Shown: piece after piece, positions 1-64,000 of the stretch
How the letters are laid out: each line of letters opens with the position of its first letter
Position numbering within the stretch: the first letter of the stretch is position 1
Assembly: GCF_018283645.1 (NCBI RefSeq)
Contig: NZ_JAGSXH010000010.1
Coordinates: 1 to 64,000, forward strand
Length of the DNA stretch: 64,000 nucleotides
Direction of reading: 5' to 3'
Origin: Actinocrinis puniceicyclus
GTDB lineage: Bacteria > Actinomycetota > Actinomycetes > Streptomycetales > Catenulisporaceae
The notes under the pieces: generated by a model
What the model saw: the letters and a program-made list of their open reading frames with translations, nothing else
Told to the model about the DNA's origin: nothing
The model's database searches: none
Made by a program: the position numbers and the translations under genes

Positions 1-1
1 G

Positions 2-676
2 CTTCGAGCCGAGCTTCCGCGCTGGCGCAGCGTGCTGGTCGTGGTGGCCCATCCGGACGACGAGACGTTCGGCCTCGGCGCCGTGGTAAACCAGATGATC
101 GAGCGCGGTGCCGCCGTGCACGTGCTCTGCTTCTCCCACGGCGAGTCTTCCACGCTGGGCGACACGAGCGCCCTGTTCGCGCTGCGTGAAGAAGAACTGC
201 GGGAGGCCAGCGCCCGGTTGGGCGTGCGCTCGGTGACGTTGCTGACCTACCCTGACGGCCACCTCGACGCCCTGCCCGCGGGTGAGCTCTCCCGCCAGGT
301 CGCACTGCAGGTCGCCCGGGTCCGCCCGGACGGGCTGCTGGTCTTCGACGACACCGGCGTCACCGCTCACCCCGACCACCGGGCGGCGACCGCTGCCGCG
401 CTCCTCGCATGCTCCGACCTGCCGGTCCTGGCCTGGGCCCTGCCCTCCGTCATCGCCGACCGGCTGCGCCAGGAGACCGGCCAGCCCTTCGTCGGCCGTC
501 TGCCCGGCGAACTCGATCTGTGCCTGCGCGTGGCACGGGCCCCGCAACGCCGCGCCGCCTTCGCCCACGCCAGCCAACTATCGCCGACCGCGGTCTTCTG
601 GCGACGCATCCAACTGCAGGGCGAATGCGAGCACTTACGCTGGCTTCGGCGCCCGTCGGCCGGTCAACGGGACTGA
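2..676 (+). CDS. PIG-L/LmbE family deacetylase, 5' end outside window
   Basis: Zn-dependent N-deacetylase family (PIG-L, LmbE, MshB, BshB), which hydrolyses N-acetyl groups on sugar-type substrates. The visible part is 224 residues and carries the metal motif AHPDDE near the N-terminus and a second metal motif HPDH about 90 residues later. A GTG lies at 32, but the frame stays open to base 2 and the upstream residues (LPRWRS before VLVVVAHPDDE) look like normal family sequence, so the true start is probably upstream of the window. The substrate cannot be told from sequence. It is 140 bases upstream of an unrelated small exported protein and may not belong to the biosynthetic cluster further right. 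Confidence 0.85.
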   Translation, partial: LRAELPRWRSVLVVVAHPDDETFGLGAVVNQMIERGAAVHVLCFSHGESSTLGDTSALFALREEELREASARLGVRSVTLLTYPDGHLDALPAGELSRQVALQVARVRPDGLLVFDDTGVTAHPDHRAATAAALLACSDLPVLAWALPSVIADRLRQETGQPFVGRLPGELDLCLRVARAPQRRAAFAHASQLSPTAVFWRRIQLQGECEHLRWLRRPSAGQRD

Positions 677-817
677 CCCCCCGCGGCGCTGCCGAGCGCG
701 CAGAGCGCCGATCGAACGCCCGCGGCGCGCGGAGAATCTCGACACGGTCTGCACACGAGCGCGGCCCGGTCTGCACGGCGGTGCGGTGTGCTGGAGGCAG
801 ATCGAAGGAGGCGCACG

Positions 818-1168
818 ATGAAGCCGATCAAGTCTCACAGTCCCATCAAGCGCAGGGCCCTGCTGCTGGCGGCGGTGCCGCTGACCGCGGTGCTGGCCGG
901 CGGCGTGGCCGTCGCGGCAACCGGCGCGAGCAGCCCTTCCGCGCCGGCGGGCACCACGAGCACGCTGCAGGACCGCGACCGGGCACGCGACGGTAGCTGC
1001 CTGGAGTCCCCGACCGCGACGCCGAGCGCCACGGCCACGACGCTGCAGGACCGCGACCGGGCACGCGACGGAAGCTGCCTGGACTCGCCGACCGCCGTGC
1101 CGGGAACGTCGCCGCAACACATGTACGAGCACCAGCACCAGCACGGTGAGGGCGTCGCCGGCCGGTAG
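818..1168 (+). CDS. Small exported protein with a 26-residue tandem repeat
   Basis: Predicted 116-residue exported protein of unknown function. The ATG at 818 is preceded by GAAGGAG at 804-810, which decides the start. The N-terminus is a typical signal peptide: basic KPIKSHSPIKRR, then a hydrophobic stretch ending near AVAAT. The mature part is Ser/Thr/Pro/Ala-rich and contains two copies of a unit reading LQDRDRARDGSC, each followed by L(E/D)SPTA, so there are two cysteines in identical contexts. The tail is His-rich (HMYEHQHQHGEG), suggestive of metal binding. No family recognised. It sits beside a two-component system pointing the other way, so it could be a signal partner or target of that system, but this is only positional. 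Confidence 0.7.
   Translation: MKPIKSHSPIKRRALLLAAVPLTAVLAGGVAVAATGASSPSAPAGTTSTLQDRDRARDGSCLESPTATPSATATTLQDRDRARDGSCLDSPTAVPGTSPQHMYEHQHQHGEGVAGR
962..1095 (+). repeat. Two-copy tandem DNA repeat, period 78 bp
   Basis: The DNA starting ACGCTGCAGGACCGCGACCG occurs at 962 and again at 1040. The roughly 45-base matching core of each copy differs at only a few third positions. It lies in frame (78 = 26 codons) inside the small exported protein, so the repeat is a protein-level duplication. Confidence 0.8.
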
Positions 1169-1180
1169 GCCGACGCGATC

Positions 1181-2794
1181 TCAGCCGGGGTGTGAGCGTG
1201 GCCCGGTCCCGCGGGACCGGGCCACCGCACGCGGGGCCCGCGGCGCCCGCGGCAGGGTGACGGTGAACACGGCGCCGCCTCCGCTCGGGCTCTCGGCGCG
1301 CACGGCGCCGCCGTGTGCGGCCACCAGTTCCGCGACCACCGCGAGCCCGATGCCGCTACCGCCCCGCCCGGCCGCCGAGCTTCCACGCCAGAACCGCTGA
1401 AAAAGATGCGGCAACTCCGCGGCCGGAATACCTGGACCGGTATCGCGCACGCTCAGGCGGGTGACATCGTGTCCTGACTCGTCCGGGCCGGCGTCTGTCG
1501 CCACCGTGACCGTGCCGCCTGAGGGCGTGAACTTCAGGGCATTGGTCAGCAGGTTGGTCAGCACCTGCGCCAGACGGTCCCGGTCGCCGTCGACGAGCGC
1601 GGGCCGGCACTCGAGCCGCAGATCCAGCGCAGCCTCCTCGAACTGAGGGCGCAGTGCCCGCTGCGCCTGCGCCGCGACCTCGGCCAGGTCGACCGGCGAG
1701 CGACGCAGGCTCAGCGTCGCGGCCTGCGCGGCCGCGAGCGTGGAAAGGTCCTCCACCAGCCGCTCCAGCCGAAGCGTCTCCTCGTAGAGGGAGGCCAGTC
1801 GCTCCGGGGTCGGTTCGGTGACCCCGTCGATCAGTTGCTCGCTGGTGCCGCGCAGAATCGTCACCGGGGTACGCAGTTCGTGTGCGACATCGGAGACCAG
1901 CGTGCGGCGTAACGCGTCCTCCCGCTCCAGGGTGCGCGCCATGCGCGCGAAGGCCGCGGTGACCTGGCCGAACTCGCCCACCTGCGGACGCAGACGCGCC
2001 GCCACGTCGCTTTCGCCGCGCTCGACCGCCGCGGCGGCGTCGGCCAGCGCGGCCAGCGGCCGGGTCGTGCGCCGCGTGACCAGCAGCGCCGCCACGGCGG
2101 CGAGAACGACCGCCACCACGGCGGCCAGCGCGACCTGCCGCAAGATGGCCTGGCCCGCTTGACCCGCGGCGGTCGCCGCCACCGCGGGGAAGGTGATCAG
2201 CACGCTGCCGACGCTCTGACCGCCGACGACGATCGGCTCGGCCTGCCCGGACACAGCCGCAGTCGTGGTCCCGGCCGCAGTCGGCACCGGTGTCGCCGAT
2301 GGTGCCGCGGCCGGTCGCGCGGCCGCGAGGCCCACGACACCCGACCCGCCCGACGCGGCCGCTGCGTTGTGGCTGCCGCCGTGCGTGGTCTGCGGTGTGC
2401 CGCGATGCTCGCCGGGGCCGCCACTGGCGGAACGCGCCGGGCCGGGGCCGTGCTCCGTCTGGGGACTCGCGGTGATGGTCGTGACCGCGCCGCCCGAGGT
2501 GTCCAGCACGATCAGGTTCGCCGAGCCGGCCTGCGCCAAGGCGTGCACCGCGGTCAGATCCGCCGTGCTCCAGGAGCCCGCGGCCGCATACGCGTCGGCC
2601 AGGGCCGCGGTCACCTCGCGGCGCACCTGAGCACGCTGCGAAGCCACCAGCGAGTCGGTCTGCCGGGTGACCGAGAACACCGCGAGCACGGCCACCACGG
2701 TCACCGCCCCGATACCGACCAGGGCGAACGCCGCGAACAACCGGCGCCCCACCGGCCCGAACAGTCGCGCACCCGACCCGGCCATGGGTACCAC
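1181..2794 (-). CDS. Sensor histidine kinase
   Basis: Membrane sensor kinase of a two-component system, 537 residues. Order: N-terminal membrane segment around residues 18-38; extracytoplasmic sensor of about 170 residues with a Gly/His/Ala-rich low-complexity stretch (near GGPGEHRG and GGSHNAAAASGG); second membrane segment ending at LLVTRRTTRPL; HAMP; dimerisation/phosphoacceptor helix SDVAHELRTPVT with the phospho-His; then the ATPase domain with N box (NLLTNALKF), DTGPGI and GSGIGLAV. GTG at 2794 and an in-frame ATG at 2785 are both possible starts. It is divergent from the response regulator at 2908, 113 bases away, so the pair probably shares a regulatory region. The signal sensed is unknown. 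Confidence 0.93.
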   Translation of the reverse strand: MVPMAGSGARLFGPVGRRLFAAFALVGIGAVTVVAVLAVFSVTRQTDSLVASQRAQVRREVTAALADAYAAAGSWSTADLTAVHALAQAGSANLIVLDTSGGAVTTITASPQTEHGPGPARSASGGPGEHRGTPQTTHGGSHNAAAASGGSGVVGLAAARPAAAPSATPVPTAAGTTTAAVSGQAEPIVVGGQSVGSVLITFPAVAATAAGQAGQAILRQVALAAVVAVVLAAVAALLVTRRTTRPLAALADAAAAVERGESDVAARLRPQVGEFGQVTAAFARMARTLEREDALRRTLVSDVAHELRTPVTILRGTSEQLIDGVTEPTPERLASLYEETLRLERLVEDLSTLAAAQAATLSLRRSPVDLAEVAAQAQRALRPQFEEAALDLRLECRPALVDGDRDRLAQVLTNLLTNALKFTPSGGTVTVATDAGPDESGHDVTRLSVRDTGPGIPAAELPHLFQRFWRGSSAAGRGGSGIGLAVVAELVAAHGGAVRAESPSGGGAVFTVTLPRAPRAPRAVARSRGTGPRSHPG

Positions 2795-2907
2795 GCAACC
2801 GCGCCACCCCGCCGACCGGCAGGGCTGCTGGTCCCGCTTCCCACCGCCGGGCGGCCCTGCCCCCGGCCCGCGCGATGTGATTCGATCGCGGCGAGGCGGT
2901 GAGAGCG

Positions 2908-3633
2908 ATGCCTGCCAGCGTGCTGATCGTCGAGGACGAGCGGAAGATACGCGACCTGCTGCGCGCGTCCCTGGAACACGAGGGCTTCTCGGTGCTCTCG
3001 ACCGAGTCCGGCGCCGAGGCGATCGCGCTGGCCCGCACGGCGCGCCCGGACCTGGTCCTGCTGGATCTGCGCCTGCCCGACATCCCGGGCGAGGAGGTGG
3101 CCCGCGAGATCCGCGCCTCGGCGCCCACGGCGATCATGATGCTCACCGCGAAGACCGAGATCGCCGACCGGATCCGCGGTCTCGAACTTGGCGCCGACGA
3201 CTACGTGACCAAGCCGTTCAGCCCCCGCGAGGTCGTACTGCGCGTCCACTCCATCCTGCGCCGCACCCGCGCCCTCGACGGCGAGGAGGAACCCGCCAGC
3301 TACGCGGACCGCGAGCTGGTCATCGACGAACGACAGCACCAGATCACGGCGCACGGCGTGCCCGTGGAACTGACCGCGACCGAATGGAGGCTGCTGACCA
3401 CGCTGGCCGCGGCACCGCGCCGCGTCTTCAGCCGCTACGAGCTGATCAACCGCATCCGCGGCTATGAGTTCGACGGTTACGAACGCACCGTCGACTCCCA
3501 CGTGCGCAACCTGCGCCACAAGATCGAGCGGGAGCCCCGCTCCCCGGTGCTGATCGAGACGGTGATCGGAATCGGCTACCGGCTCGCCGCCACGCGCGAC
3601 ACCGCCCCCAGCCCCGGCGCGCCGGCCGGCTGA
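2908..3633 (+). CDS. OmpR-family response regulator
   Basis: DNA-binding response regulator, 241 residues, partner of the adjacent kinase. The receiver domain occupies the first about 120 residues: acidic pair in VEDERK, phosphoacceptor Asp in LVLLDLRLP, and the conserved Lys in DDYVTKPFSP. A winged-helix trans_reg_C domain follows (about 140-225), with YERTVDSHVRNLRHKIE and the C-terminal hairpin GIGYRLA. ATG at 2908 is preferred, with GGTGAGAG just upstream; GTG at 2899 is an alternative. Targets unknown. Confidence 0.93.
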   Translation: MPASVLIVEDERKIRDLLRASLEHEGFSVLSTESGAEAIALARTARPDLVLLDLRLPDIPGEEVAREIRASAPTAIMMLTAKTEIADRIRGLELGADDYVTKPFSPREVVLRVHSILRRTRALDGEEEPASYADRELVIDERQHQITAHGVPVELTATEWRLLTTLAAAPRRVFSRYELINRIRGYEFDGYERTVDSHVRNLRHKIEREPRSPVLIETVIGIGYRLAATRDTAPSPGAPAG

Positions 3634-3979
3634 GCACGGCAGTCGGCACAACGAGTAAGAGCACGGTGATACTCAGACCGCGCGGTCGCGTCCCGGCGCG
3701 GCGGGCTTCGGGTTTCCGCCGGCCGTCCCGATCCGCCATTCACCTGGAAGCCCGATGAAAATCCGTGCGGACATCTCGGCGAATTCCGGAGCGCAGGAAT
3801 ATCACAGCACTCTGAAACACTGACAAACTGAGGAGCGAGAAGCCGAGAAACCGACGCGCAACGCTCCGGGACGGCGGTCCACCGCCCGGCCGGGATGACT
3901 TGTCAACCGGGGTGTCCCATAACCCTGATTCATGCGATACTGAACGGGACTACTCCCGGTGACGTGAGGAGATCTGCGC
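3634..3979. other. 346-bp gap; probable promoter of the first cytochrome P450
   Basis: No convincing coding frame. The segment around 3840-3945 is less GC-rich than its surroundings. GATACT at 3936-3941 could be a -10 hexamer for the P450 at 3980, but the matching -35 position is poor, so an activator may be needed. The 9-mer CTGACAAAC also occurs in the promoter gap near 23891. This gap is the plausible left boundary of the biosynthetic cluster. Confidence 0.4.
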
Positions 3980-5185
3980 GTGGAAGCCGAGCCTGTCTCG
4001 TACAACCCGCTCAGCCCCGGGTTCTTCGCCGATCCGTATCCGCACTACCGGCAGTTGCGCGAACAGAATCCGGTCCATTACTCCCGTTACGGGTTCTGGG
4101 TCCTCACCCGCTACCGCGACGTGGTCGCCGCCTACCGGGAGCCGCTGCTCTCGCGCGACATGCGGCTCTGGGAGAACTTCGAGGTCTGGCGGCGCTCCCC
4201 GGCCGACGGGCCGCTCGAACGGATGATGGCGAACTGGATCGTGATGATCGACCCGCCGCGGCACAGCCCGTTGCGCGCGATCCACGAGCAGGTCTTCGAC
4301 AGCGCCCTGATGACCCGCGCGGACGCGGTGGCCGCGCGGATCGTCGCCGAGCTGGCCGAGCCCGCGCGTGCCGCCGGCGGGTTCGACGCGGTCGCCGACT
4401 TCGCCGACCGGATCCCGGTGTACCTGCTGTGCGCGCTGCTCGACGTGCCGCGCCCGGACTGGGACGCGTTCGTCGGATGGTCGCGTGCGATCGCGCTCAC
4501 GTCCGAACCGCAGCTGACCACGAAGGTGCTCCAGCAGGGGCGGGAGGCGCAGCAGTCCTTCTACGACTACCTCGGCCCGCTCGCCGCCCGGCGCCGGGCG
4601 CGGCCCGGCGACGACGTGCTCAGCGCGATGGCCGTCACCGAGGCCGGCGGGACCCGGCTGAGCGACGAAGAACTCGTAGACAGCCTGGTCTTCCTGTACC
4701 AGGCCGGGCACCCGACCAGCACCCAGCTGATCGCGCTGGCGCTGCAATCGCTGCTGGAGCACCCCGGGCAACTCGGCCTGCTGCGCGACGAGCGCTCGCT
4801 GCTGCCGGGCGCGATCGAGGAGTTGCAGCGCTTCGACGGGCCGGTACAGATGAACGACCGGGTCGCCCTCGCCGACATCGAGATCGACGGGCAGCCGGTC
4901 ACCAAGGGCCAGGTGGTGCGGCTGTGCCTGGCCTCGGCGAACCGGGACGAGGAGCAGTTCCCCGACGCCGACCGGCTCGACCTGCGGCGGGAGGTACGCG
5001 GCCAGCTCGGCTACGGGCACGGGCTGCACGCGTGCATCGGCGCCGCGCTCGGCCGTGCACAGACCCGGCACGCCCTCGGAGCGCTGCTCGACTTCGGACC
5101 CGGGTTGCGCGCGACGGCACAGCGGCGGCGCTATCTGCCCTCCCCCAGCAACCGTGGCCTGGTATCGCTGCCCGTCGAGTTCTAG
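3980..5185 (+). CDS. Cytochrome P450 (bacterial class I)
   Basis: Soluble heme monooxygenase of 401 residues, the normal length for actinomycete P450s. Heme-binding loop GYGHGLHACIG with the Cys ligand; I-helix oxygen-binding region YQAGHPTSTQ; K-helix ExxR as EELQR. Uses external ferredoxin and reductase, none of which is encoded in the window. GTG start at 3980 with GTGAGGAG about 9 bases upstream. The first gene of the probable cluster, followed 206 bases later by an exporter in the same direction. Likely a late tailoring oxidase of the polyketide product (inference); substrate not predictable. Confidence 0.93.
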   Translation: MEAEPVSYNPLSPGFFADPYPHYRQLREQNPVHYSRYGFWVLTRYRDVVAAYREPLLSRDMRLWENFEVWRRSPADGPLERMMANWIVMIDPPRHSPLRAIHEQVFDSALMTRADAVAARIVAELAEPARAAGGFDAVADFADRIPVYLLCALLDVPRPDWDAFVGWSRAIALTSEPQLTTKVLQQGREAQQSFYDYLGPLAARRRARPGDDVLSAMAVTEAGGTRLSDEELVDSLVFLYQAGHPTSTQLIALALQSLLEHPGQLGLLRDERSLLPGAIEELQRFDGPVQMNDRVALADIEIDGQPVTKGQVVRLCLASANRDEEQFPDADRLDLRREVRGQLGYGHGLHACIGAALGRAQTRHALGALLDFGPGLRATAQRRRYLPSPSNRGLVSLPVEF

Positions 5186-5391
5186 GCGGGCGTCTTGACT
5201 GGTTCCGGGGCAAACCGTCACGACGGACGGACGTTCGCTCCAGCCGGGAAGCCGGGTAGCGCAGAGCGAATCAGCCGAACGGCGCAGCCCGCGAGGCGGC
5301 GCAGCGGCCCCGAAACCGGTCAAGATGCCCTCCAAGCCCGAGACTCGTCCGCAGGAACCGGACGGGGTCGTCAAAGAAAGCGGGGAAGTTC

Positions 5392-6840
5392 GTGACTGAG
5401 ATGACCACGGCGCGAAAGGCCCGACCCACCCGGCTGGTCGCGGTCGGGGGCACCTTCCTGGCGATGCTCGACTCGACCGTGGTGAACCTGGCGCTGCCCA
5501 CCCTGCACCGCCGGTTCCCCACCGAGTCGATCTCCACGCTGTCGTGGGTCGTCACGGCGTACGTGGTGATGTTCGCGGCCATGCTCGCCCCGGCCGGGCG
5601 AATCGCCGACGCGCTGGGCCGCCGCATCGTCTTCCTCGGCGGCGTCGGGCTGTTCTCGGCGATGTCGCTCGCCGCCGCGCTGGCGCCCAACCTGGGATTC
5701 CTGATCGCGGCCCGCACGCTGCAGGGCATCGGGGCGGCCGCGATGGTCCCCGCGGCGCTGGCGATTCTGCTGCTGGACGGGCCCGCCGAACAGCGCGCGC
5801 GGGCGATCGGGTTCTGGAGCGCGGCCTCCGCGGCGGCCGCGGCCCTGGGACCGCCGGTCGGCGGCGCTCTGGTGGACGCCTTCGGCTGGGAGTCGGTGTT
5901 CTACGTCAACCTCCCCTTCGGCGCGGCCATGATCTACGGCGGGGTGCGGTCGCTGCCGCGGCCGCCGCGCGCGCAGCACTCGATCCGCTCCCGCATGCCC
6001 GACCCGGTGGGCACGGTGCTGCTCGCGGCGGGCACCGCGGCGCTGACGCTCGGCGTGACCCAGGGCCCCAGCTGGCACTGGACCTCGCCCGGCACGCTCG
6101 CCGCGCTGATCGGCGGGGCCGGCGCGATCGTCGCCGCGCTGCTGTACACCTCCCGCACGCGGGTGCCCGCGGTCGACACCTCGCTGTGGCGCATCCGCAC
6201 CTTCGCGGTGACGAACATCGTCTCCGTCTTCTACGGCATGGCGCAGTATCCCTGGCTGCTCGTCGGCGTGCTGTATGTCAGCACCGTGTGGCACTACAGT
6301 CCGCTCCAGGCCGGCCTGGCGATGACGCCCGGAGCCGTGACGGCCGCGATCACCGCGCTCGGCCTGGGCAAGCGGCTCGCAGTCCTCGGTCCGCGCCGGG
6401 TCCTGCTGTTCGGGCTCGTGGCGATCGTGGCCTGCGGCGTGTGGCTGGTGCTCGGACTGACCCAGCAGCCCAGGTTCCTGGCGCTCTGGCTGCCCGCCGG
6501 CCTGCTGGTGGGCGTCGGCATGGGCGCCACGACACTGGCCACCTCCGCGACCGCCGCGCTCAGCGCGCCGCCGGTCGCGTTCGCGACCGCGTCGGGCGTC
6601 AACACGATGGCACGGCAGTTCGGCGGCGCGCTCGGCATCGCGGTCGCCGCGGCGGTGCTTCAGACCATGGACGGCGCCCGGGCACAGGCATACGAGCGCG
6701 TATACGTGTACTGCACAGCCTTCGTCGTCGTCGCGTTCCTCATCACCCTGTGGCGGATGCGGATTCCGGCTCCACCGCAGGCCACGATGACACAGCACCC
6801 GGCCGGAGAGTCACGCGAGCAGGTCGCCGACTCCAGGTGA
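5392..6840 (+). CDS. MFS drug exporter, DHA2 (EmrB/QacA-like)
   Basis: Integral membrane proton-antiport exporter, 482 residues, with multiple hydrophobic segments consistent with 12-14 TM helices. Family signatures: LDSTVVNLALP in the first helix, LAPAGRIADALGRR in the loop after helix 2, and RTLQGIGAAAMVPAALAIL in helix 4. GTG start at 5392 follows CGGGGAAG. It is co-directional with the P450 and convergent with the minus-strand operon that ends at 6849. Probable product export or self-resistance. A second, different-type MFS protein is at 27339. Confidence 0.92.
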   Translation: MTEMTTARKARPTRLVAVGGTFLAMLDSTVVNLALPTLHRRFPTESISTLSWVVTAYVVMFAAMLAPAGRIADALGRRIVFLGGVGLFSAMSLAAALAPNLGFLIAARTLQGIGAAAMVPAALAILLLDGPAEQRARAIGFWSAASAAAAALGPPVGGALVDAFGWESVFYVNLPFGAAMIYGGVRSLPRPPRAQHSIRSRMPDPVGTVLLAAGTAALTLGVTQGPSWHWTSPGTLAALIGGAGAIVAALLYTSRTRVPAVDTSLWRIRTFAVTNIVSVFYGMAQYPWLLVGVLYVSTVWHYSPLQAGLAMTPGAVTAAITALGLGKRLAVLGPRRVLLFGLVAIVACGVWLVLGLTQQPRFLALWLPAGLLVGVGMGATTLATSATAALSAPPVAFATASGVNTMARQFGGALGIAVAAAVLQTMDGARAQAYERVYVYCTAFVVVAFLITLWRMRIPAPPQATMTQHPAGESREQVADSR

Positions 6841-6848
6841 GCAGGACG

Positions 6849-7580
6849 TCAGCCGCAGCCGCCCGCGTGCCCCTGATCGCCCGCGGGCAGCGCGGGGACG
6901 GGCCCCTTTTCGACGGATACCTCGTGCGGCCGCCTGTCCTCGTGCCCTGATTCAATGCCGCCGGGCGCCGCCTGGAGGGTCTCGACGAACCAGGGCAGGC
7001 GGTCCACGCCCCAGTACTTGTCGTAGCGGTGGATGAAGAACGGCACGCCGAAAACCCCGTCGGCGTCCACGGCCAGCAACGCCTCAAGGCCGAGCCGCCG
7101 GGCCGCGGGATCGTCCACCGCGCCGGCCAACTCGCCGGCGGGCAGGCCGAGTTCGTCGGCCAGCCGGGCGACGGTCGCCCGGTCGCAGATGTCCGCGCCT
7201 TCCTCCCAGCGGGCGCGGTACACCGCCGCCACGAAGGCACGCCCGCGGCCATACCGCTCGGCCAGCAAATACGCCAGGTGCGGAACCTCCCAGCACGGCT
7301 GCCGGTCCACCGGCCAGGTCACGGTCAGCCCGCGCCGGGCGGCCAGCCTGCGCACATCGGCCAGGACGTAGCGCGCCTTGGCCCTGGAGTGGTCGACGTA
7401 AGGGAAACCCGCGCCCGCCTCGGCGAGCATCCGGACGGATTCGCCGTCGGGTTCCCAGAACGGCCGCCACTCCAGCGACGCGGCGACCTGCGGGTACCGC
7501 TGCGTCAGATCCCAGTGCGCCAGCCACGAGTACGGGCTGCGCAGCGAGAAGTAGAACCTCGGCGGCGCCCCGGCGGTCAT
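6849..7580 (-). CDS. DsbA-fold isomerase/oxidoreductase (HCCA isomerase / kappa-GST like)
   Basis: 243-residue thioredoxin-fold protein of the DSBA / 2-hydroxychromene-2-carboxylate isomerase family. N-terminal SLRSPYSWLA has the catalytic Ser position used by the glutathione-dependent isomerases in place of a CxxC; the C-terminal part has GVFGVPFFIH, the conserved cis-Pro loop. In known members the role is isomerisation or thiol chemistry on an aromatic or enone substrate; mycothiol would be the expected thiol in an actinomycete. The start ATG (7580) overlaps the ketoreductase stop as ATGA, so it is the last gene of a coupled operon with ketoreductase and dehydratases. A double-bond isomerase role on the polyketide chain is one reading; participation in sulfur chemistry is another. 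Confidence 0.8.
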   Translation of the reverse strand: MTAGAPPRFYFSLRSPYSWLAHWDLTQRYPQVAASLEWRPFWEPDGESVRMLAEAGAGFPYVDHSRAKARYVLADVRRLAARRGLTVTWPVDRQPCWEVPHLAYLLAERYGRGRAFVAAVYRARWEEGADICDRATVARLADELGLPAGELAGAVDDPAARRLGLEALLAVDADGVFGVPFFIHRYDKYWGVDRLPWFVETLQAAPGGIESGHEDRRPHEVSVEKGPVPALPAGDQGHAGGCG

Positions 7581-8323
7581 ATCACCAGACCGCCGTCGAT
7601 GCAGAAGGCCTGCCCGGTGATGTAGCTCGCCGCGTCCCCGGCGAGAAAGCCGACCAGGGCGGCGACCTCCTCCGGCCGGCCCATCCGGCCCATCGCGATG
7701 TTCCCCACCGCCCGATCGCGCACAGACTCACGCAGCGCTCCGGTCATCTCCGTCTCGATCATTCCGGGGGCCACCGCGTTGGCCCGGATGCCGAAACGGC
7801 CGACCTCCAGGGCCAGCGAGCGGGTCATGGCGATGATCCCGGCCTTCGAGGCGGCGTAGTTCGCCTGGGTCGCGTTGCCGCTCAACCCGATCACCGAGGA
7901 CATGGTGATGATGCAGCCGGTCCGGCGCTTCATCATCGAGAACGCCGCCGAGCGGCACACGTGGAAGGTCCCGTCGAGGTTCACCCCGCGCACGTCCGTC
8001 CAGTCCTGCTCGCTCATCAGCACCAACGGGTTGTCCCGCACGATGCCGGCGTTCGCCACCGCGACGTCGAGGTCGCCGAGTTCCTCCTCCACCGCGGCGA
8101 CGAAGGAGCGCACCGCGTCGGCGTCGCGCACGTCGAGTTGCCTCAGGCACACCGCGGCGCCGGTCTCGCGCGCCTGGGCGGCCACCTCCTGCGCCGCCTT
8201 CTCATCGGTGTTGTAGGAGAATCCGACGTCGAAGCCGTCGGCCGCGAGCCGCAGCACCACGGCTCGTCCGATGCCCCGCGACCCGCCGGTCACCAGGGCG
8301 ACCTTCCGCTGTGAACCGTTCAT
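7577..8323 (-). CDS. 3-oxoacyl-ACP ketoreductase (FabG-like SDR)
   Basis: NADPH-dependent reductase of beta-ketoacyl-ACP, 248 residues, classical SDR. Cofactor motif TGGSRGIGRA near the N-terminus; NAG motif ANAGIVRDN; catalytic Ser in MSSVIG; Tyr/Lys in YAASKAG; C-terminal ITGQAFCIDGG as in FabG. ATG at 8323 has GGAAGGGA upstream. It lies between two dehydratases upstream and the DsbA-fold gene downstream, so it supplies the ketoreduction step for the stand-alone ketosynthases of the cluster rather than primary fatty acid synthesis (inference from context). Confidence 0.93.
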   Translation of the reverse strand: MNGSQRKVALVTGGSRGIGRAVVLRLAADGFDVGFSYNTDEKAAQEVAAQARETGAAVCLRQLDVRDADAVRSFVAAVEEELGDLDVAVANAGIVRDNPLVLMSEQDWTDVRGVNLDGTFHVCRSAAFSMMKRRTGCIITMSSVIGLSGNATQANYAASKAGIIAMTRSLALEVGRFGIRANAVAPGMIETEMTGALRESVRDRAVGNIAMGRMGRPEEVAALVGFLAGDAASYITGQAFCIDGGLVI

Positions 8324-8340
8324 GACGCAGTCCCTTCCGC

Positions 8341-8841
8341 TCAGCGCGCGGCGTGCTCCGTGGTCCGCTCGCGCAGGCTCTCGGCCGGGCGCAGGGCGAT
8401 GACGATCGAGGCCACGCTCAGCGCCTCGCAGCCGTCCGCGAGCAGACTCTCTCCCTCGAAGACCGCGGCGTCGGTGACCGCCCGGACCAGGCGCACCCGG
8501 TGTTCGAGCAGGTCGCCCGGCCGGGCCGGCCGCCCGAGCCGCAGGTCGGTGATGCTGCCGAAGAGGGTGACCATCCCCCGCAGTACGTCCGGATTCGGCC
8601 GGTCGAGGCAGGCGAGCAGGCCGGCGGCCTGGCACCAGGACTCGATCAGCAGGCTGACCGGGTAGTCGTGATCCGCGTCCTGCGACAACCCTCGATAGCA
8701 GGGTTCGTTCACGGTGACCGCCTTGACCGCCGTGAGCGAGACCCCGGGCTGCGCCGCGGTGACCCGGTCCACGAGCAGCATCGGGTAGCGGTGCGGCAGC
8801 AGGCGCTTGATCTGCTCGGGGCCGAACGGCGGCGCGATCAC
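8341..8841 (-). CDS. Hotdog-fold 3-hydroxyacyl-ACP dehydratase (FabZ-like)
   Basis: 166-residue single-hotdog protein. LLPHRYPMLLVDRV matches the FabZ signature, and LLIESWCQAAG supplies the family's acidic residue. Dehydrates 3-hydroxyacyl-ACP to the 2-enoyl form. Its GTG start (8841) overlaps the stop of the upstream dehydratase gene as GTGA, so the two are translationally coupled and may form a heteromer, as is known for the dehydratases of highly reducing type II polyketide systems (family knowledge). Followed 17 bases later by the ketoreductase. Confidence 0.88.
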   Translation of the reverse strand: MIAPPFGPEQIKRLLPHRYPMLLVDRVTAAQPGVSLTAVKAVTVNEPCYRGLSQDADHDYPVSLLIESWCQAAGLLACLDRPNPDVLRGMVTLFGSITDLRLGRPARPGDLLEHRVRLVRAVTDAAVFEGESLLADGCEALSVASIVIALRPAESLRERTTEHAAR

Positions 8842-9266
8842 TGCGGCTCCTGCTCGGCCTGGTAACGCAAGCGCACCTGCGCGGCGTGTGCCGGTTCCCC
8901 GTCCGGGTCGCGCGCCGCCGCGACGGTCACGCGCACCCGGCACACCCAGACGCCCGGCCGCGGTTCCTCGACGGTGACCTGCGCGCCGATCTCGTCTCCG
9001 GGATAGACCGGCCGGATGAAGCGGACGCTCTCCACGGCCGCGAGCCTCGGCGCGTGCCCGGCGCCGGCCAGAGCCTGCCGGCCGGCGGACTCGGCGCACT
9101 CGACCAGGCAGACCCCGGGGACGATGGGGAAACCGGGGAAATGGCCTTCGAGCACCGGCTCCGCGGCGCTGACCCGGTACGCCGCCGTCAGGGTTCGATG
9201 GTCTTGTTCCCGAACCCCGGGTTCGGAGCCGAGCGCCGTGGCACGAGTGCGTTGCGTGATGGTCAA
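8838..9266 (-). CDS. Hotdog-fold dehydratase (FabA/FabZ-like), partner subunit
   Basis: 142-residue hotdog protein with the catalytic-loop motif GHFPGFPIVPGV followed by LVECAESAG, the His and Glu positions of FabA/FabZ. It lacks the LPHRYP opening seen in its downstream neighbour, so the two are complementary rather than duplicates. TTG start at 9266 is chosen because GGGAGGG lies 5 bases upstream; no better start is available. First gene of the minus-strand operon dehydratase-dehydratase-ketoreductase-DsbA fold, divergent from the hydrolase at 9388. Confidence 0.88.
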   Translation of the reverse strand: MTITQRTRATALGSEPGVREQDHRTLTAAYRVSAAEPVLEGHFPGFPIVPGVCLVECAESAGRQALAGAGHAPRLAAVESVRFIRPVYPGDEIGAQVTVEEPRPGVWVCRVRVTVAAARDPDGEPAHAAQVRLRYQAEQEPQ

Positions 9267-9387
9267 GACAACCCTCCCATGCGTCCCCCGCCGGGCGATC
9301 GGTTCACGTGCACTCGATCAGTGACCGATGATAGTATACGTAGTCTTACAGCGTGTTGCATCCGCGAACCGGAGAACGGGTAATCGT
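9267..9387. promoter_or_regulatory. Divergent promoter/operator between dehydratase operon and hydrolase-DsrE operon
   Basis: About 120 bases between two divergently transcribed operons. An AT-rich island at 9328-9350 contains the palindrome GTATAC (9334-9339). Read on the minus strand it provides TATACT (9338-9333), a good -10 hexamer for the dehydratase operon. An ATG at 9328 lies in this island and is not regarded as a start. A shared operator for a cluster regulator is plausible. Confidence 0.45.
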
Positions 9388-10419
9388 ATGCGAACACCAT
9401 CGCCCGCGGCCCGCAACGCGCGGGGAGCCGAGCGCCGCGAACCGGGGCCGTGGCGGCGCGCACTGATCGACCTGGGCGGCGTCGTCGGCGTGCTGCCCGC
9501 GGTGTTCGCGGTGCGCTCCTCGGTGCGCGCGGCCTGGCTCACCCTGCATCCGCCGCACAAACCGGTCCAGCCGACGCCCGAGCGCTATGGCCTCAAGCAC
9601 GAGCGGGTCATGGTGGCCGGGGCCGACGGAGTGCGGCTGGCGTGCTGGTTCATCCCCTCCCCCGGGGCGCGTGACGGGGTGGTCCTCGGCCACGGCCTGA
9701 ACCGGGACAGCGGCATGCTGATGTCGCTGGCCAAGGCGCTGCACGAAGCCGGATACCACGTGCTCACCTTCGACATGCGCAACCACGGCGAGAGCGCGGA
9801 CGACGGGCTGCGCCGAGGCCAGTCGCCCCGGTTCGCCGTCGACTTCGGCAACGTCGTGCAGCACTTCAAGCAGCGCCCCGAGATGGCGGGCGGCCGCGCC
9901 GCCTGCCTCGGCATGTCGATGTCCGCGTGGACGGCGCTGGACGTGGCCAGGCTCGACCCCGGCTTCGTGCGCGCGGTGATCTGCGACAGCGGGCCGACGC
10001 TGGACATCGGCGACACGCTGCAGCGCATGTTCGAGGCGCGCCGCGGGCGCCTGCCCGCGTGGCAGCGCGGCCCGCTGATGTACCGCATCGCGCGCGGCGC
10101 CTACCGGCGCGCCGCGCTGTACTTCCTCAAACCCGCGCCGTGGCCGGTGCCGTTCACCGACCACAGCATCAGGCTCCTGTTCATCTCGGGAGCCGCCGAC
10201 CCGGTGGCCCGCCCGCAGGACGTGGAGCGGCAACTGGCCTGGTATCCCCAGGCCGACCACTGGCTGGTCCCTCGGGCCGGGCACAACACATGCCACATCA
10301 TGGCGGCGGACGAGTATGCCGAGCGGGTGCTCGCGGTGCTCGCCGCGGCCTTCGCCGATCAGCCGAACGAGGGAAGCACCGGCCATGGCGTCGTACCTGC
10401 TGATCGAGAGCCGCAGTGA
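9388..10419 (+). CDS. Alpha/beta hydrolase with N-terminal membrane/leader segment
   Basis: 343-residue serine hydrolase-fold protein. The N-terminus has basic residues and a hydrophobic stretch (LIDLGGVVGVLPAVFAV) that could anchor it to the membrane. The core shows GHGLNRDSG, DMRNHGESAD, the nucleophile elbow LGMSMSAW (G-x-S-x-S form), GAADPVARP and the terminal His in GHNTCH. ATG at 9388 follows GGAG; an upstream ATG at 9328 is rejected because it lies in the promoter island. The 3' end overlaps the first DsrE-like gene by 35 bases, so they are co-transcribed. Possible roles are product release, hydrolysis of a thioester, or resistance; the substrate is unknown. Confidence 0.82.
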   Translation: MRTPSPAARNARGAERREPGPWRRALIDLGGVVGVLPAVFAVRSSVRAAWLTLHPPHKPVQPTPERYGLKHERVMVAGADGVRLACWFIPSPGARDGVVLGHGLNRDSGMLMSLAKALHEAGYHVLTFDMRNHGESADDGLRRGQSPRFAVDFGNVVQHFKQRPEMAGGRAACLGMSMSAWTALDVARLDPGFVRAVICDSGPTLDIGDTLQRMFEARRGRLPAWQRGPLMYRIARGAYRRAALYFLKPAPWPVPFTDHSIRLLFISGAADPVARPQDVERQLAWYPQADHWLVPRAGHNTCHIMAADEYAERVLAVLAAAFADQPNEGSTGHGVVPADREPQ

Positions 10420-10690
10420 CCTGGAGAGCCCCGACGTGGCGGCGCTGCGCGAGTACGCCGCGCGGCTGTCGCGGGACGGGCACCGGGTCGACTACTTCCT
10501 GGTGCAGAATGCGGTGGTGGGCGCGCAGCCCGGCCTCGCCGCGCTCGGTGCGGCGGGGGTGGCGGTGCACGTGGACGGACAAGCGCTGTCGGCGCGCGCG
10601 GTGCCGGTCCCGGCCGGCGGCACGCGGGCGGACATCGCCGAGCTCGTCAGCCTTCTGATGACGCCGGGGGTCATCGCGGTCTGGCACTGA
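10385..10690 (+). CDS. DsrE-like protein 1 (no cysteine)
   Basis: 101-residue small protein with the DsrE/TusD-like alternating beta-alpha pattern: YLLIESRSD, then an amphipathic helix, GHRVDYFLVQNAV, LGAAGVAVHVDGQAL, and a final strand GVIAVWH. DsrE-family proteins carry persulfide sulfur in relay systems, but this one contains no cysteine at all, so it may be a structural subunit. ATG at 10385 follows GAGGGAAG and overlaps the hydrolase end. First of three consecutive DsrE-like genes, an arrangement recalling DsrEFH/TusBCD. Confidence 0.68.
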   Translation: MASYLLIESRSDLESPDVAALREYAARLSRDGHRVDYFLVQNAVVGAQPGLAALGAAGVAVHVDGQALSARAVPVPAGGTRADIAELVSLLMTPGVIAVWH

Positions 10691-10739
10691 ACCGGTGGTC
10701 GGCGCCGGCGTTCGCACCGTGCGGAAGGAGCGGGGTGAG

Positions 10740-11156
10740 GTGGATCGAGAGCAACCGGCGCCCGCCGGACGGCTGCTGTTCCTCGGGTTGATCGGCGCGC
10801 CGTACGAGTCCGACACGCTGACCACGGCGGTGCGGATCGCCGACGAGGCGCTGCGCCGGCAGCACCGGGTCGAGCTGTGGACCTGCGGGTTCGCCACCAC
10901 GCTGACCACCGTGCAGGTGAGCGGTGTCAAGCCGCGGGATGTGCGCGCATGGGATGCGCGCTATCCGACGCCCGCGGCGCTCGCCGCGCATCTGCTCGAG
11001 AGCCGCGGCGGGGACTTCCGGTGGCTGGTGTGCCGTTACTGTGCCGAGGAACGCGGCGCGCTGGAACAGATCCCGGGGGTACGGATACGCCCGCCGTACG
11101 AATTTCTGCAGCGCGCCACGGCGGCGGACGCCAGCCTGGTGCTCGGGGTGAAGTGA
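10740..11156 (+). CDS. DsrE-like protein 2 with CxxC
   Basis: 138-residue DsrE-fold protein. The first strand LLFLGLIGAPYESD and the helix that follows match the family's nucleotide-like loop (G-x-P-Y-x-S-D), then HRVELWTCGF, then WLVCRYCAEERGA with a C-x-x-C pair where DsrE-type proteins place the sulfur-carrying cysteine. GTG at 10740 is chosen over an upstream GTG at 10695 because GGAAGGAG lies at 10723-10730. Middle of the trio; ends one base before the next gene. The best candidate of the three for a redox- or persulfide-active subunit. Confidence 0.7.
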   Translation: MDREQPAPAGRLLFLGLIGAPYESDTLTTAVRIADEALRRQHRVELWTCGFATTLTTVQVSGVKPRDVRAWDARYPTPAALAAHLLESRGGDFRWLVCRYCAEERGALEQIPGVRIRPPYEFLQRATAADASLVLGVK

Positions 11157-11157
11157 C

Positions 11158-11553
11158 ATGGCGGACGCGTCGGCGGCCGGGACGCTGGTGGTGATCGAGC
11201 GGGCGCACCGCGGAGCGGTCGAACAGCAGTACGCGCACGTGCTGTGGCTGGTGCACGGGCTGCACAAGCAGTCGCCGATGGTGGTGGTGCTGCGCGGTTG
11301 CGCGGCGGTCTACGCCCTCGCCGCGGCGAAGCCCACGGGGCTGGAACTCGGCGGCGAGGTCTGGGGCGTTCCCCCCGACTATCCCGACGCGATCGAACGG
11401 CTCCGCGCGGACGGCGCGCCGGTATACGTATCGCGGCCCTGCCTGGAGCGCATCGGCGCGGCGGGACTCGACCTGTTGCCCGGCGTCATCGAACTGGACG
11501 AAGCCGGCATCACCGGGCTGGCCGCTTCATGCACGCGCTGGTGGTACCTGTAA
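11158..11553 (+). CDS. DsrE-like protein 3
   Basis: 131-residue DsrE/peroxiredoxin-like small protein. VVVLRGCAAVYAL, then GAPVYVSRPCLERIGA and LLPGVIELDEAGI match the C-terminal half of DsrE, with Cys in SRPCLERIG at the family's usual functional position, and another Cys near the end (AASCTRWWYL). ATG at 11158 follows the previous stop by one base, preceded by GGGGTGA. Last of the trio; followed by a 392-base gap before the acyl carrier protein. Confidence 0.72.
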   Translation: MADASAAGTLVVIERAHRGAVEQQYAHVLWLVHGLHKQSPMVVVLRGCAAVYALAAAKPTGLELGGEVWGVPPDYPDAIERLRADGAPVYVSRPCLERIGAAGLDLLPGVIELDEAGITGLAASCTRWWYL

Positions 11554-11945
11554 GACCATCTCAGGCAGGCGGACGGACACCGGGACGGGCCGGGACGGAG
11601 ACCGGACGACGGGCCGCCACGAACGATCAATACTCGAATACATGTGCTGCTGTCAGGGTTGGAATGTAAGCGGGCGGCGCAGCCATCGGCGGCACGCGGA
11701 TTTCCCTTTTCCCGCGACCGCTTCGAATCCGGCCGGGCGGCGCGAAGCCGATATGCCCGGCTTATCCGAAATGCCGAATGATTTATCCATTCCCGGCGCC
11801 GGAAGCGGTGCGGCAAGCGGTGACTAAGATGTCGATCACGCCCAGACTATCGCATTTCGCATCGAACGCTGATATATTCCTCAGAGCGGTCGCGAACTTT
11901 GCGCGGTCGGCCTTTACTCGAAATCAACGGGACTAGGGGAAGCCA
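11554..11945. other. 392-bp gap upstream of the first ACP operon
   Basis: No credible gene. Short open frames here have atypical composition. The right half (11750-11945) is comparatively AT-rich and contains the probable promoter of the ACP-ketosynthase operon described separately. Confidence 0.5.
11850..11878 (+). promoter_or_regulatory. Probable promoter of the ACP-KS operon with TCGCAT direct repeat
   Basis: TATATT at 11873-11878 is a good -10 hexamer. The -35 position is weak, and instead there is a direct repeat TCGCAT at 11850 and 11857, consistent with an activator-dependent promoter. The period of 7 differs from the usual 11-base spacing of SARP sites, so assignment to the cluster's SARP is uncertain. 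The ACP start is 68 bases downstream. Confidence 0.4.
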
Positions 11946-12197
11946 ATGGCAGCGGAAGTCCAGACACTTGACCCCGAGGAACTTCGGGTTTTCGTGGCTG
12001 ACGTGCTGGACCTGAACGTCTCCGACCTGACCGACGACGCGCACTTCGTCGCCGACCTCGGGATGGATTCGCTCAAGGCGCTCGAGGTCATGGTCGCGCT
12101 GGAGAAGAAGTACGAGATCAAGATCACCGAGGACGAGGTGCGCGACATGACCAACTTCGGTGACGTGCGGGAACTGGTGGCGGCGAAGATCGCCTGA
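11946..12197 (+). CDS. Acyl carrier protein 1
   Basis: 83-residue ACP. Phosphopantetheine attachment site DLGMDSLKALE with Ser42, acidic helices on both sides, and the KYEIKITEDEV recognition region typical of type II carriers. ATG at 11946 has AGGGGAAG upstream. First gene of an operon with a ketosynthase, a ketosynthase-like partner and an enoyl reductase, so it most likely carries the growing chain. A second ACP is at 23407 on the other strand. Confidence 0.95.
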   Translation: MAAEVQTLDPEELRVFVADVLDLNVSDLTDDAHFVADLGMDSLKALEVMVALEKKYEIKITEDEVRDMTNFGDVRELVAAKIA

Positions 12198-12257
12198 CTC
12201 CGATCCGGCGGGGCCCCGCGCGGCGCGCGGCCCGGCCCCGCCTCTGGGGGGTTTCCC

Positions 12258-13442
12258 GTGGAGCGCATCCTCATCACCGGCCTCGGCGTGGTCTCCTGCG
12301 TCGGTCAGGACATCGAGACCTTCTGGTCCGCGCTGATGCGCGCGCACAACGAACCGGGGCTGGTGCCCGACCCGCACGCCCGCATGCCCAACCGGTTGCT
12401 GTACGTGGTGACCGACCCGCCGCGGGCCACCGATTCGCAGGGCAATGAGCTGAGCCGCACCAGCGCGTTCGCCGTCCAGGCCGCGCGCGAAGCCCTCGCC
12501 GACGCAGGACTCGGCGATGCCCTTGACGGTGCCGGCGACGGCATCGGAGTGTCGATCGGCACCGGAGTGGGCGACGCCGGCCTGTTCGAGGCGGCGCGCG
12601 CCGGCGGCCGGGTGCCGCGCGCGGCGGACGGCTTCCCGTTCAAGACCTCCGGCGCGCTGGCCGAGCGGTTCGGCCTGACCGGCCCCAACCTCACCGTCAG
12701 CACCGCCTGCTCCGCCTCCGCCTACAGCGCGAGCCTCGCCGTGCAGGCGGTTCGCGACGGCCTCGCGGACGTCGTGCTCGCGGGCGGCGCCGACGGCTAC
12801 ACCCGGGTCGGCGTGGCCTGCTTCAACCGCATGGGCGGGCTCGACCCGGTGCGCTGCCGGCCGTTCGACGCCCGCCGCGAGGGCACCGTCTTCGGCGAGG
12901 GCGCGGCGATGATGGTCGTCGAGTCCGAGGAGCACTGGCGCCGCCGCGGCGGCCGGCACGCGTACGCCGCGCTGGAAGGCGCCGGATGGAGCTGCGACGC
13001 CCACCACCCGACCGCGCCGGAGCCGACCGGCCGCGCCATCGCGCGGGCGATGCGCGCCGCGCTGCACGAAGCCGGGCTCGACGCCGAAGACATCGGCTGC
13101 GTGGTCCCGCACGGCACCGGCACCCCGCTCAACGACGTGGTCGAAAGCAGGGTGCTGCGCGAGGTGCTCGCCGGGTCGGACCGCACGCCCCCGGCCGTCT
13201 ACAGCCTCAAGTCGATGCTCGGGCACACCGGCGGCGCCGCCGGCGGTTTCGCGGCGCTCACCGCGGCGCTGATCCTCAGCCGGCGCACCGCTCCGCCGAA
13301 CCCGCCGCTGGCCGATCCGGACCCGGAGTGTCCCTTCCCGCTGCACACGGGCGAGCCGCAGCGGCGCGCCTTCGGCCACGCGCTGGTCAACGCCTATGCG
13401 TTCGGCGGCAACAACATCTCGCTGGTCCTGGGAGAGGTCTGA
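12258..13442 (+). CDS. Ketosynthase (KS alpha, complete triad)
   Basis: 394-residue type II beta-ketoacyl-ACP synthase, decarboxylative Claisen condensation. Active-site Cys151 in VSTACSASA; His in VVPHGTGTPLND; second His with Lys in SLKSMLGHTGGAAGG; C-terminal NAYAFGGNN. GTG start at 12258 with a G-rich site upstream; no alternative. Followed four bases later by a ketosynthase-like gene lacking the Cys, forming a KS/chain-length-factor-like pair. The family resembles FabF and the KSs of highly reducing type II systems. Confidence 0.94.
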   Translation: MERILITGLGVVSCVGQDIETFWSALMRAHNEPGLVPDPHARMPNRLLYVVTDPPRATDSQGNELSRTSAFAVQAAREALADAGLGDALDGAGDGIGVSIGTGVGDAGLFEAARAGGRVPRAADGFPFKTSGALAERFGLTGPNLTVSTACSASAYSASLAVQAVRDGLADVVLAGGADGYTRVGVACFNRMGGLDPVRCRPFDARREGTVFGEGAAMMVVESEEHWRRRGGRHAYAALEGAGWSCDAHHPTAPEPTGRAIARAMRAALHEAGLDAEDIGCVVPHGTGTPLNDVVESRVLREVLAGSDRTPPAVYSLKSMLGHTGGAAGGFAALTAALILSRRTAPPNPPLADPDPECPFPLHTGEPQRRAFGHALVNAYAFGGNNISLVLGEV

Positions 13443-13446
13443 GAGA

Positions 13447-14535
13447 GTGTCTGGTTCAGTCGCGCCGGCGTTTCGCCCGGCCCCGGGCGAGACCCGGGCC
13501 GTGGTGACCGGGATCGGGATCGCGGTGCCGACTGCGGCGAGCCCGGCCGACCTGCTCGCCGCGCGGTCCCGGCTCGGCGCGGGGCAGCCCCGCGCGGGCG
13601 CCGGGCCGGACTGGTTCGACCCGGTATCGGTGCTGGGCCAGCGCGGCTGGAAGTACCTGTCCCCCGCCACCCGCTTCCTGCTCGGCGCGACGGCGCGGGC
13701 GCTGGCGGCCGCGCGTCTGGAGCCCGGGGCGTACGAGGACACGCAGCTGGCGGTCGCGGCGGGAACGAACTTCGCGGCCAACCCGGTGCTGGCCCGCTTC
13801 GACGCCGCGGTCCTGGCCGAGGGCTCCGACGCGCTCAGCCCGGCGGAGGCACCGAACTTCTCGGTCAACATGCCGGCCAGCCACGCGGCGGCGAAACACG
13901 GCATGCGCGCGTTCAGCCTGACCCTGACCAATCCGGTGGTGGCCGGACTGGAGGCGCTGCTGGCGCTCACCCGGGCGCTGGGCACCGGCCGCGCCGCCGC
14001 GGGCCTGGCCGGAGCCACCGAGGAGATGCCTGATGTACCGGTGCGCGACGACGCGGGCGAAGGCGCCTGCGCGCTGGCCGTGGAGAGCGAGAAGGGGGCG
14101 CGGGAACGCGGGGCCGGCGCACTGGCCGAGATCGCCGGCGGGTTCTGCCGCTTCCTGCCGCACCCGGCCGAGACGGCGGCGAGCACGCAGGGCAGCGCGC
14201 GGCTCGCGTCGGCGCTCGGCGATCCGCTGACCGCGCTGGTCACCGCCGCCGGCCGCGGCGCGCAGGGCGACCCGATCCCTTTCATCGTGTGCTGCGATGA
14301 CCCGGAACTGGCCGGCCGCCTTACCCGGTACTGCACCGAACGCTGCGCGGCGGCGGGCGTGACGCTCACGCCGGTAGCCGGATATCTCGGCGGCGACGGC
14401 GCGTTCTTCTCGGTCTCGCCGCTGCTCCAGCTCGCCGGGCTGATCACAGAACACGGACACGGGCTGGTGCTCGGCACCGCCCCGCACGGAAACCTGGCGG
14501 CCGTGCTGCTGCGCCCCGCCCGACCGGCCGCCTGA
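13447..14535 (+). CDS. Ketosynthase-like partner without active-site Cys (chain-length-factor-like)
   Basis: 362-residue thiolase-fold protein homologous to KS but degenerate. Where the KS has TACSAS this protein reads LTLTNPVVAG, so the nucleophilic Cys is replaced, apparently by Val, and no HGTGT or GHT motif is present. Start taken as GTG at 13447, four bases after the KS stop, with GGGAGAGG before it. By analogy with KS beta/CLF proteins it would heterodimerise with the upstream KS and shape the chain-length pocket. The degree of divergence is larger than for typical aromatic-polyketide CLFs, which keep a Gln at this position. Confidence 0.82.
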   Translation: MSGSVAPAFRPAPGETRAVVTGIGIAVPTAASPADLLAARSRLGAGQPRAGAGPDWFDPVSVLGQRGWKYLSPATRFLLGATARALAAARLEPGAYEDTQLAVAAGTNFAANPVLARFDAAVLAEGSDALSPAEAPNFSVNMPASHAAAKHGMRAFSLTLTNPVVAGLEALLALTRALGTGRAAAGLAGATEEMPDVPVRDDAGEGACALAVESEKGARERGAGALAEIAGGFCRFLPHPAETAASTQGSARLASALGDPLTALVTAAGRGAQGDPIPFIVCCDDPELAGRLTRYCTERCAAAGVTLTPVAGYLGGDGAFFSVSPLLQLAGLITEHGHGLVLGTAPHGNLAAVLLRPARPAA

Positions 14536-14568
14536 CCGCGGCCCCGATCCGGAACGGAGATCCGCGAC

Positions 14569-15378
14569 ATGGCGGCCGGCGTCCTCGACGGAGTCTGGAG
14601 CCTGATACTGGGCGTCTCGGGTGGCATGGGCCGCGGCTGCGCCCTCGCCCTCGCCGAGCAGGGCTCGAACATCCTCGGCGTGCACCTGGACACCGCGGCC
14701 GGGCAGAGCGCGGCCGACGAACTCGAGCGGCAGCTGCGCGGCCTCGGCGTGCAGACCCGCTTCTTCAACGAGAACGCGGCCTCGGACCGCAGCCGGGCCA
14801 AGATCATCGCCGAGGCGGCCGGCCTGGTCGGGCCGGCGGGGGTGCGGGTGTTCATGCACTCACTCGCCTTCGGCTCGCTCGTGCCGTTCCTGCCCGGCCC
14901 CGACGGCGACGGCGACGAGCCGCACGCCACGCGCGCGCAGATGGACATGACGCTGACGGTGATGGCGCACAGCCTCGTGTACTGGACCCAGGACCTGCTC
15001 GCCGCCGGGCTGCTCGGCGCGGGCGCCAAGATCTTCGCGATGACCAGCGCGGGCACCGCCAGGGTGACCCGCAGCTACGGGATGGTCTCGGCGGCCAAGT
15101 GCGCGCTGGAGTCCCACGTGCGCCAGCTCGCGGTCGAACTGGCGCCGCGCGCGGTGAGCGTCAACGCGATCCGCGCCGGCATCACGCTGACCGAGTCCTT
15201 CCTGCGCATTCCGGAAAGCGGCGAGCTGAGCGAGCGGGCCCGCCTGGGCAATCCGCACGGCCGGCTGACCACCGAGCAGGACGTCGCCGAGGCCGTCGTG
15301 CTGCTGGCCCAGGCCCGCTCCTCCTGGCTGACCGGCAACGTGATCGGCGTGGACGGCGGCGAGATCCTGACGGTGTGA
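14569..15378 (+). CDS. Enoyl-ACP reductase-like SDR (FabI/FabL type)
   Basis: 269-residue short-chain dehydrogenase. The cofactor loop GVSGGMGRGCALALAEQG and catalytic spacing YGMVSAAK (Tyr-x6-Lys) are those of FabI/FabL enoyl reductases, not the Tyr-x3-Lys of ketoreductases; MTSAGT precedes it. C-terminal LTGNVIGVDGGE as in SDRs. Expected reaction: reduction of 2-enoyl-ACP to the saturated acyl chain. ATG at 14569, 34 bases after the KS-like gene, last in the operon. Its presence argues that at least part of the chain is fully reduced. Less likely, it is an unusual ketoreductase. Confidence 0.82.
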   Translation: MAAGVLDGVWSLILGVSGGMGRGCALALAEQGSNILGVHLDTAAGQSAADELERQLRGLGVQTRFFNENAASDRSRAKIIAEAAGLVGPAGVRVFMHSLAFGSLVPFLPGPDGDGDEPHATRAQMDMTLTVMAHSLVYWTQDLLAAGLLGAGAKIFAMTSAGTARVTRSYGMVSAAKCALESHVRQLAVELAPRAVSVNAIRAGITLTESFLRIPESGELSERARLGNPHGRLTTEQDVAEAVVLLAQARSSWLTGNVIGVDGGEILTV

Positions 15379-15379
15379 C

Positions 15380-15419
15380 GGCGCCCGCGGCCCGGCGCGC
15401 CGAAGAGGGACCGGGCGCC
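15380..15419. terminator. Bidirectional terminator-like hairpin between convergent operons
   Basis: GGCGCCCG at 15380-15387 pairs with CGGGCGCC at 15412-15419, with a 24-base loop. It sits exactly between the stop codons of the convergent enoyl reductase and flavoprotein genes. Confidence 0.5.
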
Positions 15420-15422
15420 CCC

Positions 15423-16673
15423 TCATGTCGGCATCAGCCCGGCGCGCGTGAGGATCCGCACGATGTTGTCCAGCGCCGAGAACTCCTCCGGCAGCACGCT
15501 GCCGGCCAGGATGCCGAAGAACTGGTCGCGGTCCTCCTCGTTGTCCTCCAGCGCCTTGAGCACCCGCGCGGTGAGCCGGTCGAGCGGCTGGTAGCGCGCC
15601 TGTTCCAGGGTGTACTTGTACAGCGGCTCGGCATCGCGGTTGCGCCGGACCTCGTACTCGGCCAGCGCCTCATCGGCCGGGCGCGCGCCCTCCAGCGCCT
15701 CGTGCAGCGCCGCGGCGAGGTACTCCGCGTCACGGAAGGCGTCCGACATGCCCAGCGCCGTCACCGGGTCCTTGTGGTACCCGGCGTCGCCGACCAGCGC
15801 CCAGCCGGGTCCGAACGGCTTGCGGAAGAAGTTGGGCACGTGGTGGGTGCCGGAGAAGCGCTCCACCCGGCGCGCGTCGCGCAGCCGCTCGGCGAACTCG
15901 GGCACGTCCCGCTCGATCGCCGCGAAGTATCCGCCCTCGACGTCCTTGCGCAGTTCCCGCCATTCGGCGTGCGGGGAGCCGCACAGCACCACGGCCAGGC
16001 CGTCGTGCGTCGGGATCGCCGGGACGCAGCGGCCCGGACGCCAGTGGATGAGCAGATCGTCGAGGTTCAGGTTCTCGAAGTAGGTGTAGTAGGTGACGGT
16101 CAATGGCGGCACCGTGTTGTACTCCTCGGCGCCGACGGTGCGAGCCACCAGGGACCGCATGCCGTCGGCGCCGACGACGAAGCTCGCGGGCACGGTGACC
16201 CGCGCGCCGCTCGAGGTGCGGCCGCGCACTCCGGTCACCCGGTCGCCGTCGCCCAGCAGTTCGGTGACCAGGAACCGCTCCTCGAACTCGACCCCTGACT
16301 CGACAGCGGCGTCGATGAGCAGCTTGTCGAGCACGTACCGCCGCGGGCACACGCCGACCCGGGTGCCCTGGTAGGCCGGCGGACGGCCGGTGAGCCGCAC
16401 CTGACCCCAGTCGGAGGTGAGCCGGGCCACCGGCGGACAGCCGGTGGCCAGCAGCCGGTCCAGAAGACCCCACCGCTCCAGCCGGGCCGCCCCGTAGAAC
16501 GGAATGAAGTGCGAGGACATCGTGTCGCTGGGAAAACCCATCCGGTCCACCAGCAGCACCCGGTGCCCCATGCGGGCCAGCAGCATGGCCGTGGCGGAGC
16601 CCGCGACGCGGGCACCCACCACCACCACGTCGTAGCCGCGGCCGGCTCCAGTGACGGCCGTCGCACCGGCCAC
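15423..16673 (-). CDS. FAD-dependent oxidoreductase (PHBH-fold / geranylgeranyl-reductase-like)
   Basis: 416-residue flavoprotein. N-terminal dinucleotide fold VVVVGARVAGSATA, then GADGMRSLVAR (DG motif) and LVGDAGYHKDP (GD motif), all marks of the p-hydroxybenzoate-hydroxylase superfamily. In secondary metabolism such enzymes hydroxylate, epoxidise or reduce double bonds. GTG start at 16673 is separated by one base from the upstream stop, so it is translationally coupled to the MoaD/ThiS-like gene. Last gene of the long minus operon starting with ACP 2. Substrate unknown; a polyketide-chain oxygenase is the simplest reading. Confidence 0.86.
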   Translation of the reverse strand: MAGATAVTGAGRGYDVVVVGARVAGSATAMLLARMGHRVLLVDRMGFPSDTMSSHFIPFYGAARLERWGLLDRLLATGCPPVARLTSDWGQVRLTGRPPAYQGTRVGVCPRRYVLDKLLIDAAVESGVEFEERFLVTELLGDGDRVTGVRGRTSSGARVTVPASFVVGADGMRSLVARTVGAEEYNTVPPLTVTYYTYFENLNLDDLLIHWRPGRCVPAIPTHDGLAVVLCGSPHAEWRELRKDVEGGYFAAIERDVPEFAERLRDARRVERFSGTHHVPNFFRKPFGPGWALVGDAGYHKDPVTALGMSDAFRDAEYLAAALHEALEGARPADEALAEYEVRRNRDAEPLYKYTLEQARYQPLDRLTARVLKALEDNEEDRDQFFGILAGSVLPEEFSALDNIVRILTRAGLMPT

Positions 16674-16674
16674 G

Positions 16675-16950
16675 TCAGCCTCCGCTGATCGCGGGCAGGA
16701 TCAGCAGCTCGTCGCCCTCGCGCACCGGTGTGTCAAGGCCGGAACGCTCGCGTACGTCGTCTCCGTTCACGTAGAGGTTGACGTAACGGAAGGGCCTGCC
16801 GCCCTCGTCGACGATCTTCCTGGTGGCGCCGGGCACGACGGTTTCGAGCCCGGCCAGGACGGCGCCGACCGTGCCCGCCGCCGGGACCTGCACGTCGATC
16901 AGGCCGGGGCGCCCGTCCTGGCTGAGCGTCGCCGGGATACGCACCTTCAC
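16675..16950 (-). CDS. MoaD/ThiS-family sulfur carrier protein
   Basis: 91-residue ubiquitin-fold protein ending in ILPAISGG. The exposed C-terminal Gly-Gly is the adenylation/thiocarboxylation site of ThiS, MoaD and CysO. RYVNLYVNGDDVRERSGL and EGDELLILPA fit the MoaD/CysO subgroup. The carrier would deliver sulfide from a C-terminal thiocarboxylate. No E1-like activating enzyme (ThiF/MoeB type) is present in the window, so activation would depend on a chromosomal enzyme, as known for some antibiotic clusters that recruit primary-metabolism sulfur machinery. GTG start 16950; embedded between a SnoaL-like gene and a flavoprotein in the ketosynthase operon. Confidence 0.88.
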   Translation of the reverse strand: MKVRIPATLSQDGRPGLIDVQVPAAGTVGAVLAGLETVVPGATRKIVDEGGRPFRYVNLYVNGDDVRERSGLDTPVREGDELLILPAISGG

Positions 16951-16965
16951 CGAAGCCTCCCGGGA

Positions 16966-17373
16966 TCAGGCGGACCAGAACTTGTTGACGAATACGTCGT
17001 CGTACACCCAGATGCGCGCCTCCACGACCTTGTTGCTCACCGGGTCGAACCTGAAGGTCTGCACGCCCGGCATGACCAGCGTCATGCCCTTGCGCTCGCC
17101 CCGGTAGGTGGAGACGACGGCGGCGAGGCTGTCGTCGGTGGCGATGTTGTGGATCTCCGCGCGGAAGGTGCCGTCGGTCACCTCGGCGCTCTTGCGCAGC
17201 CACTCGAAGACCGCGTCCAGGCCCACGATCGTGCCGGAGAGCGGGTGGTCGCCCGGCGTGTGCCACACCACGTTCTCGTCGATGCCCTCGGCCAGCCGCT
17301 CGTACTTGGCGTGCTCGAACCGCATGTGGCCGAGTCTCAGAAGCTTGATCAGAGCGTTGTCCTCAACCGCCAC
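16966..17373 (-). CDS. SnoaL-like (NTF2-fold) protein 1
   Basis: 135-residue NTF2/SnoaL-fold protein, with the usual conical alpha+beta pattern (LRLGHMRFEHAKYERLAEGI, then VVWHTPGDHPLSGTIVG, then GTFRAEIHNIATDD). The family contains polyketide cyclases, ketosteroid-isomerase-like enzymes and small hydroxylase partners. GTG at 17373 follows AAGGTGAGAG. Adjacent to and co-directional with a second SnoaL-like gene with a similar core (HPLSGTIVGLDAV versus NPLAADIVGIDAV), so the two look like a diverged duplication and could form a heterodimer. Confidence 0.83.
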   Translation of the reverse strand: MAVEDNALIKLLRLGHMRFEHAKYERLAEGIDENVVWHTPGDHPLSGTIVGLDAVFEWLRKSAEVTDGTFRAEIHNIATDDSLAAVVSTYRGERKGMTLVMPGVQTFRFDPVSNKVVEARIWVYDDVFVNKFWSA

Positions 17374-17456
17374 TTTCTCTCACCTTTCGTTCGGGTCGCA
17401 CCGGCCGCCGCGCGGCGCCCGGCCTGGGATGGTTCTCGTGTGCTGCGCCTCCGGGC

Positions 17457-17915
17457 TCAGTAAGCCCAGAAGTCGTCGGAGGCGGGCTGATCCTCCATGA
17501 ACAGCTCGCGCTCGTAGACCTTTCCGTCGCCGGGCCGCAGCCGCCAGACGTTCACGATCTGCTGGTCGAGGGTGCGCCCGCGGCGTTCGGCGCGCACCCG
17601 CATGAGGCAGAAGACCGTGCGCTCGTCGGCGGCCAGGTCCAGGACCTCGGCGCGGAAGGTGCCGTTCGTCTCCTGCTGCACCCGGCGGAAGAACTCGAGC
17701 ACGGCGTCGATGCCGACGATGTCGGCGGCCAGCGGGTTGACGTGCGGGACCCGCCACACCACGTCGTCCGCGAGCATCGCGCGCATCAACTCGACCCGTC
17801 CGGCGTGGAAGAGCTCGATGGCCCGCCGGGCGCCGTCGAGATTCGCCGCGATGCCCTTGCCCGCGCCCGCGGCCGCGCCCTGCGCGCCTGCCGTCGCGGT
17901 GCTGCCTGTCGCCAT
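17457..17915 (-). CDS. SnoaL-like (NTF2-fold) protein 2
   Basis: 152-residue NTF2/SnoaL-fold protein with an Ala/Gly-rich N-terminal extension of about 20 residues. Core VVWRVPHVNPLAADIVG, then GTFRAEVLDLAADER. ATG at 17913-17915 with CGGAAGGAG upstream. Sits directly upstream of SnoaL-like protein 1 in the same operon; resembles it closely enough to suggest duplication. A cyclase, isomerase or dehydratase role on the polyketide intermediate is possible; no catalytic residues can be assigned with confidence. Confidence 0.83.
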   Translation of the reverse strand: MATGSTATAGAQGAAAGAGKGIAANLDGARRAIELFHAGRVELMRAMLADDVVWRVPHVNPLAADIVGIDAVLEFFRRVQQETNGTFRAEVLDLAADERTVFCLMRVRAERRGRTLDQQIVNVWRLRPGDGKVYERELFMEDQPASDDFWAY

Positions 17916-17940
17916 GTTCGAACGCTCCTTCCGTCGCCGG

Positions 17941-18936
17941 TCAGCCGGCCGCGTCGCCGCGCAGCGCGGCGAGCGTCGGCTCGTCGAATTCGACCAGTCG
18001 CCAGTCGCGCCGGTCGAGGATCTCGGCGTACCCGTGGGTGATCCGGCCGCGGGCCGTGCACACGTACTGGCCGCCGCGGCGCACGTAGCACTCCATCCGG
18101 GCGGTGTACGTCGCGCGCTTGAAGATCTCTTCCACGGTGAAGACGACGTACAGTTCCTCCTCCATCAGCGCCTCGGCCAGGATCTCGACCCGGGCGCGCG
18201 GCACCACCGGGATCCACCGGCGCCCGTCGACCAGGGTGCGGATGGAGATGCCGCGCTCGGCGAGGAACAGGTCGACGACCTCCTCCATGAGGCGCAGATA
18301 GCCGGAGTGCTGGAGGCGCCGGGAGTAATGGCAGTAGAAGTACGGGATCCGCCAGCGCCACACGATCGCGTTGGCCCCGGGTGCGGCGAGCCCTGATTCG
18401 GTGTCACCGACGATGCCGCGGCCTTCCAGCGGCGCGGGCGGCGCGTAGGACAGGGGCGCGTCCACGCCCACCGCGCCGCCGCGTTCGATGCGGCGCACCA
18501 CGGCCGGTACGCCGTCGGGCGGCTGCGGCGCGTCGTCATCGAGGCGGAAGACGGCGCGCACTGAGGCCGTCGCGGCCAGGACCGAGCGCGGTTCGCCGGG
18601 GCGCTCGACGCTGGTGCGCGTGCGCAGCACCAGTTCGCCGGAGTCGTCGCCGGCCTGCGGGATCACCTGCGTTCGCACCTCGTCGTCCATGTGCAGCGCG
18701 GTGAGGATCCGCGCGTCGCCGTCCACGATGTCCAGGCCTAGGCCGTGTTCCTCGTACAGCCGCCGGGGGGCCAGGCCGGTTCGCCGCAGATGTTCGAGCA
18801 CTGCCTCCTCGACGAGGTACATGACGTGCTTGAAGCCGATCCAGGTGCAGATGTTCGAGCCCTCGAAGCGGGGCCTGGACACGATCACGGTGCCCAGCTC
18901 GCCCGCCGGGCTCTTCTCGGGTGTCGTCGTCGTCAT
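17941..18936 (-). CDS. Double-hotdog thioesterase/dehydratase-like protein
   Basis: 331-residue protein with two hotdog domains: an N-terminal one with GFKHVMYLVEEAVLEHLRRTG and a C-terminal one with YSRRLQHSGYLRLMEEVVDLF, each the long central helix of a 4HBT-type fold, followed by strands such as VVPRARVEI. Such proteins act as acyl thioesterases or dehydratases. ATG at 18936, 9 bases after the hydrolase stop and followed by SnoaL-like genes, so part of the operon that starts at ACP 2. Candidate chain-releasing thioesterase, an alternative to the adjacent alpha/beta hydrolase, or an additional dehydratase. Confidence 0.72.
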   Translation of the reverse strand: MTTTTPEKSPAGELGTVIVSRPRFEGSNICTWIGFKHVMYLVEEAVLEHLRRTGLAPRRLYEEHGLGLDIVDGDARILTALHMDDEVRTQVIPQAGDDSGELVLRTRTSVERPGEPRSVLAATASVRAVFRLDDDAPQPPDGVPAVVRRIERGGAVGVDAPLSYAPPAPLEGRGIVGDTESGLAAPGANAIVWRWRIPYFYCHYSRRLQHSGYLRLMEEVVDLFLAERGISIRTLVDGRRWIPVVPRARVEILAEALMEEELYVVFTVEEIFKRATYTARMECYVRRGGQYVCTARGRITHGYAEILDRRDWRLVEFDEPTLAALRGDAAG

Positions 18937-18945
18937 CCGGTTCTC

Positions 18946-19782
18946 TCAGCGGTTCTCGGCGAGGGGGTGGGTGGGCACCGGCGCGAGGCCGGACTCTTCG
19001 AGGAACCGGCTGATCAGCGCCGCGGCGCGCAGGGGGTCCTCGAGCATGGTGAAGTGGCCGCCGCCGCCGATCACCTCGACGCGGGCGTCCGGCAAGGCGC
19101 GGGCCAGGGCGCGGCAGTCGCGCGGATACGAGGCGGTGTCCGTTTCCCCGCCGATGACCAGGCACGGCGCGCGCAGCTTGTCCAGGTCGAGGCGGGGCGT
19201 GGCGGTGAACAGGGTGAAGTACGCCAGCCAGCCGTACACGCCGATCCGGTCGCGCACCCGCTCGGCCATGGCCTGGGCCAGGTCGGGATCGCGCGGGCGC
19301 GCCTGAGCCTGGATGCCCGCGTACAGCACCTCGGTGAAGTCGTTGAGGTAGTGGCTGATCGCCGGCCAGTCGAACTCGGCGCTCGACGAGCGGTAGAACG
19401 GGGAGAAGAGCACCAGCGCGGCCGGGTCGAGCGCGCCGGTGCCCGCGCACAGCAGGTCCAGCAGCGCGTTCGCGGCGTAGGAGTGGGCGATCAGGATGCG
19501 CGGGCGGCACCCGGCCAGGTCCAGCGCGCGTTCCAGCCACACCGCCGGCGCGGCCTCGACGGTCCAGTCGCTGCCGTCGGCGGCGTCCCAGGGCAGTTCG
19601 AAGGACCACAGCCGCAGGCCGGCGGGCAGGTGCCGGGCCAGCGGTTCCCAGACGCGCTCGCTTTCCCCGAGCCCGTGCAGCAGGGCGACGCAGGCGTCGG
19701 GCTGCGCGCTGCCGTCGCGCAGCAGTCGCGCGCTCACCCGGCCGCCGGGGAAATCCGCGTGGCGGACGGCGGCGGGGTTCAT
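18946..19782 (-). CDS. Alpha/beta hydrolase (thioesterase-like)
   Basis: 278-residue alpha/beta hydrolase: oxyanion region LLHGLGESERVW, nucleophile elbow LIAHSYAAN (Ser; the glycine before it is Ala), acid GGETDTASY, and His in GGGGHFTM. Start ATG at 19782 overlaps the stop of the fused ketosynthase gene as ATGA, giving tight translational coupling. Likely removes or transfers an acyl chain; product release or editing thioesterase is a reasonable inference. No signal peptide. Confidence 0.85.
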   Translation of the reverse strand: MNPAAVRHADFPGGRVSARLLRDGSAQPDACVALLHGLGESERVWEPLARHLPAGLRLWSFELPWDAADGSDWTVEAAPAVWLERALDLAGCRPRILIAHSYAANALLDLLCAGTGALDPAALVLFSPFYRSSSAEFDWPAISHYLNDFTEVLYAGIQAQARPRDPDLAQAMAERVRDRIGVYGWLAYFTLFTATPRLDLDKLRAPCLVIGGETDTASYPRDCRALARALPDARVEVIGGGGHFTMLEDPLRAAALISRFLEESGLAPVPTHPLAENR

Positions 19783-22127
19783 CGGGCGCCCGTCAGGGAC
19801 AGCGCGGCGAAGTCCGCTCCCCAGCATCCGCCGCTGGCGATCACGGCGGTGTCCGCGGGGCTGAGCGCCAGCCACTCGGCGGCGGCGGCGCACTGGAGCA
19901 CGCCGAGCGCGGCGGAGGTCTCGCCCAGCACCGCGCCGAGGTCGATTGAGTCAAGGCCCTGCGAAACCGGGTGCGGCCGGTGCGCCGCGGCGGCCCCGCG
20001 CTCCAGCGCCTCGCGCGCGGCGGCCCGGTCGGCCGCGGCGCTGTCGTGGTGTGGACACGGCGGGAACCAGACGCGGGCGAACGAGGATGCGCCGGGCGCC
20101 GCGTTCGCAGCAGCGTCCGGCGCCGGCTTCGGCGCCGGGGCCGGGGCCGGCAGGGCGGCCGCGAGGGACGCGGCGGCGCGGTATTCGCCCAGCAGGGCGA
20201 GCGGGCGGCCCGCCCGCTCGCGCACCAGGTCGAGGTCTTCGACGACCACCGCCACGGCGCCGTCGAACAGGCCCGGGGCGGGTGAACCGGGGTCGCGGCG
20301 GGCCGCGGTCCGCGCCAGCAGCTCGGCGACGGCGGGCTCGGCCGGCTCCACGCCGACGACCAGCATGCGCCGGGCGCGCCCCGCCCGGATCGCGTCCGCG
20401 GCCAGGCGCACCGCGTCCACGCCCGAGGGCGCGCCGCTGGAGACGGTCAGGTTGTGGCCGCCCAGCCGGTACCAGATCGCCAGGGACGCGGCGACCACGT
20501 TGCCTGAGACGTTCGGCAGGTCCATCGGGCTGGTCTGCTCGACGCCGAGGGCGTGGATGAGCTCTGTCACCCGGCACACCTTCTCGGCGATCGAGAAGTC
20601 GGTGGCCACGGCCACGCCGAAGCCGGCCGACTGCGCAATGTCCGGTTCCGGGGCGCTGAGCCCGGCCGCGGCCAGCGCGCGGGCCGCCGCACTCAGCGCG
20701 AGCCGGGTGGCCCGTTCGTGGTAACGCAGCCCTCTGGGTCCGACCACGTCGCTGCTCTCGAACGGCGGCGGCGGCGCGCCCGCGGCGAGCGAGACGCCAC
20801 CGCGGGCCAGTTCGAGCAGACTGCGGCAGTTCGCGGCGGACGGCAGTTCCAGGCCGATGCCGGTGACCGCGACGCGGGTCGTCGTGCGGGTGGTGGCGCG
20901 GGCGGCGGCCTGCGCGGCCGGGAGGCCGGCCGCGGCGCGGGGACGCTCGATCAGCGCGACGGCGTTCAGCCCGCCGAAGCCGAAGGCGTCGATCTGGGCT
21001 ATGTCCAGCGGCGCGTCGGACAAGGGCGCGCCCCCGCCGTGCGCGTCACCGTGCCCACCGCCGGCCGGCTCGACGACCGGCTCGACGGCGAAGCGCATGC
21101 CCGCGGCCTGCGCGATCGGCTTGACCAGGTTCGCGGTCGGCGGCACCAGACCGGTGCGCAGCGCCTCGGTCGCCACCACCAGGCTCATCAGGCCGGAGGC
21201 GCCCGAGGTGTGGCCGGTCAGCGACTTGAGCGCGGTCACCAGCGGCTCGCCGAGCGCGTCGCCGAACACCTCGCCGAGCGCGGCCGCCTCGGTGGCGTCG
21301 TTGAGCAGCGTCCCGGTGCCGTGCGCCATGATCAGGTCGACCTGACGCGGGCTCAGCCCGGCGCGGCGCAGCGCCTCGCGCAGGGCCCGGACCAGACCGG
21401 GCTGATGCGGGGCGGTGCTGTGATGGGCGTCGCAGCAGGTTGCGACGGCACGCAGGACCGCCAGCGGCGCGGCCGACCGGTGCCGCGCGGCCGTGGGGTG
21501 CTCCAGCACGATCGCGGCGGCGCCCTCGCCGAGCACCACACCGACCCGGTCCTCGTCGAACGGGGCCACGTGCGAGGGCGGGCGCGCGTTGACCCGGTCG
21601 AGCAGCCCGAACATGCTCTCGCTGATCGCGTCCACTGCGGCCACCACCACCGCGTCGGCCGCGCCGAGTTCCAGCAGGTCGGCGCCGACCGCGAGCGCGA
21701 ACAGGCCGGCCGAGCAGGCGTTGACCAGCGTGACGTGGTGGCCGAGGCCCAGTTCCCCGGGCAGCGGGCCGAAGGCCAGCCGGTCGGCGGTGACCTCGGC
21801 ACCCGCGGTGCGCCACAGCTCCAGCGAGCGCTGCTCGCCCAGCCCGGTGCCGATGACGAGCGGGACGCGCGACCCGGCGGGCAGCGCCGCGTCCGCCAGC
21901 GCCTGCCGCACCGCCTCGCGCAGCCAGCGCGAGGCGCGAGCGGGCTCGTCCGCCCCGCCGGGCGGCCGGTCGTCGATCTCGTAGGCGTTCTTCACCCGGT
22001 ACCTGGCCGGGTCGAAGGCGCGCAGCGGATGCACGGCCTGCGCGCCCCGGCAGTACTCCGCGAAGGCGGCGCGCACGTCGGCGCCAAGGCTGCTGACCAG
22101 GCCGGCCCCGGTGATCACGGGGTTCAC
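19779..22127 (-). CDS. Fused ketosynthase-ketosynthase-like protein (KS alpha + degenerate KS)
   Basis: Single 782-residue polypeptide with two complete thiolase-fold KS domains. The N-terminal domain (about 1-390) has active-site Cys138 in LVNACSAGL, His in IMAHGTGTLLND, and ALKSLTGHTSGASG, so it is catalytically complete. The C-terminal domain (about 395-780, opening RVAVTGIGLELP) reads TVSSGAPSGVDAV where the Cys would be, so Cys is replaced by Ala, and it lacks HGTGT. The protein therefore looks like a KS/CLF heterodimer joined in one chain. GTG start at 22127 overlaps the upstream KS stop as GTGA. No stop or frameshift lies between the domains; the linker is Ala/Thr/Arg-rich. Confidence 0.88.
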   Translation of the reverse strand: MNPVITGAGLVSSLGADVRAAFAEYCRGAQAVHPLRAFDPARYRVKNAYEIDDRPPGGADEPARASRWLREAVRQALADAALPAGSRVPLVIGTGLGEQRSLELWRTAGAEVTADRLAFGPLPGELGLGHHVTLVNACSAGLFALAVGADLLELGAADAVVVAAVDAISESMFGLLDRVNARPPSHVAPFDEDRVGVVLGEGAAAIVLEHPTAARHRSAAPLAVLRAVATCCDAHHSTAPHQPGLVRALREALRRAGLSPRQVDLIMAHGTGTLLNDATEAAALGEVFGDALGEPLVTALKSLTGHTSGASGLMSLVVATEALRTGLVPPTANLVKPIAQAAGMRFAVEPVVEPAGGGHGDAHGGGAPLSDAPLDIAQIDAFGFGGLNAVALIERPRAAAGLPAAQAAARATTRTTTRVAVTGIGLELPSAANCRSLLELARGGVSLAAGAPPPPFESSDVVGPRGLRYHERATRLALSAAARALAAAGLSAPEPDIAQSAGFGVAVATDFSIAEKVCRVTELIHALGVEQTSPMDLPNVSGNVVAASLAIWYRLGGHNLTVSSGAPSGVDAVRLAADAIRAGRARRMLVVGVEPAEPAVAELLARTAARRDPGSPAPGLFDGAVAVVVEDLDLVRERAGRPLALLGEYRAAASLAAALPAPAPAPKPAPDAAANAAPGASSFARVWFPPCPHHDSAAADRAAAREALERGAAAAHRPHPVSQGLDSIDLGAVLGETSAALGVLQCAAAAEWLALSPADTAVIASGGCWGADFAALSLTGAR

Positions 22128-23401
22128 GCCGCGGCCACCTCCCGGGCCGGCGTGCGCTCGTCGCAGCGCCCGAACAACACGATCGCGTTGTTGCCGCCGA
22201 AGGCGAAGGCGTTGTTCTGCACGATGCGCAGGTCGGCCCGGCGCGCCGTGTTGGGCACGCAGTCCAGGCCGCACTCCGGGTCAGTGCTGACGTGGTTGAT
22301 GGTGGGCGGGATGAATCCGCGGTCCACCGCGACGGCGCAGGCGATGGCGCTCAGCGCGCTGGCGGCGCCCATCGAGTGGCCGATCATCGACTTGATCGAG
22401 ACGGTCGGCGGCGCGGCGTCGGCGAAGACCTCGCGCACCGCGGCCGCCTCGGTCAGGTCGTTGGCCTTGGTGCCGGTGCCGTGCGCCGAGATCAGGTCGA
22501 TCTGTTCCGGGCGCACCGCGCTGTTGCGGTGCGCCCGGCGCATGCACTCGACGATGCTGGATCGATCCGGCGCCACCGGATGACGCGCGTCACAGCTCAA
22601 GCCGTAGCCGAGGATCTCGGCGTAGATGTGCGCGCCGCGGCGCACCGCGCTCTCGTAGGGCTCGATGAACAGCATGCCCGAGCCTTCTCCGGTCAGGATG
22701 CCGCGGCGGTCGACGTCGAAGGGAGCGCAGGCGGTAGGCGCGATGGTGCCGAGGCGGTAGAACCCCGCGAAGGTCTTGCGGCACATGGCGTCGGCGCCGC
22801 CGCACAGCGCGTACTCGGCCTCGCCGAGGCTGAGCACGTCGTAGGCGTATCCGATCGCGTAGTTCCCGGCGGCGCAGGCGGTCGGGAGGGTCACCGCCTC
22901 CACATCGCGCAGCCCGAACTCGTGCGCCACGCTCGCCGAGAGCCAACTGGACGGCACCCGGCGCACCAGCCGCGGCGGCAGTTCGTCGAGGCCGCCGCGC
23001 ACGCAAAGCTCGGTCAGACGGTCCAGGTCCTGGGACTCCCCGTCGGTGGTGCCGACCGAGATCAGCCCGGGGACCTGCGCCAGCCGCGCCGGGTCCACCC
23101 CCGCGTCGCGCAGCGCGAGCCCCGCGGCGGCGGCGGCGAACTGGGCGGCCCGCCCGACGCTGTCGGGGTCGAGCCTGGCGAGCCGGGCCGCGGGGTCGAA
23201 GTCCGCGACCTCGCAGCCGTTGGTGTGCGCGAAACCGGCGGTGTCGAACGCGGTGATCGGGCGCACGCCGCTGCGTGCCTCGGCCAGGCCCCGGGCGAAC
23301 CGCTCGGCGCCGATGCCGATGCTCGACACCGGGCCGATCCCGGTGATCACGACGCGGCGGGCGCCGCGAGCCGCACCATCCCCGGCCAGTCCCGCGGACA
23401 C
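22124..23401 (-). CDS. Ketosynthase (complete triad)
   Basis: 425-residue FabF-like KS. Active-site Cys176 in LPTACAAGN; His in ISAHGTGTKAND; SIKSMIGHSMGAAS; C-terminal NNAFAFGGNNA. GTG at 23401 is taken as the start because it follows the ACP stop (23407) by 5 bases; the open frame continues upstream through the ACP gene in another frame, and that part is not credible. Translationally coupled to ACP 2 upstream and to the fused KS downstream. Third catalytically complete KS domain in the cluster; it may pair with the divergent KS-like protein at 23972 or act in initiation. Confidence 0.93.
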   Translation of the reverse strand: MSAGLAGDGAARGARRVVITGIGPVSSIGIGAERFARGLAEARSGVRPITAFDTAGFAHTNGCEVADFDPAARLARLDPDSVGRAAQFAAAAAGLALRDAGVDPARLAQVPGLISVGTTDGESQDLDRLTELCVRGGLDELPPRLVRRVPSSWLSASVAHEFGLRDVEAVTLPTACAAGNYAIGYAYDVLSLGEAEYALCGGADAMCRKTFAGFYRLGTIAPTACAPFDVDRRGILTGEGSGMLFIEPYESAVRRGAHIYAEILGYGLSCDARHPVAPDRSSIVECMRRAHRNSAVRPEQIDLISAHGTGTKANDLTEAAAVREVFADAAPPTVSIKSMIGHSMGAASALSAIACAVAVDRGFIPPTINHVSTDPECGLDCVPNTARRADLRIVQNNAFAFGGNNAIVLFGRCDERTPAREVAAA

Positions 23402-23406
23402 GGCGG

Positions 23407-23664
23407 CTAGGCCCGGTTGCCGGTGTATTCGGCGATGACCTGGTAGATCCCCTGCAGGTTGACCATCCGGGCGAGCTCGGCCTGGTTGATCTCGACCTTG
23501 AACTCGCGCTCCAGAGCGGCCAGGATCTCGATCGCGCGCAGCGAGTCGGCGTCGTGGTCCTCCTTGAACAGACTCTCGTCGGTCAGTTCCGCCGGGTCGA
23601 TCTCGAGAATACCGACGACTATGTCTGTGATCTGCTGTCGCTGGTCCTCGCTCAGAACGTTCAT
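23407..23664 (-). CDS. Acyl carrier protein 2
   Basis: 85-residue ACP with attachment site DHDADSLRAIE (Ser41) and a FKVEINQAELARM region after it. Begins the minus-strand operon ACP-KS-fused KS-hydrolase-hotdog-SnoaL-SnoaL-sulfur carrier-flavoprotein. ATG at 23664 follows AGGAGCGT. Distinct from ACP 1, which reads DLGMDSL; the separate ACP suggests separate starter and extender carriers or two successive KS modules. Confidence 0.94.
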   Translation of the reverse strand: MNVLSEDQRQQITDIVVGILEIDPAELTDESLFKEDHDADSLRAIEILAALEREFKVEINQAELARMVNLQGIYQVIAEYTGNRA

Positions 23665-23971
23665 ACGCGCTCCTGAATGCCGCGCGCGATTCGCCGGTCG
23701 CCGCCCGCGCCCGAATCAGGGCACGACTGAACCACGCACGGCAATGCGCGATATGTGACAGCAAGCTATTGCATGCACTGAACCGTACTGCGGGTACCCA
23801 TGCCTACTCTTGGGATTCCCGCGGCGACTAGACACCCCGTCTCGTGCCGTGGCCAATGCTATCTTCCGAAACGGAAGTTGTCATCGTATTCTGACAAACG
23901 ATCTCGCAGATCTCGAATGATCTCTTCACCGACCGGTCGCGGCCGGCGGACGCGCCATTGCGGAGGCGGAA
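23665..23971. promoter_or_regulatory. 307-bp divergent promoter region with two inverted repeats
   Basis: Lies between ACP 2 (minus) and the KS-like gene (plus). It contains the palindrome CTTCCG-AAA-CGGAAG at 23863-23877 and TTGTCA-N8-TGACAA at 23878-23897. A plus-strand promoter TTCCGA-N17-TATTCT (23864-23892) would overlap both, giving obvious operator geometry. The rest is non-coding. Confidence 0.5.
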
Positions 23972-25051
23972 ATGGATCCGGCAGCGGGGCCGTACATCAC
24001 GGGCTGGTCGGCACTGTCCCCGTTCGGCGTCGGGCGCGAGCCGTTCGCGGCGGGCCTGGCGGCCGGCGGCGGCGAAGCGGTGACCGACCCCGAGCACGGG
24101 CCCGGCCTGCGGGTCAGGGACTTCGACCCGGCGAGCCTGCTGGCGCCGCGCAGCATCCGCACCCTGGATCGGATGACCCTGATGTCGATCACGGTCGCCG
24201 GCCTGCTGCTCGACGAGCACGCCGACTCGCTCGGGCCGCGCAGCGGCTCGGTCGGCCTGGTGCTGGGTACCAGCACGGGCAGTATCGACAGCATCGTCGG
24301 GTTCACCAAGGACACCTTCGTGCAGGACAAGCCGTACTTCGTCGATCCGGCGGCGTTCCCCAACACGGTGATCAACGGGGTGGCCGGCCGCACCGCGATC
24401 TGGCACGGGCTGCGCGGGCTGAACAGCACGGTCAGCGCGGGTCATCTCACCGCTTTGGCCACCCTGCGCTACGCGACCCGGCTGATCCGCCGCGGATACG
24501 CGGAAACCCTGCTGGTCGGCGCGGTCGAGGAGCTTTCCGCGCCGGTCGCGCTGGCCGCCGGCAGGCTGCGCGAAACCTGGGCGGCACCGGCGCGCACCAG
24601 CCTCGGCGAAGGCTGCGTGATGTTCCTGGTGGACAGCGGCGCCACGGCGCGGCGCGAGGGTCGCGAACCGCTGGCCGCGGTCGCTGACCTCGCGTTCGGC
24701 GTGACGCTGCCGGATGATCCGCCATGGGCCCGCGCCGATCACCTGGCCGGCCTCATCGAGTCCGTGCTGCGACGCAACGGCCTTGAGCCCGACCGGATCG
24801 GCGCGGTCAGCCTCGCGCAGAGCGGCGAGAGCGACCTCGACGAGGCCGAGCGCCAGGCGCTCGACCGGGCGCTGGGCGCCGATCACGGCCGCCGTGTGCA
24901 GGTCTCCCGGCAGGTCGGGGACTGTTTCAGCGCTCTGGGAGCCTTCCAGCTCGCCGCGCTGCTCGCCGAGGCGGCGCCGGATGCGCGCCCGGCCCTGGTC
25001 ACCTCGCTCGGGGCGGACGGCGCGGCGGCCTGCGCGCTGATCACAAGCTGA
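23972..25051 (+). CDS. Ketosynthase-like protein without active-site Cys
   Basis: 359-residue KS homologue that opens with YITGWSALSPFGVG and keeps GLVLGTSTGSIDS and PNTVINGVAG. At the nucleophile position the sequence STVSAGHLTALATL aligns His where Cys is expected, and HGTGT and GHT motifs are missing, so it cannot condense on its own. ATG at 23972 follows GGAGGCGG. Probably a chain-length-factor-like or otherwise regulatory partner of one of the intact KS domains. It is the only gene of this block on the plus strand here, divergent from ACP 2 and convergent with the SnoaL-like gene at 25041, whose stop overlaps its 3' end by 11 bases. Confidence 0.82.
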   Translation: MDPAAGPYITGWSALSPFGVGREPFAAGLAAGGGEAVTDPEHGPGLRVRDFDPASLLAPRSIRTLDRMTLMSITVAGLLLDEHADSLGPRSGSVGLVLGTSTGSIDSIVGFTKDTFVQDKPYFVDPAAFPNTVINGVAGRTAIWHGLRGLNSTVSAGHLTALATLRYATRLIRRGYAETLLVGAVEELSAPVALAAGRLRETWAAPARTSLGEGCVMFLVDSGATARREGREPLAAVADLAFGVTLPDDPPWARADHLAGLIESVLRRNGLEPDRIGAVSLAQSGESDLDEAERQALDRALGADHGRRVQVSRQVGDCFSALGAFQLAALLAEAAPDARPALVTSLGADGAAACALITS

Positions 25052-25385
25052 TCCGCACCGCGCAGACGGCCGATCCGCGCCAGGTGACGGTCATCGCGCC
25101 GGGCCGCCCCGAACTCCACCGGAACCCGACCACCGCGGTGTCGGCTCCCTGCTCGCGCACGTCCGTCACCTGCATCGTCCAGCGGGGCGGCGCCTCGGCG
25201 TAGGCCGCGGCGATCGCTTCCCGGCCGACGAACGCGGGCAGCGGCGGGCGCTGCACCGTCATCACCGCGTCCTCGGTGAAGGTGTCGAGGAAGGGCTTCC
25301 AGTCGCCGCTTTCCACGCAGCGGTTGAACAGCTCGCAGTGTGCTGCGACGGCCTGGGCCGGGCCGCGCGGTTCGCCCGGGGTCAT
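25041..25385 (-). CDS. SnoaL-like (NTF2-fold) protein 3
   Basis: 114-residue SnoaL-like protein: HCELFNRCVESGDWKPFLD then FTEDAVMTVQRPP, GREAIAAAYAEAPPRW and MTVTWRGSAVCAVRIS. Its start ATG (25385) overlaps the LuxR regulator stop as ATGA. Shorter and only distantly like the other two SnoaL-like proteins in the window. Function unknown; the family often acts as cyclase or isomerase. Confidence 0.8.
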   Translation of the reverse strand: MTPGEPRGPAQAVAAHCELFNRCVESGDWKPFLDTFTEDAVMTVQRPPLPAFVGREAIAAAYAEAPPRWTMQVTDVREQGADTAVVGFRWSSGRPGAMTVTWRGSAVCAVRISL

Positions 25386-27253
25386 CGGCCTGCCGACAGC
25401 ACCTGTCCGCGCGGCGCGCGCACCGTGCTCGCGTCGTCTCCGCGGACCTGCGGCTGGTTCGCCCCGCGCGGCTCGTGTTCGCGCGCGAGGCCGGCGAGCT
25501 GGGCGCGCGAGCGGATGCCGAGCTTCTTGAAGATCCCGCGCATGTGGTAGTTCACCGTGTGCGGCGAGAGCGAGATGCGCCGGGCCACCTGACCGTTCGT
25601 CAGGCCCTCGCTGACCAGGACCGCGACCGTCCGTTCGATGTCGCTCAGCCGCTCCCAGGGCCCGGGTGCCGGCTGCGCTCGTCCCGGCCGCGGTTGTCCC
25701 GGCTCGCCGAGCCGGCGGGCCAGCCGGCCCGCGTCGAGGACCGCGCCGCCGCGCTCGAACAGCTCCCGCGCCTCGGCCAGCCTGCGACGCGCCCGTTGCG
25801 CCTCCAGGGTCCGGCAGCCGGCCAGGTCCTCGGTGGCCAGGGCGCGGGCCCACGGCGTGAGGTGTTCGGCGCACGCGGACTCGAGCATGGCGGCGTCCTG
25901 CCGGATCAGACCCCGGACATGCAGCGCGGCCGCGCGCAGCACCGCGGCGCGCGGATGCTCCCGGGCCAGCCGCTCGATGTGCTCGGCGACGGCGGCGGCC
26001 TGGTCGCCGTGGCCCGTGGCCAGCAGCGTGCGCGTCATCCAGCCGGGCGCCCCCGGCTCGTCCACCGCGAGCGCGGCCGAGGTCAGCAGGGCGCGGTCCG
26101 GTCCGGTCAACAGGCGGGCCGCGCGCTCGGCGCCGAAGCGGGCGGCGGTGAGCTGGACGTTGATCCAGCTGCGGTAGCGCCGCCAGAACGCGCCCGCCGG
26201 CGGCACGCCGTCGAACCGGTCGCGTTCCAGGCATTCCGCGGCGCCGTCCAGGTCCCCGGTGCGCAGCAGCGCGGCGGCCAGCACGCAGGTCGCCGGCTCG
26301 CTGTGCAGTCGCGCCTGCATCCCGCGCGAAGCGGCCACCGCGCGGCGGGCGACGCCGGCCGCTTCGCGCGGTTGACCGATCCGCAGCAGCAGCTGAGCCT
26401 GCGTCACCATCGGCGGTACCGAGCGCAGCTCCGGCACGAAGGTGGTACGCACGGCCGCCGCCCGCTGCACCAGCACCAGCACCGCCGAAAGCGCCGAATC
26501 CGTGTCTCCCGCGACGGCGGTCACGTAGGCGCAGACCAGCTGCGCGTGCGTGCTCCACACGGAGACCGTGCGCTCGCCGATGCGGCGCACCGCATCGCGG
26601 GAGAGCTTGAGCGCCTCCTCCACCGCGCCGCGCTGCCACGCGAGTTCGGCCAGCACGCAGCCGGCGGTCGCCGCGGGATGCCCGCCGCGCACCAGCCAGC
26701 GCTCCGCCTCGGCGCGCCCGAGGGCGGGGTCGGTGTAGCGCAGCGCCAGCAGGCGAACCGCCTGCGTCTGGGCGCGCGCCGCCGCCGAGGCCGCCGGGTT
26801 GTCCAGCACCCGGCGAGCGGCGACGGCGGCCTCGGCGTGCCGGCCGTTGACCAGCAGCGCATGCGCCAGCACCTGCTGCAGGTCGCCGCCGTCACGGCCT
26901 TCGCGCGGGACGGAGGTCTCCTCGGCAAGCTCGATGGCACGGGCCAGGTTGCCCGCGGCGAGGTGCGCCTCGATCGCGGTCACGATGCGCCGGCCGCGCC
27001 CGGGATCATCCGGCTCGGTCAGGTCCAGCGCCCGCAGCGCCAGCCGGACCGCGAGCTCGGGCATCTGGTTGATCGCCTGGCGGGCGGCGCCCTCCAGGCA
27101 GTCCGCGGCGGCTCCGGCGGCCGAGTAGGCCGCCGGACGACCGGCCGATCGGGCCCGGGCGGGTTCGTCCCGGCGCCGGGGCCCCTTGGTGGGGGGGTCG
27201 GCGTTGCGAGCGCGGCCCGCCGGAGGGCAGGTGAGTGACGTTCCCGTTGGCAT
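25382..27253 (-). CDS. LuxR-family transcriptional regulator, LAL-like without ATPase domain
   Basis: 623-residue cytoplasmic regulator. The first about 530 residues are Ala/Arg/Leu-rich helical repeats like the TPR region of large LuxR (LAL/MalT) proteins, but there is no Walker A motif. The C-terminal LuxR helix-turn-helix reads LSDIERTVAVLVSEGLTN then SLSPHTVNYHMRGIFKKLGI. ATG at 27253 is chosen because GGAGGAG is 8 bases upstream; an ATG at 27286 lies before that site. Coupled by ATGA to SnoaL-like 3. Probable pathway-specific activator. Confidence 0.86.
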   Translation of the reverse strand: MPTGTSLTCPPAGRARNADPPTKGPRRRDEPARARSAGRPAAYSAAGAAADCLEGAARQAINQMPELAVRLALRALDLTEPDDPGRGRRIVTAIEAHLAAGNLARAIELAEETSVPREGRDGGDLQQVLAHALLVNGRHAEAAVAARRVLDNPAASAAARAQTQAVRLLALRYTDPALGRAEAERWLVRGGHPAATAGCVLAELAWQRGAVEEALKLSRDAVRRIGERTVSVWSTHAQLVCAYVTAVAGDTDSALSAVLVLVQRAAAVRTTFVPELRSVPPMVTQAQLLLRIGQPREAAGVARRAVAASRGMQARLHSEPATCVLAAALLRTGDLDGAAECLERDRFDGVPPAGAFWRRYRSWINVQLTAARFGAERAARLLTGPDRALLTSAALAVDEPGAPGWMTRTLLATGHGDQAAAVAEHIERLAREHPRAAVLRAAALHVRGLIRQDAAMLESACAEHLTPWARALATEDLAGCRTLEAQRARRRLAEARELFERGGAVLDAGRLARRLGEPGQPRPGRAQPAPGPWERLSDIERTVAVLVSEGLTNGQVARRISLSPHTVNYHMRGIFKKLGIRSRAQLAGLAREHEPRGANQPQVRGDDASTVRAPRGQVLSAGR

Positions 27254-27266
27254 CCCCGTAGCTCCT

Positions 27267-27336
27267 CCGGGTGAGTGGTCACCCATCGCGGATTCTAAAT
27301 CAATGTGTTACCTCACCACTCACCCGGTCGGGTGAG
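27267..27336. promoter_or_regulatory. Cluster of GGGTGAG inverted repeats (operator and/or terminator)
   Basis: CCGGGTGAGTGG at 27267-27278 is repeated inverted, perfectly, at 27316-27327 (CCACTCACCCGG). The right copy also forms a tight hairpin with a third copy: CTCACCC-GGTC-GGGTGAG at 27319-27336. That hairpin is directly after the MFS stop (27339) and could terminate it; the outer pair lies just upstream of the LuxR start and could be its operator. Confidence 0.5.
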
Positions 27337-27338
27337 CG

Positions 27339-28643
27339 TCAGTTGGCGCTCGCGCTGGAACCCGCACTGGAACCCGCACTGGAACCCGCACCGGCACCGG
27401 TGCCGGCACCCGGGCCGGCGACCGCCGCGGTCTGGGCCGGCGGCGGGGCGGCGGCCGGCGCGGTGGACGCGCGCCAGGCGGAGAAGTACATGGTGATCCA
27501 CGCCAGCACCACGGCTCCGGTGGCGACCAGCGCGAGCGTGGTCGGCCCACTGGTCAGGGCGAGCGCGCCCAGTCCACTGGCCAGCGCCTGGCCCGCGTAG
27601 ATCGCGGAGGAGTTCAGCGAGAGCGCGATCGGGCCGAGCGGTCCGGGGGCCAGGCCGAACAGCCGCTGCTGCTGCGCCGGGTTGAAGATCCAGCCGATCA
27701 GCGACCAGGCGCCGAGCACGACGCACAGCAGCACCGCGCCGCCGCCCCAGTGCGCGACCCCGGCCAGGGCCAGCGAGGTCAGCGCGAGGCCGCCCAGGCC
27801 GATCGAGCCGACCCGCACCGCCGGCATGTGGTCGATCAGCCAGCCGGCCGCGCTGCTGGAGAACACCGCGGTGACGCCGATCACCAGGTAGACGATGGAC
27901 AGTCCGCGTCCGGTCACGTTCACGGTGTGCTGGGAGAACCAGGCCAGGTAGCTGAAGACCACGAAGATGCCGGCCATGCCCAGCGCGGTGGCCAGCAGGG
28001 TCGAGGGCACCGCGCGCTTGCGGCCGACCGCGATGCGCTGCGCGAGCGAGGCGACCGGCGGCGACGCCACGGTCTTGAGCGTCGCGGCGATGCCGAGCAC
28101 CGAGACCGCGCCGACCGCGGCCACGAACACGAAGGTCGCGCGCCAGCCGGAGCTTTGCCCGACGAAGGTGCCCAGCGGCACGCCCACCGCGTTGGCCACG
28201 GTCAGGCCGCCCAGCACGGCGGCCAGCGCGCGACCGCGCTCCTGCGGTACCGCGATGGTGGCCGCCGCGGCGGTCGCGGACGGCATGTACGTCGCCGCGG
28301 CGAGCGCGGCCAGTACCCGCGCCGCGATCAGTACGCCGTAGTTCGGGGCCACCGCGGCGAGCACGTTGGCCAGGGAGAAGAAGGCCAGCGCGGCGAGCAG
28401 CAGTTGCTTGCGCTTGAAGTGGCTGGTGGCCACGGCGAGCACCGGGGCGCTGAGCGCGTAGACGGCGGAGAACACCGTGATCAGCTGTCCCGCCACACCG
28501 ATGCCGACGCCGAGGTCCTGGCCGACCTTGGGTAGCACGCCGCTGATGACGTAAGCATCGGTTCCGAGTGCGAATGCGCCGAGCGCGAGCAGCAGTACCG
28601 GCCTGCGAGCCTCACCACTCGGCAGGATGGTCGACAACGACAT
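27339..28643 (-). CDS. MFS transporter (DHA1-like)
   Basis: 434-residue exporter with about 12 hydrophobic segments; opening LALGAFALGTDAYVISGVLP and AARVLAALAAATYMPSATA match the DHA1/AraJ-like drug and sugar-efflux group. Cytoplasmic C-terminal tail is a Gly/Ala/Ser low-complexity stretch ending AGSSAGSSAGSSASAN, encoded by a 12-base tandem repeat. ATG at 28643, with AAGGGA about 13 bases upstream. Likely second exporter or self-resistance for the cluster product. Confidence 0.9.
   Translation of the reverse strand: MSLSTILPSGEARRPVLLLALGAFALGTDAYVISGVLPKVGQDLGVGIGVAGQLITVFSAVYALSAPVLAVATSHFKRKQLLLAALAFFSLANVLAAVAPNYGVLIAARVLAALAAATYMPSATAAAATIAVPQERGRALAAVLGGLTVANAVGVPLGTFVGQSSGWRATFVFVAAVGAVSVLGIAATLKTVASPPVASLAQRIAVGRKRAVPSTLLATALGMAGIFVVFSYLAWFSQHTVNVTGRGLSIVYLVIGVTAVFSSSAAGWLIDHMPAVRVGSIGLGGLALTSLALAGVAHWGGGAVLLCVVLGAWSLIGWIFNPAQQQRLFGLAPGPLGPIALSLNSSAIYAGQALASGLGALALTSGPTTLALVATGAVVLAWITMYFSAWRASTAPAAAPPPAQTAAVAGPGAGTGAGAGSSAGSSAGSSASAN
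27355..27390. repeat. Three 12-bp tandem repeats in the 3' end of the MFS gene
   Basis: CTGGAACCCGCA is present three times in immediate succession. On the coding strand it encodes repeated AGSS units at the C-terminal tail of the transporter, so copy number changes would alter only the tail length. Confidence 0.85.
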
Positions 28644-28906
28644 GAGGGCGATCCCTTGATCTTCTCAGTGAGGCTTCCGTCCACCGCGGTCGGACTGCGA
28701 GGCGTGTGCGCCGCAGTGCCTCACGCTGGGAAGCCCGGGCGTCGGGACTGGGCGACCCGGTGCGGCCGTGGCATCGCATGGTGCATTTCTGACACCGCAC
28801 ACAGGTCTGTCCGATGATGGCGGAAGGCTCTGAAACGGTTCTAAATCGCGTGCTCGAAACGGGGTCGACGAGCTGCGCGCCGGACGGGCGTGGTGCGCGC
28901 GGTGGC

Positions 28907-29692
28907 TCAACTACCGTCGTAGACCAGCTCGGAGACGTCGGGCACCGGCTCGTCGATCAGGATCGCCTGGTGCAGGGCGTTGACGGCGCGACAGGGCTCC
29001 AGCCCGAGGTCCCGGTCCAGCACGTCGCGGATCGCGTGGTACGCCTTGATCGCGTCGGCACGCCGCCCGCTGCACCCGAGGGCGAGCATCAGCTGCCAGC
29101 AGAACACCTCGTGGTACGGGTACTGCTTCACCAGCTCCTGCAGCTGCTCGGCCGCCTCGCGGTACCAGCCCAAGCGCAGCCGGCAGTCCGCGGACAGCTG
29201 CGCGCAGCCGAGCCGCTGCTCGTCGAGCTGACCGGCGAAGACGCTCACGATCGGACCGTTCTGCAGGTTCTCCAGCGCCGGACCGCGCCACAGCGCCGTC
29301 GCCCGCTCCAGCGTGTCCACCGCCGCTTCGAGCTCGCCGCGGCGCGCCCGTTCCCGGCCCTGCTCCAGCAACCGCCGGAAGTCCAGTGCGTCGAGCCGGT
29401 CCGGGCCGAGCTTGAGCACGTAGCCCGAGGTGTGGGTGACGATCGGGTTCTCTCCCCCGCCCCGCAGGTCGCCCAGCAGCTTGCGCAACCGGGAGATGTA
29501 CACGTGCAGCGCGGCGTTGAAGCGCCGCGGCGGACTTTCGCCCCACAGCTCCGTGCACAGCTGATCGGTGGTCACCACCTCGTCGCTGCGCGCCAGCAGT
29601 GTGGCGAGAACGGTCTCCGGTTTCGCGGCGCGGACGGTGGCGGTGCGTTCGCCCGCCGTGATCCGTAACGAACCAAGTACCTCGTATCTCAT
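28907..29692 (-). CDS. SARP-family transcriptional activator
   Basis: 261-residue Streptomyces antibiotic regulatory protein. N-terminal OmpR-like winged helix (MRYEVLGSLRITAGE, then CTELWGESPPRRFNAALHVYISRLRKLL) and BTAD domain (from about 95: DFRRLLEQGRERARRGEL, then EQLQELVKQYPYHE and IRDVLDRDLGLEPCRAVNAL). Length equals the short SARP class (no ATPase). Such proteins bind direct repeats at promoters of biosynthetic operons. Likely main activator of this cluster; its sites could not be proven here. Confidence 0.93.
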   Translation of the reverse strand: MRYEVLGSLRITAGERTATVRAAKPETVLATLLARSDEVVTTDQLCTELWGESPPRRFNAALHVYISRLRKLLGDLRGGGENPIVTHTSGYVLKLGPDRLDALDFRRLLEQGRERARRGELEAAVDTLERATALWRGPALENLQNGPIVSVFAGQLDEQRLGCAQLSADCRLRLGWYREAAEQLQELVKQYPYHEVFCWQLMLALGCSGRRADAIKAYHAIRDVLDRDLGLEPCRAVNALHQAILIDEPVPDVSELVYDGS

Positions 29693-30023
29693 TGGTTCCT
29701 CATCCTCGCGCTCACCGTGCGCAGCGATACACTCAACCGCGGCACCGTCAGCAGCACCGCCGATGCGCAGCGGTCGGGCGGACCGCCGGTCGGTGGATCC
29801 CCTGTGTCCGGCGCGGGTCCCGGCAATACGGCTTTCCGGCCCTCGTGAGGTATCGCCCGCATTTCAGAACCCTACCAGGCACACAGCGTAGCGTCTCGCC
29901 CACGCGACGGCAACAGAGACGGCGCGCAAGCGGCGGCGCAAGCCTATCCCAAGGGTTTCCGGAGTGATTTCAGCGATACGAGTCAGGCCCGTCGTCATGA
30001 TATCCGGCTCGTCGCGCCGACAG

Positions 30024-30053
30024 GGTCGCGGACGGTCGCGGACAGTCGCGGAC
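30024..30053. repeat. Three tandem decamers GGTCGCGGAC
   Basis: GGTCGCGGAC occurs three times without gap, the third as AGTCGCGGAC. Position about 330 bases upstream of the SARP start. Purpose unknown; could be a binding-site array. Confidence 0.7.
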
Positions 30054-30321
30054 GTGGCTCGGTACGCCCGGGCGGCCGATTCCTGAGGCCATTTCCGAAT
30101 ACGCGCGGAAGACGGTTTCCGGCACCGATCGTTGAATGCGCGATCATCGCGCGGAATTCCGGCCCGATGGTGTCGTTTTATGCGCCGCGCGCTCGCGCCG
30201 GCGGTTTCCGCGGCGCACTCATATTTCACTACCGGTGTCTTTGCCTGGAATTCGACACCGCCGCGCTCGGGCGGACCGGATCCTGACCGGATCCGTCCCG
30301 GGCCAGTCCCGGGTCCGGGGG

Positions 30322-30363
30322 ACGGCGAACCGGCCGATCGACGCGGCGCGGCCGGTTCGCCGT
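30322..30363 (-). terminator. Intrinsic-type terminator of the shikimate-branch operon
   Basis: Perfect 14-bp stem: ACGGCGAACCGGCC (30322-30335) and GGCCGGTTCGCCGT (30350-30363), loop 14 bases. It begins 14 bases beyond the DAHP synthase stop codon on the minus strand. Confidence 0.75.
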
Positions 30364-30377
30364 GTTTCACGGCCGGA

Positions 30378-31439
30378 TTATCCGGCCAGTGCGGGCTCGT
30401 CGACCGGGGGCGCGACCATGCCCCGGCCGAGCACCGCGGCGACGTTGCGCAACTGCGGCATCAGGTTCCCGAAGCCGATGGGATCGAGCGCCTGCGCCCC
30501 GTCGGACAGGGCCTTCTCCGGCTGCGCGTGCACCTCGATGATCAAGCCGTCCGCGCCTGCCGCCAGGCCGGCCCTGGCCACCGGGGCGACCAGCCGGGAG
30601 TGGCCGGCGCTGTGGCTCGGGTCGACGATCAAGGGCAGATGGGACAGCTCCTTGACCACCGGGATCGAGTTGATGTCGGTGGTGAAGCGGCTCGTGGTCT
30701 CGAACGTGCGGATGCCGCGCTCGCACAGGATGATCTCGTCGTTGCCGCCGGCCAGCAGGTACTCCGCGGCGCTGAGCCACTCGCGCACGGTCGCCGCCAG
30801 GCCGCGCTTGAGCAGCACCGGCCGGCCGATCTTGCCCAGCTCGCTCAGCAGCGGGAAGTTCTGCATGTTGCGCGCGCCCACCTGCAGCATGTCCGCCACT
30901 TCCAGCAGATCCTCGATGTCGCGCACGCTGAGCACCTCGGTCACGATCGGCATGCCGTAGACCCGCCGTACCTCGCGCACCGCCTCGAAGCCGTCGCGCC
31001 CGAGCCCCTGGAAGCTGTACGGGGAGGTGCGCGGCTTGAACAGGCCGACCCGGAAGAGCGCGGCGCCGGCGGCGCGCACCGCCTCCGCGGTGCGCATCAG
31101 CGTCTCCGGTCCGTCCATCGAGCAAGGGCCGGCGATCACGGCGACGGCGTTGCCGCCCACCGGCACCCCGCCGACGTCGACGACGCTGTCGCTGCCGTAC
31201 AGCGCGCGCCGGGTGAGCAGCAGGTCCTTCTCCTGCGCGCTTTCCAGGACCTTCTCCACCTCCGGCCATTCGCGCAGCCGCTCGGTGAGCGCCGGCGCGG
31301 CGCCGGTCACTTCGAGCACTGTCCTGCCGTTGGCCCGATAGGTCTGCACCTGGTCCGCGGCGGGCAGGACCCGGCTGACGACGGTGTCGATCGAGGCTGC
31401 GGTCAACTCGGCCGCCAGGAGCACCGCGATGCGGGTCAT
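30378..31439 (-). CDS. DAHP synthase, type I-beta (AroG/AroF-like)
   Basis: 3-deoxy-D-arabino-heptulosonate-7-phosphate synthase (phosphoenolpyruvate + erythrose 4-phosphate), first step of the shikimate pathway, 353 residues. N-terminal about 90 residues look like the ferredoxin-like regulatory domain of the I-beta class; catalytic barrel has AGPCSMDG, FKPRTSPYSFQG, LKRGLAATVREWL, DPSHSAGH and IIEVHAQPEKALSDG. Differs from the plant-like type II DAHP synthases that serve primary metabolism in many actinomycetes, so it looks like a dedicated supply enzyme. ATG at 31439 overlaps the lyase stop as ATGA. Last gene of the operon. Confidence 0.94.
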   Translation of the reverse strand: MTRIAVLLAAELTAASIDTVVSRVLPAADQVQTYRANGRTVLEVTGAAPALTERLREWPEVEKVLESAQEKDLLLTRRALYGSDSVVDVGGVPVGGNAVAVIAGPCSMDGPETLMRTAEAVRAAGAALFRVGLFKPRTSPYSFQGLGRDGFEAVREVRRVYGMPIVTEVLSVRDIEDLLEVADMLQVGARNMQNFPLLSELGKIGRPVLLKRGLAATVREWLSAAEYLLAGGNDEIILCERGIRTFETTSRFTTDINSIPVVKELSHLPLIVDPSHSAGHSRLVAPVARAGLAAGADGLIIEVHAQPEKALSDGAQALDPIGFGNLMPQLRNVAAVLGRGMVAPPVDEPALAG

Positions 31440-32299
31440 CCCAGTTCCCTTCCCTTGCTCTTCGGTGGCGCGGGGACGAAGTTGCGCGCCGCGCCTGTCC
31501 AGCCGTCGACCGGGATCGCCTGGGCCGACCACCACCGCTGCCAGGCCGCGGCCCGCGGCGCGGGTCCGGGGGCGCCGGCGGCGCCGAGCCAGCCGGTGAC
31601 CGGCCGGATGCCGTGCAGCGCGTTGACGGCCCAAACCTCGCACTCGGCGAGCAGTTCGATCCCGGCGCGTACACCGCGCACTTCGACGCCCAGTTCTCGC
31701 GCGTGGCGCTGAATGCACCGGGTGGTCACCCCGGGCAGGGTGGGCAGTTGCGCGGCCGGGACGCACAGCGCGTCGCCGGACCACCACAGCAGGCTGGTCG
31801 TGGTCCCTTCCAGCACCTCGCCGCGGCCGTGCGTCAGCAGCCCCTCGTGCGCGCCCAGCCCGCGGGCCCGCGCGCGCAACGCCTCCAGCGCACCTATGTC
31901 AGGACCCTTGGTGCGCGGGCACACCCGGGGGTCGGGCGGCTCGCACACCCACAGGACCACCGCCCCGCCGCGCGGCGGGGCCGGCCGCAGCCGCAGCCGC
32001 AGCCGGCCGTCGGCGGCCAGTTCCACCCGCGGGAACCAGGTCCCGGCCTCCGGCAGCCGCCGCAGCGCGCCGTGCCAGAACCCTTCGACGCCCGATTCGG
32101 CCAGGCCGTGTTCCAGGCACGCCGCCGTGAAGCGGTCCCGGTGCGTGTCCAGGAACCGGGCCGTGCCGTCCTGGACCAGCCACGAGTCCGCGGCCAGCAG
32201 CGGCGCGGTGTCCGCGACGCCGGTCTCGGGGACGAAGCCGGCGCCGTCGTAGCGCAGCACGCCGGCGGTGCCCTGCGCTGCCGTCCGCGAACCGGTCAC
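31436..32299 (-). CDS. pabC: 4-amino-4-deoxychorismate lyase (aminotransferase class IV fold)
   Basis: 287-residue PLP enzyme of fold type IV. PRTKGPDIGALEAL carries the expected PLP Lys; EVLEGTTTSLLWW and LPTLPGVTTRCI match the conserved cofactor-binding segments. With an ADC synthase in the same operon, the reaction is ADC to 4-aminobenzoate plus pyruvate rather than a branched-chain aminotransferase. GTG start at 32299 overlaps the upstream ligase stop as GTGA. Could be a related D-amino-acid aminotransferase, but the neighbourhood supports the lyase. Confidence 0.86.
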   Translation of the reverse strand: MTGSRTAAQGTAGVLRYDGAGFVPETGVADTAPLLAADSWLVQDGTARFLDTHRDRFTAACLEHGLAESGVEGFWHGALRRLPEAGTWFPRVELAADGRLRLRLRPAPPRGGAVVLWVCEPPDPRVCPRTKGPDIGALEALRARARGLGAHEGLLTHGRGEVLEGTTTSLLWWSGDALCVPAAQLPTLPGVTTRCIQRHARELGVEVRGVRAGIELLAECEVWAVNALHGIRPVTGWLGAAGAPGPAPRAAAWQRWWSAQAIPVDGWTGAARNFVPAPPKSKGRELG

Positions 32300-33924
32300 G
32301 GTGACTGCGCGGGTATCTCGGCCGGGGCCGACGCGGTGCCCAGCAGGTCGCGGATCTCCAGCCGCCGGATCTTCCAGGTCGAGGTGCGCGGGAAGTCCGC
32401 GAACCGCCACTGGATCGGCTGGTTGAGCGGCGGAAGGCCGGCGGTGGCGGCGGCCCAGCGCGCCCGGTCCAGCGGATGGTCCCCGCGGGTGGCCACGATC
32501 GGGGTGGGGCTGCCCGCGCCGTCCGGCACGATGACCACCTCGCTGACGTCGGGCAGCCGTTCGAGCAGCATGTCCTCGATGCCGAGGTTGCTGTCGATCT
32601 CCTCGATCTTGTCCACCTCGCGGTCGGCCAGGTACAGCCGTCCGGACCGGTCGAACCAGCCCACGTCGCCCAGGCGCCACCAGCCGCCGGGCAGGAACTG
32701 GCCGCGGAAGCGCTCGTCCTCGGACAGGTAGGTGCGGATCTGCGAGCGGCTGCGGATGACCAGGTGGCCGATCTGCCCGCGCGGCACCGGCCGGCCCTGC
32801 TCGTCGACGGCGCGCAGCCGGATGAAGCCGGTGAGCGGGACGCCGACGCAGCGGCCGTCGACCTTGTCGAGGTTGTTGCGGGTGTGCAGCCATCCCGAGA
32901 TCGGCCCGGTCTCGCTCTGCCCGTAGAGCTGGAGCAGCGCCGGCCGGCGGTGCCGGGAGGCGTTGAGCAGCTTGCGGACCGTGCCGGGGTGGATCGCGTC
33001 GAAGGTGCTGGTGTAGTACTTCACCGTGGACAGCGGGCCGTCCGGCTCGTCGGCGAACTCCTCCCAGAGCACGAAGTTGTTCGGGTGCGTCTCCACGACC
33101 GTGGGCCGGTTCGCGGTGAGCATCGAGCGCGCGTTCGACACGTCGGTGTCGCTGACGACCGCCAGCGGATTGCCGTAGTTGAGGAACACCCCGAGCGAGT
33201 TGTAGAAGCGCGAGTGCACGAACGAGGTGGCCAGCAGCACCGGCTCGCGGTTGCGCACCCACCAGCCGATGAGCTGCTGCGGCAGCAGCCGGTGCCAGAG
33301 CGTGCGCGTGGTGTGCACCATGAGCTTGGGCACCCCGGTGGTGCCGGAGGAGTGGGTGATCAGCGCGGGCTCGTTCAGGCCGCGCCGCACCGCCCCGCGC
33401 ACCGGCGCGCCGATGACGTCCTTGAGCGCGACGATCCGGGAGCCGCCGGCGTCGCTCGGCACCGCGCCCTCGGTGAGCAGCACCGGGGTGCCGACCAGGG
33501 AGCCGGCCGCGGCCAGTTCGGCGTACTTGGCCGCGTCGGTCACGATCCACGGCGAGTGCAGCCGCTGCAGCAGCACGCCGAGCACCTTGGGGTCGAGCGC
33601 GGGCGAGAGCATCACCGGCACGGCGCCGATCCGCGCGACGGCGCAGGCGGTCAGCGCGATGTCGAAGTTGGCCCGCTTGTGGATCGCCACGTGGTCGCCG
33701 GCGCGCACTCCGGCCGCGGTGATCCGCGCCGCGAGTTCGTCGACGAGGCGGGCCAGTTGCGCGTAGGTGTACACGGTCTGCTCGGAGGTGAAGACGCCGA
33801 GCGGCTTGTCGAGCGTGACGGTCGCGTCCGGGTACCGCGCGGCGGCATGCTCGAACATCAGGCCGATGTCGAAGATCCGGCGCAGGTTCGACCAGATCAT
33901 GGGTCTGCGGGGAGTACGGTTCAT
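32296..33924 (-). CDS. Acyl-CoA ligase/AMP-dependent synthetase 1
   Basis: 542-residue adenylate-forming enzyme. P-loop-like motif THSSGTTGVPKLMVH, LYGQSETGP (A5), GWWRLGDVGWFD (A7), ADREVDKIEEID (A8 region) and C-terminal STWKIRRLEIRDL with the A10 Lys. It differs clearly from the benzoate-CoA-ligase-like neighbour and is closer to fatty or aryl acid ligases acting on free acids. ATG at 33924 overlaps the neighbour's stop as ATGA. May load a chain or an amide partner; substrate not predictable. Confidence 0.85.
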   Translation of the reverse strand: MNRTPRRPMIWSNLRRIFDIGLMFEHAAARYPDATVTLDKPLGVFTSEQTVYTYAQLARLVDELAARITAAGVRAGDHVAIHKRANFDIALTACAVARIGAVPVMLSPALDPKVLGVLLQRLHSPWIVTDAAKYAELAAAGSLVGTPVLLTEGAVPSDAGGSRIVALKDVIGAPVRGAVRRGLNEPALITHSSGTTGVPKLMVHTTRTLWHRLLPQQLIGWWVRNREPVLLATSFVHSRFYNSLGVFLNYGNPLAVVSDTDVSNARSMLTANRPTVVETHPNNFVLWEEFADEPDGPLSTVKYYTSTFDAIHPGTVRKLLNASRHRRPALLQLYGQSETGPISGWLHTRNNLDKVDGRCVGVPLTGFIRLRAVDEQGRPVPRGQIGHLVIRSRSQIRTYLSEDERFRGQFLPGGWWRLGDVGWFDRSGRLYLADREVDKIEEIDSNLGIEDMLLERLPDVSEVVIVPDGAGSPTPIVATRGDHPLDRARWAAATAGLPPLNQPIQWRFADFPRTSTWKIRRLEIRDLLGTASAPAEIPAQSP

Positions 33925-35408
33925 GATCGCTGCTCTCCTCGAAGGACGAAACGGCGCAGCTTCCCGGACGCGGTGCGCGGCAGATCGCCGACGACGCGGA
34001 CCGCCTGGGGAACCTTGAACGGGGCCAGATGCTCGCGGGCCAGGCAGGCGAGCTGGTCGGCCAGCCACGTCTCATCGGGTGCGGTGCCGCGCGCGGGCAC
34101 CACGAACGCGGTCAGCCGCGAGGCTCCCAGTTCGTCGCGCACCGCGACGACCGCCGCCTCGCCGACCGCGGGGTGCCGGCGCAGCACCTCCTCGATCTCG
34201 AACGGGGAGACGTTGACACCGCCGACGATCTCGATGTCGTCGTCGCGGCCGAGGTGAGTGAACGTCCCGTCGGGATTGCGCACGACGCGGTCGCGGGTGT
34301 TGAACCATCCGTCCGCGAACACGGCGCTGCCCGCCTCTCCGCGGTTCAGGTAACCGGAGACCAGGGTCGGCCCGGTCACCCAGAGTTCGCCCTCCCGGCC
34401 GTCCGGCAGCGGCCGGCCCTCGCCGTCGCGCACCTGGAGGGTGAATCCGCGCACGGGACGCCCGAGCGTGCCGGGGGTGTCCTGGTGGACGGTGTTGGAA
34501 CAGAACGCCTGCCCGGCCTCGGTGCACCCGATCTGATCGAGCACCGAGGTGGTCAGGATCGCGCCGAGTTCCCGGTGCAGGCTCGCGCGCATCGCCTCTC
34601 CCGCGCTGACCGCGGCCCGCACGGACTTGAAGCAGGCGGCGTCCGCGGCGTCGTCGGCCAGCAGCTTGACATAGGCGCTGGGCACGGCGAACAGGATGGT
34701 GACCGCGTGCCTGCGCACGGCCGCGGCGGTGAGCGCCGGGTCGAAGGAATGCGGCAGGAGCACCGCGCTGGCGCCGCTGTAGAGCGGGAACACCAGCGAG
34801 TTGCAGAACCCGTACGCGAAGTAGAGCTTTGATACCGAAAGGATGACGTCCTCGGGACTCGCCGCGATGATGTCCTCGCCGCTGGAGAGCGCGTAGTCGT
34901 CGATGTCCGCGTGCGTGTGCACCACGCCCTTGGGCCGGCCGGTCGTGCCGGAGGTGTACTGGATGTACACCGGGTCGTCCGGCCGCGCGGGCGCCGCCGG
35001 CACCTGTTGCGGGGTGGGCGCGCCGGCCGGGTCGATCAGCGCGGCGACGTCGACCCGGCGGTCGAACCGGCCGGCGAGCTGGTCGCCCTGGATGACGCAC
35101 AGGCACGCGCCGCTGTCCTGTGCCAGGTAACGGTGGTCGGCCTCGGCGAGCCGGGGATTGGCCAGCACCGCGACGGCTCCCAGGCGGGCGACCCCGAGGA
35201 ATGCCGCGATGAATCCGATGTCGTCGGGCAGCGCGAGCAGGACCCGGTCCCCGGCGCAGACCCCGCGGGCGGCCAGACGCGCGGCCGCGGCCGCGGCGAG
35301 CCGGTGCACCTGAGCGTGTGTCCAGCTGCGATCGGGGCAGTGGTAGGCGGGCCGCTCCAGCCAGCCGCCCGCCGCGGCCCGCTGCTCGATGCGGGAGACG
35401 ATGTTCAC
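33921..35408 (-). CDS. Benzoate-CoA-ligase-like synthetase 2
   Basis: 495-residue aryl acid:CoA ligase. YTSGTTGRPKGVVHTH, SKLYFAYGFCNSLVFPLYSGA and IGCTEAGQAF are strongly like benzoate/aminobenzoate-CoA ligases; A8 GRDDDIEIVGGVNVSP and A10 PRTASGKLRRF are present. Most likely activates the 4-aminobenzoate made by the same operon, as CoA thioester or for transfer to an ACP (inference). GTG start at 35408 overlaps the ADC synthase stop as GTGA. Confidence 0.88.
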   Translation of the reverse strand: MNIVSRIEQRAAAGGWLERPAYHCPDRSWTHAQVHRLAAAAAARLAARGVCAGDRVLLALPDDIGFIAAFLGVARLGAVAVLANPRLAEADHRYLAQDSGACLCVIQGDQLAGRFDRRVDVAALIDPAGAPTPQQVPAAPARPDDPVYIQYTSGTTGRPKGVVHTHADIDDYALSSGEDIIAASPEDVILSVSKLYFAYGFCNSLVFPLYSGASAVLLPHSFDPALTAAAVRRHAVTILFAVPSAYVKLLADDAADAACFKSVRAAVSAGEAMRASLHRELGAILTTSVLDQIGCTEAGQAFCSNTVHQDTPGTLGRPVRGFTLQVRDGEGRPLPDGREGELWVTGPTLVSGYLNRGEAGSAVFADGWFNTRDRVVRNPDGTFTHLGRDDDIEIVGGVNVSPFEIEEVLRRHPAVGEAAVVAVRDELGASRLTAFVVPARGTAPDETWLADQLACLAREHLAPFKVPQAVRVVGDLPRTASGKLRRFVLRGEQRS

Positions 35409-37540
35409 ACCCGCTCCTCCTCCGCGCGCGCCGGCGCGTGCTCGCTCGCCGCTTCCTCGCGGTAGGCGGCGAGCGGGGCCATCGCCTTGAGCAGCATCTC
35501 GTCGTACTCGTCGGCCGGGTCCGAGTCCAGCACGATCGCCCCGCCGGCCCCGATCCGCAGCTCGTCGCCGGCCAGCACCGCGGTGCGGATCACGATATTG
35601 AGATCCGCGGTGCCGTTGCAGGCGAGGAAGCCGATGGTGCCGGAGTACACGCCGCGAGCCTCGTCTTCGAGCTCGTCGATGATCTCCATGGTGCGCAGCT
35701 TCGGCGCGCCGGTCATCGAGCCGCCCGGGAAGCAGGCGCGCACCGCGCCGATCGCGCTGATCTCGTCGCGCAGCCGGCCGCGGATCGTGGAGACCATCTG
35801 ATGCACCGTCGCGTAGGACTCGATCCGCATGAGCGCCGGGGTGTGCACGCTGCCCGGCACGCACACCTGGCTCAGATCGTTGCGCAGCAGGTCGACGATC
35901 ATCAGGTTCTCGGCGAGGGTCTTGACCGAGTCGCGCAGTTCCTCCCGCAGCCGCGCGTCGTCCTCCGGGGTCGCGCCGCGCGGCGCGGTGCCCTTGATCG
36001 GCTTGGCCTCGACGACCCGGTCCCTGGTGATCTTGAGGAAGCGTTCGGGCGAGGAGCAGGCCACCTCCACCGAGCCGAAGGAGAGGAAGGCGGAGTACGG
36101 CGCAGGGTTGCACGCGCGCAGATCGCGGTAGAACGCGAAGGCGTCGCGCGGGCCGGGCAGACGCAGTACATTGGTAAGGCAGACCTCGTAGCTCTCGCCG
36201 GCGAGCAGCTTGGCCTTGGCGTAGGCGATGTCGTCGAGGTAGACGCGCCGGTCACGGCCGAGCGCGGCCTCCGCCGTCGGGCGCAGCGTCGCGGGAGCGG
36301 GACGCTCGGCCCGCCGCGGGCGCCCGTCCTCGGTCGCGTGTCCGAGGTCTGATTCAAGGAGCGTCTCGCCGGCGTGCTGGATCCAGTCGAGGGCGGCGCG
36401 CTGGGTGTCCGGGTCGTCGGTGCTCAGCGCGAGCAGGTGCACGACCCGGTCGTCGTGGTCGATCACCACGACCCGGTCGGCGAAGAGCCAGACCGCGTCG
36501 GGCGCGTCGGAGCGGTACTTGCCGCCGGCGCCGAGTTCGGCCTTCAGTTCGTACCCGAAGTAGCCGACGTAACCGCCGGTGAAGTCGAACGGCACCTCGG
36601 GGGCGGCCACCGAGCGCCGGGCCAGCTCGGTGTCGAGCACGTCGAAGATCGACCCGGACAGGAAGCACTCGCCGCCCGCGGCCTCGACCCGGACGCCGCC
36701 CTCGGACATGCGGTAGGTCAGTGCCTCACCGAGCAGATCCGAGGCCTGCACCAGATAGGAGAACCGGCCGGAGCCGGGGCCCGGGGCGCTGCTGTCCAGC
36801 CAGGCGGCCCGCGCCGAGCCGCCGAAGAGCTTCTCGAAGGCGAGGTCGCCGGCCACGATCGTGCGCAGCGTCTGCACATGCGCGGTGTACTGCACGCCGT
36901 CCTTCGCGCCGGCGTCCGCCGCGTCGAATCCGGTGCCCACCACCCGGCGCTCGCGCGCCTCGCGCCGCTCCACCTGGTCCCGGAAGTTGGCCAGCAGCTT
37001 CGCCCCGTACTGGGTGAGCACCGACTCGGGGTGGAACTGCACGCCCCACAGCGGCAGCTCGCGGTGGCGCAGCGCCATCAGCACGCCGTCCTCGGAACGC
37101 GCGAGCGGTTCGAGGTGGTCGGGCAGCGGCTCGGCGATGCACAGCGAGTGGTACCGCACCGCCGCGAAGCCTTGCGGGATGCCGCGGAACAGTGCGCTGC
37201 CGTCGTGCTTGATCCGGCTGACGTACCCGTGCCTGGCCCGCGGAGCCGGGCCGACCTGCGCGCCGTGCTCCGAGCCGATGCCCTGGTGGCCGAGGCACAC
37301 TCCGAGCAGCGGCACCCGGCCGGAGCTCACCAGCCGCGCGCAGGCCCCGAAGTCCGCGGCCAGCCGCGGGTCCCCGGGCCCCGGGGAGACGACCACGCAG
37401 TCCGCGTCGGCGGCCGCCTGCGGCACCCGCGGGTCGTCATTGCGCAGCACGATCGGGTCGGCGCCGTTGACCTGGGCCAGCAGGTTGAACAGGTTGTAGG
37501 TGTACGAGTCGTAGTTGTCGACGAGCAGGCAACGGATCAT
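35405..37540 (-). CDS. pabAB: Bifunctional 4-amino-4-deoxychorismate synthase (PabA-PabB fusion)
   Basis: 711 residues. N-terminal glutamine amidotransferase: VDNYDSYTYNLF, catalytic Cys in LGVCLGHQGIG, and VQFHPES. C-terminal chorismate-binding domain with AKPIKGTAPRG: the Lys in PIKGT is the covalent-catalysis residue of ADC synthases, while anthranilate synthases have PIAGT; later CFPGGSMTGAPKLRTMEII. So the product is ADC, not anthranilate. Fused PabAB is the form seen in PABA-dependent antibiotic clusters (family knowledge). ATG 37540 overlaps LuxC-like stop. Confidence 0.95.
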   Translation of the reverse strand: MIRCLLVDNYDSYTYNLFNLLAQVNGADPIVLRNDDPRVPQAAADADCVVVSPGPGDPRLAADFGACARLVSSGRVPLLGVCLGHQGIGSEHGAQVGPAPRARHGYVSRIKHDGSALFRGIPQGFAAVRYHSLCIAEPLPDHLEPLARSEDGVLMALRHRELPLWGVQFHPESVLTQYGAKLLANFRDQVERREARERRVVGTGFDAADAGAKDGVQYTAHVQTLRTIVAGDLAFEKLFGGSARAAWLDSSAPGPGSGRFSYLVQASDLLGEALTYRMSEGGVRVEAAGGECFLSGSIFDVLDTELARRSVAAPEVPFDFTGGYVGYFGYELKAELGAGGKYRSDAPDAVWLFADRVVVIDHDDRVVHLLALSTDDPDTQRAALDWIQHAGETLLESDLGHATEDGRPRRAERPAPATLRPTAEAALGRDRRVYLDDIAYAKAKLLAGESYEVCLTNVLRLPGPRDAFAFYRDLRACNPAPYSAFLSFGSVEVACSSPERFLKITRDRVVEAKPIKGTAPRGATPEDDARLREELRDSVKTLAENLMIVDLLRNDLSQVCVPGSVHTPALMRIESYATVHQMVSTIRGRLRDEISAIGAVRACFPGGSMTGAPKLRTMEIIDELEDEARGVYSGTIGFLACNGTADLNIVIRTAVLAGDELRIGAGGAIVLDSDPADEYDEMLLKAMAPLAAYREEAASEHAPARAEEERV

Positions 37541-38928
37541 GCCGTCACCCGGCCGACGACCTTCTTCGGTTCGACCAGGAGAGCGGCCAGCGTGTGATCG
37601 GGCACGTCGGGGTGCGGACGCCACGGCGGCACCCGGCCGACGAACACCTGACGGATGGACGGCTCGGCCGCGGCCCGGCGCAGCAGCGGGGCGGTGCGCT
37701 CCGGGTCGGTGAGGAAGGTGAGCGCGAGCGAGTCGCGCAGGTGCGTGACCCCGTCCTGGTAGTTCCAGGGGGCGACGACGACGAACGGATAGACCAGTTC
37801 GGTGCCGACCGTGGGGTGGTCGCCGTCGCGGGTCGAGAGCACGGTCGGGCGCACGGTGTGCGACGAGTCCGCGTGCGCGACCAGCGGGTCGCCGCCGTAG
37901 CGCGGGGTGCTGTGGTCGGTCAGGCCCTCGGCCAGCCCGAACAACTGCTTGCGGGTGCCGTCGGCCGCGGCCGCGGCGATGAGCGGCAGCCGGGCGGCCG
38001 GGTCCGGCACCGGCCCGGGGGGCAGCGCGGCGAGCCGCTCGGCCAGGATCTCGGCCACCTCGGCGGGGTCCTCGGTGGTGAGCACGACCGAGGTGCAGTC
38101 GCATCGGATACCGCCCTCGGCGGCGATCGACTCGGCCAGGAAGTCCAGGTCCGCTTCGTCGGGCAGGTGGTCGATCACCAGTTTGCTGCGGCCGACCCCG
38201 TGCACGTCGACGTTCTTGTTCGCGCGCCACGGGCGCACCTTCTCCTCCGACCCGAACAGGGCCGCGCGGTCCGCGTCCCGCACCAGGCCGTGCGCCATCT
38301 CGTCCTCGCCGGGCAGCAGGGTGAGCTGGTGGCCGGGCACGCCCGCGGCCAGCAGCGCCGCGACGAGCCGGCGGGCGGTGAACGGGTCGCGCAGGCCCGG
38401 TCGCATCACGATGCTGTAGCCCAGGGAGAGCGCGCGCAGCCACTCGGCGTTGGGGCCGGGGGCCTTGCCGAGCGACGCGACGTGGGCGAAGACCCGGCCC
38501 GCGGGCAGCCACTCGGTGCGCGAACCGGCGCTCTCGGCCGGCCCGGGGAAGTCCCTGCGGTTGAGCCGTTCGATGTCGCCGAGCACGCTGCGCAGTCCCT
38601 GGCAGGCGTCCCAGGCGAAGGTGATCGGCAGGCCCGCGCTGTACGCGACGCTGGTCACGTACTGCTGCGGGCTCTGCCCTTCGAGCGTCTCGGTGGCGAA
38701 CAGCTCGCCGGCGTGCGCGAGCACCTTGGCCGGCGGCGGCTCCCCGTCCGCGCTCTGGCGCACCCGGCGCAGCACGGACTGGGCGAGCAGCCGCGGCGCG
38801 CCCTGCACGTCCGCGAGGACTTCGCCGTGCACGCCGACCAGCGGCGAGACGTCGCGGCTGGTGCGCGGTTCTCCGAGGACGACCGGCGTGATGACGCGTG
38901 AGATGTCGGTCGGACTTTCCGTGGTCAT
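37537..38928 (-). CDS. LuxC-like acyl reductase (GriD-type aryl acid reductase component)
   Basis: 463-residue aldehyde-dehydrogenase-superfamily protein of the LuxC group, with a cysteine pair in GGIRCDCTSVVLTT at the expected nucleophile position, NVDVHGVGRSKLVID and GTELVYPFVVV. LuxC reduces an enzyme-bound acyl group with NADPH to an aldehyde. Directly after a LuxE/GriC-like adenylating gene (TGATG overlap), it forms the same gene pair as the griC-griD carboxylic acid reductase of grixazone biosynthesis, which converts 3-amino-4-hydroxybenzoate to its aldehyde. In this operon 4-aminobenzoate is the obvious candidate substrate (inference). Confidence 0.83.
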   Translation of the reverse strand: MTTESPTDISRVITPVVLGEPRTSRDVSPLVGVHGEVLADVQGAPRLLAQSVLRRVRQSADGEPPPAKVLAHAGELFATETLEGQSPQQYVTSVAYSAGLPITFAWDACQGLRSVLGDIERLNRRDFPGPAESAGSRTEWLPAGRVFAHVASLGKAPGPNAEWLRALSLGYSIVMRPGLRDPFTARRLVAALLAAGVPGHQLTLLPGEDEMAHGLVRDADRAALFGSEEKVRPWRANKNVDVHGVGRSKLVIDHLPDEADLDFLAESIAAEGGIRCDCTSVVLTTEDPAEVAEILAERLAALPPGPVPDPAARLPLIAAAAADGTRKQLFGLAEGLTDHSTPRYGGDPLVAHADSSHTVRPTVLSTRDGDHPTVGTELVYPFVVVAPWNYQDGVTHLRDSLALTFLTDPERTAPLLRRAAAEPSIRQVFVGRVPPWRPHPDVPDHTLAALLVEPKKVVGRVTA

Positions 38929-39998
38929 CAGTACACCCCTTCGATCACTTCGGCGGAGGCGACCGGGCCGATGTCGGCGATGCCGTCGACCGTGTCGCCG
39001 CGTCCGGGCGCGATGCGCACGGCGGCGTCGCGCTCCAGGACGTTGGGGAGGAACATGTCGCGGAACATCAGGTGCATCAGCACCGTGCCGCGTTCGCCGT
39101 AGGGGACCGGTTCGCGGCTCTCCTCGTCGACGATCTCGACGATCGACGCGGGGTGGTACGGGCGGTACACGCAGGGGTGGACGTCGTCCTCCTGCTTCGG
39201 CCGCTGCACCGCGATACCCATCAGAGTATTGCCATAGAGCCCGGCGAGCCGGGTGTTGGGGAACAGCTCCTCCTCGATCAGCCGCAGCGTCTCAGGGCTC
39301 GCCGACGTACCGGCCCACAACAGGCCGCCGAGACGCTCGGACAGCTGCGCGTAGAGCGATTCGCGCTCGCACACCGCCTCCAGCACCGTCGGGGTGATGA
39401 ACAGTACCCTGATGTCCTGGGAGGCGACCACGAGCTCGATCTGGTCCACCAGGTGCTGGACGTAGTCGCGGGCCACGTCGCCGCGGCCGGCCGCTATCAG
39501 CTTCTTGACCCAGCGCGGGTCCATGTCCACGGTGAAGAACAGGCCGCCGCGGCGGTGCGCGATGCGGCGCATGGTCCGGCCGACCACGTGCGGGCCGCTG
39601 GGGCCCACGTGCAGCCAGTTGCCGCGGTCCGGGAAGCCGTGCGCGCCGAGCACGTCCGCGACCCAGTCGGCGTTCTGCGCCCGGGAGACCGACTCCACGA
39701 TGCGCTTGGGCGCGCCGGTGGTGCCGCCGGAGTCGAACACGTCGAAGGGCTCGCCCGCGGCCCCGGCCGGGATCAGGTCCTCGACCGGGACGTGCCGCAG
39801 GTCGTCGCTCAGGTCGGGGAAGCGACGCAGATCGGCCACCGTGGTGATCTCGGCGCGCGGGTCGAAGTCGAGCTTGGCGGCCCGCTCCAGCCAGAACCGC
39901 GATCCGGTCCGCGGATCGAAGTGCCAGTCGATCATCCGGCGCAGGTGCTCGTCGGGGTCCGTCGCGGTGCGGGCGATGATCTCGTCGTATTCGGTCAC
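38928..39998 (-). CDS. LuxE/GriC-like acyl-adenylating protein
   Basis: 356-residue adenylate-forming protein of the LuxE/acyl-protein-synthetase type: FDSGGTTGAPKRIVES motif, then LFITPTVLEAV and LAGLYGNTLMGIA. No large C-terminal A10 domain, as usual for this group. Expected to activate a carboxylic acid with ATP and hand it to the LuxC-like partner for reduction. GTG start 39998 with GGAGGAG 8 bases upstream; stop overlaps the next gene's ATG (TGATG). No luxAB genes are present, so bioluminescence is excluded. Confidence 0.82.
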   Translation of the reverse strand: MTEYDEIIARTATDPDEHLRRMIDWHFDPRTGSRFWLERAAKLDFDPRAEITTVADLRRFPDLSDDLRHVPVEDLIPAGAAGEPFDVFDSGGTTGAPKRIVESVSRAQNADWVADVLGAHGFPDRGNWLHVGPSGPHVVGRTMRRIAHRRGGLFFTVDMDPRWVKKLIAAGRGDVARDYVQHLVDQIELVVASQDIRVLFITPTVLEAVCERESLYAQLSERLGGLLWAGTSASPETLRLIEEELFPNTRLAGLYGNTLMGIAVQRPKQEDDVHPCVYRPYHPASIVEIVDEESREPVPYGERGTVLMHLMFRDMFLPNVLERDAAVRIAPGRGDTVDGIADIGPVASAEVIEGVY

Positions 39999-40043
39999 GC
40001 TCGTCGCTCCTCCAGCTCTAGCAGGTTCTCGTACGGGCCCGGC

Positions 40044-40532
40044 TCAGTTCAGCCGCGGGCGCGGCGCGCCCGGCAGCATGTGCGAGGCGATGGCGATCCG
40101 GTTCCAGGCGTTGGTCACCGTGGCGATCATGATCAGGTGGTTGACTCCGTCGGCGCCGAAGGCGTCCCGGGCCGCACCGTAGACGGCGTCGCCGACCACG
40201 CCGTCCCGCAGCCGGGTGACCGCCTCGGCCAGGTCCAGCGCGGCACGCTCGGCCGGGTCGAAGGACGGCGTGCCGCGCCAGCCGTCCAGAGCGAACAGCC
40301 GCCGTGCCTCGGCCCCGGCCTCAAGCGCCTCGCGGGTGTGCAGGTCGATGCAGAACGGGCAACCGTTCATCTGCGAGACACGCACCTTGATCAGGAAGAC
40401 GATCTCCTCGTCGATCCCTGCTTTGAGCGCGCCCTCGGTGGCCGTGTCCGAGAAGCTCTTCATCGCCGCATAGGTCCGCTGCGCGCTGAGCACCATCGCC
40501 TTGCGCCGTGAGGTCTCGTCCGCCTGGGTCAT
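40044..40532 (-). CDS. AhpD-like / carboxymuconolactone decarboxylase family protein
   Basis: 162-residue all-helical AhpD-fold protein with the redox CxxC motif NGCPFCIDLHTREAL and downstream ALDLAEAVTRL. In the family it acts as alkylhydroperoxidase or decarboxylase, often protecting against peroxides. ATG at 40532, GAGGGA upstream. First gene of the shikimate-branch operon; may remove peroxide or oxidise intermediates. Exact function unknown. Confidence 0.85.
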   Translation of the reverse strand: MTQADETSRRKAMVLSAQRTYAAMKSFSDTATEGALKAGIDEEIVFLIKVRVSQMNGCPFCIDLHTREALEAGAEARRLFALDGWRGTPSFDPAERAALDLAEAVTRLRDGVVGDAVYGAARDAFGADGVNHLIMIATVTNAWNRIAIASHMLPGAPRPRLN

Positions 40533-40843
40533 GCACTGTCCCTCGGGAAGCGCGCGGCACCGGACCGCGCGGTGGATGGAAGCCGGCTGGTAATGGGCAC
40601 GTGTCCGAAACCGAACGCTGATTCACCCGTTTTCCGGGACAATGTATGCAGGGCTCAGAACGTCAGTCCACTACCCGAGTGAGTAGTCGACCTTGTCCCG
40701 CCCCGTCGGTATCGTCCCGAACGTCGAAACCATCCCGTCAGATCCACCGGCGCGCTGCGCCCGCGTCGCCGTGCGGACGGCGGCGCGGCTTACCGCTGCG
40801 CGCCGTCCACCTGGCAAGGCGTTCGGTCGAGGGAGGACGAGGG
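40533..40843. other. 311-bp divergent regulatory gap
   Basis: Between the shikimate-branch operon (minus) and the monooxygenase-halogenase operon (plus). Contains the conserved plus-strand promoter at 40667-40715 described separately. Minus-strand promoter candidate: TGGACT with an 18-base spacer to TACATT near 40643-40672. The remaining 120 bases form the leader of the monooxygenase gene. Confidence 0.5.
40667..40715 (+). promoter_or_regulatory. Promoter A with conserved upstream operator
   Basis: TCCACTACC at 40667, then GAGTAGTCGACC at 40681-40692. TCGACC (40687-40692) is the -35, a 17-base spacer follows, and TATCGT (40710-40715) is the -10. ACTAC-N8-GTAGT at 40670-40687 is an inverted repeat overlapping the -35. 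Site B near 46349 has the same arrangement at identical spacing. Confidence 0.65.
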
Positions 40844-42061
40844 TTGACCGCCACCACCGCCCAACTGCTCGTGATCGGAGCGGGCCCATGCGGCCTGTCC
40901 GCCGCGCTCGCAGCCCGCGCGCTCGGTATCAATGTCCTATTACTGGAGGCGGAGCCCGAGGACCGCGAACGTCCGGGCAGCCGTGCTCTGTACGTGCACC
41001 GGGAGAACCTCGAGCGGCTCGAACGGATCAGCCCGGGACTGGGCGTCGCGATCGGCTCCTTCGGCATCAGGTGGCGCGCCGCGAGCACCTTTTACGGGGG
41101 TCGCGAGGTCTACCGGCAGGAGTACCCGGACTTCACCGGCGACGGCCTGCCGGTCTACGCCAGCCTGCGGCAGATCGACACCGAGCGCTTCCTGCTCGAC
41201 GCCTGCAAGAGCGCCGACGTCGGCTTCGTCTGGTCCGCCGCCGTCAGCCGGGTGAACTCCACGGCCGACGGGGTCACGGTGGAATGCGCCGACGGCCGCA
41301 GTTTCAGCGCGCACTACGTGATCGGCGCGGACGGCGCCCAGTCGGGGGTGCGCCGCGCCCTCGGCATCGCGATGGACGGCCCGCGCTCGACCGACTACCG
41401 GGTCGCGGTGGACCTGGCCGACGACGACTCCGGGGCCGCCCCGCCCGAGCGGATCATGCATTATCGGCACCCCGCGATGAGCGGCCAGAATCTGCTGATC
41501 GTCCCGTTCACCGGCGGCATCCAGGTGGACGTGCAGTGCGCGAGCCCGCCGATGAGCGAGCGGCTCGCCGACCCGTCCGCCGTGCGCGAGTGGCTGCCCA
41601 AGGTCGTCGACCCGGGATACCTCGACCGTATCCTGTGGATCAGCCGCTACCCCTGCCTGCAACGCGTCGCCGAGTCGTTCATCGACGAGCATCGCAGGGT
41701 CCTGCTCGCCGGTGAGGCCGCGCATCTGTTCGTCCCGCTCGGCGCGCGCGGTATGAACAGCGGCATCGCCGACGCCTACGCCGCGGCGGCCGCGGTGGGT
41801 CTCGCCCTGAGCGCGGCGAACCCCCGGCGGCGCGCCGCCGCCATCGAGGAGTACCAGTCGCTGCGCAGACAGGCCGCCGAGCGCAACCGCTCCTCGGTCG
41901 ACAGCGCCCTGCGTCACCTGCGTGCGGCCAGCGGCGTACAGCGCGCCCAGCAGGCCGCCGCCGCCCGCCTCGCCCGCCTCGCGCCGAGTCTCGGCGCGTG
42001 GCTGGACACCGCGCCCTACGGTCCGCGCGGCCCGGTCACCGCCGAACTCGGGCGGTACTGA
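40844..42061 (+). CDS. FAD-dependent aromatic monooxygenase (PheA/TfdB type)
   Basis: 405-residue flavoprotein hydroxylase. FAD motif VIGAGPCGLSAALAARALG, DG motif GADGAQSGVRRALG, and GD-type motif LLAGEAAHLFVPLGARGMN, with Glu in place of Asp. TTG start at 40844 is preferred because GGGAGGACGAGGG lies directly upstream; the open frame further upstream crosses the promoter. First gene of an operon with the halogenase and flavin reductase, 66 bases from the halogenase start. Likely hydroxylates an aromatic or polyene intermediate. Confidence 0.88.
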   Translation: MTATTAQLLVIGAGPCGLSAALAARALGINVLLLEAEPEDRERPGSRALYVHRENLERLERISPGLGVAIGSFGIRWRAASTFYGGREVYRQEYPDFTGDGLPVYASLRQIDTERFLLDACKSADVGFVWSAAVSRVNSTADGVTVECADGRSFSAHYVIGADGAQSGVRRALGIAMDGPRSTDYRVAVDLADDDSGAAPPERIMHYRHPAMSGQNLLIVPFTGGIQVDVQCASPPMSERLADPSAVREWLPKVVDPGYLDRILWISRYPCLQRVAESFIDEHRRVLLAGEAAHLFVPLGARGMNSGIADAYAAAAAVGLALSAANPRRRAAAIEEYQSLRRQAAERNRSSVDSALRHLRAASGVQRAQQAAAARLARLAPSLGAWLDTAPYGPRGPVTAELGRY

Positions 42062-42126
42062 ACGGGCCCGCGCGACGGCCACGGGCAAGAACCAGCCGGC
42101 ACCGACAGTGGAAGGAATCCATCACA

Positions 42127-43899
42127 GTGACCGCGAGTCCCGAGACCGCGAACGACATGACCTGGTCCGAGAAGCTGGCGTCGATCGCCGCCACGCTGCC
42201 GGCGGCTCAAGCGGAGAAGCTGGGCAGTCTCGACATGCCCGCCGAGCGCCCGGGCCGCGGCGGGGGCTGGCGCTCGCCGATAGCGGACCACGAGCTGGCG
42301 CACCTTCCCGCCGACCGCACCCCGCCGCGCGAGGACGACCCGAAGGCGGTGCGGCGCGTCGGCGTGATCGGCGGCGGTACCGCGGGCTACCTCACCGCCC
42401 TCGCGCTGCGCGCCAAGATGCCGTGGCTTGAGGTCACGCTGGTGGAGTCGAGCAAGATCCCGGTGATCGGGGTGGGCGAGGCCACCACTCCCCCGCTGAT
42501 GGCCTTCCTGCACCACTACATCGGCATCGACCCGCACGACTTCCTGGAGCGGGTCCAGCCCACCTGGAAGCTGGGCATCCTGTTCGACTGGGGCCCCTTC
42601 AAGGACGGCATCATGGGGCCGTTCGACTGGGGCTCGAACTCCATCGGCGTGCTCGGCTCGATGGCCACGCGCAACGACCCGAACGCCTACACCCTGCAGA
42701 GCCTGTTCATGATGGCTAACAAGGTGCCGGTGTTCCAGGTCGACGACAAGATCGTGTCGATGATGAGCGACATCCCGTTCGCCTACCACCTGGAGAACAT
42801 GCGGCTGGTCAACTACCTGTCACAGTTCGTCACGGAGCGCGGGATCAAGCACATCGACGCCGAGATCGAGGACGTCACGCTCTCCGGCGAGGACTGGGTC
42901 GAGTCGCTGCGCCTGAAGGGCGGCGGCGAGCTGAACTTCGATCTCTACATCGACTGCACCGGCTTCCGCTCGGTGCTGCTCGGCAAGGCGTTGCAGACCC
43001 CTTACATCAGCTTCGCCGACAGCCTGTACACGGACACCGCGATCACCGCGTACGTGGACCAGAGCGAGGCGATCGAGCCGTACACCCGCGCCACCACGAT
43101 GGACGCGGGCTGGTGCTGGAAGATCCCGGTGCCGGACGAGGACCACATCGGCTACGTGCACTCCGCCGCGCACATCGACCCGGACAGCGCGATGGACGAG
43201 ATCAAGCGGCTCTACCCGAGCGCGCGCGAGTTCAAGACGGTGCGTTTCCGCACCGGCCGGCACGAGAAGATCTGGCGCGGCAACGTGATCGCGATGGGCA
43301 ATTCCTACGCGTTCGTCGAGCCGCTGGAGTCCAGCAGCCTGCTGATGCTGGCGTTCAGCATCATGTCGCTGATCCCGCTGCTGCCCAACAGCTGGGCGGA
43401 GCCGACGGCGCGCGAGGTGTTCAACAAGCTGACCGCCGAGCGCTGGGACGGCATGCGCTGGTTCCTGGCGATCCACTACAAGTACAACCAGCGGCGCGAC
43501 ACCGAGTTCTGGCGCCAGGTGCGCGACAACGCCGACGTCTCCGGCATCCAGCCGCTGCTCGACGTGTACGCCGGCGGCGCGCCGCTGCACCTGCGCGACC
43601 CGCTCACCCGGCGCTTCGTGCGCGCCACCGCCCCGACCTTCTACGAGCTCGACGGCGTGGACTGCATGCTGCTCGGCCAGGGCTACCCCGCCAAGCTGGT
43701 CACCACGAACGAGCCGCTGGAGGCCTGGCAGCGGCGCAAGGACGCGGCTGACGCGCTCGTGGCGCGCTCCATGACGCAGCGCCAGGCGCTCGAAGCGTTC
43801 CACAAGCACCCGGAGCTGACCGAGAGCCTGGTGTACGGACGCCACAGCTGGGTCACCGGATACGGGGAACAGCGATGGCTCCAGCAGAGCCGGGCGTGA
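42127..43899 (+). CDS. Flavin-dependent tryptophan-halogenase-family enzyme
   Basis: 590-residue FADH2-dependent halogenase. FAD motif GVIGGGTAGYLTAL at about residue 79; the catalytic Lys110 in LVESSKIPVIGVGEAT; the family WxWxIP motif as WCWKIP near residue 328; C-terminal AMGNSYAFVEPLESSS. Odd: about 75 residues precede the FAD fold, whereas most family members begin almost directly with it. GTG start 42127 with GGAAGGA about 10 bases upstream. Would chlorinate or brominate an electron-rich aromatic or heteroaromatic; an aminobenzoyl group is one possible substrate. Its flavin reductase overlaps its 3' end. Confidence 0.93.
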   Translation: MTASPETANDMTWSEKLASIAATLPAAQAEKLGSLDMPAERPGRGGGWRSPIADHELAHLPADRTPPREDDPKAVRRVGVIGGGTAGYLTALALRAKMPWLEVTLVESSKIPVIGVGEATTPPLMAFLHHYIGIDPHDFLERVQPTWKLGILFDWGPFKDGIMGPFDWGSNSIGVLGSMATRNDPNAYTLQSLFMMANKVPVFQVDDKIVSMMSDIPFAYHLENMRLVNYLSQFVTERGIKHIDAEIEDVTLSGEDWVESLRLKGGGELNFDLYIDCTGFRSVLLGKALQTPYISFADSLYTDTAITAYVDQSEAIEPYTRATTMDAGWCWKIPVPDEDHIGYVHSAAHIDPDSAMDEIKRLYPSAREFKTVRFRTGRHEKIWRGNVIAMGNSYAFVEPLESSSLLMLAFSIMSLIPLLPNSWAEPTAREVFNKLTAERWDGMRWFLAIHYKYNQRRDTEFWRQVRDNADVSGIQPLLDVYAGGAPLHLRDPLTRRFVRATAPTFYELDGVDCMLLGQGYPAKLVTTNEPLEAWQRRKDAADALVARSMTQRQALEAFHKHPELTESLVYGRHSWVTGYGEQRWLQQSRA

Positions 43900-44480
43900 C
43901 CTCGCGCCGGCAGTCCCCGCTCGCCGTCGGCCGCCCGCCGGCGGCCGACGGCGAGCACGCGCCCAGTCCGCAGGACGAGTACCGGGAGCTGATGAGCTGC
44001 TTCCCGACCGGGGTCGCGGTGGTGACCAGCCTCGGCGCGGACGGGGTTCCCCGGGGCCTTACCTGCTCGGCGCTGGCGAGCGTGACGCTGAGTCCGCCGA
44101 CGCTCCTGGTCTGCCTGCATCTGGACAGCGGCACGTTCCGGGCGGTGCGTTCCAACGGCATGTTCGCGGTCAATCTGCTGCATTCCGACGGGCAGGAGGC
44201 CGCGCACCTGTTCTCCACCCCGGGCGGGGACCGCTTCTCGAAGATCCGCTGGCGTACCTCCGCCAGCGGCGTGCCGCTGCTGGTGGACGGCGCGTTCGCG
44301 CACGCCGAGTGCCGGGTGACCGGCACGATCAGCGTCGGCGACCACGCCGTCGTGATCGGCGAGGCCATCGCCGTCACGCGCACCTCCGCCGTGCCGCTGC
44401 TCTACGGCCTGCGCCACTTCTCGGTGTGGCCTGGGCACGAGCGCAACGGCGACGGCGCGGCCGATCCGCAACCGTCCTGA
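43875..44480 (+). CDS. Flavin reductase, partner of the halogenase
   Basis: 201-residue FMN-binding split-barrel reductase. FPTGVAVVTSLGADGVPRGL, TCSALASVTLSPPTLLVCL, NGMFAVNLLHSDGQ and GDHAVVIGEA are all family motifs. N-terminal about 35-residue extension is Ala/Pro-rich. The ATG lies 25 bases inside the halogenase gene, so translation is coupled; it supplies reduced flavin to the halogenase and possibly the monooxygenase. Confidence 0.93.
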   Translation: MAPAEPGVTSRRQSPLAVGRPPAADGEHAPSPQDEYRELMSCFPTGVAVVTSLGADGVPRGLTCSALASVTLSPPTLLVCLHLDSGTFRAVRSNGMFAVNLLHSDGQEAAHLFSTPGGDRFSKIRWRTSASGVPLLVDGAFAHAECRVTGTISVGDHAVVIGEAIAVTRTSAVPLLYGLRHFSVWPGHERNGDGAADPQPS

Positions 44481-44491
44481 CCGCGCACGGC

Positions 44492-44512
44492 CGCGACGCG
44501 AAACGCGTCGCG
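44492..44512 (+). terminator. Short perfect hairpin after the flavin reductase
   Basis: CGCGACGCG-AAA-CGCGTCGCG, nine-bp stem and three-base loop, 11 bases after the stop. A second stem follows at 44527-44557 (CCGGGGGCGT pairing ACGCCCCCGG, 10 bp). Together they probably terminate the monooxygenase-halogenase operon. Confidence 0.7.
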
Positions 44513-44659
44513 CAGTTCGTATTTCCCCGGGGGCGTCCGCGCGCGGAACGCCCCCGGCGGCGTTCCCCGGCGGCGTTCAGCCGTGCCGCGCGGGGGCGCC
44601 GCACGGCCGCGCGGACCCTGCCGCGCCGCGCGATCCGCACGCCCGCGCGGCGCAGGACA

Positions 44660-44748
44660 CTAGGCGGTGTTGGGGAATGCCTCAAGGGGCGAATCCGGCA
44701 AAGCGGCGGCCGAATCGTTGCCTTGATACATTCCCCAACACCGCCTAG
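44660..44748. mobile_element. 89-bp element with perfect 20-bp terminal inverted repeats (MITE-like)
   Basis: Left end CTAGGCGGTGTTGGGGAATG (44660-44679) and the exact reverse complement at 44729-44748. The inner sequence continues as an imperfect palindrome (both arms have TCAAGG and a GAAT/GATT-like core). CTAG at both ends could be target duplication or part of the repeat. It contains the stop codon of the amidase gene, so an insertion would have replaced its original end. It could instead simply be a bidirectional transcription terminator between convergent genes. Confidence 0.5.
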
Positions 44749-46256
44749 GCGTGCAGTCGCGGTCTGCGCGCCGCCCACGGCCGGGCCTGCTCAAGCTGGC
44801 CGGCGAGTCGCAGCAGCGTCGCCTCGTCGCCGAAACGCCCGAGGAAGTGCACGCCGATCGGCAGCCCGTCGGCGTTCCACCACAGCGGCACCGACATCGC
44901 CGGATTGCCGGTCAGATTGGCCAGCACCGCGGGAAACGCGTGCGTGCGCGCACCGTTGCGAGCGGCGCGCAGCGGGTCCTGCTCGGTGGAGGTGATCTCC
45001 CCGATCGGCGCCGGCGGGGTCGAGAGGGTCGGGGTGAGCCACGCGTCGAAACCCGCGGTGCGCAGGCCGGGGGCCGGGTCGGCGCGGCCCTGGACGTCAT
45101 CGTCGTCGCCCTGGAAGAACTGCGCGACCTTCCGCGCGTGCGCCTGCAGGGTCTGGACCGCCGCCAGATACTCGGCCGCGGGCAGGTGCCGTCCCGATCG
45201 CAGGTAGGCGGCGTTCAGCGGTTCCAGGTCGCCTTCGGCCACCTCGCGTCCGAATCTGCGCTCCCACATGAGCACCGTCCACGCGAGCACCGCGCTGAGC
45301 ACCTTCTGCACCGCGTCGCCGGTCGCCGCCAGCGCGGGCGGCTGCGCCTCGACCAGTTCGTGGCCGAGTTCCTCGCACAGCCGGGCCGCGTCGTCCAGCG
45401 CGGCCAGGCAGTCCGGGTGCGGGGGCGAGCCGTCCGCGGTGCGCGGGCTGAACGCGATGCGCAGCCGGCCTGGATCGGCGCCGACCTCGTCCAGGAAGCG
45501 GCGCGCCGGCGGCGGCGCGGGATACGGGTCGCCCGGGGCCGCTCCGGCGGTGGCGTCCAGCAGCGCGGCGCTGTCGCGCACCGAGCGGGTGATCGCGTGC
45601 TCGCAGGCCCATCCGCCCGCCACATCGCCGAAGTCAGGGCCTTTAGGCGTGCGGGCGCGGGTGGGCTTGAGACCGAACAGCCCGCAGGCTGAGGCGGGGT
45701 AGCGGATCGATCCGGCCAGGTCGTTGGCGTGCGCCATCGGCACCAGCCCGGCGGCCACGGCAGCGGCCGAGCCTCCGCTGGATCCGCTGGTGGACCGGCC
45801 AGGATCCCAGGGGTTGCGGGTCGGTCCGTGCCGCAGCGGCTCGCAGGTGCCGACCGTGCCGAACTCGGGGGTGTTGGTCTTGCCGACGATCACCAGCCCG
45901 GCCCGCCGGTGCCGGCGCACCAGCTCGCTGTCGTGGTCGGAGACGTACCCGCGCAGGAACCGGGATCCGGCCGTGAACGGCGCCCCCTCGACGTCCATGG
46001 CCAGATCCTTGACCAGGAACGGCACCCCGGCGAACGGCGCCGCGAAGGGGCCCGGCCGGCTGCGGGCCGCGTCCGCGCGCGCCGCCTCGTACAGCGGGGT
46101 GACCACGGCGTTGAGCGTCGGGTTGACCCGGTCGATGCGCTCGATCGCCCAGTCGACCAGCTCGGCTGCGGTCACCTCGCCGCGCCGCACCAGCTCGGCC
46201 TGTCCGAGGGCGTCATATCCGGCGATCTGCGCGGCGGGAGCGGTCGGGACGGTCAC
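44745..46256 (-). CDS. Amidase (amidase signature family)
   Basis: 503-residue amidase signature enzyme, Ser-cisSer-Lys triad: Lys in [11 protein letters not shown], Ser in [17 protein letters not shown] and nucleophile Ser in [13 protein letters not shown]. Hydrolyses an amide bond; in such clusters it can mature or inactivate a product. GTG start 46256 with AAGGAGGAA upstream. The last residues (PRLHA) and the stop fall inside the inverted-repeat element at 44660-44748. Divergent from the antiporter operon. Substrate unknown. Confidence 0.9.
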
Positions 46257-46348
46257 GGGAATTCCTCCTTGTCGGCGGGACGTCGCCGTGCGCTGTTGGG
46301 CGTTCGCGGTTGATTAAAGCGGGCCGCCGGGGCGCGCCGGCCGTGTCG

Positions 46349-46397
46349 TCCACCACCTATTCGAGTAGTCGACCCGCTCCCGGACCGCGGCTATGGT
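46349..46397 (+). promoter_or_regulatory. Promoter B, copy of the conserved operator/promoter
   Basis: TCCACCACC at 46349, GAGTAGTCGACC at 46363-46374 (12 of 12 identical to site A), -35 TCGACC, 17-base spacer, -10 TATGGT at 46392-46397. ACCAC-N8-GTAGT (46352-46369) is a variant of the inverted repeat in site A. An ATG at 46393 falls inside the -10, which supports the later GTG start of the antiporter. Confidence 0.65.
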
Positions 46398-46440
46398 CCC
46401 TCATATCCGCGCTCTGCGACGCCCGGTGTGGGAGGCGACG

Positions 46441-47694
46441 GTGGATCTGGAGAGGATCCTGCTTGAGGTACTGCTCGATATCAGCCTCGTGATCCTCGCG
46501 GCGTCGGCGATCTCGCCGCTGTGTTCGCGCGTGCGCCAGCCGGCGGTGGTGGGGCTGCTTCTGCTGGGTCTGCTGGTGGGGCTGCTGCCGCACGGCGTGA
46601 GCACCGCGCTGTTTCCCACCGATGCGCGGCCCTTCCTCGACGTGGTCGCGCAGATCGCCCTCGTGCTGTTCCTGTTCACGATGGGCTACGAACTCGATCT
46701 GCGGGCGGTGCGGCGCAACGCGCGCAACGTGGTCGCGGTCGCCTTCGGCGCCACGGTGGTCCCGCTGGCGCTCGGCGCGGTTTTCGGCCTGAGCCTGCTC
46801 GGCAGCGGCCTGAGCGCGCGTACGCGCGGCGGGCCCGGCTCCTTCGTGCTGTTCATGGCGATCTCGCTGTCGATCACGGCGCTGCCGGTGCTCTCGTGGA
46901 TCCTGATGGACCGGCGGATCGTCGCGACCCGGCCGGGGGTGGTGGCGCTGGCCGCCTCCGGGCTGATGGACATGGTGATGTGGCCGCTGCTGATCATGGT
47001 CATCGCGTTGTCCACGGCGGACAACGGGAAGCTGATCACCGCGTTGCTGTTCCTGCCGGTGTACGCCGTGGTGATGATTTTCGTGGTGCGGCCGCTGCTG
47101 CGCCGGATGATGCGCGGACGCTACCGCCTTCAGTCGGTCTCCCCGGTGATCATCGCGCTGCTCATGGCCTCGGCCTGGGCGACCGGCCGGCTCGGTCTGC
47201 ACGTGTTTCTCGGTGCCCTGCTGATGGGCGCCATCACGCCGCGGGGCGAGGACGGCGCCGTCGACGCCGAACTGCTCAACGCGGTGGACCGGGCGGGCAC
47301 CGCGCTGCTGCCGGTGTTCTTCGTGGTCACCGGGCTCACCGTGCAGCTCAACGGGCTGCACGCGGCGGACTGGCCGGTGGCGCTGGCGGCCTGCGCGCTG
47401 GCGACGCTGGGCAAGTTCGGGGGCGGCTCGGTCGCGGGCCGGCTGGGCGGGCTGGATGCGCGCACGTCGCTGATCACCGGGGTGCTGGTGAACACCCGCG
47501 GCCTGACCGAGCTGATCGCGCTGAGCGCGGCCTGGCAGGCGGGCATGCTCGGCTCGCGGCTGTACACCGTGCTGGTGGTGATGGCCTTGGTCACCACCGC
47601 GATGACCGGTCCGCTGCTCTCGCTGCTGAAGATGGACGGGCCGTCCCCCGACGCGGCGCGCCGGGGCCTGGTCACGAGCGGAAGCGTTCGGTGA
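46441..47694 (+). CDS. Cation/proton antiporter (CPA2, KefB/NapA-like)
   Basis: 417-residue integral membrane protein with about 12 hydrophobic segments of the sodium/hydrogen exchanger family: VVGLLLLGLLVGLLPHG, FLFTMGYELDL, and SLITGVLVNTRGLTELI. Cytosolic regulatory domains are absent. GTG at 46441 with GGGAGG at 46430-46435 is the start; the ATG at 46393 would lie inside the promoter. Coupled by GTGA to the following P450. It may exchange ions or export; in clusters such antiporters can be resistance or ion-homeostasis partners. Confidence 0.86.
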   Translation: MDLERILLEVLLDISLVILAASAISPLCSRVRQPAVVGLLLLGLLVGLLPHGVSTALFPTDARPFLDVVAQIALVLFLFTMGYELDLRAVRRNARNVVAVAFGATVVPLALGAVFGLSLLGSGLSARTRGGPGSFVLFMAISLSITALPVLSWILMDRRIVATRPGVVALAASGLMDMVMWPLLIMVIALSTADNGKLITALLFLPVYAVVMIFVVRPLLRRMMRGRYRLQSVSPVIIALLMASAWATGRLGLHVFLGALLMGAITPRGEDGAVDAELLNAVDRAGTALLPVFFVVTGLTVQLNGLHAADWPVALAACALATLGKFGGGSVAGRLGGLDARTSLITGVLVNTRGLTELIALSAAWQAGMLGSRLYTVLVVMALVTTAMTGPLLSLLKMDGPSPDAARRGLVTSGSVR

Positions 47695-48989
47695 CGCCGC
47701 GGCCGGGCCGTGCCGACGGCTGCCCGGCGGCGGCCGGGCAGGTCCCGGGACCGCAGGCCGGGGACGCACCGTACGCGCGGCTGGACACCGAGGAGTTCAC
47801 GGCGACGCCACACGCCGTCTTCGAGGCGCTTCGCGCCGAGGCCGCCGCGGTGCCCGTGGTGGTCAGGGGCGGGATCCATGCCTGGCTGATCACCCGGTAC
47901 GACGAGGCCAGGGCGGTGCTCGCCGACGACCGGATGGCGAAGGACGTGCGGCACTGGCGCGACTTCCACGCCGGGTTGGTGCCGTTCACCGGCGATGTGG
48001 CGGTGGCCGCACGGCGCAACATCCTCTCGAGCGACCCGCCGGATCACACCCGCCTGCGTGAGGTGCTGCTCTCGGCGTTCAGCCCGCGCCGGATCGAGCT
48101 GCTGCGGGCGCAGATCGCCCGGATCGCCGGCGATCTGCTGGACCGGATCGCGCCGCGGGGGCGCGCCGATCTGGTCGCCGAGTTCGCGCTGCCGATCCCG
48201 ATGACGGTGATCTGCGAGCTGTTCGGCGTCCCCGCGGACGACCGGCCGGGTATCAGGACGTGGACGGAGGCGCTGTTCCACGGCGCGGCGATGGAGCGGA
48301 TGGCGCAGGCATCGAACGAGATCGATGCCTTACTCGCCCGTGTCGTCGAGATCAGGCGCGCCGATCCGGGCGACGATTTCACCTCGGCGCTGATCGTCGC
48401 GTGCGACGCGGGCCGGATCAGCTCCGAGGAGTTGGCCTCGCTGCTGCGCGCGATGCTCGCCGGCGGCAACGAGACGACGGCCAACCTGATCGGAAACGCG
48501 ATCAGTGCCCTACTCCAACATCCGGAGGCGCTCAAGCTGGCGGTCGGCGAACCGCGTCGGTGGCCGCAGGTGATCGACGAGGTTCTGCGCTGGGACGCGC
48601 CCATCCAGAACTCGCTGTGGCGCTTCGCCACCGAGGACGTCGAGATCGGCGGCCGGCTGATCCGCCGGGGCGACGCGGTCATCGTCGCGTTGTCCTGCGC
48701 GAACCGCGACGAGCGGGCCTTCGCGCACGCGGCCGCGTTCGACATCGCCAGGGCCGATCGCGGGCACGTGTCGTTCGGCCGGGGCAGGCATTACTGCGTG
48801 GGCGCGACCTTGGCGAGGCTTGAGGCGCAGATCGCACTGCCCGCCCTGTTCGAGCGCCTGCCGGATCTGCGGCCGGCTCCCGGCGCGGCGCTGCGTTATC
48901 GGCAGTCGACCATGTCGCGCGGGCTGATCTCGCTGCCGGTGCAGTTCGCGGCGACGCCCGGCAGGCCGGCGGCCACGTGCGCCAGTTAG
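47691..48989 (+). CDS. Cytochrome P450 2
   Basis: 432-residue P450. Heme loop VSFGRGRHYCVGATLARLE, oxygen-binding helix AMLAGGNETTANLIG, K-helix ExxR in IDEVLRW. Starts at GTG 47691 overlapping the antiporter stop (GTGA). Clearly different from the P450 at 3980 (no close similarity beyond motifs). Under promoter B, hence probably a cluster tailoring enzyme; right boundary of the cluster probably lies after this gene. Confidence 0.93.
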   Translation: MTPRPGRADGCPAAAGQVPGPQAGDAPYARLDTEEFTATPHAVFEALRAEAAAVPVVVRGGIHAWLITRYDEARAVLADDRMAKDVRHWRDFHAGLVPFTGDVAVAARRNILSSDPPDHTRLREVLLSAFSPRRIELLRAQIARIAGDLLDRIAPRGRADLVAEFALPIPMTVICELFGVPADDRPGIRTWTEALFHGAAMERMAQASNEIDALLARVVEIRRADPGDDFTSALIVACDAGRISSEELASLLRAMLAGGNETTANLIGNAISALLQHPEALKLAVGEPRRWPQVIDEVLRWDAPIQNSLWRFATEDVEIGGRLIRRGDAVIVALSCANRDERAFAHAAAFDIARADRGHVSFGRGRHYCVGATLARLEAQIALPALFERLPDLRPAPGAALRYRQSTMSRGLISLPVQFAATPGRPAATCAS

Positions 48990-49046
48990 GCCATCAGGCT
49001 CGACAGCGCGCGTCCGGCTCGGCGGCGGGCATCCGGCTCGGCGGCG

Positions 49047-49490
49047 TCAGGAACGCGCTCTGCTCGCACGCGCGTGCGGCCGCGTCGCGGTCCGTTCGCC
49101 GGACTCGCCTTCGGACCGCTTCGCGTTCCTCTCCTTGATCCGCGCCGCTTCCCTGCGGGCCTCGGCCTGGGTGGCGCGCTCACCCTGTAGCCACTCGGGC
49201 GGATCCGCCTTCAGCGCCTCGATCTGCTCGGTGGTGAGGGGCTCTGTCACTCCACCGCGCGCGAGGCCGGCGATGGAGATGCCCAGCTTCGCGGCAGCCA
49301 CAGCGCGGGGGTGCGGGCCTTGGCTGCGCAGCTCCCGCAGCCACGCGGGAGGGTTGCTCTGGAGCGCGTTCAGCTCGTCGCGCGAGACGACACCCTCCTG
49401 GAACTCGGCGGGGGCTGCCCCGAGGTGGATACCCAGCTTCTTCGCCGCGGTCGCGGGCTTCATCGTCTGGGTGGTCTTCTGCGACTTCAT
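49047..49490 (-). CDS. DUF5997 family protein
   Basis: 147-residue actinobacterial conserved protein; MKPATAAKKLGIHLGAAPAEFQEGVVS is the DUF5997 opening, with a repeated unit (ELNALQSNPPAWLREL and QIEALKADPPEWLQGE), and a basic C-terminal tail. The family is commonly found next to a LysR substrate-domain gene, as here (divergent, 49546). Function unknown, probably nucleic-acid or ribosome related from charge; ordinary chromosomal gene. Confidence 0.88.
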   Translation of the reverse strand: MKSQKTTQTMKPATAAKKLGIHLGAAPAEFQEGVVSRDELNALQSNPPAWLRELRSQGPHPRAVAAAKLGISIAGLARGGVTEPLTTEQIEALKADPPEWLQGERATQAEARREAARIKERNAKRSEGESGERTATRPHARASRARS

Positions 49491-49545
49491 GGGTCAACAG
49501 TACCGACCGCGCGGCGGTCGCGATCACGGCCGGTAATCTGACCGA

Positions 49546-50292
49546 ATGACGGGCACGCGCACAGCCACTTCGTTCCGCCTCGCGTACGTGCCGGGCGTGA
49601 CCCCCGGCAAGTGGGCGCGGACCTGGAACGAGCGGGTGCCCGGCGTGCCGCTCGAACTGATCGCGGTCTGCGCGGCCGACGCGGCCACGGCGCTGCGCGA
49701 CGGCACCGCCGACGCCGGTCTCGTGCGACTGCCGATCGACCGCACCGGCCTCAACGCGATCCCGCTGTACACCGAGACGAGCGTCGTGGTGATTCCCAAG
49801 GACCACGAAGCCGCGGCGGTCGACGAGATCTCCGTCGGGGACCTCGACGGCTACGTCTCGCTGCATCCCCTCGACGACTGCCTGGAGTGGGAGAGCCCGC
49901 CGGGGCTGCCCGCGAACGATCGGCCCGCGACGACGGCGGACGCCGTCGAACTGGTGGCGGCCGGGGTGGGGCTGCTCGTCGTCCCGCAATCGCTCGCGCG
50001 CCTGTACCACCGCAAGGACCTGACGTACCGGCCGATGACGGACGTCCCGCAGTCGAGTGTCGCGTTGTCCTGGCTGGAGGAGCGGACCACCGACCTGATG
50101 GAGGAGTTCATCGGGATCGTGCGAGGGCGGACGGTCAACAGCTCGCGGGGGCGCCCCCCGGCACCGCCCGCCGTCAAGGCGAGACCGCGGGCCGACGAAG
50201 GGGACAACGCACGCAAAGGGTCCGCACACGGCAAGCCGGGTTCCGGCGCGTCCAAAGGCGTCAAGCAGCGCAAGCCACGACGCAGGTCGTGA
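49546..50292 (+). CDS. LysR-substrate-binding-domain-like protein without DNA-binding domain
   Basis: 248 residues; [37 protein letters not shown], and [25 protein letters not shown] are LysR substrate-domain motifs, but there is no N-terminal winged helix-turn-helix. The C-terminus is a long Lys/Arg/Gly-rich tail that is probably disordered. The gene is the usual divergent partner of DUF5997. Function unknown. Confidence 0.9.
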
Positions 50293-50368
50293 CCTGAACT
50301 TCGCACCTGCCGAGGCGGTGACGCCCGTGGCGCGCGCAACTCTCGCGCGGCTGTGGGAAACTGCGAGG

Positions 50369-50608
50369 GTGAACGAGCCTGAGGTTGAGACGAGCGTTGC
50401 CGCCGAGGTGCCAGATTCCGAGGAGGCGGCGCCGCAGGAACCGGCCGCCGAGGACGAGATGAAGCGCAGGTTCCGCGAGGCGCTTGAACGCAAGCAGGGA
50501 AAGAACTCGGTCGTCAACGGTTCCGTGTCCGGCAAGGACCCGTCGAAGGCGCAGTCAGCCCACGGTCCTGCGGCGAGCCGACGTTCGTTCCGGCGCAAGA
50601 GCGGCTGA
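50369..50608 (+). CDS. DUF5302 family small protein
   Basis: 79-residue conserved actinobacterial protein: acidic N-terminus ([16 protein letters not shown]), then [15 protein letters not shown] and the typical end [14 protein letters not shown] at 50369; a longer open frame starts at 50318 but lacks a good site. Function unknown; found across Streptomyces-like genomes. Confidence 0.85.
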
Positions 50609-50715
50609 CCTCCGGCCGGCGCTCGCCGCCCTCGAGCGAGGCGTTCCGGGGCGGCATACGGCAACGCGCGGGAACGGCCTCACGGTGCCCGAGTGCGCGG
50701 CGCGGTAAGGGCTCC

Positions 50716-50744
50716 CGACCGTCCCCGGCGACCGGGGACGGTCG
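50716..50744. terminator. Bidirectional terminator between DUF5302 and egt operon
   Basis: CGACCGTCCCCGG-CGA-CCGGGGACGGTCG: 13-bp perfect stem, 3-base loop. Located just past the stop of the EgtC-EgtD gene (50754, minus strand) and 107 bases after DUF5302. Confidence 0.8.
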
Positions 50745-50753
50745 AGGTCCGGT

Positions 50754-52589
50754 TCAGCGGCCGTCGGGCGCGGCGAGCAGGAGCGCGAAGCGCCGCGCGG
50801 AGTCAGTCCACCATTCGCGCACCTCGAATCCGGCGAGGTTGAGCTCGGCTATCAGGGACTCACGGCGGAACTTGGTCGAGATCTCGGTGAGCATCTCCTC
50901 GCCGTCGCCGAACTCCAGGGTCAGGTCGAGCGACTGGAGCCTGACCGTCTGCGCGCGGCGTGAGCGCAGCCACATCTCGATGCGTTCCTGTTGCGCGTTC
51001 CACACCGCATCGTGTTCGAACGCGTCGACGTCGAAGTCGGCGTCCAGTTCGCGGTTGAGCACGTGCAGCACGTTCTTGTTGAACGCGGCGGTCACGCCCC
51101 GGCCGTCGTTGTAGGCGCGCCTGAGCACATCAGGGTCCTTCACCAGATCCGCGCCGAGCAGAAACGTGTCCTTCTCCGCCATGACGGCGCGCAGGGCGGC
51201 GAAGAAGTCCCGGCGGCGTGCCGGTGTGAAGTTCCCGATCGTGCTGCCCAGAAAGGCGACCAGGCGCGGTCCCTCGCCGTGCGGCAGGACCAGTTCGCTC
51301 TCGAAGTCGGTGACGGTGGCCGCCACGTGCAGCGCCGGGTAGTCGCGGCACAACGCCTGGCCGGCCTCTTCGAGCGCGGACCTGCTCACGTCGAGCGGCG
51401 CGTAAAGCTCCAGGGTGCCGGCCTCCGTGAGCGCGTCCAGCAGCGTGCGTGTCTTGCGCGAGGAGCCCGCGCCGAATTCCACGAGGGTGCCGGCTGCCGT
51501 GTTCTGCGCGATCCGTGTGGCGCGGCGGTCGAGGATCTCGTGTTCGGCGCGGGTGAGGTAGTACTCGGGCAGCCGGGTGATCTCCTCGAACAGTTCGCTG
51601 CCGCGGGCGTCGTAGAACCATTTCGGCGGCAGCGAGCGCGGCGGTTCGGCCATGCCTTCGAGGACGTCGTCGCGCAGCCCCGTGACGAAGTAGTCCGGTT
51701 TCAGGCGGTGTTCGAGGGTGAAGCGCCGCCCGGGCGCGTGCGGCCCGGCCGGCTCGGCAGCGATATCCGGCCCCTGCCGCGCCACCGGGCCCGCACCGAG
51801 CCGGCCGATGGAGAGCCCTGAAACGCCGCCGCACACGAGGCTGTCTTCGGGCACTTCCCGCCACTGTCCGTTCTCGTCATCGGGCTCGGAGGCCAGCACC
51901 AGCGAGCCCGGCGCCTCGCGGTACCAGAGCGTGTCGCCGTGACGGGTCGCGGCGAGAGTGCGCCCATCGGTGAGCAACAGGTTCAGCCGCGCGTCCGGAC
52001 GCGCGTCGGCGACCTGCCGGACCACCGAGACGAGCGCATCCTGCGGAGGTTCGCCCGCCCGCAGACGCGCACGCACCGCCGCCCACAGCAGCGCCGAGTC
52101 GCAGGAGGATTCGAGTTCGAGCAGTGCGGTCGCGCTGAGGCCGAGGTCGATCTGCCGCGGCAGCAGCCGCCAGTCCCGGATCGCGCCGTTGTGGCTGAAC
52201 AGCCAGGGACCGTCCCGAAACGGAGCGGCCGCGCACTCGTCCCGGCTGGTGCCCTCGGTCGCGGAGCGCACCGCCGCCAGCACGGCGCCGGAGCGGATGA
52301 CACGAGAGAGCTCGGTCAGGTTCGCGTCGCTCCAGATCGGCACCGAGCGCCGGTACCTGGCAGGTCGCGGCGCGGTTTCGGCGATGTCCGCGAGGTCGCC
52401 GACCCGCGCGGTGGCCGCGTCGGGCGCCGGATCGACCGGATACCATCCGACGCCGAAACCATCCGCGTTGACCGTGCCGTACCGCTGGAGCTTCGGCGCC
52501 CAGGACTGCCGGTAGAGGCTGTGCGGCGGATCGATCAGCACCTCGGCCAGCGTCACCGGCGCGCCCAGGTAGAGCAGGTGTCGGCACAT
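50754..52589 (-). CDS. Fused EgtC-EgtD: gamma-glutamyl hercynylcysteine hydrolase + histidine methyltransferase
   Basis: 611 residues holding two normally separate ergothioneine enzymes. N-terminal class II glutamine-amidotransferase-fold EgtC (about 1-265): MCRHLLYLGAP with Cys2 nucleophile, then WLFSHNGAI and SDALL-type region as ESSCDSALLWAA. C-terminal EgtD (about 290-611): RSLPPKWFYDARGSELFEEI, FGAGSSRKTRTLLDAL, FLGSTIGNFTPA. The linker (ARQGPDIAAEPAGPHAPGRR) has no stop. EgtD makes hercynine from histidine; EgtC removes glutamate after EgtB. ATG 52589 overlaps egtB stop (TGATG). Fusion is unusual; check for sequencing artefact. Confidence 0.9.
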   Translation of the reverse strand: MCRHLLYLGAPVTLAEVLIDPPHSLYRQSWAPKLQRYGTVNADGFGVGWYPVDPAPDAATARVGDLADIAETAPRPARYRRSVPIWSDANLTELSRVIRSGAVLAAVRSATEGTSRDECAAAPFRDGPWLFSHNGAIRDWRLLPRQIDLGLSATALLELESSCDSALLWAAVRARLRAGEPPQDALVSVVRQVADARPDARLNLLLTDGRTLAATRHGDTLWYREAPGSLVLASEPDDENGQWREVPEDSLVCGGVSGLSIGRLGAGPVARQGPDIAAEPAGPHAPGRRFTLEHRLKPDYFVTGLRDDVLEGMAEPPRSLPPKWFYDARGSELFEEITRLPEYYLTRAEHEILDRRATRIAQNTAAGTLVEFGAGSSRKTRTLLDALTEAGTLELYAPLDVSRSALEEAGQALCRDYPALHVAATVTDFESELVLPHGEGPRLVAFLGSTIGNFTPARRRDFFAALRAVMAEKDTFLLGADLVKDPDVLRRAYNDGRGVTAAFNKNVLHVLNRELDADFDVDAFEHDAVWNAQQERIEMWLRSRRAQTVRLQSLDLTLEFGDGEEMLTEISTKFRRESLIAELNLAGFEVREWWTDSARRFALLLAAPDGR

Positions 52590-54007
52590 CACCGGACTCC
52601 TTCGGCGTCGCGGGCCGTGCGAAATCCGCTGAAGATCTGCCGGCGGATCGGGTGATCCCAGTTTCGGAACGTGCCGCGGCAGGCGACCGGGTCCACGCCG
52701 AACGCCCCGCCCCGCAGCACCTTGTACTGCGGCCCGAAGAAGACCTCCGAGTACTCCTTGTAGGGATACGCGGTGAATCCGGGATGCGGGAGGAAGTCGC
52801 TGGCGGTCCACTCCCACACATCGCCGATCAACTGGTGCACACCGAGCGGCGAGGCCCCGTCCGGATAAGCACCGACCGGCGCGGGACGCAGGTGCCGCTG
52901 GCCGAGGTTCGCGTGCTGTGGCCCCGGATCGGCGTCTCCCCACGGGTAACGGCGGGATCGGCCGCCGTCCGGGTCGTGGCGCGCAGCCTTCTCCCATTCG
53001 GCTTCGGTCGGCAGCCGACGACCGGCCCAGCGCGCGTACGCGTCGGCCTCGTACCAGCACACGTGCATCACCGGCTCGTGCGGCGGCACCGGCTCGACCA
53101 CACCGAAGCGCCGGCGCAGCCAGCCGTCGCCGTCGCGCTGCCAGAACAGCGGGGCTTCGAGCGCGGCGCCCTGCCGGTGCTCCCAGCCCGCGTCGCTCCA
53201 CCAGCGCGGATCGCGGTAGCCGTCGTCGTCGATGAACCGCCGGTAGGCGGCGTTGGTCACCGGGAAGGTGTCCAGCCAGAACGCCGGCACGCCGGCCAGG
53301 TGCGCGGGGCGTTCGTTGTCCAGCGCCCACGGTTCGGTGGAGGTCCCCATGACGAACGGGCCGCCGGGGACGAGCACTTCGCACGGCAGGTCCGCGGGAT
53401 CGACCGCGGCCGGCGGCGGGTCCGCGGCGGTGAGCGCCGCGGCGCCGCGGCGCAGTTGGTGGGTGGCCAGCATGGTCTCGTCGTGCTGCTGCTCGTGTTG
53501 GGCAATCATGCCGAAGACGAAAGCGTCGCCGAGCAGTGCGTCCCCGCGACCGCCGGCCTGCTTGAGGGCGGCGCGGTCGAGCACGTCGAGCGCGTGTTCA
53601 CGCACGTCGGCGATGTACGCGCGGGCCCGGTCCGGCGAGAGCAGGGGAAGAGCGGGACGGTCGGCGCGGGGGTGCTGGAACGCGTCGTACATCGCGTCCA
53701 GCTCGGGGCGCAGCGCCGGGCGGCGCCCCGCCTCCCGCACCAGCCAGATCTCCTCCTGGTTGCCGACGTGGGCCAGGTCCCAGACCAGCGGCGACATCAG
53801 CGGCGAGTGCTGTGCCTTGAGCTCGTCGTCATCGACGCACCCGGTGAGGGCGAGGGTGCGGTCACGGGCGGTCAGCAGCGCGGTGGCGGCCCGTTCCCTC
53901 AGCGCCTCGGGATCGGCGGCAGGCGAGCGCCCGGGGCCGGAAGCCGGAACGGAGGCGAGTGCCCCGGAGGCGGTTTCGTCACTGCGCGAGGTGAGTTCGT
54001 CGGACAC
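52589..54007 (-). CDS. egtB: EgtB, hercynylcysteine sulfoxide synthase
   Basis: 472-residue non-heme iron enzyme joining hercynine with gamma-glutamylcysteine. DinB-like N-terminal domain with iron-binding IAQHEQQHDETM (HxxxHxE) and formylglycine-generating-enzyme-like C-terminal domain (GGPFVMGTST, LPTEAEWEKAAR, VLRGGAFGVDP, FRTARDAEG). GTG at 54007 is taken because GAAGGAAGG lies upstream; it overlaps the end of egtA by 29 bases. Confidence 0.94.
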   Translation of the reverse strand: MSDELTSRSDETASGALASVPASGPGRSPAADPEALRERAATALLTARDRTLALTGCVDDDELKAQHSPLMSPLVWDLAHVGNQEEIWLVREAGRRPALRPELDAMYDAFQHPRADRPALPLLSPDRARAYIADVREHALDVLDRAALKQAGGRGDALLGDAFVFGMIAQHEQQHDETMLATHQLRRGAAALTAADPPPAAVDPADLPCEVLVPGGPFVMGTSTEPWALDNERPAHLAGVPAFWLDTFPVTNAAYRRFIDDDGYRDPRWWSDAGWEHRQGAALEAPLFWQRDGDGWLRRRFGVVEPVPPHEPVMHVCWYEADAYARWAGRRLPTEAEWEKAARHDPDGGRSRRYPWGDADPGPQHANLGQRHLRPAPVGAYPDGASPLGVHQLIGDVWEWTASDFLPHPGFTAYPYKEYSEVFFGPQYKVLRGGAFGVDPVACRGTFRNWDHPIRRQIFSGFRTARDAEGVR

Positions 54008-55277
54008 GGTCTGCCTTCCTTCGGTCGGGCGACGCGGACGTGCCGCGGCGTAGTGCGTCGAGCTGGTCATCGGCCGGGCAGCGGCCCCGTTCGGCGTACT
54101 GCTCGATGAAGCCGCCGAGCCCGCGGCGCAGCGCCGCGGTGCTCGCGGACCGCCCCAGCGCCGTCTCGGCCGCGGCCAGGCAGGCACGCACCGCCTTGCC
54201 GATCTGCGGGTCGGCGGGTCCGTGGCGGGCCGCGCGCAGCCACACGGCGTGGTCAGGCAGCGCGCGGCCCCGGCAGTACGGCTCGGTGGCCTCGTAGGCG
54301 GCGTCGGCGGCGGCCGGGTCGTCGAGCAGGGCGGCGGTCGTGGCCGCGGCGACCTGCCAGCCGTCGCCGGGCTGGGCGTCGATCATGCGCAGCTCCAACC
54401 AGCCGCGCGGGCGCACCGGCGGGAAGAGCGTGGTCAGGTGGTAGTCGAGGTCGTCGCGGGTAGGCGGGGGCAGGCCGGGCACGCCACGCAGCCACGCGCG
54501 GAACGTCAGGCCGTGCGGTGCCGTCCAGTCGGAGCACTCGGGCCGGCGTATGCACAGCAGCGGGGCATCTAGGGCGTATCGCGCCCACGCGACGCCGGGA
54601 TCGCTGTGATGGTGCGGCGGACGGGTGCGACCGGGATCGGTGCGATCCCACACGGCCTGCCTGGTGGAGCGCCAGCCGGTGGCCGAGTCGCGGTGGATCG
54701 GGGAGTTGGCGAAGGCCGCCACCAGCACCGGGCCGAGCCGGTGCGCCAGTTGCCAGCGGCGGCGATAGCCGGCGGCGCCATCGACGAGAAGTCCCGCGTC
54801 GAGGTTGATCTGCGCGGAGGCGGTGCTGCGCATCATGACCCGGCCCCAGGGTCCGGCGCGGTCGAAGTGCGCCTCCATGGCGCGGTATCGCGGATGGTCG
54901 AGCACCCGCGGGGGGCTGCGTAGCGGGTCGAGCCCGCTGCCGACGAGCGCGAGCCCGTGATCTGCGCAGATCCGGCGCAGGATCGCGAGATCCGCGGCGG
55001 TCCGGGCGACACAGTCGGCGAGGCCGACGCCGGGCGGGGCGCTGAGCTCGATCTGACCGCCGGGTTCACGGGTGATCGCGCTGCCGTGGACGAACTCGTG
55101 CGCGGTGAGCGCCGAAAGCACCAGGTCAAGGCGATCGGCGGAGACCGGCGAGCGTGGATCGCAACCGTCGTGGACCAGCCACTCCAGTTCGACACCCACC
55201 CGCACGGGTGGTCCGGTCTTGAAGCACACGCCGTGCACGTACGCCTCGGCGTCCTCCTCGTGCAGTACAGCGTCCAT
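53979..55277 (-). CDS. egtA: EgtA, glutamate-cysteine ligase for ergothioneine
   Basis: 432-residue GCS2-family ATP-dependent glutamate-cysteine ligase. VGVELEWLVHD, ITREPGGQIELSAPP, RVMMRSTASAQINLDAG and PRGWLELRMIDAQPGDGW are conserved. Supplies gamma-glutamylcysteine for EgtB. ATG at 55277 (GAGAGGG upstream) starts the operon egtA-egtB-egtCD. No egtE gene is visible next to it; a PLP lyase from elsewhere would be needed. Confidence 0.94.
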   Translation of the reverse strand: MDAVLHEEDAEAYVHGVCFKTGPPVRVGVELEWLVHDGCDPRSPVSADRLDLVLSALTAHEFVHGSAITREPGGQIELSAPPGVGLADCVARTAADLAILRRICADHGLALVGSGLDPLRSPPRVLDHPRYRAMEAHFDRAGPWGRVMMRSTASAQINLDAGLLVDGAAGYRRRWQLAHRLGPVLVAAFANSPIHRDSATGWRSTRQAVWDRTDPGRTRPPHHHSDPGVAWARYALDAPLLCIRRPECSDWTAPHGLTFRAWLRGVPGLPPPTRDDLDYHLTTLFPPVRPRGWLELRMIDAQPGDGWQVAAATTAALLDDPAAADAAYEATEPYCRGRALPDHAVWLRAARHGPADPQIGKAVRACLAAAETALGRSASTAALRRGLGGFIEQYAERGRCPADDQLDALRRGTSASPDRRKADRVRRTHLAQ

Positions 55278-56253
55278 GGCGCCCTCTCGGATCGAATCGG
55301 TCGCGCTCCCCTGACGGAGATCGCGCCTCAGATCACCGTACGGGAAGCTTGGTGACCACGAAACGCCCAAAAAGCGCACATTGGGGAACCGGCGCTGCGG
55401 ACGCCACGGACCCGCCGCTCACCCACAGCCGTCTCGCAGCGAACCGCGACCATCGTCATCACAGTGCTCGACGATAAGGGCTCTGGTTGCTTCGCAGCAT
55501 GATCGCGCAGATGGTGTGAGACCTCCGCGGCCACCGGGAGCACCGCCAACGTGCAAGCCCCGCCGAACGCCCAGTTCGAACAGGTCGGCACCGACCGGAC
55601 CGGTCGCAGCCTGGTGATCTCGACGGAGTACACGACCGATGTCCCGGACGAACCGACCGGTATCCCGCTTGTCCTGCCTGCCGATCCGGCCCGGTGGGTG
55701 GCAGACCTCTGCGCGACGGTGCCGCGTGCTCTCCGAGCGGGCAGCGTGTTCTGACGCGCTCGCGCCGCCTGACCGCGTACGGAGCTGGAGAATGCGCTTC
55801 CGGGTCCGCGTCCGGTCCGAACGCGCCGCACCGCGCCGCACCACACCGCGCCGGATGCGATCAAGGACTCGGCCATCGGGGTGAAAACCGGCGACGCGGC
55901 ATAAAGTCCGATCCCTGATTCACCGATAACCCGAACATATCAAAGCCCACCATACATACACAGTTCCGTGAGCAGCGCGGACGAGGTTGTCGGCGAGCGC
56001 AGGGACGCCGGGCGTGGCGGCGCGGAGAAACGCCCCGCCGCCCGGGGAGCGCTCGTTGCGATGGCGCGTGCCCATGGCGGGATCCGCGTGCGCTCCCGCT
56101 GCGCCTCTTGGCTCGGTTACTCGGCAGTACGACGTATCAGCGCCCGGGGAGCAGCACTCTACTTTCCGTGCCTCGTCTGAGTGCCGCTGGGGAGGCGGCG
56201 CCGGCAGGCCGGCGTCCAGGTGTTCACGGACGCATCTCTGGGAGGAATCAGCG
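55278..56253. other. 976-bp gap with a possible small gene
   Basis: Upstream region of egtA (left) and of the large membrane-protein gene (right). One small plus-strand frame at 55551-55754 looks coding and is listed. The segment 55900-55965 is AT-richer and could contain the promoter of the 56254 gene. Nothing else recognised. Confidence 0.5.
55551..55754 (+). CDS. Small hypothetical protein
   Basis: 67 residues from GTG 55551: opening VQAPPNAQFEQVGTDRTGRS, later LVLPADPARWVADLC. Codon third positions are almost all G or C and amino acid composition is normal, so it is probably a real gene. GGGAG lies 12-13 bases upstream of the start. No family recognised. Confidence 0.5.
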   Translation: MQAPPNAQFEQVGTDRTGRSLVISTEYTTDVPDEPTGIPLVLPADPARWVADLCATVPRALRAGSVF

Positions 56254-59200
56254 TTGAACGACAACAGCGCATACGCGTCCGCTTGGGACGCCCACATCGC
56301 CGGACTGCAGAAGGAGCGGCGCGCCGTGAGGGCTGCCCGCGACCAGCAGGTCGAGGCGCTGTACCCGCACGCGCGCACCTTCGTGCTCAAGATCGCCGAG
56401 CCGGTGCTCGACACCCCCGGAGCCGACGTGGACGACGTGCCCGGGACGCTGACCCTGGTCACCCCCGACCACCGCGACCCGGCCCGCGACCAGTTCTACG
56501 TGGGCCCGCACCCGGTGCTCGGCCGGAACCTCACCTGGAACAAGCACTTCGAAGAGCTCGACTTCACCACCTCCGACGGCACCCGCGGGCTGCGCGGGCA
56601 CCTGCGGCTGACCCACTCGCGGCTGCGTGCCTTCGGCATCCTGACCATCGGCGGCAACGACTACTCAGTGGAGTACGAGGTCCCGCCGCAGCGCTACACC
56701 GTGAAGGTCGCCAAGGACGCGGCGTACCTGGCCGGCGACAACGCGACCATCACCTGGGACACCGAGTCCGACCGGTGGCGCAACGCGGCCTGGTCCGCGG
56801 ACCCGGTCCTGGAGTTCACCTACGGCGTCAACGGCGAGGAGATCATCGGCGACGAGAAGGTCTACACCTTCATCGCCTCGTTCAAGGACGCGGCCACCGG
56901 CCGCGACTGGATTCCGGACGCCTTCACCTACAGCGGCTACCTGACCCAGAACCTGAAGCTCGGCTTCGCCCTGGTCGGCGGCACCAAGGCGCCCGTCGGC
57001 CCGGGGGCCGACTACTTCCCCTACGCCCTGTCCTCGAAGATGTCGGAGTTCGCCTACGACTTCGACGGCGGCATGGTGATCGGCTCGGCCGGCTACGGCG
57101 GCACCTGCTACGGCGTGATCGGCACCTGGGCCCGGCGCCCGGCGGCCGGGCTGTACCTGCTCGAGGGCGACGGCCACACCGCGCACGCCTCCGTGCACGA
57201 CGGCGCCCTGTACGTCGGCGGGCAGCGGGTGCCCCACTCGGCGCTCGAGGGCGACACGCTCAGCTGGTCCGGGCTCTACCAGGACCTGGCCGACGCCGCC
57301 GGGCTGCCGTCGGCCGGCCACCTGGTGTTCTCCGCGGACGGCTCCGAGGTCACGGCCTCCTCGTTCAAGGTGACCGGCCGGCGGGTGACCCCGGACGAGG
57401 CGCTGGAGAAGGTCGACGCCGACGAGAGCGCGCTGCCGGTGCTGCGCGCCGCCCTGCGGCACAGCCGCAGCCTGCACGCCGAGCCGGGCCACGAACTGCG
57501 GGACCTGATCGCGATGAGCCAGTACTCGGTCGACTCGCAGGGCAGGTACTTCGACGCGGTCCAGCAGGGCTCGATGGACGACTTCTACATCATCCTGCAG
57601 AACTACATGGACCAGAACCTGCGCAAGCAGTTCTTCAACCCCGGCCCGCCGCCGCCGCTGGACCAGGACCTCTACGCGATCGCGCACATCACCGGGACCA
57701 AGGGCACCGACCCGATCCCGTGGTACGGATCGCTGTCCGTCCCGTACACCGCCTGCGCGCTGTCCAAGTTCAGCAGCGACCCCGCCGCCGCGCTGATCAA
57801 CGGCCGGCGCGCCGAGGCGTGGCTGACCCAGGCCACCTCCGGCGGCGACGTGATGGCCGCCCAGGGCCCGCTGCTCTACCAGCGCCGGTACCAGGAGAAG
57901 TACAACAACCTCGACTGGTTCCTGGTGGATCAGAAGACGAACGCCGCCAAGTACGCCCCGATCATCGACGCCCAGGTGGAGAAGTGGATCGCCGATGCCA
58001 AGGCGGAGGCGATCGGCACGCCCGAGGAGATGGCCAAGCTCGAGAAGCAGATGCGCGACCTGGGCAAGTACGCCAAGGACCACGACCAGTACTGGGCGTT
58101 CGCGATCTACACGTACACGACCACTCCCGGCTATCTCAACATGCTGCAGACGATCCTGCTGACCGGCGGCGGCTACGACGGCTCCGAGTTCAGCCAGCGG
58201 GTGCAGCGCACCGTCGCCCTGCTCAACGTGCTGGACACCACCAGCAACTTCTCCCAGCAGTACGGCTACCTGTTGCAGCTGTTCCAGCTCGGCTCGATCC
58301 TGCCGCAGCTGTTCGACTTCAGCAGCGACCTGAGCGGGTTCAGCTTCGCGGTCAAGCAGATCGTGGACAAGTTCATCGAGCAGTACATCGACAGCCCGGA
58401 CCCGAAGATGCGGGAGGCGGCCCAGCAGCTCCAGCAGAACGCCACCCAGGATCTGATCGACAAGGTGCTGCAGATCCTGCACGCCTCGGCCGCGGTCGGC
58501 CACGGCGTCTACGAGTGGGTGCACATTGCCAGCCGGTTCGAGAACACCTTCGGCAGGGTCTTCGCGCACATCCCGGCGGCCGTCGGCAAGCTGATCGCCC
58601 TGGCCGGCGCCGGCGCCATGATCGGATTCTTCGTGCTCGGCGCGTCCGACTTCGGTCAGCTCAGCCCGGCCGAGCAGGCCCTGGTGGTGGTCGGCGGGGC
58701 CAACGCGGTGGCCCAGCTGGTGCTCCCGATCCTGCAGCGCGGCCTGGCCCTGGGCGCGGTGTGGGACCCGAGCGTGCGGTGGTGGTCGAACCTGCGCAAG
58801 TTCTTCAGCCCCAAGCTGATCGACGACGCACTGACGAAGACCACGTCGACGGCCCGGATCTGGCTGATGTCGAACAAGGGAACCGCGGTGGGCTACCGGG
58901 TCCCCATCAAGCAGGCGTTCGCCGCGCGCTCGCTGTTCACCGCCCACAGCAACGTCCCGTTCAGCCAGCGGTTCAAGCTGACGGTGATGGGCCGCAACCT
59001 GGGCCAGTTCACCGCCCGGCTGCTCGGCTCGGCCTTCGCCATCATCGGCATCGTGCTGTCCTCCATCGCGCTGTCCCAGGAGAACGAACCGCTGGAACTG
59101 GCCGCGAACATCCTGTTCCTGACCGCCTCGGTGCTGGAACTGGTGGCCATCGTCGGCGGCTGGGCGGTGGCCGGCTCCGCGGTCGCGGTGGGCGGCATGC

Positions 59201-60189
59201 TGGTCAGCACGATCTTCGCGATCGTGTCGGTGGTCGGCGTGATCGCGCTGGTGGCCGGCATCATCCTGATCGCGATCATGATGAGCCGGCCCACCGAGTC
59301 GCCGGTGGAGACGTTCGCCAAGTCCTCCGGCACCTTCTACATGCCGTTCAAGACCGCGATCGAGTACTTCCAGGTCTACCAGCCCGCGGGCCAGCCGCAG
59401 CGGGCCGGCGTGGCCGTGCTGGCCGGCGGCGACGCCGGTAAGGCGCTGAAGATCGGCTCGGACGGCTCGGCGCGGGTCGCCCCTTACGACGGCACCGGGC
59501 ACACCGCGTTCTACCTCAGCATCGACTCGACCGGGCGGGTGCAGATCGGCGCGCCGATCCTCGACTCCAAGAACGTGCCCGTGCTGTACGCGCTGGCCGT
59601 CGAGGACACCGGCGCGGTGGCCGCCAAGAGCGCTTCCGGCAAGGACGCCTCCCTGGACGCGCACCTGCTCTGGTACACCGAGGTGGTCGGCGAGGGCACC
59701 TACGAGGAGTCCGCCTCCGGCACCCGCGACCTGCGCGCGGCCCCGTTCAAGCTGTACACGGCGCTGAACGACGGCACCGCCAAGCGGCGGTACCTGGATG
59801 TCGACGGCGCCGGCGGCTGGACGCTGCGCGAGGGCGACGGCGTCGTCGTGACGTTGAAGATGGAGGTGGTCAAGCCGGGCGAGCTGACCATGGCCGACGT
59901 CACCTGGTACACCGTCGAGCACGACCAGCGCGCCGACCCGGCGCTGCAGGTGCCCGGCAGCCTGCCGCACCGCTGGACGATCGAGCCGGCGCTGCCCGAG
60001 GGCCTGGAGTTCCTGCCCGAGGAGGGCGCCGTCCAGATGCGCAAGGGCGTGGACGTGCCCCCGGCCGAGAAGAAGACCTACAAGCTGACCTGCAGCAACG
60101 ACATCGGCACGGTCTCCGCCGAGTTCAGCCTGGCCGTCCTGGTCCCGGAATACGAGCCGGCCGTGGAACGCGAACTGGTCGCGGTCTGA
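56254..60189 (+). CDS. Large multidomain membrane protein of unknown function
   Basis: 1311 residues. TTG start at 56254 is chosen for the GGGAGGA at 56240-56246. No signal peptide. Parts: residues 1-45 charged helix; about 50-450 beta-rich (NLTWNKHFEEL, DYSVEYEVPPQRYTV); about 450-770 helical with LYAIAHITGTKGTDPIPWYG and QYWAFAIYTYTTTPGYLN; five or six membrane segments between about 777 and 1009 (for example LIALAGAGAMIGFFVLG and VSVVGVIALVAGIILIAIM); a C-terminal Ig/He_PIG-like beta domain (LPEGLEFLPEEGAVQM, then SNDIGTVSAEF). I do not recognise the family. Followed by a Hint-domain gene, so the pair may act together. Not clearly part of the antibiotic cluster. Confidence 0.85.
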   Translation: MNDNSAYASAWDAHIAGLQKERRAVRAARDQQVEALYPHARTFVLKIAEPVLDTPGADVDDVPGTLTLVTPDHRDPARDQFYVGPHPVLGRNLTWNKHFEELDFTTSDGTRGLRGHLRLTHSRLRAFGILTIGGNDYSVEYEVPPQRYTVKVAKDAAYLAGDNATITWDTESDRWRNAAWSADPVLEFTYGVNGEEIIGDEKVYTFIASFKDAATGRDWIPDAFTYSGYLTQNLKLGFALVGGTKAPVGPGADYFPYALSSKMSEFAYDFDGGMVIGSAGYGGTCYGVIGTWARRPAAGLYLLEGDGHTAHASVHDGALYVGGQRVPHSALEGDTLSWSGLYQDLADAAGLPSAGHLVFSADGSEVTASSFKVTGRRVTPDEALEKVDADESALPVLRAALRHSRSLHAEPGHELRDLIAMSQYSVDSQGRYFDAVQQGSMDDFYIILQNYMDQNLRKQFFNPGPPPPLDQDLYAIAHITGTKGTDPIPWYGSLSVPYTACALSKFSSDPAAALINGRRAEAWLTQATSGGDVMAAQGPLLYQRRYQEKYNNLDWFLVDQKTNAAKYAPIIDAQVEKWIADAKAEAIGTPEEMAKLEKQMRDLGKYAKDHDQYWAFAIYTYTTTPGYLNMLQTILLTGGGYDGSEFSQRVQRTVALLNVLDTTSNFSQQYGYLLQLFQLGSILPQLFDFSSDLSGFSFAVKQIVDKFIEQYIDSPDPKMREAAQQLQQNATQDLIDKVLQILHASAAVGHGVYEWVHIASRFENTFGRVFAHIPAAVGKLIALAGAGAMIGFFVLGASDFGQLSPAEQALVVVGGANAVAQLVLPILQRGLALGAVWDPSVRWWSNLRKFFSPKLIDDALTKTTSTARIWLMSNKGTAVGYRVPIKQAFAARSLFTAHSNVPFSQRFKLTVMGRNLGQFTARLLGSAFAIIGIVLSSIALSQENEPLELAANILFLTASVLELVAIVGGWAVAGSAVAVGGMLVSTIFAIVSVVGVIALVAGIILIAIMMSRPTESPVETFAKSSGTFYMPFKTAIEYFQVYQPAGQPQRAGVAVLAGGDAGKALKIGSDGSARVAPYDGTGHTAFYLSIDSTGRVQIGAPILDSKNVPVLYALAVEDTGAVAAKSASGKDASLDAHLLWYTEVVGEGTYEESASGTRDLRAAPFKLYTALNDGTAKRRYLDVDGAGGWTLREGDGVVVTLKMEVVKPGELTMADVTWYTVEHDQRADPALQVPGSLPHRWTIEPALPEGLEFLPEEGAVQMRKGVDVPPAEKKTYKLTCSNDIGTVSAEFSLAVLVPEYEPAVERELVAV

Positions 60190-60197
60190 GTCGCACC

Positions 60198-60231
60198 GCG
60201 CGGCCGGGAGCCTCACGGCTCCCGGCCGCGC
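60198..60231 (+). terminator. Strong hairpin between the large membrane gene and the Hint-domain gene
   Basis: GCGCGGCCGGGAGCC-TCAC-GGCTCCCGGCCGCGC: perfect 15-bp stem, 4-base loop, 8 bases after the stop. It could end or attenuate transcription before the Hint gene (start 60282). Confidence 0.75.
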
Positions 60232-60281
60232 GCCTGCGCACCCGAGACCGCCCATCCGTGACCGCCAGTCAGGAGACCACA

Positions 60282-62672
60282 GTGACTTCTCCGTTCGATC
60301 CGCGCGATGTCGAGGTGCTGGCCGCGGCCCTGCCCGGCACCGCCGACAACCCTCTCGGCCGCGCCACCCGCGGCGTGCTCGCCACGCACCTCAAGCGCTG
60401 CACCCCCGGGCACTACTCGCAGATGTTCGGCACCGGCCCGGCCTTCCGGGACATCTTCTTCGGCGGCGTCCAGCCGAATCCGCACGAGGGCGCGATCGTC
60501 ACCCTGACCGGCCTTGACGACGCATTCTTCGCCTCGGTCTCAGTGGCCGCCCTGTGCCAGCAGATGGGCCAGTGCACCAGCCGGCTGCGCCCGCAGATCA
60601 CCATGGGGCCCATCGCCAACGACCTGAACGCCTGGAACTCGCGCCTGATGACCGGCTCCTACCGGTTGTACGCCTACATGGCCGGGGTCACCGACGGCCC
60701 GATCCGCTCGGCTCTGTCCGCCTTTCCCGACCCCGCGGCGAAGCAGACGGCCAAGGACCACTATCTGGCCGGGCTCACCTCCGAGTCGTGGGTGACCGCG
60801 AAAAAGGTCCAGGAGGCCTCGCAACAGTGGCCCGACCGCGACTGGGAGCTGTTCCACCATTGGATCAAACTGACCGCGCTCGGTGCGGATCCGGCCGAGA
60901 TCGACCGTGCGATCCAGACCATCATCACCATGGGGCTGGGCATTCCGGCGGCATACGGCCCGGCGCGCTGGCGCGAGCAGTCCCCGTGGTTCGGCCCCGG
61001 TCTCGGCGCGAGCGACGCGGCCGACGCGGTCGGCGCGATCCTGGAAACGCGCTGCCACGCCTATCCGGGCGGCGGATATTCGTGCATGGCCGAGGACAAC
61101 TCCTTCGAGTTCACCGCCAACACCCAGCCCGGCACCCGGTACCGGCAACTGCCCAGCAGCTCGTGTTTCGTCGCCGGCACCCGCGTGGTGACGGCCGACG
61201 GGAGCCTGCGCCCGATCGAGGGCATCGTGCCCGGCGAACTGGTGGCCACTGCGCACGGGCCGAAGCGGGTCCTGCTGCGCGCCGAGACCCGGCGTGACGG
61301 GAGGACGTTGCAGCGGTTCGCCGGCGCCGGGTTCGCCTTCTCCGCGACGCATCCGTTCGTGGCGGCCCCGCAGCAGCCGGGCCGCGGGTACTACGCGGCG
61401 GCCGATCCCGCGGGCCTGGCCCGCGCCGTCCCCATGCTCGCGCCCTTTGGTATCAGAGCCCTGGTGGCAGGCGAGACGGAACTGGTCCGGCACACGCCCG
61501 AGGGCGCTGTCGCCTGGCCGGTTCCCGGTGTGGAACCGGCCCCTGATATCCGGCCCGAGCTGCTCTACGACCTGGTTGTCGACATCGGCGAGGACGGCCG
61601 CAGCGAGTACTTCGCCGGAGACGAGCGCACCCAGGTGCTGGTCAGCTCCGAGATGCCGCGCTTCGGCGCCGCCCCCGATGCCGCCTGGGTGCTGATGCGC
61701 ATCCTGGAGCAGGTGACGCCGGTGATCCTGGAGGCCCTGGCACCCGTTGCGGACAAGTCCTTCGCGGACCTGGTGAACGTCGGGCTCACCAGCCTGTCGC
61801 GCACCCTGATGCCGGCCGTCGGACCCGACCTGCACCGGCACCCGGCGCAGTCGCCCGATGCCGGCGCGGTCGAGCCCGTCTCGCCGCTCCAGGCCGCCCG
61901 CGCCCTGGCCGGCGCGCTGGCCCGGCCGGAGGGCGGCGCCGACCGCCGGGCGACCGTCGTATTCGAACAGTTCGTCGCCGTCTTCGCCCCCCAGATCCAG
62001 GCCGCGCTCGCGATGGGCTGGCGCAGCTTCGACCTCGCCGCCGATGACGTCGCCAACCTGCTGACGGTCGACCTCTACGACATCGAACTGTTCCAGCCCG
62101 CCGCCCCGGACGCACCGGCGAGCGTGGACCTGGCCCTGGCCCGGGACGCCGTGAGCTACACCCGCCGCATCCCGGTCACCGGCCGGCCGAGCAGTTGGTA
62201 TCTGACCTCTGACGGCCCGGCCTACTTCCCGGAGTGGAGCCGGCCCGAAGCGGAGGCATCGTGCTGGTCCTTGGCGCGTCCCGCGGTCTCAGGACCCGCG
62301 CTCCTTCCCCCGCCGTGGCCGCCCACGCCGCCCGAGCGCCTGCTCTGGGAGCTGCAGATCCACCTGGCGCCCTGGTCCGCCGCGAGCGCGAAGCTGCCGC
62401 TGCCCGCCGGCATCGCGCACGGCTACGAGGACTTCGTGGCCCCGCTGCTCGACCCGGACGGCAACGTCGTCGGCTGCGCCCGCGGTGACACCAGACTCCT
62501 GACTTCGGAGGCTTTCGCCGCCGAGTGGGAGGCGCGCCGGACCTGGAAGCCCGTGGACCAGGGCCGCATCGCCCACCGCCTGGCCGCCCTGGGCGGCCGT
62601 TACCTCGCGGACGGGTTCGCGAAGGCGATCGACGAATTCCGCTACTGCGCCGCGACGACCAGGACTCCCTGA
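60282..62672 (+). CDS. Hint-domain (intein/hedgehog-like) protein of unknown function
   Basis: 796 residues. GTG at 60282 is chosen for AGGAGA 6 bases upstream; an earlier GTG at 60258 is less likely. About 290 N-terminal residues of unknown type (helical; GHYSQMFGTGPAFRDIFFGG), then a Hint module: SSSCFVAGTRVVTADGSLRPIEG with Cys295, FSATHPFVA (block B), and LYDLVVDIGE followed by EYFAGDERTQV (block F region) near 428-452. There is no terminal HN-C/S/T, so true splicing is unlikely; autoprocessing at Cys295 is possible. C-terminal 330 residues unassigned (LLWELQIHLAPWSAASAK). Follows the 1311-residue membrane protein. Confidence 0.78.
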   Translation: MTSPFDPRDVEVLAAALPGTADNPLGRATRGVLATHLKRCTPGHYSQMFGTGPAFRDIFFGGVQPNPHEGAIVTLTGLDDAFFASVSVAALCQQMGQCTSRLRPQITMGPIANDLNAWNSRLMTGSYRLYAYMAGVTDGPIRSALSAFPDPAAKQTAKDHYLAGLTSESWVTAKKVQEASQQWPDRDWELFHHWIKLTALGADPAEIDRAIQTIITMGLGIPAAYGPARWREQSPWFGPGLGASDAADAVGAILETRCHAYPGGGYSCMAEDNSFEFTANTQPGTRYRQLPSSSCFVAGTRVVTADGSLRPIEGIVPGELVATAHGPKRVLLRAETRRDGRTLQRFAGAGFAFSATHPFVAAPQQPGRGYYAAADPAGLARAVPMLAPFGIRALVAGETELVRHTPEGAVAWPVPGVEPAPDIRPELLYDLVVDIGEDGRSEYFAGDERTQVLVSSEMPRFGAAPDAAWVLMRILEQVTPVILEALAPVADKSFADLVNVGLTSLSRTLMPAVGPDLHRHPAQSPDAGAVEPVSPLQAARALAGALARPEGGADRRATVVFEQFVAVFAPQIQAALAMGWRSFDLAADDVANLLTVDLYDIELFQPAAPDAPASVDLALARDAVSYTRRIPVTGRPSSWYLTSDGPAYFPEWSRPEAEASCWSLARPAVSGPALLPPPWPPTPPERLLWELQIHLAPWSAASAKLPLPAGIAHGYEDFVAPLLDPDGNVVGCARGDTRLLTSEAFAAEWEARRTWKPVDQGRIAHRLAALGGRYLADGFAKAIDEFRYCAATTRTP

Positions 62673-63353
62673 TCGCCATCGCCCGCCCGGCGCGACGCCG
62701 GCACGACGGATGCACAAAGCGCGCCGCAGTGCCCTGACTCGCGCGCAACACGGGCGGGCACGCCGGGTCACCCGGCAGAACCCGCGACGCGCCATCGTCC
62801 GCCGCTCACAACGCGCCGCCCTTCATCAATACCCTCGCATAGCGGCGGATCCTGGCCCGGTCCTCGGGAAGACAGCTCTCCCACCGCCGCTCCAACCGCA
62901 TCCAGACCGCCGGCTGCGCCTCCTCGCCGGCCGGCGGCCGCGCCGGGTCGAGCCGACGCCGACAAGTCACCGCACCGGCTTCTCTCCGAAGTATCCCGTC
63001 ACACGGTGGCGGACGCACCGGCCGTCAAGCGGCACGGCCGCACTGCGGACCCGTCAGCCCGGTTGGCCGGCGTCCATGGCCACGTTTCCGCCATGCACGG
63101 CATCGGGGGCGGTGTGCCGGCGTCCGGCGTGCCCCGGAGCGTGCTCACCAGGCCGGACACCCCCGTCGCCCGGCCTGGTGCCCCCCGACACGACAGAACC
63201 TATGACAGCTTTGGACTGCGCGAAGGACCACTTTGCACTGTGAAGCAGCCCTGCGGGTGTCGCACCGCACAGTGAGCCGCGTCGTACAGCCGCCGGCGGC
63301 CCGGATAATCTCCGGCCGAACGGCAATTCGGCAGTCTCTCCGGGAGGAATGAC
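62673..63353. other. 681-bp gap before the last gene
   Basis: Mostly non-coding. A short minus-strand frame at 62806-62970 may be coding and is listed. CACTGTG (63236-63242) and CACAGTG (63268-63274) form an inverted repeat 80 bases before the regulator gene and may be its operator. Confidence 0.45.
62806..62970 (-). CDS. Possible small gene or gene remnant
   Basis: 54 residues from GTG 62970: RLDPARPPAGEEAQPAVWM, RRWESCLPEDRARIRRYARV. Codon third positions mostly G or C and no known family. No clear ribosome-binding site. Could be a remnant of a longer gene. Confidence 0.25.
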   Translation of the reverse strand: MTCRRRLDPARPPAGEEAQPAVWMRLERRWESCLPEDRARIRRYARVLMKGGAL

Positions 63354-64000
63354 ATGCACACGGGTGTTCCCCGGGGCGATGACGTGCACGGCGGTGGTCC
63401 GCGTGCGCACACGGCGTCGGCAGACGGGCGGACCCGACGCGCCACGGACGTGCTGGACATGCAGCGCGCCGCCCGCAGGGGCGGAACCGCGCAGTTGCTC
63501 CGGTGGCTGGCCGTCCGTACCGGGGCGAGTGTCCTTCTGGTGAACCGCTCAGGCGTCGTGGCCTGCCCGCCCGCCTCCCCCCTCGGCGAGGCCGAGCGAG
63601 ATCTCGTACTGCGCGGGGTGCGAGAGGCCGCGGTACGGGGGCCGAAATCCGTGGCCATCGACCGGGAAGACCTCGCCTGCGTCGTCCTGCCCCTCGACGG
63701 CCCGGCAGAGGTGGGCGCCCCCCTGCTCGCGGCCGTGATGCCCCGGCCGACACCGCCTGATCTGCCGCTCCTGCTCGCGGACGCCACCTCCAGCCTCAGT
63801 CTGTGCTGGGAGGTGGAAGACGCCCGGCGGCAGCACAGCCGGCTGCGGATCGCTGACGCCCGCGCCCGGGAAGCCGTCCTGCATCTGCTGATGAACGGCC
63901 AGATCTCAGCCGCACGCCAAGTCGCCGGGGCGCTGGGAATCACACTGCCCGCCGTCGTATGGGTGTACGTCATCGAGGGACCGCCCGCAGAACGCGGCGC
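63354..64000 (+). CDS. Probable PucR-like transcriptional regulator, 3' end outside window
   Basis: Open frame from ATG 63354 (GGGAGGAA upstream) to the window end, 215 residues visible. LLRWLAVRTGASVLLVNRSG resembles a GAF-like sensor opening, and ARAREAVLHLLMNGQISAARQ followed by LGITLPAVVWVYVIEG matches the start of the CdaR/PucR GGDEF-like region; the helix-turn-helix would be beyond the window. Target unknown. Confidence 0.72.
   Translation, partial: MHTGVPRGDDVHGGGPRAHTASADGRTRRATDVLDMQRAARRGGTAQLLRWLAVRTGASVLLVNRSGVVACPPASPLGEAERDLVLRGVREAAVRGPKSVAIDREDLACVVLPLDGPAEVGAPLLAAVMPRPTPPDLPLLLADATSSLSLCWEVEDARRQHSRLRIADARAREAVLHLLMNGQISAARQVAGALGITLPAVVWVYVIEGPPAERG

Follow-up and report, generated by a model that had tools for sequence, protein, structure and literature searches.

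The window, a stretch of 64,000 nucleotides from Actinocrinis puniceicyclus, carries a type II polyketide synthase (PKS) cluster in which three small genes (the trio) follow one another on the plus strand. The predicted genes of this region are listed below, with the evidence for each assignment in brackets.

6849 to 7580, minus strand: DsbA-like polyene cis-trans isomerase, of the YsfG/GlaV/Sky27 type by position and pathway (PF01323)
7577 to 8320, minus strand: ketoreductase, start codon approximate (PF13561)
8341 to 8757, minus strand: FabA-like dehydratase 1, start approximate (PF07977)
8838 to 9266, minus strand: FabA-like dehydratase 2 (PF07977)
9328 to 10419, plus strand: alpha/beta hydrolase (PF12146)
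10385 to 10690, plus strand: P0001, DsrH/TusB-like subunit, no Cys (TIGR03011, DsrH 2hy5_C, C-terminal VWH)
10740 to 11156, plus strand: P0002, DsrE/TusD-like subunit with C49, C98 and C101 (PF02635, AlphaFold2 model, Cys in 77/77)
11158 to 11553, plus strand: P0003, DsrF-like subunit, no conserved Cys (AlphaFold2 model, linkage 76/76)
11946 to 12197, plus strand: acyl carrier protein ACP1 (PF00550)
12258 to 13442, plus strand: ketosynthase KS1 (PF00109/PF02801)
13447 to 14535, plus strand: chain length factor CLF1 (PF00109)
14569 to 15378, plus strand: SDR, enoyl-ACP-reductase-like (PF13561)
15423 to 16673, minus strand: FAD-dependent oxidoreductase, geranylgeranyl-reductase/hydroxylase-like (PF01494)
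16675 to 16950, minus strand: P0004, MoaD/ThiS-like carrier ending in ISGG (PF02597; 45% to this genome's thrC-linked carrier)
16966 to 17373, minus strand: SnoaL-like protein (PF12680)
17457 to 17915, minus strand: SnoaL-like protein (PF12680)
17941 to 18936, minus strand: thioesterase-like protein TE2 (PF13279)
18946 to 19893, minus strand: alpha/beta hydrolase ABH2, start uncertain (PF12697)
19779 to 20960, minus strand: chain length factor CLF2 (PF00109)
20961 to 22121, minus strand: ketosynthase KS2 (PF00109/PF02801)
22124 to 23365, minus strand: ketosynthase KS3, polyene type, at the GlaE/Cal30 position (PF00109/PF02801; at most 66% to relatives)
23407 to 23664, minus strand: ACP2 (PF00550)
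23972 to 25051, plus strand: chain length factor CLF3 (PF00109)

With polyene-type KS/CLF pairs, a ketoreductase (KR), a dehydratase (DH) pair, ACPs and the DsbA-like isomerase, which matches its relatives in homologous clusters at 49 to 66%, the cluster is of the cinnamoyl-lipid type. The positions of the trio and carrier genes were confirmed, and codon composition was coding-like in all four. The P0002 gene starts with GTG at 10740, while the P0001 gene and the preceding hydrolase gene overlap by 35 bp at the end of the latter; this hydrolase gene lies at the same place in several related clusters (gene order in loci L060, L064 and L068).

An earlier note on this DNA had read the trio as consecutive DsrE-fold genes, and this assignment held. 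Searched alone, P0001 matched TIGR03011 (TusB/DsrH) at E=0.0094, but 9 of the 18 members of its family matched this profile (best 9e-4), the family has a conserved VWH at its C-terminal end, and the top four PDB hits of the family profile were DsrH, TusB, TusC and YchN, with DsrH 2hy5_C first. For P0002, the weak Pfam DsrE match (E=0.12) was accompanied by PF02635 matches in 11/18 family members (best 4e-5) and by an AlphaFold2 model (pLDDT 89) that found YchN at E 2e-7 and DsrE 2hy5_A at 6e-7. A Pfam search of P0003 matched nothing; its model (pLDDT 86) found YchN at 8e-8 and also DsrF 2hy5_B and DsrH. The window proteins score below the curated TusB/C/D or DsrE cut-offs (16.1 vs 49.2 bits and 13.0 vs 22.7 bits). 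Profile matches, together with the models for P0002 and P0003, confirm the predicted proteins as DsrH/TusB-like, DsrE/TusD-like and DsrF-like.

The trio thus resembles DsrEFH of Allochromatium and TusBCD of E. coli in its fold, in its three adjacent H-, E- and F-like genes, and in having one E/D-like subunit with a cysteine at the catalytic position. As the earlier note had it, P0001 has no cysteine at all and P0002 has a CxxC (CRYC, C98 and C101); P0002 also has C49. These three cysteines are invariant in 77/77 sequences of the E-like subunit, in the motifs WxCG and CxxCxxxRG, and we take C98 to sit at TusD Cys78 from the equal Cys-to-Arg spacing. In contrast to DsrEFH/TusBCD, sequence identity is very low, the gene order is H-E-F, the genes are linked to polyketide genes, and neither the H-like subunit (at most 28% Cys in any column across 76 sequences) nor the F-like subunit has a conserved cysteine. 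YchN (1jx7), the top structural match of both modelled subunits, shares the CxxCxxxRG motif but is a single protein, whereas the trio is a three-gene set.

The trio is a constant feature of highly reducing type II PKS clusters of the cinnamoyl-lipid kind in actinomycetes. It was complete in 75 of the 76 named loci, all among type II PKS genes, the sole exception being a truncated locus, and the linkage of P0003 was 76/76; because the three-gene set is conserved, its occurrence is not due to chance. Within the order, the E-like profile matched 34 of 394 genomes, and a polyene-type KS was found in those same 34. The trio cluster also held a DsbA-like isomerase in 33 of the 34, the remaining contig being truncated. 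Among 40 KS loci without the trio, 25 had the isomerase and 15 did not, so the isomerase does not require the trio; the association of the two gave a Fisher p of 5e-5 with relatedness among loci ignored. Gene-family clustering and extended neighbourhoods of the trio-free clusters revealed no single gene substituting for the trio and no obvious replacement at the same place. Since many isomerase-positive clusters lack the trio, ring closure must be possible by other means.

The window cluster shares KS/CLF pairs, KR, paired DH and the isomerase with the clusters for globisporamic acid (gla), youssoufene (ysf) and WS9326A (cal) and with mbg, and the gla and cal gene orders agree with trio-bearing loci. 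Gene by gene, trio clusters follow the gla lettering (GlaD-V), the SDR, the hydrolase and the trio taking the five slots L-P. The cluster of S. griseus BIG105, reported to be more than 90% like cal, combines the trio with NRPS genes and a block that fits Cal30-Cal37. The clusters matching globisporamic acid, a disubstituted benzene of formula C20H30O2, and WS9326A both include the trio, and both products are free of sulfur. The 6pi ring closure that forms the benzene ring of kitacinnamycin is ascribed to Kcn17-Kcn18-Kcn19 (Shi et al. 2022, doi 10.1021/jacs.2c02855, cited through PMC9321520). Like the trio, these are three consecutive proteins of a cinnamoyl-lipid type II PKS pathway, and homology between the two sets is proposed from pathway and gene number. 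The epoxinnamide cluster has no Kcn17-Kcn18-Kcn19 homologues, and its gene letters EpcL-T leave no space for a trio (PMC9321520). A cal-type core agrees with the kcn numbering at KS=7 and KR=14, with the location of 17-19 fixed by no layout. YssX is a reported second cyclase.

As the trio is fixed in clusters making benzene-bearing, sulfur-free lipids, it is most likely the ring-closing enzyme and not a sulfur donor. We consider it probable that this trio of DsrEFH/TusBCD fold is the polyene cyclase of cinnamoyl-lipid PKSs and the counterpart of Kcn17-Kcn18-Kcn19; we infer that its proteins form one heteromeric complex, that this complex is equivalent to Kcn17-19, and that it catalyses the closure. 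The KS/CLF pairs, ketoreductase and dehydratases would build an ACP-bound polyene, and the DsbA-like isomerase, whose polyene isomerase role has been described (PMC9381841), would convert one E double bond to Z. The trio would then bind the ACP-bound Z-triene and promote 6pi-electrocyclic closure to a cyclohexadiene, which would be oxidised to the ortho-disubstituted benzene. The strict linkage of the trio to ACP, DH and CLF genes, and its loss from otherwise similar clusters, could also fit a non-catalytic or regulatory assembly factor, such as a docking scaffold for ACP or KS/CLF. We regard this as very unlikely, since the invariant Cys, Arg and Trp residues of the trio point to catalysis and PMC9321520 assigns a cyclase function to three proteins.

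The invariant C49, C98 and C101 suggest thiol, persulfide or metal chemistry, which electrocyclisation would not need. One reading is that these cysteines add to and leave the polyene, aiding E/Z isomerisation, or pass a thiol to the DsbA-like isomerase, with ring closure following. The linkage of trio and isomerase is in line with this, as is the description of the isomerase as glutathione-dependent, actinomycetes being generally users of mycothiol. However, the isomerase is present in those 25 of 40 trio-free KS loci, and PMC9321520 gives ring closure to the three-protein set; we hold this reading to be doubtful. Equally doubtful is a cysteine-dependent pericyclase, in which reversible thiol or persulfide addition by the DsrEFH-like complex would steer ring closure or aromatisation of the ACP-bound polyene. 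To our knowledge, such chemistry is known for no DsrE-family protein. If the trio is the cyclase, a widespread set of unnamed small proteins in cinnamoyl-lipid clusters gains a function, and the DsrE sulfur-relay fold has found a second use in forming carbon rings. The three invariant cysteines pose a testable mechanistic question. A search of the open literature found nothing joining DsrE and type II polyketide synthases.

The earlier note had combined the trio with the carrier into a joint module that passes sulfur into the product as a thioamide, thioacid or thiophene. Its individual components were borne out. P0004 matched PF02597 (ThiS) at E=2.3e-11 up to the terminal GG, scoring above the family cut-off; its gene ends 1 nt ahead of the start of the FAD-enzyme gene, on the minus strand and in one operon with the SnoaL, thioesterase and KS/CLF genes. 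The E1 partner for which a genome search had been proposed is present outside the window, as a MoeZ-type enzyme with a rhodanese-like C-terminus (C244) that could charge the carrier. The catalytic-position cysteine retained in the DsrE fold would also suit sulfur transfer. The joint module, however, did not stand: no relative of the carrier was found in the 180 fetched loci of the pathway (0/180), and the product of a matched cluster is the sulfur-free C20H30O2. DsrC/TusE is the acceptor of the DsrEFH/TusBCD relay, and a PF04358 search of the draft genome (98.85% complete) gave no match, with a positive E. coli control. No known sulfur-inserting enzyme was recognised beside the carrier. Insertion of sulfur by trio and carrier is thus very unlikely, and the presence of DsrE-like genes within a biosynthetic cluster is not enough to imply that the product contains sulfur.

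The carrier was also rejected as a part of the conserved pathway, its relatives occurring in 394/394 genomes searched and the closest of those examined being thrC-linked genes. This genome's own thrC-linked carrier (C33:87689) shares the fold, the GG end and 45% identity with the window copy, but adjoins threonine synthase, whereas the window copy sits in a biosynthetic operon. The window carrier is a diverged cousin of a carrier shared by all 394 of these genomes and a separate, unlinked acquisition of this cluster, where it may still have a sulfur role of its own. Beyond the genes shared with gla, ysf, cal and mbg, the window cluster contains, besides this carrier, three SnoaL proteins, an ADIC-synthase-like fusion, AMP ligases and a halogenase.

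The four genes that the earlier note joined into one sulfur-transfer module, three for DsrE-fold proteins (the trio) and one for a MoaD/ThiS-like carrier, were all found in the window sequence where it had placed them, and its description of their cysteines and of the carrier terminus was borne out. They are listed here with the three SnoaL-like proteins of the cluster.

10385-10690, P0001, H-like trio protein, no cysteine
10740-11156, P0002, E-like trio protein, C49 and a CxxC motif (C98, C101)
11158-11553, P0003, F-like trio protein, 1 nt after P0002
16675-16950, minus strand, P0004, MoaD/ThiS-like carrier, C-terminus ISGG
16966-17373, SnoaL-like protein
17457-17915, SnoaL-like protein
25041-25430, SnoaL-like protein

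The P0001 gene starts within the 3' end of the upstream hydrolase gene (35 bp overlap), and an FAD-enzyme gene begins 1 nt past the end of P0004.

Searched singly, P0002 and P0001 matched Pfam DsrE (E=0.12) and TusB/DsrH (E=0.0094) weakly, and the family profile search with P0003 gave no relevant match. Support for the fold is much stronger at the family level, where DsrE was matched by 11 of 18 P0002 family members (best 4e-5) and TusB/DsrH by 9 of 18 P0001 family members (best 9e-4). The top four PDB matches of the P0001 family profile were DsrH, TusB, TusC, and YchN. For the AlphaFold2 models of P0002 and P0003 (pLDDT 89 and 86), YchN, DsrEFH/TusBCD subunits, and other DsrE-family structures outranked all other matches; YchN and DsrE (2hy5_A) were nearest to P0002, and DsrF (2hy5_B) was the second match of P0003. 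Since family profiles and models agree, the DsrE-like assignment of the trio holds.

Among 394 genomes of the order, the P0003 search and the P0002 profile search recovered the same ~34 genomes. The named-genome scan revealed 76 trio loci, with P0003 relatives in all 76 and P0001 relatives in 75, the exception (L087) being truncated. Their neighbors are ketosynthases (KS), chain length factors (CLF), ACPs, paired FabA-like dehydratases, a ketoreductase (KR), and a DsbA-like isomerase; these loci are cinnamoyl-lipid, highly reducing type II PKS clusters. Lone P0001 or P0003 relatives between thioesterase and CLF in L141 (~5114-5610) and L148 (14543-14837) look as if the trio were decaying.

In the globisporamic acid (gla) cluster, the ACPs are GlaD and GlaR, the KS-CLF pairs are GlaE-Q, F-G, and J-K, GlaS/T is the dehydratase, GlaU the ketoreductase, and GlaV the isomerase (PMC9381841). 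The usual trio-bearing gene order (L060, L064, L068, L105) agrees with every named Gla letter; the slots left over, L to P, number exactly five and would hold an SDR, a hydrolase, and the trio. The product is C20H30O2 and contains a disubstituted benzene ring. In Streptomyces griseus BIG105, reported to have a cluster >90% like that of WS9326A (cal), a single cluster combines the trio, NRPS genes, and a block ordered like Cal30 (KS) to Cal37 (KR). WS9326A contains no sulfur.

P0004 is a true ThiS-family member. Five other ThiS-family genes lie in the same genome, as does a candidate for the E1 partner for which the earlier note had proposed a search, a MoeZ-like E1 with a rhodanese-like C-terminus. 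The closest same-genome relative of P0004 (45% identical) adjoins threonine synthase, an arrangement also seen for relatives in other genomes. Each of the 394 genomes has a relative, and none of the 180 fetched polyketide loci does; P0004 is thus a local acquisition beside the FAD enzyme and SnoaL proteins. The fetched cinnamoyl-lipid loci contain no relative of the SnoaL-like proteins at 16966-17373 and 17457-17915. The observation of the earlier note stands, while its proposal that trio and carrier jointly insert sulfur into the product is mostly wrong, given the absence of the carrier from those loci and the sulfur-free matched products. Compared with the window, the cassette at L224 1-3026 (G222:C1 near 755109) is a better candidate for sulfur insertion: its carrier ends in GGCC, and the neighboring genes read, by eye, like a fragment of a CaiB-type CoA-transferase, a methyltransferase, and a cysteine-desulfurase-like class V aminotransferase.

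All 77 sequences compared keep C49, C98, and C101 of P0002, and C98 has the spacing of the TusD catalytic cysteine. The family alignments show no conserved cysteine in the H-like and F-like subunits. A TusA-family match is present in the genome (contig C199). A canonical sulfur relay is nevertheless unlikely because a genome search for DsrC/TusE found neither and the H-like subunit lacks its conserved cysteine.

The best reading of the trio is a cyclase module with the DsrEFH fold that serves cinnamoyl-lipid biosynthesis. The 6pi electrocyclization that yields the benzene ring is reported to be catalyzed by Kcn17-Kcn18-Kcn19 in kitacinnamycin and by YssX in youssoufene; homologues of these are absent from epoxinnamide (PMC9321520). 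Since the pathway has a three-protein cyclase and the same clusters strictly keep a trio of unnamed small proteins, the trio would most simply be Kcn17-19. In mbg, another cinnamoyl-lipid cluster, the published KS-CLF pairings (PMC13311259) would, on the L119 layout, leave space for the trio as Mbg18-20, and 6pi-electrocyclization is required according to the title of a work cited there. The three invariant cysteines of P0002 could have thiol, persulfide, or metal roles in ring formation.

Co-occurrence with the isomerase, which forms the Z double bond that ring closure requires, supports the cyclase reading. The enzyme is encoded in a trio cluster in 33 of the 34 genomes with the trio, the remaining contig being truncated, whereas it is present in 25 and absent from 15 of 40 KS loci without the trio; relatives in this comparison are not independent. 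In some isomerase-bearing clusters without the trio, the genes flanking its site are joined directly, and no replacement was visible in such clusters, which is a weak point of the cyclase reading. A short recurrent type, ACP-KS-CLF-KR-DsbA isomerase (L140, L142, L145, L149, L150, L154, L157, L159), carries several gene families not seen in trio-bearing loci; no FabA-like dehydratase was found near it.

Elsewhere in the cluster, window positions 28907-44480 encode a DAHP synthase, an anthranilate/ADIC-synthase-like fusion, two AMP ligases, an FAD hydroxylase, a tryptophan-type halogenase, and a flavin reductase, a gene set which suggests that the lipid may be linked to a halogenated aminobenzoate-type unit.
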